Shown here one piece after another: positions 1 through 64,000 of a DNA stretch of 64,000 nucleotides. The DNA is from Ilex aquifolium. Lineage: Eukaryota; Streptophyta; Magnoliopsida; Aquifoliales; Aquifoliaceae. The position numbers were made by a program, and so were the translations under genes. The stretch lies in assembly GCA_951799425.1 (NCBI GenBank), contig OX637402.1, forward strand, positions 27,310,492 to 27,374,491, given 5' to 3'. The notes beneath the pieces were generated by a model. The model was not told the origin of the DNA, searched no databases, and was given only the letters and a program-made list of their open reading frames with translations. How positions within the stretch are numbered: the stretch's first letter is position 1; the number at the start of each line of letters is the position of its first letter.

Positions 1-503
1 GTGAAATATAAAGGAAACAAAAATACCACAGGAGTGAGCAATATAGAGAGACGGAATGAGTTCTTTCTGAGTTGTTCATTGCCAAATACGTTAAATTTCT
101 ATAACTAAACAATCCATATCTATATGTGGCCTGGGACAAAAAGGAAGGCATATTATACAGAAAAATTGATACATAATTCCAACATAACTGAAGTATCGTC
201 GACTTAGATAATCATGCTTCTCTGTCCAATGAGGCTAGTCCAAACATTACGACCTTTCCTACTATACTCCAGTTTCCATGATTTCTAGCAAAATACACCG
301 TGAACATTTCTAAGGTCATCGTCTCTAATGAACTTTCGGGACAAAGTTATGAAGTTGTTGAGCAATATCTCACAAGGGGTGATGGGTGTAACCAAATCAC
401 AGCTCTACAGTCTACTTCATGGACTTAAGAACCCGATGGGAAGAAGTTGAGACTTTCGCACCAAGACTACTCATAGAAAGCTTCTGAGAAGTGTAACTGG
501 TGC
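1..503. other. 3' flank of the minus-strand plastid gene
   Basis: This is non-coding sequence downstream of the stop codon of the minus-strand gene at 504-5308. It probably includes that gene's 3' untranslated region. No reading frame with recognisable protein similarity and no repeat structure was seen. Confidence 0.5.
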
Positions 504-3500
504 TTACATGAAGTTATCTTGGACTAATTTCTTCAACTCTTCCAGTTTTTGGATGATTTTTGGGTTCATCAAATCCCTAGCTTCCTTAATAAGAGTGCCT
601 TCTCTGCTGAAATGGAAAGCATCCAGCACCGTTGTAATCCAGGTGTGCAGATGTTCTGGTGTGCTGTCAGTATGAACAAACTCTTGTCAGATTAAAACAG
701 TCAAAAAGGAAAAGAGAGAAACAATCAACCGATACAATCCCAGAAGCTGGAAGTAATATCCTAGGGGAATTCCTAGCCAATCCATGAATGGATCATATTC
801 TACAACATGAATCACTGAGAAAGTAAACCATTTCAAAGGATTCAAGGGGTATAGAATTCATTTTTCTTATAAAGGTAAGTATCACATATTAAGCCTAATA
901 ACCCACTAAATAATTTCACCATCGCACACTCTGGGAAATTGGTCTCTGTTCTAAACATTTTTGCATCTTATACCAAGTCTCACAAAAAAAATGATTAGAT
1001 GAATCAAGTTTCATATACATACGTGTATAGGCAGTCTACATCCTTCCCTTCAAGTTCTTCTCCAGGGGTGAAAGCATCGTTTAGGGCACACATTCTCTCT
1101 TCAGGATCTTCAATTGTAAGAAGATACTTGAGTATCCTAACCTCTTTAGGCATATTTCTCTGAAGATTACCCCTTGCTGTCATGTACAAATGATACAATA
1201 CATCTTTTACCTGCAAAAACCAAATCATAAATGATCTTATACCAAAGCAGCATTTATGCATTATACAAATGAATCATTACTTTTAGAAGGCAATAGAAAT
1301 AAGTCCTTCCTCCCCACCCAAACCCAAAACAAAAAACATAAAAAAGGAGAAAACAAACCAAAGATATCATTAGAAATAGGTTTTGTCATATGTATAAAAA
1401 CTGTAGGATTCACAGTCATGGCCGTTGTCTCACTTTTTCCATCTTTTAAAAACATTGGCAAAAGTTCTTAGAGCGACTCTTATCACACAACAAAAAAGTG
1501 AAGAAATAGATAAATGTTTGCTGACTTGATCCCAAGATAAAATATTAGTTTTAAAAATCATTAATCCGCACCACACAGGCATACAATCTTCTACTTTTTC
1601 CAGAACTAACCCGAGGCCAAACCAGACAAATACATACACCAGATGTATTAAAAAATGCATAAAGATGAGCATTTAAAAGGCCAGGAGTCACCTTACCTCG
1701 TCTTTGGCCATGTTTGACTCCTTGGCAGCTGACCAAGCTTTTGTTATCATGAGCACCAGTGCCGAATCAAGTTGATTTTTCTCAGCCAAACTGTCTATCT
1801 TCCGACAAGCTGCATCTAAAGAAGGAGAATTGACTATATCTTGAAATTTCAACTCTGCAGCATTCAGTGCTTCAATACTTTCAGTTGCAGTATCATAAGC
1901 TTGTACAGAAGCCAAGCACATATTCCCAAGCTTTGCCACATCTAATCATCTCATACAGAAAGAGATCTGGTATCAATATAGTTCACAACAATGCTGAGCA
2001 TGTACAAAATGGACTAAATTATATGCTGTCCATTTTTTAGGCATAAGAATAAGGCTAGTAATGCCGATCTAACTGAACCCTGCACAATTCTATCACTAGT
2101 ACAATTCTAGTATGTCTATTTCTTAGCATTAACAGAGAACTGTAACCGTTGGCTCACCTAACTATTAAATTCTAATAAGGTTATACGCATTTACCATAGT
2201 TCCAGAAGAGTAAGTAAAGGGCTCTTTCCATGGAACAGCTTCAGTGGGCCGGTCCTGTGTTCTTATTAGAGAAAAACTAAAAAATAATAATAAACCGACT
2301 CAATATCGACCAGACTCGATATCCATTTCATATTTCACAATCAGAGTGGCATTGGGCCCCGGCTGTCAAATGTAGGCTGTGCAATATCTAGGCCCACTAT
2401 TAGCCAAGCATCTCCTGCTGCAATGTTGCCGCTAACTGAGATGTATGCACTAGAAACAATAACATGATCTCAGACAGACAATTTATTTCAGGGTTCCTTC
2501 GTACTAGATTTTTTTTCAGCATTTTCTCCTGTTTTCTCATACACAAAAGCACACGGCAAATTCAGAAAGTGCTACTGAGGATGGAAATCCTAAAAATACA
2601 TATGACTTGATGTCCACAATATGTTAGTTGGGTAACTGCCTAGACAAAGCATCAGAGCCAAAACCTATTAGCCTGACCGATGTTTCAACAGTTGTGGTAA
2701 AAAAAGCAACAAGATTTCAAGGTTCAGTTCTTTCAACAAAAATAATTACACTTTATCAATTAAGAAATAAGGTAGGTTTTGGGTTTGAGGATTAGTGATA
2801 CAAGGACATAATTTTAAATGAGCATGATCTCATTCTCTTAACCTTTTTTATTTTACTAGTCATTTTGCAATCAAAAAGATTTCACTGAACAATGTTAAAT
2901 ACACATCTAATAATTCAAGTAATTGCTTCTATTAAGATTCAAGCCAGTCGGTAATCCAACTTTAGGAAAGGAAGTTTCTTAGGCTATAGAAAATTGCTAG
3001 CACGAATGTATATCACCCAGATACTGAATAATTATCGGGCATTTAACGAGGCACAACATAAACAGCAAATCCTCGATCTGCCTTCTTCGAAAGAAAAAGA
3101 ACCTTAATGGTATCTAAACAGAGTGGCATTGTGCAAGTTCAGATCAAATTCTCTGTGATCCAGACACATCTCCTAGTCCTTAAAAATAGCATACAACTGT
3201 AAAGGAGCAGCATCATAGAAACTAAAGACCTGTTTTCTTCATGATTTCTTGACTTGATAATCATACATTGCATATACTTTTTGGTATACAACAAATGTCA
3301 ATAGTCTGTAGCACAAAATGAATTTGGTTAATATGACATCAATCTGAAATAATTCCTATAAGTAGTGACAACACTTAGTAATGGCCAGGAAAGACTAACG
3401 AGGAAACAGGATGAACAAACGAAGGCAACAGAAAATGGAGAACATATAGTCTCACCATTTTGTTCTTGTGGATTGTCATAATAAGATTCTGCTACCGTGT

Positions 3501-5308
3501 GAAGATGTGCAAAAAATTCTTTTGTGAAATCTTTACGACGCCTGGAAACAACTTCACTGATCTCAGATGGTGCTTTTCTGATAACTTTAAGAAGTTCATT
3601 ATGTCTTTGAACATCTTCATCAACCTGGAGAAGAACATTTCTTAGTGAATTACAAATAAGCTCAAAGCAAATCTAACTATCTAAGAATCAGCCAAGAAAT
3701 AAAAGATACAAGAGAAACATCTTTGGATACAGGCAAATCAATCTAGACTGAGGTGACCCAACATACATCATCACAAGAAATCTAACTATGTATACCCAGA
3801 GGCTGTCAGCAATAGAAAAAGGTCAAAGAGGAGCATATTTTTCCATTCCTTCATAACACAATAATATTCTGGAATTGGTCAAAATACAACATCAAACTCC
3901 CTGTCAGATCCCACAATGGGACTCTTTCAACGCTCTGGCCATCCACATTCAACTAACTTTAAGTTAACAAGAAAAAAAGGTACCTCTTTCAGCTTTCTTC
4001 CAAGCCGAAGCAGCTTGTGCTTCATCCCAGGATCATTCTCGCTATCTGCTCGGTCCTGACATCGCTTATAGAAGTGAGGCCGGATGTTGTCCCATTCCTT
4101 GCTGAAAGCAATTAATCTTCGCCAGTCAGTTGGAGCCGGCTTGTCAACCATGAAAACCTCAATTAGCTTGTCACAAACACGAACCATTTTATTGTCATCC
4201 AAGGTTTCAGTTGCTTCGTTGTGTTCCCCTTCTTTTGGAGAAGGATCCAGATTAGCAGTGGGATCAGATTGTTCAGTAAACAACATATGTTCTTTAGTTG
4301 AATCATTTGGTACTGCCATTGTATCACCAACAACAGCCACAAGAGAGGAACGTTGCAGCCTCAATGTATGAAGTTGCAAATAAGAACCTGACATTTCAAA
4401 GCGGACATCTTCCATTTAAGCAATCTGGCCGCCAATTTCTTCTTTCCATCATTGAGAAAAATTAAGAAATATATTTAGGTAAAAGGGGACGACCATCCAA
4501 TAGAATTTTCATGAGCATGACCAAGTAATCAACAAAATGGTATAGAACCGGTGCTTGTTTAGAAGCAAAGCATTGACACCCTGGACGAGAATCATTTCAA
4601 CTTCCAGGCTTTTCATACTCCATTTAGATTTTGAGAAATCGGATAAGTATTATGGAAACTTTCGCAAATAATAACTACAGCCCATTTTTTTCATGTAAGA
4701 ATCCAGATACCATTAGCTTCAAGGAAACTCCTGTCATTTAACTATGCCTTCTTATATAATTATCTCCACTACCCGAATTTTAATACCTCTCCGTATCTAG
4801 CTTTCCTCCAATTCAACAGTGCCCTATACTTCATCAACCCAACCCCATTCACAATACCCAACTTAAAACACTCCAATATCTAATATGTAGCAATCCCCAA
4901 GAGTCAACTAAGAGAATTACATCGAATTTTCAGCTTCAAAGACTAGTATAGCAGAAACCAGCAAAGCTCGTTAGAATAAAAACCTCAACGTAATAATTAA
5001 ACAGAAGTTTCATATATATACACACATAAATATACTAATCATAACCAAAATACAAAGTTAAAAAAGAAAGGAAACGAGAGAAAAAGAAACTAAATCCAAT
5101 GGACTTTGAATTGATTGAATGAAACTCGGGTAGTACCAGTTAAAACAAAGCGAGACTTACCTTTAAATTTGGAAGGAAAATGTAATGGACCTGGAACTGA
5201 GTTCCTGGTAAGAGAGAAGGACGGAGAATGGTCTCTAGTAGTAGTTGTGGGTGATGGTCTGAGTGAAACTGTACAGTATGCATTGAATGAGGCAGAGGCC
5301 AGCTCCAT
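504..5308 (-). CDS. Plastid protein of unknown function, At4g37920-like (six exons)
   Basis: Assembled by eye from six exons on the minus strand: 5308-5161, 4387-3984, 3624-3456, 1941-1697, 1210-1023 and 663-504. All junctions are GT-AG and the frame stays open for 1314 nt, 437 residues plus stop. The first exon is Ser/Thr-rich and lacks acidic residues at its start (MELASASFNAYCTVSL), as expected of a chloroplast transit peptide. The mature part holds the family signature: VCDKLIEVFMVDKP, DWRRLIAFSKEWDNIRPHF, KRCQDRADSENDPGMKHKLL, then EDVQRHNELLKVIRKAP and FTPGEELEGKDVDCLYTTP. This matches Arabidopsis At4g37920 (recalled length about 427 residues). The biochemical role is unknown to me. Intron 3 (1942-3455) is 1.5 kb and shows no nested gene. 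The C-terminus ends LEELKKLVQDNFM. Internal splice sites are well supported by reading-frame continuity and family similarity; UTR limits are not determined. Confidence 0.9.
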
Positions 5309-5482
5309 TGAATATGATACGATTGATGGTTTCTGAAGAAACGACTTGGTGTTCGACTCAGCTGTTGAAGTTTATTGGGATTTTTCTGGATTGATACAAT
5401 TAGGGTTTTGAGCACAGGAGACCGCCAATACTATTTTTCTGGAACTTGTGAATTGGACGGACAAAGGCCAAAAGAAAAACGA

Positions 5483-5846
5483 GGGTAAATTATATTTTGT
5501 ACCCCTAAAGTTTGTACCTGATTTTCATTTGGTCCCTGAACTATTAATTGAAGTAATCAAGTCCTTGAACTTTAAAGTATATTTTCAATTAAGTTTTCAG
5601 TCTAAATTGATTAACAATTTTAACGGAAAAAAAATGAATCAACAGATACAATTGAAGGGCTTAAATATACAAAAATGAGTTAGCTCCTAATTGGGGCACG
5701 TGATACCTTGACATTTTACTTTTTAAATTATTGACTGACTAAAAGATTTAATTGACATAGATTTAAAGTTGGACTTAATTTCTAATTGATAGTTGAATGA
5801 CCAAATAAAAGTGAAATATAAACTTAAAAGGTGTAAAATATAAGCC
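5483..5846. mobile_element. MULE-like MITE with long terminal inverted repeats
   Basis: The left end (GGGTAAATTATATTTTGTAC) pairs with the reverse complement of the right end (GGCTTATATTTTACACC). The similarity continues for about 150 bp on each side (for example TTTGGTCCCTGAACTATTAATT against TTTGGTCATTCAACTATCAATT). There is no coding capacity. It lies between two head-to-head genes. No exact 9-bp target duplication could be confirmed. Confidence 0.6.
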
Positions 5847-6062
5847 AAAAAGCAAAGAAAAAGAAGACAATGGCTACAAAGTGAAGGACGCCCTAAAATA
5901 ATTTATTCTATTTTTTGCCCTTTAACGAAATTTAATTCCACGAAAGTACATTTTCCAAGATTTATACACTTCAACTTATATGACACAAATGGATCAAAAA
6001 AAAAAAGAAAAAACTTATATGACACAATCTTAATTATCAAATAATAACGTGGACACACCACC

Positions 6063-6316
6063 AAGTGGGGTAGTCCATTAGGATATCGGTCGAACTTCTC
6101 ACCATGAGGTTGAAAATTCGAGTCTTACAGTCCATATTGAGGCTTGGTGATTGACTGCTATACTAGTTTGACTAAGTTATTTTCGAAGAGGAATAACGGG
6201 AGTAGTCAGGAGCCTCATGATCCCACTAGTGAAGACTTATCAAGGTGGTCTATGGACGCTCTCTTTTACCCCTACCCCTTCTTTAACCAGCAAAATAATA
6301 ATAATAATAATGTTTT
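6063..6316 (+). mobile_element. tRNA-derived SINE-like element
   Basis: The 5' part has a degenerate pol III A box (TAGTCCATTAGGATATCGG) and B box (GAAAATTCGAGTC) at tRNA-like spacing. The body ends in TTTACCCCTACCCC followed by an (AAT)n tail near 6296-6311, the layout of a plant SINE. Clear target duplications were not found, so the exact ends are approximate. Confidence 0.45.
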
Positions 6317-6468
6317 GTTAGCAAGGTGCCACCTCACATCAAGGCTCAATTTGTTAACTGTACTTTTTATAAAGTTTGGAAAATTAATAAAACATAAAAA
6401 TATATGCATTAAAATCTGATTATTTTTGTGGATGTAAGAATAATATATGTATTTTTCAGGGGTGTTGG

Positions 6469-6476
6469 TATAAATA
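6469..6476 (+). promoter_or_regulatory. Candidate TATA box of the PPR gene
   Basis: TATAAATA lies about 150 bp upstream of the ATG at 6627 in otherwise ordinary sequence. The position suits a plant core promoter with a short 5' UTR. A diverged copy of this promoter stretch near 45.3 kb has lost the motif. Confidence 0.4.
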
Positions 6477-6626
6477 GTAAAAATACAAAACAAAATGCTG
6501 TCGTGCTAAGTAAAAGATCATCGGCGTTCGCCAACGGCTACCTCAACTTGAGCGTGGCAGAGAGCAACAGCCTTCTGAAACTGAAAATTTTCGCGGGAAC
6601 TCCCATCTCCGAAACAATCAAGGCAA

Positions 6627-8498
6627 ATGCTCTCACTAACATTTCTCTCACCAAATCTCACTCTATTTCGACCCCCTTCCCTGTTTGATATCAAACCAAC
6701 TCAATCACCAAAACAAGAAAATTACTTTCGAGAAGCAGAAAATAATAAATCTAAGCATACCCTCCCTTTTTCATGTTTTTCTTCCAAGTACTCATTATTT
6801 TCAATTACTTCTGCCAATTCTCATAATATCTCCACGTCCCGAGAGAACCCAAATGCCAATAATGCCACTTCGTCGGGTGTATCATTAAACGAACACCTGG
6901 TGAACTCGAAGGAGTTTGCTGCTCAGCTCCAGTCTTCTTGTACTATATTACAAGTTAGAAGAATACATGCAGTTATTATTAAGTGTTTGAAAGACTCGAA
7001 CACATTTCTTTATAATAATTTGATATCTGGGTATTTGAAATTTGGTAAGTTAGTTGACGCTCGGAAGGTGTTTGATAAAATGTTGAAAAGTAATGTTGTT
7101 TCTTGGACTGCTATGCTTAATGGGTATTTGATTTTTGGGTTAGAAAATGAAGCTTTGAGGTTGTTCTCTGATTTTGTTGTAAATGGGATTCGGCCAAATT
7201 CTAAGACCTTTGTGTGCGTTTTGAGTTTGTGCAGTAGGAGATTGGATTGGGACCTTGGGAAGCAAATTCATGCATGTGTAATAAAAAATAATACTAGTAA
7301 TTTGATTATAGATAGCGCCATGGTGTATTTTTATGCGCAGTGTGGTGACTTGATGGGTGCGTTCCGTATATTTGATAGGATGAGAGAGCGGGATGTAATC
7401 TGTTGGACGACTATCATCACTGCTTGCTCGCAACATGGTTGGGGAGAGGAGGCTTCTGTGATGTTTTCACAAATGCTATCTGATGGATGTGCCCCTAATG
7501 AGTTTACAGTGTCTAGTGTTCTGAAGGCTTGTGGGGAGGAGAAGGCATTGAAGGTTGGAAGACAATTGCATGGGGCCATAGTTAAGAAGATATTTAGAAA
7601 TGATGTTTTCTTAGGGACAGCGCTAGTGGATATGTATGCGAAATGTGGAGAAATAGAGGATTCTAAGACAGTGTTTGATGGAATGAGGAAGAGAAACACA
7701 GTTACATGGACTTCTATCATAGCAGGGTATGCTCGGAATGGTTTTGGTGAAGAGGCCATAAGACTTTTTCAAGTAATGAGAAGACGAAAAGTATTCTCTA
7801 ACAAATTGACCATGGTAAGCATCCTTAGGGCATGTGGATTGATTAGGGCTTTGTCAACAGGAAAGGAAGTACATGCACAGATAATCAAAAATTATGGTCA
7901 AAGCAATATCCACATAGGCAGCACTCTTGTGTGGCTTTATTGCAAATGTGGAGAGTACTCTACTGCATCCAAGGTCCTCCAAGAGATTTCACTAAGAGAT
8001 GTTGTTTTATGGACTGCAATGATTTCTGGATGTGCTCGACTGGGGCATGAGTATAAGGCTCTTGGATTCTTAAAAGAGATGTTGGGGGAAGGTGTGGAGC
8101 CAAACCCTTTCACTTATTCATCAGCTTTGAGGGCATGTGCTAAACTAGAAGATATTCAGCAAGGGAAGTTGATTCACTCCTCCATAAACAAGACCCCTGC
8201 CTTGTCTAATGTGTTTGTGGGCAGCTCTTTAATTAACATGTATGCTAAATGCGGATATGTTTTGGAGGCAACCCGAGTTTTTGATAGCATGCCAGAACGG
8301 AATTTGGTTTCTTGGAAAGCTATGATTGTGGGATATGCAAAGAATGGGCTCTGTGGAGAGGCTTTGAAGCTCATGTATCGAATGCAAGCAGAAGGTATTG
8401 AGGTGGATGATTACATCCTTGCAACAGTTCTTTCTGCGTGTGGAGATTTTGAGTGGAGCATGGAAGCTTCGTCTGAGAATTGCCTTTACTTAAGTTGA
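6627..8498 (+). CDS. PDM1: Chloroplast PPR protein, At4g18520-like (PDM1/SEL1)
   Basis: Intronless frame of 623 residues, typical of plant pentatricopeptide-repeat genes. The first 85 or so residues are Ser/Asn-rich with few acidic residues and fit a plastid transit peptide. From about residue 95 to 610 it is a chain of PLS-type repeats (NLISGYLKFGKLVDARKVFD, ALVDMYAKCGEIEDSKTVFD, LVWLYCKCGE, LINMYAKCGYVLEATRVFD). The C-terminus stops at CGDFEWSMEASSENC without E or DYW domains. Repeat order and the segment VEPNPFTYSSALRACAKLE match my memory of Arabidopsis At4g18520. In Arabidopsis that protein acts in chloroplast RNA processing and editing (accD and rpoA transcripts) and its loss is seedling-lethal or pigment-deficient. 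The ATG at 6627 is chosen because transit-peptide-like sequence begins there and an upstream TATA box fits. Orthology is inferred. Confidence 0.88.
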   Translation: MLSLTFLSPNLTLFRPPSLFDIKPTQSPKQENYFREAENNKSKHTLPFSCFSSKYSLFSITSANSHNISTSRENPNANNATSSGVSLNEHLVNSKEFAAQLQSSCTILQVRRIHAVIIKCLKDSNTFLYNNLISGYLKFGKLVDARKVFDKMLKSNVVSWTAMLNGYLIFGLENEALRLFSDFVVNGIRPNSKTFVCVLSLCSRRLDWDLGKQIHACVIKNNTSNLIIDSAMVYFYAQCGDLMGAFRIFDRMRERDVICWTTIITACSQHGWGEEASVMFSQMLSDGCAPNEFTVSSVLKACGEEKALKVGRQLHGAIVKKIFRNDVFLGTALVDMYAKCGEIEDSKTVFDGMRKRNTVTWTSIIAGYARNGFGEEAIRLFQVMRRRKVFSNKLTMVSILRACGLIRALSTGKEVHAQIIKNYGQSNIHIGSTLVWLYCKCGEYSTASKVLQEISLRDVVLWTAMISGCARLGHEYKALGFLKEMLGEGVEPNPFTYSSALRACAKLEDIQQGKLIHSSINKTPALSNVFVGSSLINMYAKCGYVLEATRVFDSMPERNLVSWKAMIVGYAKNGLCGEALKLMYRMQAEGIEVDDYILATVLSACGDFEWSMEASSENCLYLS

Positions 8499-10041
8499 TC
8501 TTTGTTCCATACAGAAGGCTAGTTATAGATATGAAATTATGAATGAAAATGTGGATGGCCATCCAGATCGTAGTAACATTTTCTACATTGTGGAATGATC
8601 TCTGAAAAATGTAAATCACATTTGAACAAATATGTGAAGCTGAGTGCTCTAAGTGATTGAAATTTTTGGAAACTTCCTGTCAGGCCTCAGCTTGTCTAAC
8701 CCTCTCTGACGAGTCCTATACAAGATCAGAAAGAAAGAAAGGAAGGAAGGAAAAAGGGGTCCAGCTTGGTTCTCCTCGTTGTCAGGGTGATTTGAACAAA
8801 ATTGGTTCTTGGCAATCTTTCAACATTACAATCATTACAGAATTTCAAAAAGTGCTAGGATCAGAACTTGTAGCATGGAGTTATTGCATAGCCATGGTCA
8901 TCAAGAAATATACAGGCATCAGTTCAAGAATTTGTTTATAAATAGGTATTGTACATTGGAGATGCCATTTCCATTTCTGTTTCTATGTGCTTTGGATTTG
9001 GTCTTGTAGTTTGTTCCAAACATATTCCCAGAGCCTAAACCTTCAACTACATGAAAATTTACCAACTTCTGAACATGTAAGAACATGCATTATACCATTA
9101 TGCCTTAAGTTGTAGTGTGCCAGCAAGCTTCTGGGCGGAGAGAAGCGCAAAAACAATGGAAGAACGTATGTGACATGGAGTTATTATGCCACAAATTTCA
9201 CTGAACCTATATGCAGAGTGGTCTTTAATCTTTCAATCTTGACTAGAACCCAGGTCTTTGACTGTCATGCAGTGCAATCAATAATATAACAGCCAGCTCT
9301 GATCATTCTGTAGCTACCTGTCTAGGCAATCCTTTTGGAATATATGCCTGCTGCATTTCAGCTCTCTTACCTTTAGGCTTACTGACAAATGGAAAATTCA
9401 ACCAACTTTGGCTTCAGCTTTCTCTTATTACCAAGTTTGGGGTTTCTAATATTGAAAAGTTGAAGATGAAGTTTGAATATGTAGATATTTAAAGTTGAAG
9501 TTCAGATGCAGTCCATCTTAGGGAGATCAACTAGTTGAACGGGTTTTAACCTGTTTGTGCATTTAATTTGGCTTTATGTTCCAATTTTTCTAGTTCAATC
9601 CATTTGAATTTGAGTTCTCTTTTCTCTTTTACCCTTTTCCTTTCCTTTCTGCCAAACGGTGGAGTAACCTATACTCAAAATTTTCGACTCTCAACTGCTA
9701 TCCACCCCAAAAGTGTCTTAAGATCCCTTAAGACCACTCAGTCAACAAACCATCCTAATCAAGTTGTGAAACACTGTACTACTCTAGTGTGGCTTAAGGT
9801 CTACATGTAAAGTGAGGAAACAAGATGAATAATCTCGTGTTTTGGCCTCCATCAGTATCTTATTGGCTTCATTGATTATTTACAATTACTTATCTGCATA
9901 TTGCAATATGCAACTTACACATACCACATAGCATCAGTCCTCTCCGAAGCTATTCACTTGGCGGTGAAATTTTTAATCAGATGACCGAATATATTATTGC
10001 ATTTTCGATAGGCCTCGTGCTTAGTGAACCTATACTGTATA
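8499..10041. other. Intergenic region, no gene seen
   Basis: Non-coding sequence between the PPR gene and the LINE. The first few hundred bases probably include the PPR 3' UTR. Open frames at 8657-8941 and 9568-9810 lack recognisable domains and start or composition support. No terminal repeats were found. Confidence 0.5.
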
Positions 10042-10059
10042 ATAGGGCCATCGAGGTAT

Positions 10060-13000
10060 AAAAAACTAAACCAAATTAGGCCTCATGTCTTAATAATTTA
10101 AGGTTGGCTATATGAGTCCATCTTCGCCATTCATTTTGATCATGCACTATACGCTCATTTAAGTTAAATATTTTCATATCTTTTTTTATTATTTTGTTCA
10201 ATGTTAATTTAGGTTTACCCCTATTTCTAGTCTCATTAAGAGAAATTATCTCACTTTTTCGAACCGGTGCCTCTATCGGCCTCCGTTGAACATGACCAAA
10301 CTATCTTAATCTATTTTCTCTTAACTTTTCTTCAATTGGAGCTACTCCTACCATTTCTCTAATACGGTCATTTTTTATTCTATACCATGCATCGACCTTA
10401 GCATTCTCATTTCCGCTACACTCATTTTATCCTTATGTTGTTTCCTAATTGCCCAACATTCTGTCTCATACAACATTGTTGTCCTTATAGCTATTCGATA
10501 AAACTCACCTTTCAATTTTATTGGTATCCTCCTATCACATAATATGCCAGAGACTTTCCTCCACTTAAGTCAACCGACGTTGATTCTATGAGTTACATCA
10601 TCTCCAATCTCTCCATTATTTTAATTATCGATTCTAGATATCTAAATTGTTTACTTATTGATATTTCTTGATTTTCAATCTTAACTTTTTCACTATGTCT
10701 ACTTCTTTTATTACCAAAATTGCATTGCATATATTCGGTCTTACTCCTACTTATTTTAAACCCTTTCGACTCGAGTGTCTCTCTCCAAAATTTTAAATTA
10801 TTGTTAATCCCCTTTCGAGTTTCATTTACTAATACAATATCATCTGCAAATAGTATATACCGTGGGACATCATCTTGAATGTGCCTAGTGAGTTCATCCA
10901 TAATTAGGGCAAACAGGTATGAACTTAGGACCGATTCTTAGTGTAATCCCACCGTGATTGAAAATTCTTTACTTTCTCCCACAGAAGACCTGATTATAGT
11001 CATAGCCCCATCATACATGTCTTTTATCACCTCAATATACCTATTTGTCACTCCTTTTCTCTCAAACACACTTCATATTATATTTCTAGGTACTTTATCA
11101 TATGCCTTTTCTAGATCTATAAATACTATATGGAGATTTTTCTTCTTCTCTCTATACTTTTCTATGAGTGTCCTCAATAAAGATATAGCCTTCATAGTTG
11201 ATCTACCCAGCATAAACCCAAATTGATTTCCTACACTGTAGTCTCAACTCTTAGGCGCCATTAAATTATCCTTTCCCATACTTTCATTGTATAAGTCATC
11301 AATTTTATCCCTCTTTCTCCATTCATCAGACATTTTCCTAGTAGCAATAATTCTATTGAATAATTTCGTTAACTACGACACCCCCTCATTCCCTAAGCAC
11401 TTCCAAACCTCAATTGTAATCTCATCTGGTCCTAAAGCCTTCTCTAATTTCATTTTCTTCAATGCAAACTCTAACTTTGAATTCTTTATTCTACGAAAGA
11501 AAGTTTCATTGATCCTACCATTTTCTATCTCTTCTAGGTTTTCTAAGTGATTTTCGTTTAATAGTTTCTCAAAATAGTCTTTCCATCAATCATTTATTTC
11601 CTCATCTTTAACTAAAACTTTTGAGTCCTCACCCTTGATGCACTTAACTGGTTAAAGTCTTTTGTTTTCCTTTCTCTAATTTTAACTAGTTTGTAGATGT
11701 CTTTTTCTCCCTCTTTACTATCTAGTTTTTTGTACAACTCGTCGTAGGCTTTTAACTTAGCGTCTCTAACTATCTTTTTAACCTCCTTGTTAGCTCATTT
11801 ATATCTTTGGAAGTTCTCTCTATTTCTATAATTTTGTCATCTCTTAAAGAATTCTTTTTTTTGCTTTAACTACCTCTTTTACATTGTCATTCCACCACCA
11901 AGTTTCTTTTCCCACAAACCTTCTACCCTTTGACTCCCCAAGAACCTCTTTCGAAATTTTCCTAATGTCTTCCGTCATCCTACTCCACATAACGTTAGTC
12001 TTATCCTCTAGGTTCCATAAGGCCTCTTTAAGCATTCTACTCCTAAATAGTACTAGTTTCTCATCTTTTAGATTTCACCATCTCGTTCTTGTTTTCTTAC
12101 TATGTCTCCTTACTCTATGTTGCCCTTTAATGTATAAATCTAGGATTGTTAGCCTATGTTGAGGTGTTAAGCTTTCTCTCGAGATAACCTTACAATCTTT
12201 ATATGCTAATTGGTATGTTCTTCTACTTAAAAAGTAGTCTACTTGGCTTTTGTTTGGTCAACTCTTAAAGGTTATTAGATGTTCTTCTCGTTTTCTAAAT
12301 AAGGTGTTTGCCACTACAAGATCATATGTCATTGCAAATTCTAAAATACTCTCACCGGCTTCATTTCGATCACCATATCCATAACCACCATGTCTTTTCT
12401 CATATTGTGTCCTATCTTTTCCTACATGTCCATTGAAATCTCCACCTATGATTATCTTTTCTCCTATAGGTTTATATTAAATTAATTCATCCATTTGCTC
12501 CCAAAATTAATTTTTAATATGTTTTTCTAACCCTACCTGAGGTGCATAAGCGCTAATCACATTAATTATATTCTCTCAAACTACAAGTTTGATAGATATA
12601 ATCCTATCTCCTTTCCTTGTAACTACTACTACGCTATCTTTTAGGCCTTTATCTACAACTATTCATACTCCATTTCTTCGTCTATCCTTTCCTGTATAGT
12701 AAATCTTAAATCCTGTATTTTTTTATCTCCCTTGTCTTCTCACCTACCCACTTAGTTTCTTATAAGCATGCTATACTAATTTTTCTCCTACTCATAGTTA
12801 CTACTAATTCCATTGTTTTGCCAGTGAGTGTACCTATGTTCCATGTTGCTAATCTAAGTCTATCATTGTGAACTAGCTTCCTTACTCCCACGCCCGTCTA
12901 TGGCGCGGAGACCCTTGCCCATTTATCACCGCACCTGGGTGTCGATGCGGCGCCCCTAACTTATTTGTCGAAACGCCTTGAGGTAGACACAACACCCCTA

Positions 13001-13199
13001 ATTGATTTTTTGAAATTCCCCAAGGCAGGCGCAATGCGTCATTTATGGCGAACGACCTAGCATTAGCGCATATATCATTGTTTGGACTCATCATAGTGGA
13101 TCCGACAAAGTTTTATGTTGGCTGTCGGCTACCTAACGTAACTCTCCTCCTTTATCCTGGCTTGGGATAGGCAGTGTTGAATACAACACTGGCGGAGTT
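10060..13199 (-). mobile_element. RTE-type LINE, decayed, near full length
   Basis: A 3.14-kb non-LTR retrotransposon on the minus strand. Near the 5' end (about 12.86-12.4 kb) endonuclease motifs are readable: RLATWNIGTLTGK, then YTGKDRRRNGV, then GGDFNGHVGKD. The reverse transcriptase catalytic block YILFADDIVLVNETR lies at about 10.82-10.86 kb and is followed by LESKGFKISRSKTEYMQC, diagnostic of plant RTE elements. The frame is broken by many stops and frameshifts, so it cannot move on its own. It is flanked by an 18-bp target-site duplication, 13200-13217 and 10042-10059, matching at 16 of 18 positions (reverse strand ATACCTCAATGGTCCTAT against ATACCTCGATGGCCCTAT). Both differences are transitions. 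This fixes the element's limits. Confidence 0.9.
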
Positions 13200-13630
13200 A
13201 TAGGACCATTGAGGTATGAATACCTTAAATAAGATCAAACAATTAATGTTGATTCACGAGTCAGTGTGCTACATTATGGTATATCTTGTCTAAATGCATC
13301 TATTCCTGCTATTATTCTGCTTCTCTTTTGGTAAAATAGCTTGTGAAAATAAGGACCCATGATCTTTGAACTGTGAGCCTGTGAGTTTTTAATAACCTGG
13401 AGGCTAGAGGAGCAATCTATTTTTGGCCCCTGTTTGCTATAAGGGTGTCACTTGAACAAGTTCAAGAGGGGGAAAATGAGGTTTTTTGCATACATTACAA
13501 CTCTCTGACCTCTTTGTCTTCCATGAATTTTCACAAGAAAATGGTACATTCAACTTACTTTGGCCTCGACTTGCTTTTATTTACGGAATTGGGTGTCTCT
13601 TTCTCATCAACTCTAGATACTGTAATTGTC

Positions 13631-14280
13631 TGTTTGGTAGGGTGGATAAAAAAATAGAAAGATGTAAAGTATAAGTGATACATTTTCTATCTTTTCTTCC
13701 CTCCTTTATGTTTGGTAAAAGGGATGAAAAGTAGGAAGTATTGATTTTTTTGTGTTCGGTAAGATGTAAATTTTATTTATTTATTATTTATTTATTTTAA
13801 AAAAAATATAAATACATATTTTACCATTATATCTATATATGAAACTAATGTATACATAATATATAATTGATATATCAAAGGATATATCGATAAATAAGCA
13901 ATGCTATTGTGACCTAATTTACTGATATATTTTGCTGACCTTATTCACTTTGACATTTGGATTCATTGTAGACCCCATCAAATATTGGAACTTGTTATTG
14001 ATCCAATGATTCCTATGAAGTCACATCATTATGTCAACAAATTAGGTCAGATTTTTAGGTTCAATTAGTATTACTCTAGATAAATAACATACATTTCAAT
14101 ACACATAATTAACTTTCCATCCATTTTTCCTCCCAATTTTGGAGGAATTGATTTTGGTGAGTTGAAAGGAAAGCTTATACATCTATTTTTTCATCATTCT
14201 TATTTTTCTTCCTTATTAAACATGATATTTTATATATGTCTCCAACTTTTTATCCTTCTATTTTTCTATCGTACTAAACA
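13631..14280. mobile_element. Candidate non-autonomous DNA transposon
   Basis: The left end TGTTTGGTAGGGTGGATAAA, followed by AAAATAGAAAGATG, resembles the reverse complement of the right end (TGTTTAGTACGATAGAAAAA, then TAGAAGGATAAA). The TGTTTGGTA motif recurs inside the left arm, as in subterminal repeats. The middle is AT-rich and non-coding. No target duplication was resolved, so the superfamily is open. Confidence 0.4.
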
Positions 14281-15102
14281 AAGTATAAGTGTTTTATAAC
14301 ACATTCACAGAACCAATCACATCGAGAATGAGACATGAATTTATGATGTGCAAACAAGCAAAAAATCAGTGGTAGTTCCGATGGTTTGTTGCATAAAAAT
14401 AAGGAGATAAAGAAGCAAGTGTAGTGCACAAGACTAACGTCATTACGGGATATTGGAAGGGCCTCCTGTGGAGAGATTATTTTCATAACTTTGCTCGTGA
14501 TGCCCAATTCACAATGAAGTAACTTTAATAATGCATTAATGCCTTTCCTTTTAAAGTTGGTTCTAAAGGATCATGAAACACCCATGATCTTTGAATCATC
14601 AGATACTGAGTTGTAAAAGCAAATTTTGATGAAAACAACCTATTTTGATTGGTCTCATGATGCAGGGAAACGGGTATAAAATTGAGATTAAACAAAGAAG
14701 TTATAACTTGTTGATTATCGCAATAATGTCAGATTAGAGCCTTCAATAGTCTTGTAGATTCCGCAGAATACCAAGGCAATTAGGAAGAAAAAAGAACTCG
14801 TCTCTAAGTTTTACTCAATCAAAATCAAAACTGCTAAAATCAATGTTTCACATGGTTTAAATACTAAACCCTAGTAGTCTTAAATTACTAGAAAACCCCC
14901 AGTAATTACGAAATATTAAATAAATATCCCAAACAATGGGATAGAATATAAAAAGTGCTTAAAACGTAGTTTTTTGGCTTAAAAACGATGGGATGAAAGA
15001 CACATATTTCAATCTTGCTCGGCTTGTCGAGCGTTTTTCAGAATGGGGTCTTAATAGATTTTTTGACACTGTCACCCAAAATTAGTCCGGACTGACACCC
15101 AA
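14281..15102. other. Non-coding stretch, possibly the 3' part of the adjacent retroelement
   Basis: No gene was recognised. It lies on the 3' side of the minus-strand gypsy fossil and may contain its 3' untranslated region or LTR, but no repeated LTR pair is visible in the window. Confidence 0.3.
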
Positions 15103-16601
15103 TCAGCGCTGTTTTTGGCGGTTTTGATATGTCATATAGTCGTGTGCTAAATGTGCTGCATCATCCTCCCTTAGTTGGAAAGAATTTGCCCTCGAATTAG
15201 AAGTATCATCGTCGGAGGTGTCATCTGTGTATGGAACGAGGTCCTTGACGTTGAAAACATCAGAGGTACTAATATGACTTGGCAACTTCAACTTGTAAGC
15301 ATTATAGTTAATCTTGTATAGAATCTCCAATGGCCTAATCTTTCGTGCTGCCAGTTTGTTGTACGCCCCAGCTGGAAAACGATCCTTAGTCAAAATGGCC
15401 CACACAAAATCACCAACTTCAAACTCTACCAAACGTTTCTTCTTATCCACTGCTTGCTTGTATTTCGTTGTAGCTTCAAGAAAATTATGTTGTGTAGCCT
15501 GGTGAACTTGCTGCAAAGTATCAATAAAATCTTGAGTCTTGCCATGAACACGTGTCATATCTGGGAGAGGGAGTAAATCAAGCGAGGAATGCAGAACGTT
15601 GACGAAAACAACGTGGAACGGGCAAAACCTAGTGTTGCAATTAACCGAACGATTATAAGCAAACTCTGTCGAGTACACCTTCTTATCCCAAATCTTCAAA
15701 TGATCACCAACTAAGCTGCGTAGAAGATCCCCCAAAGAACAATTAACTACCTCCATTTGTTCATCAGTCTAAGGATGGTAGGCACTATTGAAATCCAATT
15801 TGGCGTTAGCTAATCTCCACAAACTACGCCAAAAGTGATTGAGAAATTGAGTGTCCCTATCAGAAACAATGGAGGGAGGTAATCCATGTAGACGATAGAC
15901 CTCTCAAAAATACAGTTGTGCCACATTGACTACATCGGAAGTTCTCTTGCATGGAATGAAGTGTATCATCTTGGAGAAACGATCCTTTTCAAAAAAAAAA
16001 AAATTTATTGGAGAAACAATCCACTACCACAAAAATTGAGTCATTTCCCCGCTATGTATGAGGAAGTCCCAAGACAAAATCCATGCTCACATCAGTCCAT
16101 GCCTATGTTGGTACCGGCAGCGGCATGTACAACCCAACATTAGTGGCTTTCCCCTTGGACACTTGACAAATCCGACAACCCTTCACAAATATGTACACCT
16201 CTCGCTGCATTGAAGGCCAGAAATAACTAGATGCCACAAGTTTGGAAAGTATTGTCCCGTCCCACATGACCTTCACTGTGTAACTCCTTGATAACTTGTA
16301 GGCGAAAACTAGATTCCAGAACACATAACTGATTTCCTTTAAAAAGGAAACCATCCTACATATGAAAATCTGAATGTTGTCCTTCTGCTAGAACATCACC
16401 CACCACTGGTGCAAAATATAGGTTAGTGGATAATAATTCACTGAAAGAATCAAGTCCAAGTACCTTAGTCCTCATGACTGTGAAAAAAGAAGCACGAAAA
16501 CTGGGTGCATCTGCCACTCGATTTAAAGCACTAGACTTGTGCTTTATGACAAACGTGTATTGTCGCAAGTAAGCTGCCCAGCTGGTATGATGTCGAGACA
16601 A
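15103..16601 (-). mobile_element. Ty3/gypsy retrotransposon fossil, 3' part of pol
   Basis: A partial, broken LTR retrotransposon. Parts in order on the minus strand: the end of the RNase H region (about 16.6-16.36 kb), integrase zinc-binding region (about 16.35-16.1 kb), remains of the integrase core (about 16.1-15.7 kb), and the integrase C-terminal region with the typical segments VHQATQHNFLEATTKYKQ and NAYKLKLPSHISTSDVFNV (about 15.7-15.1 kb). Gag, protease, reverse transcriptase and both LTRs are not seen. It carries several breaks and looks old. Confidence 0.85.
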
Positions 16602-19428
16602 TTTGTCTTGGCTGTTAATTTGTCTTCGGCTTTTTGCGTCTCAAATCGTTTCAAAATTTTACCTATTTCAATACAATGGCTTGAATTAACTAACGAAAAA
16701 AAAATTCCTGCCTATAGCAAATTTCATTTTTACTGCCCCAAAACTCGCACACATTTTCTCTTGGTAGTTGCCTCTCTTACACTACTTCCTTTTAATACCT
16801 CCCAACTCACGCCCTAATCCGCTCTTTCATACCTGCCCTGCCCTTTAACCTCCCCCTTCTCGATTATCCGGTTCTCTACAACAACCTAGCCTCTCACTCT
16901 ATTTTCTCCTTTCTCCCTCCAGTCTCTTCTCTCTCATTGTCTCGACAGCTGCTCGTCGCCACATCCATGACACAATCAATAGCTACGGTGCCATTGACAT
17001 GCCACTGTCAATAGTGTGTAGGCCATATGTATTCTTCTTCTTCTTCTTCTCTTTCTTTCCCCCGCTCTTCTCCTTTTATTCCCCCTCTCTTTCAAATCCC
17101 TATACCCCGCAGTAAAATGCCCCACAACCACAGCCACGCCACCATCCACGAGCATGGTCATCACCAACCAAGCCCCTTTTTTCATTGTAATTGATTTTGT
17201 TTTATTGGACTTTGGTTTCATAATTTTAGTATTGGTTAATAAGCTCAAAAAAAATATGGTGGGTATTGTTCAATTTTTGTTTTCTCTTTCTCTCCCATTA
17301 TAGGCCGGTGGAGTAGTTGACGAGGTGTCACCGGAGAACCCAAATCCATTCCCAAGTCCTATGATTCACAACACCTCCAGTTCTCACTCATCATTTACCA
17401 AAAAAGTTGCAATCTTTTCTCCACTTTAATCTTAATTTTTTGATTAATAGATCTTTGTTTCATGATTTTTATTGGGATTAGTTTTCCGTCAATTTTTGTG
17501 GGTTTCTTAAATCACATGAATCGTTGCAACAAATCATCACATAGAATAAAATAGACGAAAGGGCCACCGATTTAAAGGAGGACATATATGATCATGTATT
17601 TGTGCATATTTGTTTTCTTTTGATTTGAAATTTTATGATATGAACTAGGTATTGATTATTGTAGCAATAGATGGGAAGAGCAGTGGTAAGGCAAATACAA
17701 TGTCGTTGCATGTTGTGAATGGTGTTAATTTGAGTGTTTGTTTTGCAATTTGATTGCTTTGATTGTTAGTGTCTCTAAAAGAATATAGATTTTGGTATTC
17801 ATGAACTTGATTAGTGTGTCTACCTCCCCCTCTCTCTCTCTCTCATCCAAATTTAGCAAACATCCACCCCATCCCCAACCCACAACCCCACCATTTACAT
17901 TCATCACTCTTGTGTATCTGACACATTCGATGAAATTTCTCAAAAAATCATAGTCATGTTACTCCCCCACTATCACTAACAACCCTCTCTCTTTCCCATT
18001 GTCGGCCAAACCACACCCACCAATTAAACCCTTCATAGCTTTTCACATTAGTTCTCCAGTTTGGTGCACTTTTATTTGAGTATTTTCTTCTTCTTTTTTA
18101 GCAGTGTGCTCTTTGTTCTTGCTCAATGTGGAACCATAGATGATCATTGGATTTCTCACTGGGTAAGTTCCTTTCTGTACTCCACCTAGTTTATTTTTCC
18201 TTGGTTTTGCATTTTTTATTTGATTATTTGTGTTAAATCACATTGTAAACCATCAAGACCAAAAAAAAAAAAAACATAAAAAAAAAAAAAAGAAGAACAA
18301 GAAGACCAACATGGTAAACCATCAAGACCCAAAAAAAAAAATTAACTGTGTTGTTGATTGGGTTGTACTGGGTAGAATCAGTTTTGGAATTTTCACATTC
18401 AAAATTGAATTTTAGTTTTGATTTTTTTTATTTTGAATTGGGTGGGTTAAAGAATGTTTTACAACTAAACTCTTACATTAAAAACAGTAAGTTCAAACCA
18501 CACTTCTATACAAATAATGATAAATTGAAATATAAGTTAAAAACAACACGAAGATGGTATTTTTTCATTAAGATGCTAGAAGCGTATTAATAAAAGTTTA
18601 ATATAAGATATTTAGATATTTTTGAAAGGTTCTCAAAATGAGCGTCATATCTTTACAAGATCCACTTTATACAAAAAAAATACATTGTAGCATCTACAAA
18701 GTAAATAACACATCTATTAGATGTTTCTAGAAATATGAAAAAATGTAAAATTATCTAATCAATGCATTCTAAAGAGAATATCGTAGAAAGATTTTAGAGA
18801 TAGGAAGGACCTATAAATACCCCACTAGAGGTGCCAGTCTATTTCAAAAAATAAAATAAAAAATCAAACACTTACTTATCACTTAAAATACGAGAGTTAT
18901 TATTTGCTATAAAAAGTCTCATCTATATAATAAAGTACAAAAGATTTCAAATCTCAAAAGACGTAAAAAATAATTTTTACTTTTCGTGGTTCAGATTGTT
19001 TTAAATTACTCTAAATCTGATTTGAGTGTTATTATTAACTCCCCAAATTTTATATTATATACTCTCCTAAACTCCCTCACCCATACTCTCGAATCCCACT
19101 TTTTTCTCTTATTGTTTCTATTCTTTTTCATCTCAATTTGACGCATGGGAAGTGGTGGAGTAAATTGAGATTTAGTTTAAATTTGTCGACTTTATGGTGG
19201 TGGGGTCCAACTCGTCTGCGGTATGAGATTTAACAGCATAGCATACGATTAAATGAAACTTTTTCCATTTTTTTTAATTTTTTTTTTTAAAACTGGCACA
19301 CCAAAACGACACCCTGAACCCATTGAATATATAACCCCTTTTCTTCGCATAGCATACGGACCGATTGATATACTTTTCTTTCTCTCTCTTTTTTTTTTTG
19401 TTATTTTGATCAAATTTTTGTAAAATAT
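16602..19428. other. AT- and CT-rich non-coding region
   Basis: No supported gene. It holds microsatellites, a TTC run near 17035-17052, a CT run near 17825-17844 and A-rich tracts near 18260-18340. Short open frames are low complexity. Two features suggest decayed repeats (a TATAAATACCCC motif near 18815 and T-rich tracts near 19265-19400), but no terminal repeats were identified. Confidence 0.45.
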
Positions 19429-19777
19429 TTGCAAACTTTTTGTAAAATATCAGGAGCAGTGACTGTCAATTTTTCAGAAAAAGAAATATATGTTACCATT
19501 TGGATGGCAATGGCTGCAGCTGTCCCATGGGGCAACACCAGCAGCAACAAACATACAACTTGTTTAAATAGAACCTCTCCCTCCCTCTTGCTCTCTCTCT
19601 TTCTAAATTCCTCAAAGAAACTGTAAGCAAGAAACTCAAGCTTTACGGACTAGACAAATCCAGGTACATCTCTCGCATGTCTTCTTGATGTGCATTGTAT
19701 GCTTGACATAGTTTGGTCCATTTGTATTGTTTCTAATTCTATACCACTTGTTTAAATAGAACCTCTCCCTCCCTCCT
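19429..19777 (+). pseudogene. Orphan CCCH zinc-finger exon fragment plus partial tandem duplication
   Basis: The stretch 19435-19560 encodes, in one frame, CQFFRKRNICYHLDGNGCSC followed by PMGQHQQQQ. It is nearly the same as the third exon of the CCCH fragment at 21737-21855. It is followed by 19561-19760, which matches 20334-20492 (the 5' end of the duplicated unit). The string TTTAAATAGAACCTCTCCCT occurs twice, about 188 bp apart (19563 and 19751), marking a tandem duplication. The upstream zinc-finger exons are missing here, so this is a rearranged fragment. Confidence 0.55.
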
Positions 19778-20730
19778 GTGAAGAAAGACAAATTTCAAAT
19801 TTCGGAAATTGCTTTCTTAGAATAGTGAAAAATAAATTTCTACTAGCCCAAAACTCACAATCGAAGTTGAAGAAAAACGAAGAAATTAGAATATAACTCC
19901 AAAAAATGAGGGAAGAAAAAGATATTTATTATTATGGAGAAATCTAAGTTACCAGCTTACAATCAAAAACTTACAAAAGAGAAAGCTTACAAAAAAACTT
20001 ACAAGAGAGAAAGTAGGAATAAGTTGGTAATTGTTGTTGATGATTTGGTTTTTGTTAACGTGGTGATTTGGGCTGGTGGGGGGTTGAGAAGGGTCTGGAA
20101 GCTCAAGGTAGGTAGAGGTTTGGAAGGTTGAAGAATTCTAACTTAGTGGTGAGCATTGGTAGAAAAGTGAAGGTTCTAAATGTTAGTAGAAGGAAGGCTC
20201 AAGAAGGATACCAAGTGCAAGCATGTTCTACAAGGTTCTATATATTGAGATTCTCAAATACATTAATCCTCACTACATCTCTCAAAAATAAAATAAATAA
20301 TTACCAAAAGTTTACTTTAAATTTTTAACACCTCTTGCTCTCTCTCTTTATGAATTCCTCAAGAAACTCGAGCTTTTCACACTAGACAAATCCAGGAACA
20401 TCTCTCGCATGTCTTCCTAATGTGCTTTGTATTCTTGATGTGTTTTGTATGCTTGACATAGTTTGGCCAATTTTTATCGTTTCTAATGCTATGTAAAACT
20501 TCTTTAGTCATATAGTCTTTATCATATCTATCTATTATCTCTATATCTATACATTTACGAATTATGAAGAAGAAGAATAAGAGAGAGTGAGAGAATCTAA
20601 GATATATATATATACAAGGCGAAGGCAAAAATCATGAAGAACATATAGAAGTAACAACACAAATTTCCTCCACACAGAGATCTTAATAACTTTTTGAGTC
20701 CACGATGGATCATGGTGGTGATGAGGTCAG

Positions 20731-20889
20731 TTAGTACTTAGTTCTCAATTGCCGATCTGAGGACGCAGTCGTCCTAGTATTGTGTTCGTTGGAAATTGAA
20801 GCAGTAGTGTTAGGGTTACCGATGCCCGAGCCGGAGTCGGTGGCATTGTTGTTGTCGGCGTGATCGGGACTTACTGAGTTGCGGGCCAT
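20731..20889 (-). CDS. 5' end of an unidentified gene, truncated
   Basis: A 52-residue minus-strand frame begins MARNSVSPDHADNNNATDSG and continues GNPNTTASISNEHN to a stop after RQLRTKY. It is preceded by a pyrimidine-rich leader and a TATATAAAT-like box at about 20998-21007 (reverse strand), the layout of a real first exon. In the other copy (plus strand, about 43200-43380) the same frame reads on as RPHYHHDPSWTQKVIKI, so the stop here comes from a small insertion. I do not recognise the protein. It faces away from the CCCH fragment, so the two may once have shared a promoter. Confidence 0.4.
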   Translation of the reverse strand: MARNSVSPDHADNNNATDSGSGIGNPNTTASISNEHNTRTTASSDRQLRTKY

Positions 20890-21346
20890 TTCGATCTAAG
20901 TACGAGTTGATTCAGTGAGAGAGAAATCAAAGAGGAGAGAGAATGCAATTGGATTGGGAGAGATTTTGGGTTGACATGAATGAAATGTGAATGATTTATT
21001 TATATAGGTGTGTGTGGCTTTCTTGAATCTGTTTGAATGTGTGTGCGTGTTTCTTGAATGAATCTGTTTGCGAGTGTGTGAAGTTTCTCATGTGTGTTGG
21101 TGTTGGTTAGTGTGACAATGGTGAGTGGACGAGACTTTGGTGAGTATGCTTTTTTTTCATGCGCCTCCATAGGAAAGTTGAATTCACGCTCTAATTGGGC
21201 TATAGTTACACTTTACGGGTGATGCTTCCAGAGTCCAATTTATGATCATTTATCGAGTTAGCAATAATTTTGTACCTCAAGTTATTCTAAATAATAATTT
21301 ATGATTATTTAGATTTTAAATAATAATTTATTTATTTTTTTGTAGC

Positions 21347-21860
21347 TTGACAGTGGCTATGGATAAATATTACAAAACCCGTCTTTGCATTTACCATCCT
21401 CGTTGCCTATCAGGAGAAAATTGCCAAGTAAGAATTTTAATAATTAGTAACTTTTTTTGTCATTATAATTAGCAAATTCTAACAAAGATGTTTATGTTAA
21501 TTAATTAACACTGATTTATTTAACGCAGTTAGCCCATGGGCAAAAGGAATTGCGGAGGGGTCCTTCCCCTCCAAGCGTGATGGAATACAAAACTAAGCCA
21601 TGTAAATATTGGAATGACCAAGAAGGATCATGCCTTTATGGAGTTAGATGTTGTGTAAATCTATTTTCTTCTTCTTCTTTTTTGTTATTTTCATTATTTT
21701 TTTGTAAAATATTTTTAAATTTTGCAATATTTACATGAAGAGATGAAGGGCAATGGCTGTCAGTTTTTTAGAAAAAGAAATATATGTTACTATTTGGATG
21801 ACAATGGTTACAGTTGTCCTATGGGGCATCACCAACAGCAACCACCCCGTTAAGAGAGTG
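21347..21860 (+). pseudogene. CCCH zinc-finger protein fragment, copy A
   Basis: Three exon-like pieces. First, 21347-21427, with MDKYYKTRLCIYHPRCLSGE followed by NC: Cys-x5-Cys-x5-Cys, with the His in the next exon. Second, 21530-21650, with QLAHGQKELRRG and EYKTKPCKYWNDQEGSCLYG followed by VRC: a Cys-x8-Cys-x5-Cys finger. Third, 21737-21855, with GCQFFRKRNICYYLDDNGYS followed by CPMGHH. The first two pieces have plausible GT and AG borders. The family binds RNA or DNA through CCCH fingers. Neither an upstream first exon nor a downstream end is evident. The sequence runs straight into the duplicated ALD1 block near 21991, so it is likely a truncated copy rather than a working gene. Confidence 0.55.
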
Positions 21861-21990
21861 CCATGGGCCCATTCTACAGCTAGGAAGCTTTCGTGAGGAA
21901 AGGAGGTTAGAGTGGAGAGGAAGATGGGGATGGGAATCCAACGAGGGAGAAGAAGCAAGGAAAAGGATTGAGAGCTTCCATCGTCGATCC

Positions 21991-25090
<3,100 letters not shown>

Positions 25091-25794
25091 TAAAACACCT
25101 CAAACAGTGCATGTATTGGTTGTGAATGTGTCTCAATCACTTTGAACTCTAGAAAGAAAATAAGGGAAAAGAACAAATGGATAAACCTCATTAAAGTATG
25201 TCCATAGACACTGCTTCCTAATATTGAACGACTCCTCTACAGTTTCAAATATGGAGAACTACTAAAAGACAGTTTCTTCCCCTTGTGGCACCTTGTAGCC
25301 ATTAATCTCCCAAAGCCTAATACAAAGACTTTGTTCATGAAAAATGATTTGAGCAGTGTGTAGCAGCTATTTGTTGAAGGGGCTGAAATCCCAATCTCCT
25401 TAATTTGTAAATAATAGCTCTTCACACAATCACACCACCAGACCAAGAGCTAATTCTTATCCTAAATTTGAAGAATTATTAACACTTTCTTGTTCAAACT
25501 AATAATTTCATTTAGAATTCATCAAATTAAAAGACTAACACATATGCACATATACCATCATCAATTGCAACCTGATATAATGTAAGTCTATAAAATGAAG
25601 GGTTTAAACTACTAATTACACTTATCACTGCATTGCCTAAACCAATTATAACAATATATTTATGAGAGCATTACATAGAGTGAAATTTAATACTGCATAT
25701 AAAAGAAAGCCAATAAATATATGTTTTCAATAAATGAATTAGACGGTAACGGTAGTCTGGAATGTACGATTTCAGTGGTCAATATCTTGAGATC
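25091..25794. other. Intergenic region downstream of the F-box gene
   Basis: Non-coding AT-rich DNA between the end of the ALD1 pseudogene and the stop codon of the minus-strand F-box gene. It probably includes the F-box 3' UTR. No repeat ends or RNA gene were recognised. Confidence 0.5.
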
Positions 25795-27108
25795 TCAAAT
25801 TAAAGCCACGAAACTGATGCCTGCTGGGTCTGCAGGTGGTTGCACGGATGATCCAAATTGAATGGGACATGATTGGAATGGTAAATGAGGTAAGGAAGGA
25901 GGCCAAACAGGCTGGACATAAGGGAATAAGTCGTAAAAGCAGCTTGGATAGCTAGTTCCATGATAATGAACGCCCTCTACGAGTTTAGTCTCTAAATTGT
26001 AGCTGAAAATCAAAACATCCAGTCGAAGATAGACAATCCGTGAATCTTGAGGATGGAAACCTGACATAAAAGGACGTTGTGGAAAACCAGGAGGAGGAGG
26101 TTGCTGATAGAAAATCTCCCCCAGTTTGATGCTTTTGGTGTCTGAAACCGGCAACAACAAGTCTTCAGGGTTCAAAGCATATGTTAAGACCCATTCGGTG
26201 CGAGGTATAATGCTGGAAAGACTATACTGCGATGTCTTCTTCTTCAAAACCCAGACCTCTATTCCATCAGGATCTGAGAGTGCACACTGCAACAACCCAT
26301 CATGTGTCAGCCCCATAGCTCTAACCATCCCATTCAAACCAGTAGTCGGCAATCTCATCAACCATACATGATTTTTTCCCATTCCTGGATCGTAAGCAGC
26401 CACAACATCTCCCTTGGCTCGCCAGTAAAACATCCCTCCCATCACGTCGCACTTCTCGTATGGAATCAAATAAAACTTGGATGGAAAAGAAAGCTGAGAT
26501 TTTTTCCACTTGCCAGTTTGAGAAGAGAAGGTTTCAATCTGCAGTTTGTTATCTTCAACTTGTGGGAGTCTAACACAAGCCCGAATGACTTCAAAATTCA
26601 CAATACCATCCTCTGAACACGAAAAGCCAACTGCTAGAGCTTTACATCGCAAGCTCGGTTTAGGTAGTGATAACCACTGGTTTTTAATGGGATTGCAGAC
26701 GAGATAAGCCATATTGTGACGGCCACAAAGGATGAGACCTTGAGGAGAACTGGCAAGTAAAAAACCAACCTTTTGGATGAAAGTGTAGCACTGTATTGCT
26801 CTTCCTTGTTGATCACAAGTGGAAAGGAATGCGAGCCTGGGCGGCGAAACCGGTAAATCTTCAAGGATGTCACGTCTTAAGCAGACAGGACCATGGAAGA
26901 ATCCTACCAGCAGCAGTGAAGAATTGTTGTTTCGAGACACATAACTACGACGGAAACTAGAATCTGAAATTATATGGTTCCATGTGCTTGACACACACTT
27001 CGACCTGAAAACTTCCTTCTGCGGCAATCGAATGAAGATCTCGACTAGAAGGTCTCTGGTGAGGTGATCCATCTGGTGAGGTAAAGAAGGTCGATATTTT
27101 GTTTGCAC
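25795..27108 (-). CDS. F-box protein
   Basis: Single-exon frame of 437 residues. An F-box covers about residues 13-57 (DHLTRDLLVEIFIRLPQKEV, then FRSKCVSSTWNHIISDSSFR), the motif that docks to SKP1 in SCF ubiquitin ligases. The rest has the pattern of a plant F-box-associated region: GLILCGRHNMAYLVCNPIKN followed by QWLSLPKP, then GGMFYWRAKGDVVAAYDPGM, and a Pro-rich tail. The substrate is unknown. Two in-frame starts are possible; the second Met (residue 13, MDHLTRD) lies directly at the F-box and could be the true start. A pyrimidine- and purine-rich leader with a TATATATA stretch lies just upstream (about 27151-27158). No disabling changes are visible. Confidence 0.88.
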   Translation of the reverse strand: MQTKYRPSLPHQMDHLTRDLLVEIFIRLPQKEVFRSKCVSSTWNHIISDSSFRRSYVSRNNNSSLLLVGFFHGPVCLRRDILEDLPVSPPRLAFLSTCDQQGRAIQCYTFIQKVGFLLASSPQGLILCGRHNMAYLVCNPIKNQWLSLPKPSLRCKALAVGFSCSEDGIVNFEVIRACVRLPQVEDNKLQIETFSSQTGKWKKSQLSFPSKFYLIPYEKCDVMGGMFYWRAKGDVVAAYDPGMGKNHVWLMRLPTTGLNGMVRAMGLTHDGLLQCALSDPDGIEVWVLKKKTSQYSLSSIIPRTEWVLTYALNPEDLLLPVSDTKSIKLGEIFYQQPPPPGFPQRPFMSGFHPQDSRIVYLRLDVLIFSYNLETKLVEGVHYHGTSYPSCFYDLFPYVQPVWPPSLPHLPFQSCPIQFGSSVQPPADPAGISFVALI

Positions 27109-27212
27109 TGTAAAAGGTTTCTTAGGAAAAATTGATCTGGGGCCTTTGGATATATATACATAGATAGAGGGAGGGGGAGAGAATTTCCTTTCCTTACCAA
27201 ATCATATTGGAC

Positions 27213-27608
27213 TCCTTTGATTGTGGTATTGTAAAAGAATATAAGATAAAAATATTACGTATTGTAATCTAATATTTGATAAGATAATGGATTAAGAGTG
27301 GAATAATAAAGTGACAATTACATACTGACTAAAAAACCATCAATTTTGTAGTTATTAATGTTTTTTGCTTATCTGTTGGATAAAATAGTAAATTTATAAA
27401 CTTAATACGCTTGAATTGAACTATAATACCACCTCCCCGGGTGGTATTATAATCGGCTCAATAGTTGTATTGTTTGGATAAGCATTTGAAATAAGACTAC
27501 ATATAATACAAAGTATTTTTCGCAATAAAATACAGTATAAAATTGAATTAGAAAGTCTTATTCTGTTATGACTCTACAATCCATCTTTTAATACTGCAAT
27601 CAAACGAC
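27213..27608. mobile_element. Candidate MITE with terminal inverted repeats
   Basis: The left end (TTTGATTGTGGTATTGTAAA) and the reverse complement of the right end (GTTTGATTGCAGTATTAAAA) pair over about 25 bp. The interior is AT-rich and non-coding. Target duplication is not resolved, so superfamily and exact limits are uncertain. Confidence 0.4.
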
Positions 27609-27786
27609 ACCATTATTACTCCAAATTCTACCCGGCTAAGGCTAATGTATACTCAAGACTTCCCTGAGCCAATGAAATCTGCCGCTACAATCAAAGAAGA
27701 CCGTTAAATATAACAAAATTATACTTTTAAGAATAAAATAACTCTACTATATGGCTAAATTTCCTTGTGGGTTAGGACTATCCAAT

Positions 27787-27950
27787 AACTTAAACTTACC
27801 TAATCTGGTTACAATCTATTTATGTTAAAATATCTAAGGCAAACCCACTCATTACCATAACAATAACTTATACTTACCTAATTTGGATACAATCTATTTA
27901 TGTTATGTTAAAATATCTAAGGCAAATCCACTTACCATAACAACGTGTTG
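27787..27950. repeat. Two-copy tandem repeat, about 80 bp unit
   Basis: Two consecutive copies both carry ACAATCTATTTATGTTA and AAAATATCTAAGGCAAA, with a few substitutions and a small insertion in the second. No coding meaning. The surrounding 27609-28321 shows no gene. Confidence 0.7.
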
Positions 27951-28445
27951 CAAATATGACCTTAAAACCGGTGGCTTAGAGTTGGGTCTGACAACAGGAT
28001 TGAAAATAAAATAACCATGGACAGATGAAAAGACTAGAGATTAGAGACTGGAAGGGTTATTTCGTGTCAGGTTCATGTTTATATTTAAATTCTACCTAAC
28101 TATGACTAATCTATAGTTAACCCAATGGACTTCTAATTTGATTTAGTATTGGTTTTAGGTAGGGTTAAATTTTGCTCGCTCTTAATTTCTGGGAAACTTC
28201 TAAGTGTATATTCTATCCATTCAATCTACTCTATCTGAAATTGTTGTAATAATATAATTTGAATTTCAAACAATTGTTATCATTTAATAGCTTATTCACT
28301 AGGCAATCTGTATTTTACAAACACTACAACAAAAAACATTTTTTGCGACGTTTTTTTTTGCGACGTTTTTAAATTTGTCGCAAATAGTTTACTATTAGCG
28401 ACGATTTTTTAATTTCGTCGCAAATTTCAGTTTTTGTAATGTTTT

Positions 28446-29745
28446 CGCGACGTTTTTAAAAAACGTCGCGAATAAACAATTTACTTAATTAAAAAATTTT
28501 AAAAAAATCAATTGTAATTGACTTTTAGCGACGTTTTTAAAAAATGTCGCCAATAAACAATTTACTTAAAAAAAAAAATTTTAAAAAATCAAATGTAATT
28601 GACTTTTCGCGACGTTTTTAAAAAACGTCGCGAATAAATTATTTACTTAAATAAAAAATTTAAAAAAAAAACAAATGTAATTGAATTTTTGCGACGTTTT
28701 TAAAAAACGTCGCGAATAAACAATTTACTTAAATTAAAATTTTACAAAAAATCAAATGTAATTTACTTTTCGCGACGTTTTTAATAAACGTCGCCAATAA
28801 ACAATTTACTTAAATAAAAATTTTAAAAAAAATCAAATGAAATTGACTTTTAGCGACGTTTTTAAAAAACGTCGCCAATAAACAATTTACTTAAATAAAA
28901 ATTTTAAAAAAAAATCAAATGTAATTGAATTTTCGCGACGTTTTTAAAAAACGTCGCCAATAAACAATTTACTTAAATAAAAAATTTTAAAAAAAATCAA
29001 ATGTAATTGACTTTTAGCGACGTTTTTAAAAAACGTCGCTAATAAACAATTTACTTAAATAAAAATTTTTAAAAAAAATCAAATGTAATTGACTTTTAGC
29101 GACGTTTTTAAAAAACGTCGCCAATAAACAATTTACTTAAATAAAAATTTTTAAAAAAAATCAAATGTAATTGAATTTTCGCGACGTTTTTTAAAAACGT
29201 CGCCAATAAACAATTTACTTAAATTAAAATTTTACAAAAAATCAAATGTAATTGACTTTTCGCGACGTTTTTAAAAAACGTCGCCAATAAACAATTTACT
29301 TAAATAAAAATTTTAAAAAAAAATCAAATGTAATTGAATTTTCGCGACGTTTTTAAAAAACGTCGCCAATAAACAATTTACTTAAATAAAAAATTTACAA
29401 AAAATCAAATGTAATTGACTTTTAGCGACGTTTTTAAAAAACGTCGCCAATAAACACTTTACTTAAATAAAAAATTTACAAAAAATCAAATGTAATTGAC
29501 TTTTCGCGACGTTTTTAAAAAACGTCGCCAATAAACAATTTACTTAAATAAAAAATTTACAAAAAATCAAATGTAATTGACTTTTCGCGACGTTTTCTAA
29601 AAACGTCGCCAATAAATAATTTACTTAAATAAAAAATTTTAAAAAAAATCAAATTTAATTGACTTTTCGCGACGTTTTTAAAAAACGTCGCCAATAAACA
29701 ATTTACTTAAATAAAAAATTTACAAAAAATCAATTGAATATTAAT
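28446..29745. repeat. Left subterminal array of about 16 palindromic units
   Basis: About 16 tandem units of roughly 82 bp. Each has a near-perfect palindrome GCGACGTTTTT...AAAAACGTCGC followed by a conserved AT spacer (AATAAACAATTTACTTAAAT, then ATCAAATGTAATTGACTTTT). Units differ by single bases. Some have changes in the centre of the palindrome that leave the GCGACG arms intact. It is probably the transposase-binding arm of the CACTA element. Confidence 0.85.
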
Positions 29746-31330
29746 TTGATAATTTGAATGTTAATTTGATGAATTGGGTGTGAATGTAATTAAATTGAAA
29801 GTCGATTTGATGAAATTGAATATCCATTTCATAAATTGAATGTTAATTTGATGAAATTGAATGTAAATTTGATAAATCGAATATTAATTTGATGAAATTG
29901 AATGTCGATTTGATGAAATTACATGTTAATTTGATGAAATTGAATGTCCATTTCATAAATTGAATGTTAATTTAATGAAATTGAAAGTCAATTTGATAAA
30001 TTTAATGTTAATTTGTTGAAATTGAAAGTCAATTTGATAAATTGAATGTTAATTTGATGAAATTGAATGTCAATTTGATAAATTGAATGTTAATTTCATG
30101 AAATTGAAAGTCAATTTGATAAATTGAATGTTAATTTAATGAAATTGAATGTCAATTTGATAAATTGAATGTTAATTTGATGAAATTGAAAGTCGATTTG
30201 ATAAATTGAATGTTAATTTAATAAAATTGAAAGTCGATTTGATGAAATTACATGTTATTTTGATGAAATTGAATGTTAATTTGATAATTTGAATGTTAAT
30301 TTGATGAATTGAGTGTGAATTTAATTAAATTGAAAGTCGATTTGATGAAATTGATTATCCATTTCATAAATTGAATGTTAATTTGATGAAATTGAATGTC
30401 AATTTGATAAAATTGAATGTTAATTTAATGAAATTGAAAGTCGAATTGATGAAATTACATGTTAATTTGATGAAATTGAAAGTCAATTTGATAAATTGAA
30501 TGTTAATTTGATGAAATTGAATGTCAATTTGATAAATTGAATGTTAATTTAATGAAATTGAAAGTCGATTTGATGAAATTACATGTTAATTTGATGAAAT
30601 TGAATGTTAATTTGATAATTTGAATGTTAATTTGATGAATTGGGTGTGAATTTAATTAAATTGAAAGTCGATTTGATGAAATTGAATATCCATTTCATAA
30701 ATTGAATGTTAATTTGATAATTTGAATGTTAATTTGATGAATTGGGCGTGAATTTAATTAAATTGAAAGTCGATTTGATGAAATTGAATATCCATTTCAT
30801 AAATTGAATGTTAATTTGATGAAATTGAATGTCAATTTGATAAAATTAAATGTTAATTTAATGAAATTGAAAGTCGATTTGATGAAATTACATGTTAATT
30901 TGATGAAATTGAATGTCAATTTGATAAATTGAATGTTAATTTGATGAAATTGAATGTCAATTTGATAAATTACATGTTAATTTGATAAATTTAATGTTAA
31001 TTAGTTGAGTTTGAATGTTAATTTAGTGAATGCAATGCTTATTAGAAAAAATTGAATGTTAATTAGATGTAATTTGGTGTTAATTTGATGAAATTATAGG
31101 TTAATTTGATGAAATTGGATGTCAATTTGATAATTCGAATGTTAATTTGGTGAATTGAGTGTTTATCGAATGAAATTGAAAGTTTATTTGATTGATTTAA
31201 TGTTAATTAGTTGAGTTTGAATGTTAATTTAGTGAATGCAATGCTTATTAGAAAAAATTGAATGTTAATTAGATGTAATTTGGTGTTAATTTGATGAAAT
31301 TGGATGTCAATTATCGAATGTCAATTTGAT
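29746..31330. repeat. AT-rich tandem array, about 41-bp unit
   Basis: Dozens of copies built on TTGAATGTTAATTTGATGAA alternating with ATTGAATGTCAATTTGATAA, with higher-order blocks that repeat segments such as GAATATCCATTTCATAAATT. There is no stable reading frame. It separates the palindromic arm from the captured gene part of the CACTA element. Confidence 0.8.
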
Positions 31331-31335
31331 TATTT

Positions 31336-31640
31336 GCGACGTTTTTATAAATCGTCGCAGAAGTGATTCCCTCCAAAAATTTTTGTGGCGCGAGAAATGA
31401 CTCTGAAATATTTTAAAGGTGAATATTATTTACGACGTTTTTATAAATCGTCGCAGAATTCAAAATTTTATTTTTGAATTAAGTAAATAACTACCAGTGA
31501 TGGGAAGTAAGAGGAAATATTTAATATTATTTGCGACGTTTTTTTAAATCGTCGCAGAAGTTAAAACTTTAATTTCGAATTAATGAAAATGTTAATATTA
31601 TTGGCGACGTTTTTATAAAACGTCGCAGAAGACAAAATTT
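31336..31640. repeat. Second small series of GCGACG palindromes
   Basis: Four copies of GCGACGTTTTTATAAATCGT followed by CGCAGAA, each about 75-100 bp apart, with unrelated spacers. They mark the inner boundary of the left arm. Confidence 0.75.
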
Positions 31641-31664
31641 AATTTTTATTCGCTACATCTGGCT

Positions 31665-32760
31665 GCCTCGCGCCAGACTCTCTGCCTCTCCCGCCTCTCT
31701 CTGTCTCTCTGCCTCTCTCTGTCTGCCTCTCTCGCCTCTCTCTGCCGATCAGCGACCGAAGAAGGCTTCATCGCAGGCTCCGCCGAAGAAGGCTCACTGA
31801 AGCTTCACCAGCAACCCCATCGAAGAACCAGAAGCTTCACCGACATTTGCCCTAAAAATTGGTCTTGTTTATGGACAGCTAGATTTTTTGTGGATCTGCG
31901 TTGAAAAACTGCTTTCCAAACAAGAGGTTGATGAAAAACTGCTCAGGCGAGTGGGACTGGTTTTACGGAGAGGTTGGACTCGGCTCTGGGTGAGATAGTG
32001 AAGGGTGTACAAAGTGGGAATGGGTTTTACACAGGTGAGTATGGGCGATGGTGGTTTGATTTGGAGCACAAAGAAGAAGATTTCTCTCTGCTCTCCCTCC
32101 CAAGCTCTCTCTTCTCCCTCCCAATCAGGTCCCATTCTCTCTCTCACTCACACTCAACGCACAGAGGCTCACACTCAGAGTCACTCTCTCTGTCTCTCTC
32201 TCACACACGCACACACACGGACTGAGTTTTTGGGTTTGTTTTTTTCTCTGGTTCACAATAGATACCAGCACTGAACTTTATCTGTGTTGGAGCAATATTA
32301 AATTGTTTGCAATTTCAAATATTTGGACCTTAAGTTTCTGAACTGGCTTGATGATGTAAAGTCTTGAGTAGAAGTTGGGCTTGGTCCAGTGATCTATACA
32401 ATTCTTTTTGTATTTATTTTCCTTCTTTTTTTCGGTTTCGCACCTCCAGTGAGGTTTCCGGTGAGGCATTGGACTTGGTCCTTCAATTGGGTGGTGGTGG
32501 TGAGCATTTGAGTGTAATAAGCCTAGAATTAGAGAGACCCACATCAGTACCCAGGTTAGAGAGACCCTCTCTCTCTGCCTCGCCCAACTCCCAAAATTTT
32601 AATTTTTCCCACTTTCTCTCTTTCCCCATCGTTGCCTCTTCGTTTTCATGCTGGAACACTTGCAGAAATTCCAAATATTTCCTTGAGATGAGGTTGAGAA
32701 GTGTTTAGTTATATTTTTGTACCACTATTAGTAGCTTATGAAATGGTTTACATATTATAA
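31665..32760 (+). promoter_or_regulatory. CT-rich leader-like region upstream of the captured gene pieces
   Basis: A pyrimidine-rich stretch (repeated CTCTCTGCCTCTC near 31675-31740 and CTCTCTCTCACACACGCAC near 32195) that looks like a plant promoter and 5' UTR. It lies inside the CACTA element and 5' of the captured exons. Whether it came with one of the captured genes is not clear from sequence alone. Confidence 0.3.
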
Positions 32761-32776
32761 GTTTAATTAACAGGCA

Positions 32777-32839
32777 ATGGCTTGCAGCATGAAGATTACC
32801 AATCAAAAAAATTCAACTTCCACCATCCTTTCTCCAAAG
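32777..32839 (+). pseudogene. Possible captured first exon (MTM1?)
   Basis: A 21-codon frame from an ATG (MACSMKITNQKNSTSTILSP then K) ends at a GT donor, with a CAG acceptor just upstream. The Ser/Thr/Asn-rich start would suit the first exon of an MTM1-like carrier, whose later exons follow at 35-36.6 kb. The assignment is weak because this end of the family is poorly conserved. Confidence 0.3.
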
Positions 32840-34535
32840 GTACTTATTTTCTTTGGACATACTTCTTAGATTTTTCAGGAACCCAAGTTACTACAAGATG
32901 CTTGCTACAAACTTTTTGCATGTATGTTAACTGCTGTCAACACCCATGACCTTGTAAATGTGGTGATCTCCCCTGTGATATTTGGAATGAAGCAGTTTGC
33001 AGCTTAGTAGATTGGATTTTTCTTCTCTGTTGGGTTGTGCAGTGTAGTCTTAAGCTTGAACTGCATTTGATTTGAAAGCATTTGGCATTACTATCTACGT
33101 CTTGGATTCCCAAAAGTCTATTGTATAGCTAGTCCAAAGTGAATTTGGAAATTTTACACTAAAATATTTTCTAATTTGGAAACTCTACATTGGTAGTGCA
33201 AGACCCTACTGCCATGCTTCATCAATACATGTTTTATTTATGTGAGAGTTCTTAGTGTAAACACATAAAATAATTTCATTTTTTCTCTTTAACCTTTCAT
33301 CTTTTTTCTTTGATGAATGATCACTTTTCCTTTCATATACTAAATCATTGGTTTCTTGTCATGCAAAACTATTGCCATTTCTAATAGAAACTTGCCACAG
33401 TTTCCACTATGACTTTGACAACTTTGGAAGGTTACATGCTTCTGTTTAGCTTAATTCATGACTAAGTACTACTAGCATAAAACTGATGCCGATATTAACA
33501 ATAAGGCTTGTTAATTCCTTTTCTTATTGCAAAATAAACATTTTGTCATCCCACCTGCATTGATCTGTTTTTTCTCCCTGCCCATTTATTTTAGTATCTC
33601 GTCATATTTCTTTTTATTCGAGAAGAAACAACCAGCATGTTTTATGCCATTAAGAACTAGTGGTGCTAATATAGTCATATGCAAAAACAAGTTTGACGAA
33701 CTGGTGTTTTGGGGAATTTATGAAGTCAGTAAGGATAACATCATATAAGTATATTTGGCCAGTAATCTGTGTTTTCAGTAAAAGCAAACAGTAGTTTAAC
33801 CCATGTGTACGTTGCTCGTACATGTGTTGTGACCCATTGAATTAAGCCAATGGTAGAGTTGGGTCCTTAATTTAAGGAAGAGGAAAACAATTCAATTTCT
33901 GTCAGACCTCTGCTGATTAATTGGGAAACTTTTTCAGGATGTACTGTAATCTATAATGATCATGTGACGACAATAGTTTATGTTACCTTAGAATAAAAGT
34001 CATGATTATGGATAAAATGTCACAAATGAGTAAGGAAGTCCTTGGAATGGTAAGTCCCAATAGATTTTTACCTGACAAACTTAGCACCAGAGTAATAAAC
34101 TAGTAATAAGGACCGACTTTACAGTTATTTGTCCTTGCTAACGGTTCTACAATTTTTTTAATCGACCTCCTAGTGATAGTATAAAAATACGTGTTCGACA
34201 TTATACGTTTATAATGACTATGTTCAGCATCAGCATATATATTGTATGTATACGAGTAATCAAATTATATCGATGTTGAGTCATCTTTTATAATTGAGTA
34301 TTTTTAGACAAAAACCCATCTCATGCTACAGCTTTATAGAGTTAAAGTAAGATAAGTTTTTGAGTAAATATCACTCACACTCCCTGACACCCCTCACATT
34401 TTAAAAAAAACACCGACCTCCCTTGATATTTATAACTTGTACCAGACACATCCCCTCCCTAGTTCCCATTAAGCTATGCTTCAGTTTTGGTGTTGTATGT
34501 TGTTATTTTTAGTGCTTGGTTTGACGCTGACTGAC

Positions 34536-34793
34536 TGTAAGTGAGGGAAATGCTTGCAATGAACGGGTAGAGGATCTCAATGCAACAACTCAGCAACGTG
34601 ATGATGTAAAGAAGCAATACGATGAATGGAGAAAGAGAAGGCAAGTCTTTCTTGTTCTTATAATTTCTATTTTATTTCTTCCTACAGTGCTTGCAATTAT
34701 CATTTGTCAACCACATTGGTTTCAATTTTCAGTTTAGATAAGTTCATGGCAGGATTTAACACAATATCTTTGAAGCTGAAGGAAATGTATCAG
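34536..34793 (+). pseudogene. Captured SMC4 gene fragment (two exons)
   Basis: Exon piece one, ending at 34640, reads NERVEDLNATTQQRDDVKKQ then YDEWRKR. Exon piece two, 34733-34793, reads LDKFMAGFNTISLKLKEMYQ. In plant SMC4 (condensin subunit, also CAP-C) these segments are adjacent and lie at the end of the coiled coil, just before the C-terminal ATPase head. The intron between them is retained, with a GC donor (AAG/GCAAGT) and an AG acceptor, so capture was at DNA level. The following head region with signature and Walker B motifs is absent. As a fragment it cannot act as condensin. Confidence 0.85.
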
Positions 34794-34959
34794 GTCTTTT
34801 AACTCATTGATTCTGAATAACTCATTGATTTTGTTGGATGAATGATCGGAACATGCATGTATAACTGTTTATGTTGATGAAATTTCTGTCTTGGCATTGA
34901 TGATGCTATTTCTTATTGGTGCCAGTGAGATTTCCCATGGTTGTTGCATCAAGCTTCTA

Positions 34960-36614
34960 CACTTCGCATGTTCTCCATCATGCACTTGTGCAGCTGCTGG
35001 TGCTGAACCTGAATTTAATGTCGGATAGTCTACGGTATAGAGGAACACTTGATGTCTTCTACAAAGTCATACGTGAGGTTGGTGTATATATGTACTTAGT
35101 AATGTGAACAATTACTCAGCTATATCTCAAATAAGGATAACAAAAATTGCAAGAATATGTAATGCACGAAGTACTTGCTGTGTCTTCATTCAGTTGGAGT
35201 CTTAATCCTTAATACTAGATTTGCTTTGTGACCTTTTTTCATGAGATTCACTGATTTTAAACCAGGTGGGGATCTATTTGCCTTGTTATGACATTTTCCG
35301 CAATCATATTGAAGAATTCACTTCAGAGAATGCTCCAAATATGACACCATATGTCCCCTTAGTTGCAAGTTCCTTGCCACGCTCAATAGCTTGTATCACT
35401 TGTTATCACATTGAGCTTGCTAGAACTCGTATGCAGGTATTATGTTTTATACCGATATTTTAGTCTCGCATGCATTTTACTCATATATAGATGACTGAAT
35501 AAATGCAACACTCTGGTCTGGGCATTTCTTGGGCTTTTTGGTTTCACGCTGGTCTTCCTTGTCTGGTTGCTCTCTCTCTCGCTTCATCTTTGTATGCAGG
35601 AAGATCTTTTGATCCTCTGCCCTGTTTTAGATCAGATTTATCTGGGAATATCGACAGTGTGTTCTCTTCTCTCTCTCTGATTTTTTTGAAGGCTTTCTCT
35701 GGAGTCTGGACCTCTTTCTCTGGTTTTGTTTCTCTCATACGTTGGGCTCTTTTTATACCCTCTGGATACACTATATTTGGCCTTGGTCTCTTCCTTTTCT
35801 GTTCAGTGTATCAGTTCCAATATTCCTGCCGTTCTGTCTCTTCGTCTTCTGTGCCAGCTTCCCTTCGGTTCTGATGCAGACCTTATGCCCTACCTGGATT
35901 GTTGGATCTCTTCTCATGGTGGATGCCTTTTAATTCACTGTTTTAATTCCCTGCTCATTGCTCATTTAATTTTGGAGGCTCTCCCAGCTGCCCTATCTGC
36001 TCAGCCCATAGCTTTGGTGTTGGAAGACTGGCTCCTCCTGCTCCTCACGCCTTGGGACCTTCAGCTGGGCTTTTGGTCCTTGTTCAAGCTCTCAGCTGGA
36101 CTCTCAGCTGGATTAAATGTTTTTCCAGCTGATCCTTCAGCTGGTTTGGCGCCTTTCAGCTCTCCCATGTAAAGATTTTTGTAATTCTTTTTTTTTGAAG
36201 GGTTAAAGCCAACTTTGGCTTCTTTCCTTTTTTGTTAAGGCTCTGCCTCTTCCTTCTTGTAATATTGGATTTTCTGCTATATATTTCCCCACCTTGGGGT
36301 TTAAAAAAAAAATAAAAAAAAATAAATGCAACACTCAAGCTTTCATGGCATTTTATACTATAAGATCCATAGCCATATATAAGTAATATAGTCTTTTTCA
36401 CGGGATTTTCTTTTTGCATTGCCATTGAATTTATGCAACATGTTTACACCTGAACATTGTTGCTGGAAAATCAGTTCTGCTAAAATTTGCCTTTGGCTTC
36501 AATGTTTTATACAGGCATTTAAAGAAATTCGAACTGATATGAAGCCTCCAGGTGTGTGGAAGACATTGGCTGCGATCATCTCCCCTGTCAGGAGCACAAA
36601 CAACCTCCAAAACT
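34960..36614 (+). pseudogene. Captured MTM1-like mitochondrial carrier fragment
   Basis: Pieces in order: a segment reading CSPSCTCAAGAEPEF and, after a frameshift, YRGTLDVFYKVIRE (about 34977-35078); exon 35266-35436 reading VGIYLPCYDIFRNHIEEFTS and ending IELARTRMQ; exon 36515-36614 reading AFKEIRTDMKPPGVWKTLAA then IISPVRSTNNLQN. This is the order in plant MTM1 (SLC25A39/40-type mitochondrial carrier linked to manganese delivery to SOD2). Introns are kept. The segment expected between YKVIRE and VGIYLP (LWRGTN region) and the third carrier repeat are missing. Its second intron holds a LINE-like insertion. Non-functional as a carrier. Confidence 0.85.
35514..36320 (+). mobile_element. LINE-like retroposon nested in captured MTM1 intron
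   Basis: An insertion ending in an A-rich tail (after TTCCCCACCTTGGGGTTT) is flanked by a perfect 16-bp target duplication AATAAATGCAACACTC (35498-35513 and 36321-36336). Both features are diagnostic of LINE-mediated insertion. The body is CT-rich on the plus strand with no recognisable reverse transcriptase, so it is a truncated or non-autonomous copy. Confidence 0.8.
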
Positions 36615-37619
36615 GTGAGTTTACTCATGGGTTTATTATGTCGGCTTATATATGGATGTGAATGGCCTAACTTACTGCATATGCTTATGTGAATATGCAT
36701 ATAACTTATAACTTCATATGCTTTGTATGAAGAACTTTTTGATTTCAATAGCTTAGTCTACACCTGAGCTGTTTTGCAGAGTTCTTGTTATATAATGATG
36801 CAATGAAAATTCAAGTATATGGAAATTTTGTTAACTAAGTGTGCTTGTCCACACCAAATGAGACAGTAATTCTCAAAAATCGCATTTTGTGATGGTTAAT
36901 ATTGTTCCTTGCTCCATATTTTTAGAGTATCCTTGGACGCTCTGCGAACTTGACTGGCTTCATTGATATTTTACTTGCATTTGAGGGGATTTTGTCATCT
37001 TGAATGGTATCATTACCAAAAAACAAGAGTCATCCTAGAAGTGATGTTTAAAGTTCTGAATGCAGTTATTTCAAGAGAACCTGAGGATAATAACATATGA
37101 GGAATATGTTAAAGTTGTATATTCGTCAATGGTCTCATTTTAGTCGTGAACATTACATTTGGAGAGCATGAAGGTCACTAGATTGCCTTTTTGAGCCCCA
37201 AGTAATTAAAGGGATTTCTTGTTCCCTGTTCAACATTCACTGTCCTTGGCTACTTGACCCTTGGTGTAGTATCATTTTCATTCTACATGCATGCTATCTT
37301 GTAGGTGCAGAGTCAACTGTTATATTTCTTGGTTCCCTTTCTTTTTGATATTCTAAGTCATTGGAAAATAGCAGTCTTAAAAATTAAAGCACCAAAAACA
37401 AAGGCACAACCCATGTACCCTGATCTATGCAAAAGGGCCAGCAATAAGTATGTACACTAACTCAACAAAAAATCTCTCAATAATTATATGAAAGAATTTA
37501 AATGCATGAGATACAACTTTGTTAAGGCAAAGAAAAGAAGATTCAACATATAAATTTGTGATTTTGAAGAATATCATTGAAATATTAAATGCTTTATTTT
37601 TTTTTCACAAAATGTTTGC

Positions 37620-38110
37620 AGTTATGTTGTGTTAGATTTTTTGGACTTTTGGTCTGTTAAGAAGAAGTTGGTTTGTGAGTATAAGGAGGATACTGGTATT
37701 GGATAGAGCAACTACAGTGCTTAACTGGTCCTGTGAGGCGCTGACTGCTGTGCTGCATTGGACTACCTGCTGTGCTGCACTACTGTGATGCATTGTTGTA
37801 CAGCTTTTGTTAAGCTGCTGAGTTATGGTGATGCAGTGCTGATATGCTGGAGATGATTAGAGCTCTGAAATCCAAGATCAGTCTGTGCAGGCAAGGCTGC
37901 TGTTATAGCATGACTATCAAGTGCTTTAGCTGCTTTGGAAGAAGAGGAAATATATCAAAATTTCCTTTTTGCAATTTTGAGATTTTTGAAATTTCATTAA
38001 TGAAATGTTTGGTTATGAGTGTATTAAGGATTAAGCCAATTTGGTTTGATCCTCTTTGCTTCTTGTAAATTTTGTTTCATGGAATAAAATTTCATTTAAA
38101 AAAAAAATAA
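37620..38110 (+). mobile_element. Possible second retroposon with poly-A end
   Basis: A block ending TTTCATGGAATAAAATTTCA followed by an A-tract near 38097-38109 resembles a LINE or SINE 3' end with a polyadenylation-like signal. It contains CTGTGCTGCA-type repeats near 37750-37780. No target duplication was found, so this is tentative. Confidence 0.3.
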
Positions 38111-38309
38111 ATCTATTGTTTTCCTAGTTGAATGACGTCCACTATGGGACCAATTTTGGGTAAGTGGCTTGATGTCGTGTAAAGAGCCTTCAGCAGAGTA
38201 TCAATATTAATTGTGTTAGTTTTTTATTGAACACATGTATTATTGGTGTACAGGTGAAAAATTTTATTGGAATATCATTTTTTATGAATTATTTAAAAAA
38301 AAATAAACT

Positions 38310-39110
38310 TTTTTGCGACGAAATTAAAATCGTCGCGAAAATTTGTAGGAACAATATTTTTTGCGACGATTTTTATACGTCGCAAATGTATTTATTTAAT
38401 TATTTTTTACATTTTTTATTAATCTAAAAAATTATTTGCGACGTTTTTTGTACGTCGCTAAAAATTAATTAAATTATTATTATTATTTTTTTTTATTTTT
38501 GTAAATTATTATTCGCGACGATATTTTTACGTCACAAAAAATGAATTAAATTATTATTTTTTACTTTTTTATTTTTTTAAAAAAATTATTCGCGACGATT
38601 TTTTTACGTCGCAAAAAATTAATCTAATTATTATTATTTACATTTTTTATTGATTTAAAAAATTATTGGCGACGATTTTTTTACGTCGCGAAAAATTAAT
38701 TAAATTATTATTTTTTATTTTGTTACCTAGTGGAATATCTTTTAGCTACGTTTTTTTTTAATTTTAGCGACGATTTTTTTACGTCGCAAAAAATTAATCT
38801 AATTATTATTTACATTTTTTATTGATTTAGAAAATTATTGGCGACGATTTTTTTACGTCGCGAAAAATTAATTAAATTATTATTTTTTATTTTGTTACCT
38901 GGTGGAATATCTTTTAGCTACGTTTTTTTGACTTTTGGGGACGTTTTTTTTTCGTCGCAAAAAATTTTTTTTTGCGATAAAAATAAATTTGCGTCGCAAA
39001 ATACTTTTTGCGACGAGGCTATTGCGACGAACAGGCGACGAAAAAAAAACGTCGCAAAAAATAATTAGCGACGATTTTTTGCAATTTCGCGACGAAAAAA
39101 AACGTCGCAA
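38310..39110. repeat. Right subterminal array of the CACTA element
   Basis: About a dozen GCGACGATTTTTTTACGTCGC-like palindromes separated by AATTAATTAAATTATTATTT spacers. A block of about 172 bp is tandemly duplicated (about 38587-38758 and 38765-38932, both with GTGGAATATCTTTTAGCTAC). The palindrome core differs slightly from the left arm (GATTTTTTTACGTC against GTTTTTAAAAAACGTC). Confidence 0.8.
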
Positions 39111-39131
39111 AAAACGATTTTTGTTGTAGTG

Positions 39132-40153
39132 ACAATATAAACATCAACCAAGCATTCTAATCTCATGTACAGAGACTATTTTGGTTCATAAATAATTTGT
39201 TATCAAACAATGTGCATCTCTAATGTGCCTCTAACGACACTTTTAGAATCAAAGCATTGGTTCGAATAAATTTTTAAACCTATATATTTCTGCCCATTTT
39301 TTTTTAACTTTTTGAATAGGCACAAATCCAGTATCTAATAACATGTTATAGATAAGTTTCACTTTGATCATGTGCTAGTCAATCAAACACATTGTAGCCA
39401 TTTAGTAAGTTTTTAAAAAACAATTAATTGATCGTTTGCTACTAATATGGAACACCCTACTACTGAGGAAATTGTTATATTGGTAATTAGTGGAATATTT
39501 GATAAGTCAGGAAGAAAGTTATTTTTTGGAATAGTTTATGGATCATGTTGGTAGTTAACTATCTAATGATAATCACAACAATAATTTAAACTCAACCTAT
39601 TTCATTGGTCTAATATAATGATCAACAATTGATCTAAGTAATACTAATACATTTATGGATAAGTCTGACAATCAACCAATGTTGTGTTGGGTTTATATTG
39701 GTTGTAGGTGTGTGGAGCACATTAATATTGTATCTATTTAAGTTTTTGCCGTCTACTCATTAAATTAAGAGTAATAGTAGACTGACAAAAAAGAAAAAGA
39801 AAAAATATAGATCAAATGATGTAACATTATCATAATGGTATTGTTGGTTCTGCTTTTATATTTGAAATTAAATATTTCCTAATTATGGTAAAATAAAAAA
39901 ATAAAAAAAAAGTTCTCCACAACCTCTACTCCCAAACCACAAATAATTTCCATTGTGCAGATGGGATTCTGAAAAAAATCAAGTAATGCATACTAGAGGG
40001 AAAGGGGTTCAATCTGGAAATACAATTAAACTGCCTTTTTTTTGGAGCCATGGTTTTTCTTTAAAACAAAAAAGGGGAGGGTTTAGTTATGGTTCAATTT
40101 GAAAATATGATAAGATTTAAAAGAGGACTAAGAAAAATTTTACAAGTAGAAAC
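39132..40153. other. Intergenic, no gene seen
   Basis: AT-rich non-coding DNA between the CACTA right end and the solo LTR. No frame, terminal repeat or RNA gene was recognised. Confidence 0.5.
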
Positions 40154-41016
40154 TGATGAGCCCGAATTCTACTGGGTCAAGCCCAATCCAAATAAACCGA
40201 GGAAGTCCAGATAAGAGTCCATTGGAGTTGGATCGACCCACAGAAGGAAGTCCAAAGCACAACTAATGCTCAAAGGAGCCAAGAGGCCAGCACCAGGACC
40301 AAGGGGGGCGCCGCCCAAGGCCCCTAGGAGGGCGCCGCCCAAGGTCCCCAAATGGGCGCCGCCCATAAGGTCCCTTGGGGCGCCGCCCATAGGCAGCCCC
40401 TTGAGCCCTCCTTCGTCCTCCTCCGTTGTCTTCCCCTCAGTTCACCTCAGTGTCATGGGAATGACTCCGATGCAAGTCCAAACGAACGTGGCCCACTCCA
40501 ACTCAAGTCAAAACAGGGCAAGCTCAGTCCAAGATCTTCCTCCGACTGAATAGGAGCACGAGGGAGAGAATACCGGGATGAAGATTGAGGAGATCAAGTC
40601 CTACCAAAATAGAACTTACCAAAATGGTAGAGTCTTACCATAACTGTACTTACTAAATTATAGTGACCGCCTCACTGCCTCTCCCAACCTATATAATGTA
40701 AGTCATCTCCATATGAATGACACGCCTTGAAACCCCTACACTTACCCTCTTACACACTGTTTTCTCTCTCTAGAAGCACTGTAACTCCGATATACACCGT
40801 CCGGTGACAATTGTTCATTAATAAAGAACACCGGCCATCACTGTCATTCCAGAGAGTGGACGTAGGTCATCCGAGACCGAACCACTATAATTCCCTGCGT
40901 TGATCTGTTGTTTACCGTTTTAATTCCTTGATTGCCATTAATTAATTGATTACTGCTCATTAATTATATCATTACTCATACTTGACTGTTGATCTTGTCA
41001 AAGACGATTTTGTGCA
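40154..41016 (+). mobile_element. Solo LTR, probably Ty3/gypsy
   Basis: Begins TGATGAGCCC and ends GATTTTGTGCA (TG...CA) and is flanked by a 5-bp target duplication GAAAC (40149-40153 and 41017-41021). Length 863 bp. It has a TATATAA box near 40690 and an AATAAAG signal near 40820, giving plus orientation. A series of GGGCGCCGCCCA palindromes lies at about 40306-40390. No internal genes are present. Gypsy assignment is inferred from the LTR style. Confidence 0.78.
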
Positions 41017-41021
41017 GAAAC

Positions 41022-41359
41022 TAACAAATTCAATTTGGATCTACCACATGTTTCAAATAGCTTTTTAGGCGAGGTCTTTCCAGGTGGAGGGAAATTGCAT
41101 CTTCCCTGGAGTTAAGACTGCCATGTAAGAATTATTAATAAAAATGATTTGACCATCTTTCATGACATGAGAATCACATGACCTGTCAAATATATAGATG
41201 AAGCAAAGAGGGTGCATGAGTTGCAAAAAAGATCAAGCATCAAAGTTAAAACATAATGGTATCAAGTAGCACCTTCAGCACTGTCAGACATCTTGAAAAT
41301 GACAACAAATTCTGGAAAAATATGCGTGTTCATGTTCATATTCCAAACAATGTAATGAC
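41022..41359. other. Short intergenic stretch
   Basis: Between the solo LTR and the inverted duplication. No supported gene. Confidence 0.4.
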
Positions 41360-41890
41360 TTGGACTTTGCAGATCATCTACTCCACTATCATATTTTTTG
41401 CTACTGGGATGAAATTGTCCATATTTTTCGCTACTGGGATAGTAACAAATATTTCTCTTTTGAAAAAATTGACAGCCGCTACCCTTCTCTTTGTGTAAAT
41501 ACTGCAGAATTTAAAAATATTTTACAAAGAAATAATGAAAATAACAAAAAAAAAAAATGAGAAGAAAATAGATTTACCCAACATCTTAACTCCGTAACGG
41601 CACGATCCTTCCTGGCCATTCCAGTATTTACATGGCTTAGTTTTGTATTCCATCACGATTGGAGGGGAAGGACCCCTCCGCAATTCTTTTTGCCCATGGG
41701 CAAACTTCATTAAATAAATCAGTGCTAATTAATTAACATAAACATCTTTGTTAGAATTTACTAATTATAATGACCAAAAAAAATTACTAATTATTAAAAT
41801 TCTTACTCGGCAATTTCCTCCTGATAGGCAACGAGGATGGTAAATGCAAAGACGGGTTTTGTAATATTTATCCATAGCCACTGTCAAGCT
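41360..41890 (-). pseudogene. CCCH zinc-finger fragment, copy B
   Basis: On the minus strand: 41890-41811 reads MDKYYKTRLCIYHPRCLSGG then NCR; 41707-41582 reads FAHGQKELRRG and EYKTKPCKYWNGQEGSCRYG; about 41500-41360 reads GSGCQFFQKRNICYYPSSEK. Here the first finger joins across the intron as NCR/FAHG, a classic CCCH ending, which supports the exon borders. The second finger loses its third Cys (VKML in place of VRCC), and the third exon diverges from copy A after RNICYY. Probably non-functional. Confidence 0.5.
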
Positions 41891-42034
41891 ACAAAAAAAA
41901 AAAAAAAATTATTATTTAAAATCTAAATAATCATAAATTATTATTTAGAATAACTTGAGGTACAAAATTATTGCTAACTCGATAAATGATCATAAATTGG
42001 ACTGTGGAAACATCACCCATAAAAGTGTAACTAT

Positions 42035-42856
42035 TAGAGGTGACAAATAGGTGGATTGAGTTAGTTATGAATTGGGTTAAATTGAGTTGGGCTAAAATAA
42101 ATCAAATCAATTTTTCACTCACGTAGTAAATGAGTTATAATGGATTGGGTTTAAAACGGGTTGGATTAAACTCATTAACCCATAAAATAATTAAAAATTT
42201 TAATAGATACATTAGTACACCAATACACACACATTAGTAATACACCAAAATACAAACATACACACACACTAATACACCAAAACACACACAAACTAATACA
42301 CTAAAAATATACACACTAATACACAAAAAATACACACACATAGACCAACACAAAAATTAAAACACATTTAATAAAAAAAATACACACATAATGGGCTGGG
42401 TCGATTGTGGACTATGGGTTGGTCCGTGGGTCATGGGTCGTGGATCGACCCGCAAGTTATGGGCATGGGTCATGGGTGCGGTCGTGGGTCAACCTGCATG
42501 TCATGGGTGGTATATTAGTGTGTGTGTTTTTGATGTGTTAGTGTGTGTATGTTTTATTGTATTAGTATATATGTTTATATTTTTTGGTAAAATAGTGTGT
42601 GTCTTTCTTTGGTATATTAATATATTTATTTAATTTTATTACTTGTGTTATTTAATAAAAAGATAAATACTCAACTCAATGGATACCCATTTATAATTCA
42701 TATTTACCCGTTTAATTAAAATGAATTATATTACCCAAATCATTTGGAACCCATATTAATTAATATTGGTACCCAATCTATTTATTTATGGGCGGGTTGG
42801 GCGGATTAATTTATGGGCGGATTAATGGGTAATGTTGGTTAAGATTGCCACCTCTA
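42035..42856. mobile_element. Non-autonomous hAT element with empty site known
   Basis: Ends TAGAGGTGACAAAT and ATTGCCACCTCTA are inverted repeats. The 8-bp target duplication GTAACTAT (42027-42034 and 42857-42864) is perfect. Copy A of the duplication shows the uninterrupted site with a single GTAACTAT (reverse strand, about 21204-21211). The interior is non-coding, with CA-rich DNA and repeated GGGTCATGGGT and CGACCCG motifs. Confidence 0.92.
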
Positions 42857-43201
42857 GTAACTATAGTCCAATTAGAGCGTAAATTCAAATTTCCTATGGA
42901 GGCGCGTGAAAAAAGCATCCTCACCAAAGTCTCGTCCACTCGTCACTATCACACTAACCAACAAAACTGAGAAACTTCACACACTCGCAAACAGATTCAT
43001 TCAAGAAACACGCACACACCTTCAAACAAATTCAAGAAAGCCACACACACCTATATAAATTTAATAAATCACACACACGCAAACAGATTCAAGAATCATT
43101 CACATTTCATTCATGTCAACCCCAACTCTCTCCCAATCCAATTGCATTCTCTCCCCTCTTCGATTTCTTTCTCTCTGAATCAACTCGTACGTAGATCAAC
43201 A

Positions 43202-43524
43202 ATGCCACCAGCTCTGGCTCCAGCATTGGTAACCCTAACACTACTGCTTCAATTTCCAACCAAGACAATACCAAGATGATTGCGTCCTCAGATCGGCAAT
43301 TGAGAACTAACCGACCTCATTACCACCACGATCCATCGTGGACTCAAAAAGTTATTAAGATCTATAGATATGATAGATTCTCTCACTCTCTCTTATTCTT
43401 CTTCTTCTTCTTCATAATTCATAAATGTATAGATATAGAGATAATAGATAGATATGATAAAGACTATATGACTAAAGAAGTTTTACATAGCATACATGCA
43501 AGAGATGTACCTGGATTTGTCTAG
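43202..43524 (+). pseudogene. Copy B of the unidentified gene's first exon
   Basis: The frame corresponding to the 20731-20889 minus-strand exon reads GNPNTTASISNQDN, then RQLRTNRPHYHHDPSWTQKV. A deletion of about 40 nt relative to copy A removes the original start codon, so the visible ATG at 43205 is in another frame. A TATATAAAT box lies at about 43051-43059. I do not recognise the product. Confidence 0.4.
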
Positions 43525-43580
43525 CCTGTAAAGCTTGAGTTTCTTGAGGAATTCAGAAAGAGAAAGAGCAGGAGGGAGGG

Positions 43581-45261
43581 AGAGCCCAAGGGCGGCCTAA
43601 AGCGAAAATTTTACATGAAATCTCATTTAATATTTTAAGAAGATAATAAATTTTTTTAACTATTATTAGACGTTTTATAGAGTTGCGATATAATTTATTT
43701 TCAATATTTTAGTGCTTTTGGGATTGGGCGGGATTAGATAAAAAATTGGGTGCAATTATGAAGTCAGGATCTTATAGATGAATAAATTGAATGAAATTTT
43801 AAATAGATAACAAGAGAGTTAGAGATAAGGAGAAAGAACCGGAGCAAGACAATAAGAGTTTGGAGTAGAGAAAAAAATAGTGAAAAAGAATTTGAGAGAG
43901 ATTGCTACTTTTAAAGTTAGAAATCGTTACTTTTAGATTTTTTTAGAAGGTTTTGTTATATTTTAGGATTTTATATATATAAGCTATATAGACCTGTGAA
44001 AATATTGTTACATTTTAGAACTTTCTATAAAATTTTAGATAGATTGCTGAAATATATTAGGCCTTATATGGACATGATTCATCATCTTTGGAGGATTTTT
44101 AGGAAATTCAGCATTTTAGAATTATATATTATTTTATTTCCATGTAATAACTACTATAATTTTAAAAATTGGATATCTAACTAAGCAAATTAGTTTAAAC
44201 ATATAGCGTAATTTTGAAAATTAATTTCACAAATCATTTGTATACGTTAGGCAATTGGTAGCGCATTGAATAACACTTTTTACATTCAAAGATTAAAACA
44301 AAAAAAAATAGAACAATATTTCAGTCAAAACGGCTTCCGTTAACGTTGTTACATAATGTTACCAGAAGTCAAAAGCCTGAATTCTTTTATTACATTCACA
44401 CTTATCACCAAAAAATTAAATATTTGCATATTATATGTTCAAAATGAAAGAAACAATAATTTTTATCATTTTTAACAATTTTTTTGTGTTACATCCATAG
44501 CTATGCCATGCTAAATTGGTAAATTAATCGAAATAAAGTTGGAGAAGAAGGTTTATTAGTGTAAAAAATAATCATAAGTTTGTAGTTGTTTGTTCATGTT
44601 TAAGATCATATGTATCTTAAATCAGCTAAAAGCATATGTATCAATGTCAACCGTTCGATTATGAGGAGGAAAATGTTTTGCAATTGCCTACTGCGAATTT
44701 CTCTTAAAAAAAGAATGTTAAGTTTGTATAGTTTTGTATATATATACATATGTATTTAACTCTATATATATTATATACAAACCTTAAATGCAAATTATTG
44801 ATATTAATAAATAAAAAAATACGTACAACAAAATAAAATAAACTTAGAACAAATACTAATTTGAATATCAGTTGAGAGGTTTATACGAGATAATCAAGTT
44901 GAATATATTTTCATATAAACTGTGTAAGATTAGGTATAAAATAAACTGTAAACAAATATCAATTTGAATATCACTTGAGAGATTTATACGAGATAATCAA
45001 ATTGAATATATTTTCATATAAACAATGTGAGATAGGAGTGTAAAAAGAACTTTACAGGTGAAGGCTGGTATTAAGTTTAGTTATTATTATGGTAGGTATA
45101 AAATGTGGTGAGTTTAGTTACTAGTAGGATGAATATATAAAAAAAAAGGCTTAGTAGTATTATTACTTAGAGTTTAATGATGGTGAGAAGAGAGATTTGT
45201 AGGGTGGAAATAACTCCACCCTTATTTCTGTCTCGTGTATTTGGCTTGACTAAGTTTCTTG
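43581..45261. other. AT-rich intergenic DNA
   Basis: No supported gene. The left edge (CAAGGGCGGCCTAAAGCG, 43583) resembles the terminus of a hAT-type repeat whose opposite-type end occurs near 55777. A two-copy tandem repeat lies at 44830-45035. Confidence 0.4.
44830..45035. repeat. Two-copy tandem repeat, about 105-bp period
   Basis: Both copies contain TTTATACGAGATAATCAA followed by TTGAATATATTTTCATATAA, with few differences. Non-coding. Confidence 0.75.
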
Positions 45262-45465
45262 AAAGTAAAAGATCACCGGCATTCGTGGTCGGCCACTTCA
45301 ACTTGAGCGTGGCAATTAGCATGACAACATTTTGTTTTATGATTTTTAATCTCTATATCGACCCTTGAAAATACATACATTATTCTTACATCCACAAACT
45401 ATAATCAGAATTTTATGTATATTTATATGTTTTATTAATTCTAAAATTTCATAAAAAGTAGAGAT
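45262..45465. repeat. Rearranged copy of the PPR gene promoter region
   Basis: The stretch 45262-45325 matches 6505-6560 in direct orientation (both have AGTAAAAGATCA and CAACTTGAGCGTGGCA). The adjacent 45329-45465 matches the reverse complement of 6361-6501 (CTGATTAT...GTGGATGTAAGAATAAT). So two neighbouring promoter pieces are copied, one of them inverted. The TATA box is not conserved and no PPR coding sequence follows. Confidence 0.65.
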
Positions 45466-45483
45466 GTGTGTATCGTCACTTAT

Positions 45484-47129
45484 CACTAGAAGAAAAAAAA
45501 GTTTTTACGGCAGTAAAGTGCTATCATAAAAGATCTATTTGCTGTCACAAAAATTTTTTGTGATGACATTGTGACAGCATTACCTCGCCATAATAAGTGT
45601 GGTCTCAAAAGGTTTTTACGGCAGCAACGATCTGTCTCAAATAGTATTTACGGCAGCAACACATTGAAGTAAATAAGTTGTCACAAAAAATCCGACACTT
45701 TCGCTTTTATCACGACGACAAAAGTATTGCCTCAAATACCACATTTGGCTGTCATAAAAAATAAAAAATTTTGTTGTGGCGGTTAATATACTATCGGAAA
45801 AAGTATGAAATTTTTTTTACGTTAAATGAAATATATTTACGATGACAACGATGCCGCCACAAAAAAAAAAAAAAAAATTAATTATTATGGACTGTTAATA
45901 ACCAATGTTATATACGTTGTACATATATACACTTCCATTACATGAATTTAAAAGTGCACATCCGTACAATTTTTTTATTTTTTTTTGGGGAGGTGGAAGG
46001 GGGCTTGAAATCTCGACCTCAAGAAAGAAAAACTTTCACAAGATAAGGAGTACAATTGGACCAAAGACCCATTGGTATCAGTACAACTACCCAATTCAAT
46101 ATATAAATAAACACAAAAATAAATATGATCAACATTTTCAAAAACATTAGCAATATTTTCATATAAAAAAAAAAAAACAACCCCATGAGTTAAAAAAAAA
46201 AAAAAAATATGCACTTTTACAAAATATAACGATCATGAGTACAAGAAATTAATGCAAAAAGTTGAACATCCTTCCCGAACTATCTACTCTCTCAGTGACA
46301 TCTGAAAAAAACATAAAATTATTGTTACTATACTAAAATGATATTTATATACATATATACAATAAAGAACTAAAAGAAGTCAGAATATACATCAACAGAG
46401 GGTCACGCAATATTTCTCTGAACAGCTTGTCCAATTATGTAAATGGTATATAAACAAGTCATATCGTATATATTTCTTCTAATTGGTTTCATCAATACTT
46501 GATTCGTTTATAAACGTATCGTGTCGAGTCTACTCGTTTACTAAACATGTGACTTAAGGAAGAGTCAAACCTACTAATTTTATGTCGTGTTAACGGGTCG
46601 TGTCATATTTTGACACCCCTAGTTTTGATATAAAAAATTGACATTGTAGAGTTTAATTTTTTTTTCTTTGAACTATAAATTGTCTTTTGATGTAAAACTA
46701 CGTAATTTTATAAAATATTACTTATAACATGAAAAATAGTTGTGGCTAATATAAATTTTTTTATAGAGTTTTTTTTTTTAAACTATAAACTGTTTTTTAA
46801 TCTAAAACAACATTTTAATGTTTTATGAAATATTATATACGACGGGAAAAATAGCTGTCATAAATATAATTTTTTTTTTTTGAGTTTATGAAATATTATT
46901 TGTGTCAGGAAAAACAGCTGTCTCAAAAACAAAAATTTCTTTTGAGTTTATGACACTATTTACGACAGGAAAAATAACTGCCACAAATATTAACAAAATA
47001 TTAGTACAAACACGCTTTTTGTGACGGCAAACACAGTCGCTGCAAAAAATTATCTCAAACACGTCTTTTGTGACAACGAACATAGCCGCCTTAAAAAATT
47101 TGTCATAAAAAACCCTTATTTTTGTAGTA
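45484..47129. mobile_element. Small non-autonomous CACTA-like element
   Basis: Starts CACTAGAAGAAAAAAAA and ends CTTATTTTTGTAGTA, imperfect inverted termini of the CACTA type, with the 3-bp target duplication TAT (45481-45483 and 47130-47132). Subterminal motifs such as TTTTTACGGCAGCAAC and TGACGGCAAACACAGTCGC recur in both arms. No coding capacity. A SINE is nested at 45970-46076. Confidence 0.75.
45970..46076 (-). mobile_element. SINE, nested in the small CACTA-like element
   Basis: A minus-strand tRNA-derived SINE of about 107 bp, the same family as 60365-60475. Its minus-strand 5' end is ACCAATGGGTCTTTGGTCCA, followed by a B-box-like GGTCGAGATTTCAAG and a homopolymer tail. The target duplication is ATCCGTACAA (45960-45969) against ATCAGTACAA (46077-46086). 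Confidence 0.7.
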
Positions 47130-47132
47130 TAT

Positions 47133-48660
47133 TGGACTACTAAGTTACTAAACTTGTAAGTGAAAAAGGTGAAGAATGGATTATTGTACAATGGTCTTTC
47201 CTTACCGCCCTTGTATTGAACTTTCCATATTGCAAAATGTGAAAAACTAGATAGGATGAGAAGAAGGAGAGGAATGATACTTTATTGCCTTTCAACTTGC
47301 TTTCTCAATTACATAATGAGTTTGCATATATATTAATTGGAGGTAAGCCTGAAACATGGTGCAATATGAATAGTTTTGATAGAGATGTTGGTGATCGTTA
47401 GATAAATCTATTTTAGACTGTCGAATAGACTTATTGAAGTCTACTCTGTTTTATATTATAGATTACAAAAGTTATGTGCAAGAAATTGTACACCAAAGAC
47501 TAATAATCTAAATGATATATACATAAAAGAAAGCTTTTTAATTAATTCCCAACTCATTCATGTGATCTTAGAGCATCTCTAACCGTATGCCAATTGTCAA
47601 GTGAAGGCTCTAACAATTCTTTTTGGCATGTAGGACTTATTCAACCGGTATCACAATATTTTATGGATTTATTGGTTGTTTAATGCAATATTTTATGTTT
47701 TTCTGCTGACTTAGGATGGCTGAGTTGGTTGCCATGTTGGAGCTTCCATTCCATGTTATGCTGTAGCAGTCCTGCAAAGTACGTGTCCTGCTGAAACTAC
47801 AGTCTTCCATACCTTGTCTCTTTCTTCTTTTCTTGGCTTACCAGCAAACTTGGTTATATTTTTCTTTGAGTACTTAATTTTAAATATGTCCCCGACCCCT
47901 TTAGATATTTTTCTTTGAGCATTTGCTTATCTAATTATATTATTAATTTTTTTCAAAGAAATCAATTAAATGGTAATAATATTATTTTTATTATAATTCG
48001 ATCTGATTATTACATGTATATAATAATAGAATATAGATTAAAATTTATTTTTTTATATAAATATAGATATAGATAAAAAAAAATTGTATGTAAGTGTGTT
48101 ATTAATAAATGAGTTCAAAAAAATTTATAAATTAAATACTATTAATAAAAAAAAGTTCAAAAAAACTTAAAAGTCAAATATAAAAAATAAAAATTGTAAG
48201 AAAATAAATATGTTGATATAGTTGACTGTATAAGTCACATGACATGAGAGTCGCTGCTGTTGCCACCCCTATTTGTTGTCATTATCACCACTCCCACCTA
48301 TGCCATTGTTGCCACCACCGTGATTATTATCACCACAATTATCATTCTTATCGTAGCCATTATTGTCGCCACTATGACTATTGTCATCCTACTATAACCA
48401 CCATTTCATCGCTGCCATCACCCATCACTCATATTATAATTGTCGTTGTTGCTACTATTGTGACCATTGTCACCAATATCGCCGCCGCCACCAATATCAC
48501 AACCACCCACCATTCCTAGTTCCACTATAGCAACCACTAATACTATTACCATCGTTATTACTATCACCATTACTTTGCTTCGCAGCCAACACAAATTAAC
48601 CAACCATCACCAAGACTATTATTTCCACTAATTGTTTTGGATTATTTATAATTTTTTTCT
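47133..48660. other. AT-rich intergenic DNA with a CAC/CAT low-complexity tract
   Basis: No supported gene. The tract 48244-48550 is built of CAC, CAT and GCC triplets (a His/Cys-rich open frame is an artefact of this composition). A similar tract occurs at 53400-53700. Confidence 0.5.
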
Positions 48661-48937
48661 GGTAGAATTTTATTTTTAACATTAAAATTTTAAAATTTTT
48701 TATTTTATATCATCAAAAATTAATTTTTTTTACATTGTACCATAATGTATTAAAAATATTATAATGTGGTCTTTTCATTGTTACTTATTTCGTCAAAAAT
48801 CACTTATTAATATTGACCAAATTAGTGATGAAAATTAATATTTTTAATATATTGAGGCTATAATATAACAAATTTAATTTTTTTGGGTATAAAATACAAA
48901 TTCTTAAATTTTTTAGGATGCCAAATCAAATTCGCCC
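48661..48937. mobile_element. MULE-like MITE with long inverted repeats
   Basis: The left end GGTAGAATTTTATTTTTAAC pairs over about 90 bp with the reverse complement of the right end (GGGCGAATTTGATTTGGCAT). Flanks TTTTTTTCT and TTTTCTTCT (8 of 9) may be the target duplication. It lies just upstream of TRM9. Confidence 0.6.
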
Positions 48938-49039
48938 TTTTCTTCTCAAATGTCTCCGATAAAACACCCTATGCCCTAATTTGCTCAAAGAAGCTCCGTG
49001 TTTCTTCATTGTACTCTTCGGGACGACATTAACTTGCAG

Positions 49040-49041
<2 letters not shown>

Positions 49042-49081
<40 letters not shown>
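49042..49081. repeat. (TC)n microsatellite in the TRM9 leader
   Basis: About 20 uninterrupted TC units directly after AACTTGCAGG, in the likely 5' UTR of the TRM9 gene. Its length is likely to vary between individuals. Confidence 0.9.
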
Positions 49082-49083
<2 letters not shown>

Positions 49084-49936
49084 CACATACACAAAACCAC
49101 AATGGCCCATGAACTCTGCTCCATGTAATTGTTTATGATGTAGTATGTTAGATTTCATGTTTTTGATCTAGGCGCCTGTAATTATATTTTCCTAACCCAA
49201 GTTTGCAAAGAGATGAATTTTTGAATGGTGAGCCTCTTATCATTTTCTCACTAATCATTTTTCTGCTTTCACTAATTAGTATCTTGTTAATCTAAATTTA
49301 TATCAATTTCAGATGAACCAAGGTTCTTTTTAATCCCGTTTGGTATATAACTGATATTTTTTGACTTTTTTATTCTGTTGCCAAATTTATGATTTACTTG
49401 AATGGAAAACTGGAAATCTCTATTTGGACCTTTTTGTTTGTCAAGATGACAGCTTAAATTGAGTTATGATTAAACAAAACTACACTCAAAAGCCTTAAAT
49501 CAGAATTCCTTGGGGTTCCAGCTCTTAGTGGAATCTAATCCTCTTTTAATTTTAGAAATCACTGCTTCAGTCTTAATTCCTTTTGGCCTTGTTTTTTCGC
49601 TTTTTGCAACTTTTTTTGAGTTTCTTATGGGTATTAATATTAAATTTTATTCTGAATGGTGTGCCTTATTAATGAGGATATTGAAAGGTGGCAGCTAGCC
49701 TAGCTGGTAAAGCCTGTTGGCAGTCATACTTGAGACCTTAATATATCCCTCTTGCACTCTGGTTGGGAGGAGGATTTGGGCAAGGGAAGGCTACCCCTTT
49801 TTGCAGCAATTGTACCCCAAACCCAAAGAAAAAAACAGAAAAAAATAGAAGGAGAAGATATTATATTTCTGTAGTTGGTATTGCTGCCCACAATGAGTTC
49901 TAAATTATTATGGTCTGTTGGTGTTTTGACAGGTTG

Positions 49937-52327
49937 ATGGTAATTGATGTTGTTAAAGTCAGGTGTTTTAAAGGATCCAGTGGTTTCTGTCTATCTGCTA
50001 TTGTTTGTTATCCAAGGAATTTTACTACTATGAATGAAGTAAAAGCAGATAATGCTTGTAATTTGTGTGCTCCAGTATCTGGTGGAGAATCTTATGTTCA
50101 GCAATCTGTACCAGTGAGTCTGGACCAGAGATGTTCATCTTCAATTCTTCAGCCAACACCTGAAATTGAAAAGAAGTATGTTCACCGTGTTTATGATGCA
50201 ATTGCTCCCCATTTCAGTGCCACCCGGTTTGCTAAGTGGCCAAAAGTTGCCACTTTCTTGAATTCTTTGCCACCTGGTTCTCTTGTCTTGGATGCAGGAT
50301 GTGGAAATGGGAAGTACTTGGGCTTGAATCCCAATTGTTACTTTATAGGATGTGATATTAGTGCTCCTCTTATCAATATTTGTGCAGACAGAGGTCATGA
50401 AGTTGTTGTTGCAGATGCTGTAAATCTACCTTACCGAACTGGTTACGGTGATGCTGCAATATCTATTGCTGTGTTACACCACCTTAGTACCGAGTATAGG
50501 AGGAAGAAAGCAATAGATGAATTAGTCCGAGTTGTTAAAAAGGGTGGCCTTGTGCTAATTACGGTTTGGGCAAGGGAACAAGAAGATAGTTCATTGATTA
50601 ACAAATGGACTCCACTTACCGAGAATTATTTGGAGGAATGGATAGGATCAAGTAGCCCTCAAATTCGTAGCCCTTCATCCTTCACCCTAGAGAGCATACC
50701 AGAAGTTGAGGAGAACGGTTCGGGAGAGCACCTAAGAGATTTCAAAGAACTATCTTGCAGTATGAAGTCTCCAGGGACTATACACTTAGCCTCTCAAAGC
50801 CAGCATCATTCTGTGCCTTCTGAGAATGGGAAAAATGGTGAAAACCAGCAAGAATATTTTGTTCCTTGGCACTTACCTTATCATCGTGCTGAAGTCAGCG
50901 GAGCTTCTGCTTGTGCCCTTGCAAATGGTTTGGCAACAAAAGATGATAAAAAGGGTGCAGTAGTGTACAATAGATATTACCATGTATTCAGTGAAGGCGA
51001 GCTTGAAAGGTAATGCAGTTTTTTCCCTTGATAGTGATTGTGAACATAATTATTTCCTGCTCTATTTCATTATCAATAATTGTTTGCTGTACTTTTTTCA
51101 TCTGGAATATATCATGCAGCTCGTCTTGCAACTCATAAATTTTTCATCTTACTAATTTTTTTCATTTTACCTGACCGTATGTACAACCCCATGTGGTTGA
51201 TGGGCTATTATTTTACATATTAGAACAAAATCCTGATGCACTTTTGGCACACATTTTATTTACTCCAATCTCTATCAGTTTAACCTTACCATGGACTATT
51301 AAGTGTTTGTGGATAGAATGGATAGTGGAAACATGCTATTTGGGATTGACAATGAAATAAAAGCAGGGGCACGGGCGAAGATGTATCTGAAAATGGGGAG
51401 AGTATGTTTTCTGATTGCTGCCTAGGATGAGGATGCGTGGTTGTGGATTGTGTCATTTATGCTATTTGTATCAAAAGATGGATTATGAAACAGCAGCCGA
51501 GTCTGCCTGTGCCAATTAGTGACCTTCCTCTGAAATAAAAGCAAATATTTTAAAATGAAGTTGTAAGTATGTAGTTTTGGGGGAAAAAAAAAAGGAAATA
51601 TCATCGCCAATGAATCACTCACTGAGTTTTGAATTGATCTGTAGCTGTCTGTTCTGTTTTCTGAATCTCCTGATGATAGTAGAGACAATTACTTGTGAAA
51701 TAGACTTTCCGGGGGGAGGGGGAACACTTGTGGAATAGAAAAGCGAAGAGAAGTGAAGGGAATCTACTATGGCGACAATACATTTCTATTTTTTCCTCTC
51801 CCCATTTTTGAAGGTATAATCTCTCTTTCGAATATGCAACTATGGCTCTTTCCTTTTTTTGATATCATTTGACCTTCCAATGTCAAGGAGTTTACGCTAA
51901 CAAACTTTTCTTGATTTTCCTAAATGCCCCTCTGAAAACCTTCCATGAATACTATGGTTGGTGTGCATTCTGGTTAGACAATGTTTTCTAATTTATGGCT
52001 TTGATTGTTTTGCAATCTCTTCTACTTACTGCATGTGCCATCAGGTCTAACCGATCTAGTTATGTAACAGCTTCATATTTGCACTATTAGGTATCTGATG
52101 GATTGCTAATTTTATCACATGAGCAGAAGGCGATATTATCAATAGTATCCATTTTTTTTCCATTTCACTTCTGGGGCAGCAATCTTATGTTGACATTGTT
52201 TATTGATTTTTTCAGCCTTTCCTTTTTATGCATATGTTGCAGGTTAGTGTCTGGTATGGACAATGCGGTCGTTGTTGACCAATTTTATGACAAATCAAAT
52301 TGGTGTGTTATTCTTGAGAAAAGATGA
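49937..52327 (+). CDS. TRM9: tRNA wobble-uridine methyltransferase, TRM9/ALKBH8 type
   Basis: Two coding exons, 49937-51009 and 52243-52327 (1158 nt, 385 residues). The junction splits an Arg codon (LE-R-LVSGMDN). The family methylates 5-carboxymethyluridine at the tRNA wobble position, giving mcm5U, in cytosol and with the partner TRM112. Evidence: SAM-binding motif I VLDAGCGNGKYL at about residues 117-128, CDISAPLI after the second strand, DAVNLPYRTGYGDAAISIAV then LHHLST, and the family start EIEKKYVHRVYDAIAPHFSA then TRFAKWP. The C-terminus DQFYDKSNWCVILEKR is typical of the TRM9 group. The ATG at 49937 follows an intron acceptor CAG at 49932, so a 5' UTR exon lies upstream, probably near the TC microsatellite. 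The N-terminal 70 residues are not conserved and might be an organelle signal. Confidence 0.92.
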
Positions 52328-52454
52328 CTACAACAGTCGGACACACATGGACATGGGCAACCAGAGTGGAATTTCGTACAAGATTGTTTCATTTTGGCAG
52401 CTAGGGATTCAATTTTCATGGGTAGAGACCCTGGTATAGCAACCTTTTCAAGAC

Positions 52455-53010
52455 GAGAAGAGTTGTTGGCAGACTACTTACCATAGCAGGGCGCAACCAT
52501 TTGCGAAGAGCATCCTTGTATCAGATTTTCCGGATGTCATTTACTTACACCATTGGGCTATTACCTTTCTCGGTCTTCCCTGTTCTTGTTTTTTTTTTGA
52601 ACCCTTGTGCTTTAGACCTGTTGTCACTGTACATTTCATTTCCTTTTGATGGGAATATATACTGCTGAGTGCTGTCACATTGAATTTTTGTAGAATTTTT
52701 GGGAATTATGTAAATGGACCTCTTTAGAGAGGCACTTCAATCCAATTGTATCTTCCACTGCTGTGAGAAAACTATCATTTGCTATTGTTGTGCATCTACT
52801 TTTGTTGGTTTTCTCCGTTTGATGAAGAGCAGAGTTGTTAGCAGACTACTTAGCACATCGAGGCACAACCATTCAGGAAGAGCTTCATTCTCGTTAATTT
52901 TCCGGTGTCATTCACTTACACCATTGGCCTATACATTTCTTTCTCCATCATTGCTTTTCTCTTTTTCAAAAACTCTCATGCTTCAGACTTGCACTATACC
53001 GTGGATGTCA
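52455..53010. repeat. Degraded tandem duplication of the TRM9 3' region
   Basis: The segment 52455-52640 recurs at 52825-53010: both contain GCAGACTACTTA, GAAGAGC, a TTTTCCGG motif and CACTTACACCATTGG-like sequence in the same order. Period about 370 bp. Non-coding, likely duplicated 3' UTR. Confidence 0.6.
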
Positions 53011-53399
53011 TTGAATTTTGTACATAATCAAAGCAAGCCAAATCAGATCATCCATATTGCCCACTAATTAATGACTACATGTTGCTTACAGGACAAATAC
53101 AAGAAGCTCAGATCAAAGCAGGAGGTGAGGGAGACAAACCACTGTGGATCAACTAGCAACGGAGGGAGTAATGGAACAAACTAGGCTGCTGCAAATGACA
53201 ACTAGTAACCCTTTGAACAAGCACTGGGCGAAGAAACTGGAGTTGGACCTTAGAGAAGTAAACTGCACCTGAGATACGGTTGATTGGTTCACCCTGACAA
53301 AATTTAGTACAACCTGATTATCCGACACGAATTGAAATGAAATTAATGGGTTTGAATTTGATCTTAATGGATAAATTGCAATGTTTGCTCTTGTAGTTT

Positions 53400-53700
53400 T
53401 TGACAGTAACAACTCTTTTCGTCACCACCATCATCATCGTCGCCGCAACCACCCTTTGTCGTGGTTGTAACCAACACCACCACAATAGTCACAGTTGCCA
53501 TCCTACCATCACAATCATCTCAGACACTATCACTACTGTCATCACCAATGACACCATCACAACCCCACCGCCATCACCATCACCATCACCATCACCATCA
53601 CCACCATGACTACTACAGTCGTCAACACCACAGCCATTGCTACCGCGGCCACCACCACCAACATTGCACCATCGTCATTGCCACTACAACTGCCACCGTT
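53400..53700. repeat. CAC/CAT triplet low-complexity tract
   Basis: Imperfect CAC/CAT/GCC triplets, including a run of CATCAC units near 53565-53605. The long His-rich open frame here reflects composition only. Confidence 0.7.
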
Positions 53701-56700
53701 ACCATCTTATGGTATTTGGGGGTCTATGAATTATTGTGGCACCCACAAGTGCTTGTTGATCATACAAATACACTTCTTATAAGATATATTTTCTTTATCT
53801 TATATGGGGATTTACTTACGCAGTGGCTAGTCAGCCTAATCCTACATGCATGGGTACACTTCTATTGCTTGAAATTTATTCCAGCATAGTTTATTCCTTT
53901 GGAAGTTGGCTTCATTAATTTGAGACTTGATTATGGCTTATGTAAATTATAATTCTTTTTTATAGAATATTGGTACTGGTGCCACTGTTTATATTACTAC
54001 TACTTCAAATCTTTTTGTTGTCTTATACAATTTTATTACTATTTATGATTTCCCCGCTATTGTCATGCACCGGGAAGGACTTAAACATTCACACCTTGGA
54101 TTGTGATATCTATGAGTGTGTTTGTGTGTGCACGCTCATGTATATATATTTTTTAGTTAGTTAATATGTGCATATGTAAATATAAGTATATAACTAATTA
54201 ATCATCAAAAATGTTATTTTATTATATTTGATGATTGGTTAATTGTATATTATTTGAAATTAAATGTATTAGATTTTTTGATATTTTTATCTTGATACTT
54301 ATTCTAGTTGTTTGATTTATTTTACAGGTAATTTGTTTGATTTAAAGTAATAATAGATAAGACAAATGAAGCAAACATTAGAACAATAGGATATTTGATA
54401 AGGATTGAATGGTCAATATTAAAAGATGAAGATTTGAAAATAAGAAAGCAATTTAATTGAGTCCAAAATGATATAAAATGCATTTAGAGTTGAATTAAGA
54501 AAGTATTATAGAAGATAAGGTTTTGATACATCTTCAGTATTTTAGTCATAGCTTTTGACCTCGATATCCGATTGACTTGATTTTTGCAGCATTGGAAAGA
54601 AGACTTCAAGAGTTACAAAAGTATATTTCATAAAAATTACATAAAATTGGCTTCTAACTATGCAAAACTTGAGCTCTAAGTTTGGACAGATATGGTACCT
54701 GCACCCCAAGATTTGATTAAGGAGATTTGACTTAAAAAGACTCAATTTTGGAAATTGATTGCTCCCAAGCCAATCTTAGATGTCCTACCTATACCTAGAC
54801 TTTAGTATAAATAAAGACTCTCACTTATTGATAGAGCATCTTTATTTTTGTTTTAGAGATCTACCATGTCTTGCAAGTAGTTTTTTTGTACTTTTTAGTT
54901 ATGATATGGATCTATAATTGTGAACTAAATATTTATATTTTATGCAAATATTTTCCTTATACTTTAAAGTTATATTTTTTTGAAATCATAGATTAATTGA
55001 ATGATTGTTGGTAAAGTTTTATACTTTGTATAATTATTTGATTATTCATTAATTTAATTGAGTTCTTGGTATGAATAATATTTATGATTCCCTAAGAATT
55101 TCATGGAACTAGTTCTTCAATTTTTATTTTCAAATTAATCGAATTTTGTGTTTTTAAGTTAAATATTTTGATTGACTACACTAACGTTATAAATCAACTG
55201 AGATAATCGTAATTGCATAAACATATTTATTTGATGAAAATGAATAGATCCAAATCCCATAAACTAAAGAGTCATTTTTTCAATTAACAAATTCCTTGTA
55301 GAATTTTATGTTTTATTCTACAAACTAATCTCAACCTTTAAAATCAATTTTACCTATTCTTTCTTTACCTACTTCTAAATTTTTTTCAATCTGTATGATT
55401 CGACTTCAGACTTACTGAGAAATTATTATTTTTGACCACCTGCACTTGGGTGTACCTATTTTGTATCAAGCAATAACCCATTTATAAATTCTCATTGGAC
55501 TTGTATTTATATAAAATGTCAATTGATCACTTTGAAGATCTAAATATAACCTGTAGTATTTATTCTCGAAATAAAAATAGAATATGACTTCCAAAAATAA
55601 AATAAGTTTCAAAACTAACCCAATATAACAAGAAGTTTTAATATTTTATTCCATCATACACCTAATCAACAAATAAAAATAAAAACTTTAACCGGATAAT
55701 TTCATAATAATTTACTTAGTAGGGGCCTTAACCAAAATTTTCGCCTTTAAACTCCAAATTACATTGGGCCGCCCCTGGGGAGACAGTGACATGCTGCACG
55801 AATTTATCGGATCAGCTGCCAATTCAATTCTTCTGTCTTCTCCTGTGAAATGAGGATAAGGCATAGTGGTGGTGGTGGTTCAATTCAAGTGGGTTGGTTG
55901 GTTGGGTGGTCTGCAACTGCAAGGATGGATGGGGTGAGTTGGATGTGGAGGGAACAGTCACTGGACTTCACCCATACCTAACAAGAAACATGGGCCCAAG
56001 GACAAGCATTTCAACTCTCTGCCATTTTCTCCCCCACTTCCACTTTAAGGTTACCCCCCCCCTCTCTCTCTCTCTCTGGTTTTTAATATTTTCTGTTAAA
56101 GGGGTCTGATTAGAGGTTTTGGCCTGTTCGTCGGCTACCAAACATCAAATTTTTCTCCTCTTTCTTTTGGATTTGGCAATTGCCGCCTGAGACATAAGGC
56201 ACTAAAAGTCACAAGGTAGTCAAGAGTATTTTCTTTTTCTTCCTCAATCTTGGCCTCTACACTTTGCCAAATTAAACTTTGACCCCTCAACTTTATCCTT
56301 GTCTCACATTATCATTCAACTATATTCTTATTTCATATTGCACATCCAGTTGTGTGTATTAGTTCTACATTACCCTAATTGAGACACTCTTTACGAATTT
56401 GGTGTAAAAATGAATCGATTTGCCCCCAAACTATATGATTTTACTTCAATTTTTCTCTGAACCTAATTACGCCAATATGAAACCAATGCGAGTAGTATGA
56501 AAAAAAAACTTGATTGTAAAACGAGGGGGTAAATTAAGATGGAGATAAGAGTTGGAGGATGCAAAGTGCAATGTGCCTTTTCAATGAAATGCAAGAATAT
56601 CAACTGGTTCTGCTTGTGATCAACAACAACATGCATGAAACATCAATGTCAAGATGCAACTTCCTCCATTGTTCGGTGGTTCATTATTCATTATCACTAC

Positions 56701-57660
56701 ACTTTTCAGATAACTTCAAACAGTGTTTTCTACTTAACTTTTTGTGGAAAATTAGTGAGCTTATACATTTCAAAGTCCAGCTTGGGAAGAATTCCATGGT
56801 AAGACAGGATAAGAAGGCCAATTGCTTGCATGCGGAAAAAAATGTTGGACTAATGGTGGAGAAAGGACTGTTTCATTGGAAATTCAATTGTCTTTGATAT
56901 TGTACCCTATATATCACAATACCATCTTACTGTCTTTTGATGAAGTTTCTTAGAATGAGAGGCTAAACGGTCGTAGTTGGTGCATAAGGTTCCAAACTAT
57001 GGCGAGCTCTAGGAAAGATACGTGGTAGGTAGTTTTATTGAGGGATTGATTCCTGAATTGAACACGCAACAATATATTGCTTGTATGGATAGGTACTTGT
57101 CATTTTTTTTGATGTCTGCTCTCTAGAAAGATGACTAAAAATTCCAGTTTGAGGGCAACTGAAATTGCAATGAGTATACTCTATAGCTAACTAGGCAAGT
57201 TAAACATGGAACTTATGTTTAAATTCTCTCGGTGGCTAGCAGCCACATGGGTGGTGCAAATGATGGTTCATGTTGTGCAATGAATCAAGCCTCCAAAAGG
57301 ATGAGGCCACAAAATTGAGTTCTTTCTCTGACCCTTGTGGTTAGGGAAGCCTTTTCTCAGATCTAATGCATTTCTAAACTTATTTTCTGAATTCTTGTGG
57401 TTTCTTAAAATCGTGCTTAAATAACGCAACTTATGCATGAGAAAATAAGTTCAAATGTGCATGGATATGGGGATTAAATTTTTTTAAACCACGAGTTAGC
57501 AAAATTACTCTTAAGTAACTTTATGAATCATGACGCCTGTAGCTTTCAGTAGTTGTTCAGCTATCCACACAATGCAACACTTGAAAAACTGGAGGACTCC
57601 TTTTTGTGGAGGTTTTTAAGGACTTGACAAAGGTGGTAGTTTCAGGGAAATCACCATCAC
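53701..57660. other. Repeat-like spacer without a supported gene
   Basis: AT-rich DNA. The part 54360-54850 has the look of an LTR (GACTTGATTTTTGCAGCATT, TATAAATAAAGACTC) but no paired ends were found. Near 55777 the string ACATTGGGCCGCCCCTG resembles a hAT repeat terminus. From 55860 there are GGTGG-rich and CT-rich stretches. No exon-like sequence was recognised. Confidence 0.4.
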
Positions 57661-58135
57661 AAAATAATCTAACAAAAAAAATTCAGGAAATCAATTAATA
57701 GCTGATTAGTGGCAAGAGTCAATGAATGTCGTAATCCAAAAACTTTTATCAAAAAGAAAAAGAATAGAAAGAATAAAAAGGGAAGGAAAAAAAAAGAAAA
57801 GAAAAGACAATACCTTGGGGGGAATGGATGTGCGGCTGGAATTTCTCTTGCTTCCAGGAACCATCGCCGAAGATTCAATTAGCAATTTGCTTTGAAAGTG
57901 GAAGATATCTCACTTCTGAAAGGCACATTGCTTTTATATCATCGTGGCGTGCTCAGGATTAGAACTCCATGCTTGAGTATTATATATATTGGTTCTTGGC
58001 AATGCAATTAGTATCACTTGAATTCCCAGTGTACCTCTGGACTGAGAATACCAAACGCCTTTTTGAGTTACAACAGCCAAATTGTTAGATTAATGATGCA
58101 TTGTGTTCCATATTTTTCAGGCATCTGTATACCTT

Positions 58136-62617
<4,482 letters not shown>

Positions 62618-63188
62618 TTTCTCAAATAAAAATGTCCTTATTTCTTCTATTCTTCCAGTTGCAAGATTAACTATGCTTATTCAGGAGGCTGATGTACTGC
62701 AGCAGAAAATACAGGAGGTGGTTTTGGATTTTCTATTGGGTTTTTTTGAAAGTCGATACACTTTTTAACACTTAAACTGTCATACCCTGTCCGCCAGTCA
62801 GTGGCTCATGGACCGGTGGCGGGTCAACAAGTCGGGCTGCAGGAGGTGTGCAACAAAGTTTTACCTGTTGCCTAACCTGCAAATTCGGCCCGTTTTTCAA
62901 TTGGGAAAATTACGGACCAGTATAATTCCATGATGTGTTAAGGCTTTAAAAGACATGTATTTGCAATATACGAGGTGTATGGTTTCAAGTTGTTATTTTT
63001 GAAAATTTTAATTACAAATCACTCTTCTAATATACAATGGCGTATACAGTGACATTCGCAATAGCATATAAACAATGACATATTCATACATAGACTCAGT
63101 ATCAATACTAGATTTGTTTTCAGTAATTTAATAATTATTACCTTAATAGTTTCTGTATTCAAAATTATGTCCATAGAACTCATGGCTC
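62618..63188. other. 3' flank of ALD1
   Basis: Non-coding sequence downstream of the ALD1 stop. It probably holds the 3' UTR in the first 100-200 bp. No other gene seen. Confidence 0.5.
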
Positions 63189-63594
63189 CAGGGCCGGCCC
63201 TATAGTATTAAAAAAAAAGCATGGGCTTTAGGCCCCAAATTTTTAGAAGGCCCCATAATTATAGATACATAAGTAGTCTACATAAAAAATTTAAATCCAT
63301 AAAAATTTTAGGCCTTATAAAAAGGCCCAAAAAATTTAAGCCCAATTAAAAAATTATAATTTCAATAATTTAGACTTATAATTCAATCCATAATATTAGA
63401 AACTCAAAAATCAAAAATTTAAAAAATAAATAAATAAAATCTCTCCCTCTCTTAAAAAACAAAAACAAAGTATCACATGCTCCTCTCTCACTTAAAAAAA
63501 ATTAAAAAAATTTAAAAAAATAATAATACTAAAAATAAAAAGGCTTCATTTAGTATTACCGCTTTAGGCCTTAATTTACCTTGAGCCACCCCTG
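63189..63594. mobile_element. hAT-type MITE
   Basis: 406 bp with ends CAGGGCCGGCCC and AGCCACCCCTG (imperfect inverted repeats) and a perfect 8-bp target duplication CATGGCTC (63181-63188 and 63595-63602). The interior is A-rich and non-coding. The 8-bp duplication and CAGGG ends place it in the hAT superfamily. Confidence 0.88.
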
Positions 63595-63602
63595 CATGGC
63601 TC

Positions 63603-64000
63603 TATGGTTCGTAATATTATTGGTGGTATATGGGAGATACATATATGTGTGTGTGTGTGTGTGATTGTGTGTGTTTGGGTGAACATTTTACCATGAGTGT
63701 TGATGTGTACATGTGATTGTTAAGAGAGAGTCAGATAAGCTCTTTGTTGATTCGATCGAATTTTTATTAAATTATATTTATATCCAATTTAAGATATCTG
63801 AACGGATTTGAATTGAATTCGGATAAATGGACAAAAAAATATTGGTCTATATCTAGTTAAACAAATTCGAATTCAAACTCAAGTCCCGTCCATTGAGAGA
63901 CCTACTCTAACTATAGTGAATTAAGGTAATAAATTAGATTACAGTAGCATTGATATTTCAGATTTGGAGGATCCAAATCCAAAACGACAATGTGAGTGCC
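63603..64000. other. Intergenic with (GT)n microsatellite
   Basis: A GT run at about 63646-63662 and AT-rich DNA to the window end. No gene seen. Confidence 0.5.

Follow-up and report, generated by a model that had tools for sequence, protein, structure and literature searches.

The question raised by this locus, which lies in a 64,000-nucleotide stretch of the Ilex aquifolium genome (the window), is how intron-bearing pieces of a condensin gene (SMC4) and of a mitochondrial carrier gene came to lie together between the ends of a transposon, and whether they have any function there. We consider it very probable that a Pack-CACTA element built up its cargo stepwise, is mobilised in trans and carries passenger DNA without coding function.

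A recently amplified CACTA element without detectable transposase

The element and its terminal structures are as follows.

28322..39131, plus strand: complete, non-autonomous Pack-CACTA element of 10,810 bp (genome coordinates C12:27338813-27349622), with exact inverted termini and four siblings having the same termini
28322..28335, plus strand: left terminal inverted repeat, CACTACAACAAAAA
39118..39131, minus strand: right terminal inverted repeat, CACTACAACAAAAA inverted
28442..29733, no strand assigned: left subterminal array of roughly 16 units of 81 bp that contain a GCGACG...CGTCGC palindrome
29732..31312, no strand assigned: second tandem array, with a 41/21-bp AT-rich unit
38356..38966, no strand assigned: right subterminal arrays, in which the 77/172-bp units contain GCGACG palindromes

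The inverted repeat is exact over 14 bp, and 36 of the first 40 positions agree. When up to one mismatch was allowed, the terminal motif matched three times within the window (0.10 expected), a number reached in none of 100 shuffles; genome-wide, the end pattern with up to two mismatches occurred at 894 sites and its reversed control at none. The 13-letter terminus CACTACAACAAAA had no match in the literature searched. Together with these CACTA-type termini the element has the subterminal direct and inverted repeats that are a trait of the superfamily: there are 35 GCGACG/CGTCGC motifs within the first 2.5 kb and 24 within the last 1 kb, mostly inside the 81-bp and 77/172-bp arrays. The AT-rich array is also matched at C17, C2, C14, C18er and L044-L046. 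A reading of the sequence alone had proposed a 10.8-kb Pack-CACTA element with palindromic arms and no transposase, and all three parts of that description hold.

No transposase was detected in it. None of the best 150 of 151 Transposase_21 (PF02992) matches, from 150 scored among 293 candidates, lies inside the element. Of the 37 open frames of at least 60 aa that overlap it, 32 were scanned against Pfam and gave no match at E 0.001. Rfam and ARAGORN searches of the window also gave no matches. Mobility would be provided in trans, by transposase from autonomous CACTA elements whose ends are the same. When 75 listed Transposase_21 matches were paired, by coordinates only, with 100 listed exact ends, six of the 75 (C1-C7) lay 6.4-10.4 kb downstream of an exact end on the same strand, one of them at C2:41088761 with its end at C2:41096692; random placement gave a mean of 0.16 and the wrong side gave zero.

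A genome search for other copies with the same ends, as the sequence-only reading had advised, led to four siblings of 6.6-10.9 kb that were read in the same 800-Mb genome, all of which keep their CACTA ends. Each is flanked by a perfect 3-bp target duplication: GAT (C3), TGT (C17), ATC (C2) and ATA (C6). Sibling interiors are 98.7-99.9% identical to the window element, with 3/3757 (C2), 8/4649 (C3), 9/4648 (C17) and 44/3367 (C6) differences. Given the perfect duplications and this degree of identity, the family moved recently. Beside the ends of the window copy itself the 3 bp differ, AAA at one and ACA at the other, and a search for its empty site with the joined flanks as query found only its own flanks. 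An F-box reading frame lies 1.1 kb from the element.

Two other classes of gene-capturing element were considered. Helitrons, which end in a 3' hairpin with CTRR, are without terminal inverted repeats and without target duplications; the inverted repeats and the 3-bp duplications in 4/4 siblings do not fit this class. Pack-MULEs have a target duplication of about 9 bp and long Mutator-type ends, with which the 3-bp sibling duplications and the CACTA ends disagree.

Cargo from unlinked host genes

The cargo was at first thought to involve only two genes. It consists of pieces from at least four sources, among them a fourth gene fragment and a segment that comes from C6:39.51 Mb, and it also contains two poly-A insertions.

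31663..33137, plus strand: fourth gene fragment, with a CT-rich leader (31663-32557) and exon pieces
33135..33849, plus strand: segment with a sequence match (91%) at C13:27263057-27263813
33850..34458, plus strand: segment with a sequence match (85%) at C1:58378772-58379330
34557..34974, plus strand: SMC4 fragment, with two exon pieces (34558-34641, 34734-34793) and intron sequence
34968..34974, plus strand: SMC4/carrier junction, 7-bp microhomology ATGTTCT
34968..36709, plus strand: MTM1-type mitochondrial carrier fragment, with exon pieces 35024-35077, 35266-35436 and 36515-36613
35514..36320, plus strand: poly-A insertion (retroposon) inside a carrier intron
35498-35513 and 36321-36336: 16-bp target duplication of this insertion, AATAAATGCAACACTC
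36722..38209, plus strand: third captured genomic segment, source C6:39.513 Mb
about 37658-38111: second poly-A insertion, interrupting the C6:39.513-Mb segment

The SMC4 and carrier fragments are in the same orientation and both retain introns, as had been proposed, and alignment to the parental loci identifies their sources. The SMC4 parent genes lie on C1 at 3.55/3.75 Mb, and the fragment differs from the 3.55-Mb gene at 12/418 aligned sites. Joined exons of the C1 parent matched SMC4 chains in PDB at E=6e-57 (SMC1, 5e-21). Since the element's own 48-residue SMC4 peptide had no SMC match in Pfam, the identity of the fragment rests on DNA similarity to the C1 parent. A stretch of 115 bp, which the elements may have lost or the C1 genes may have gained, is present in both C1 genes and absent from the window, C10 and C18 copies; the same three copies have the variant GATAAG in common.

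The carrier fragment differs from its parent gene at C6:41.68 Mb at 27/917 aligned sites and lacks one exon of the parental stretch, which would fall between 35205 and 35212. Joined exons of the parent matched Pfam Mito_carr at 6.6e-36, whereas those of the element scored 20.0 bits, under the cut-off of 22.3. The gene is presumably MTM1, a name suggested by sequence features. The site of the retroposon in the carrier intron is empty in the C6 parent and likewise in C10 and C18.

The CT-rich leader had been put forward as a possible start of transcription. There is no support for its being special to the element: it is the 5' part of the fourth gene fragment and occurs at eight further genomic places at 93-97%, three of which (L044-L046) were read and have the same CACTA-type arrays. 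Relative to L045 the window's copy of this fragment is internally deleted. Among Pfam families Nup54 came closest to the fragment, at 20.4 bits (cut-off 30.5), and none exceeded its cut-off.

Probable order of capture

The claim that the two fragments stand side by side is correct for the present arrangement in the window but is not supported for their capture as such. C10 and C18 are older, degraded loci with longer SMC4 and carrier pieces, further apart than in the window. Given this spacing, and a junction in the window that consists of a 7-bp microhomology, the two pieces were probably brought side by side secondarily.

The order suggested by these relatives is that (i) the SMC4 piece would have been captured first, as in copies on C14 that have a CACTA right end, where SMC4 is present and the carrier absent in the 9.5 kb read; (ii) the carrier-gene piece would then have been added, C10 and C18 holding both; and (iii) the retroposon in the carrier intron, the C6:39.51-Mb segment and the second poly-A insertion would have been added last. 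In the window lineage, internal deletions may have joined SMC4 to the carrier, while the siblings were trimmed otherwise. The most likely route of capture would be a published one, by which a pair of adjacent elements moves as a single unit, intervening DNA included. The order of capture rests mainly on insertions and deletions because the trees built from each fragment have weak support at inner nodes (47-98). At 14 sites of the carrier gene all element rows with a base agree with each other and differ from the C6 gene, and 7/14 of these sites are covered in the window lineage; a C5 outgroup has the C6-gene base at three, the element base at one and is uninformative at the rest.

It is also conceivable, though we think it unlikely, that an SMC4-carrier chimera was made first by a Helitron or by segmental duplication, as at C10 and C18, and was then taken ready-made by a CACTA element in one step. 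This would fit the finding that the 18 kb examined at C10 contain neither a CACTA motif nor a terminus, and that C10 and C18 have SMC4, a middle stretch (in C10 partly common repeats) and the carrier in common but differ in the sequence outside. However, a 233-bp CACTA-clan marker, which at 5/6 places (C1-C7) has a listed left end 3.5-6.2 kb upstream of it, is found upstream of SMC4 at both loci, 0.5 kb away in C10 and 23 kb away in C18. In addition, C18 has a CACTA right end downstream and no left end in 28 kb, and the copies on C14, which have the right end of a CACTA element and SMC4 but no carrier in 9.5 kb, argue against acquisition in one step. Because C10 shows no ends in its 18 kb and C18 only the right end in its 28 kb, membership of these two loci in the family rests on the marker and the shared cargo.

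Possible function and significance

Compared with their parents, the captured exons have seven replacement changes and one silent change, so far as the sequence goes the pattern of coding DNA that looks neutral. We regard it as very unlikely that the element is expressed as a chimeric gene, or that it gives rise to small RNAs regulating the SMC4 and carrier genes in trans. Such a role would gain from the splice-site letters next to the exon pieces, which equal those of the parents, and from the 262/368 exonic 21-mers (74/104 for the SMC4 piece) still identical to parent exons; there is also precedent in soybean Tgm-Express1, where splicing joins the gene fragments in chimeric transcripts (PMC1947982). 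Against it stand the excess of replacement changes, a frameshift in the first carrier exon, a proline to histidine change in the carrier signature and the missing exon, and no inverted repeat covering the SMC4 and carrier pieces was found in the element.

According to a review that cites Wang et al. 2017, SMC4 is needed for transposon silencing in Arabidopsis (PMC8616336); this is one of two papers found to mention both CACTA and SMC4. One could imagine that its SMC4 cargo benefits the element, small RNAs from the SMC4 piece lowering SMC4 and so relaxing the silencing to which the element and its relatives are subject. We hold this to be extremely improbable, but it is testable since SMC4 is a reported transposon repressor and, if true, it would mean a transposon with an antisense weapon against its own repressor. 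Finally, that SMC4 and the carrier gene were ancestral neighbours carried off as one contiguous stretch, as the proximity of their pieces at C10 and C18 might suggest, has next to no chance of being right and is rejected because the parents are unlinked multi-exon genes on separate contigs (C1 and C6) from which the partial C10 and C18 copies are 1.9-3.2% diverged. The sequence-only reading had named adjacent parents, or relatives without the CACTA ends, as its refutation; the parents are not neighbours and the four siblings retain the ends.

Multi-gene capture by CACTA elements has already been published for soybean Tgm-Express1 and for maize Pack-CACTAs, and the window element is a clear new example of this known kind. 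Tgm-Express1 is described as a CACTA element in which fragments from five unrelated host genes have kept introns (PMC1947982), a cargo like that seen here; it sits in, and is transcribed from, an expressed gene, whereas the window element lies near the F-box frame. CACTA elements of Chenopodium likewise have captured gene fragments and tandem arrays but, as described, the fragments lie upstream of a transposase domain (PMC8978399), and none was detected in the window element. Compared with the Pack-CACTAs of Arabidopsis, rice and maize, the host species and captured genes are different, the palindromic subterminal array is long, and degraded relatives at C10, C18 and C14 suggest an order of capture. 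The term 'mitochondrial carrier' occurs in none of the 12 papers listed of 50 matched in a literature search.

Copies of this kind could pass for SMC4 or carrier paralogues in annotation. Because a single genome contains probable intermediates (SMC4 alone, SMC4 with the carrier) alongside the present mosaic, the stepwise assembly of Pack-CACTA cargo would be traceable here by insertions and deletions.

Structure, siblings and probable autonomous partners

The element is a recently mobile Pack-CACTA. A terminus search of the window allowing at most one mismatch identified CACTACAACAAAAA at both ends, exact and inverted, in agreement with the sequence-only reading, which had described matching termini enclosing this interval. 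The search returned three matches where 0.10 were expected; the remaining one, at 16022, has one mismatch. Immediately outside the ends are AAA on the left and ACA on the right, with one of the three bases mismatched.

28322-39131, Pack-CACTA element, 10,810 bp
Left arm, array of about 16 units of 81 bp, each with a GCGACG...CGTCGC palindrome
Left arm, after the 81-bp array, 41/21-bp array
Right arm, arrays of 77/172-bp units

The following were observed around the element, which sits 1.1 kb past the 5' end of the F-box reading frame.

6585-8498 (+), PPR repeats in a long open reading frame
10593-10937 (-) and 15103-15768 (-), remnants of retroelements, comprising part of a reverse transcriptase and an SH3 domain like that of Tf2-1
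25795-27201 (-), F-box gene, with Pfam matches to F-box and to the At3g26010-like propeller
40304-40394, tandem repeat of a G+C-rich 24-bp unit (GGGGGCGCCGCCCAAGGCCCCTA), lying downstream of the element
49904-51013 (+), open frame with a methyltransferase domain
61248-61697 (+), open frame with an aminotransferase domain

In its own assembly (800 Mb, 103 contigs, designated here by C numbers) the window is C12:27310492-27374491. A 28-base end pattern with at most two mismatches occurs at 894 sites genome-wide (reversed control, 0), and a check for further copies with the same ends, as the earlier reading had suggested, yielded four siblings that were read end to end, each with a perfect 3-bp duplication.

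Sibling on C3, 6,594 bp, GAT
Sibling on C17, 10,926 bp, TGT
Sibling on C2, 8,850 bp, ATC
Sibling on C6 (38.8 Mb), 8,951 bp, ATA

Counted over the common interior (window 33692-38340), the window copy differs from those on C2, C3, C17 and C6 at 3/3757, 8/4649, 9/4648 and 44/3367 sites, respectively, and siblings differ from one another by at most 1.5% over the shared interior. At a substitution rate of 7e-9 per site per year, which may not be that of this plant, the window, C2, C3 and C17 copies split roughly 0.06-0.23 million years ago. Different internal stretches are absent from C3 (~29.7-33.7 kb), C2 (~31.5-34.6 kb) and the C6 sibling (~34.3-35.5 kb), the last also differing around 31.8-33.1 kb; these gaps fit internal deletions and replacements.

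No transposase was detected, in line with the earlier reading: (i) no Transposase_21 place fell inside the element among the 150 listed of 151 matches (150 of 293 candidates scored) and (ii) the 32 scanned of 37 element-overlapping open frames of at least 60 aa had no hit in Pfam at E 0.001. When the coordinates of 100 listed exact ends and 75 listed transposase matches on C1-C7 were compared, six of the latter lay 6.4-10.4 kb downstream of an exact end on the same strand, against 0.16 on average (at most 3 in 2000) under random placement and 0 in the wrong-side control. Autonomous partners with the same ends, with candidates defined by coordinates, therefore probably exist.

Sources of the cargo

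The proposal that the cargo consists of SMC4 and carrier sequence stood insofar as both fragments aligned to parental genes, on C1 and C6, and fell short in that there are more sources than two; the cargo is richer than was first seen.

31663-33137, fourth gene fragment, with a fuller version in another genomic place (L045)
33135-33849, segment resembling C13:27.26 Mb, 91%
33850-34458, segment resembling C1:58.38 Mb, 85%
34557-34974, SMC4 fragment
34968-36709, carrier fragment
35514-36320, first poly-A insertion, 16-bp duplication
36722-38209, third cargo segment, source C6:39.513 Mb
about 37658-38111, second poly-A insertion

The gene nearest to the SMC4 fragment is at C1:3.55 Mb; a further copy lies at C1:3.75 Mb and aligns with it blockwise, at 88-98%. 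Joined exons of the parent matched PDB SMC4 chains at E=6e-57 versus 5e-21 for SMC1. The carrier parent, presumably MTM1, lies at C6:41.68 Mb, has multiple exons and is matched by a diverged homologue on C5; joined exons of the C6 gene matched Pfam Mito_carr (6.6e-36), and the element's own carrier exons fell below the Mito_carr cut-off. The third segment agrees with its source at 96.3% across 941 aligned bases and at 95% across 100. Exon pieces of the fourth fragment include MEDLKDRLTKKKSQIARMMERTSEVRRMKDELQQ and its 5' part is a CT-rich leader, found at eight further places (93-97%), three of which were read (L044-L046); a further match, at C18:24.351 Mb, is a candidate for the host gene.

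Both poly-A insertions lie nested within the cargo. The site of the first is empty in the carrier parent and at the C10 and C18 loci described below; the second is missing from the C6:39.51-Mb source, and no convincing duplication could be identified for it. Part of the first insertion (a retroposon) together with carrier intron also occurs in four near-identical copies (L008-L011, at C11:21.246, C4:47.272, C2:58.213 and C7:14.308 Mb), with no SMC4 match within the 3.4 kb read of each.

How SMC4 and carrier came together

Older, degraded loci at C10:9.64 Mb and C18:10.0 Mb carry both fragments on one strand, spaced about 1.5 kb (C10) and 11 kb (C18) apart, and retain one exon of SMC4 and one of the carrier that are absent from the window copy. 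A stretch of 115 bp present in both C1 genes is missing from C10, C18 and the window, which also have the variant GATAAG in common. Furthermore, at 14 carrier sites (seven covered in the window lineage, the other seven in C10 and C18 only) all element rows with a base agree against the C6 gene; the C5 outgroup sides with the gene at three and with the element at one. Taken together, these features fit one shared capture. The SMC4/carrier junction in the window is ATGTTCT, a 7-bp microhomology, and the adjacency is therefore best read as the product of a later deletion.

SMC4-bearing copies with a CACTA right end occur on C14 (L037 and L038, at 7.519 and 7.557 Mb), with no carrier within the 9.5 kb read of each; since their right flanks are identical, they are probably a single insertion duplicated afterwards. 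A 233-bp marker is present at 13 places, and on C1-C7 five of six follow a listed left end, downstream of it by 3.5-6.2 kb. It also lies upstream of SMC4 in C10 (0.5 kb) and C18 (23 kb), connecting both loci to the CACTA clan. Counting against membership, C10 has no CACTA motif or terminus within 18 kb, and within 28 kb C18 has only a right end. The cargo was probably built up stepwise; inner tree nodes are weak (support 47-98). At C10 (L029-L030, 9.634-9.652 Mb), two identical 229-bp direct repeats ~4.7 kb apart interrupt the carrier fragment, the pattern expected of a young LTR element.

Precedent and coding state

There is precedent for such elements, including in work that we take to be by Gisby and Catoni. 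That work (PMC8903248) describes Pack-TYPE elements whose DNA comes from several loci, with maize Pack-CACTAs having the most, and lends support to a capture model whereby adjacent elements move as a unit along with the intervening DNA; the model is restated in a 2026 review (PMC13317346). Tgm-Express1, as described by Zabala and Vodkin (PMC1947982), has fragments of five genes and 12 chimeric transcripts. No report of CACTA capture of SMC4 was found in a literature search judged by titles and abstract openings. As far as these searches reach, the SMC4-carrier combination is new, and the kind of element is already known.

The five exon pieces together show seven replacement changes and one silent change (Ka 0.019, Ks 0.010; small numbers), two of the seven falling in a single SMC4 codon at which it is the C1:3.55-Mb gene that departs from the other copies. 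There is a net gain of one base in the first carrier exon, one carrier exon is missing, and the proline of the carrier signature, which we take to be PIELAR, is histidine in the element. From its sequence, we take the cargo to be passenger DNA. Exonic 21-mers are identical to the parents in 262/368 cases, and trans-acting small RNAs from the cargo would thus be possible in principle, but the SMC4 and carrier pieces are covered by no inverted repeat.
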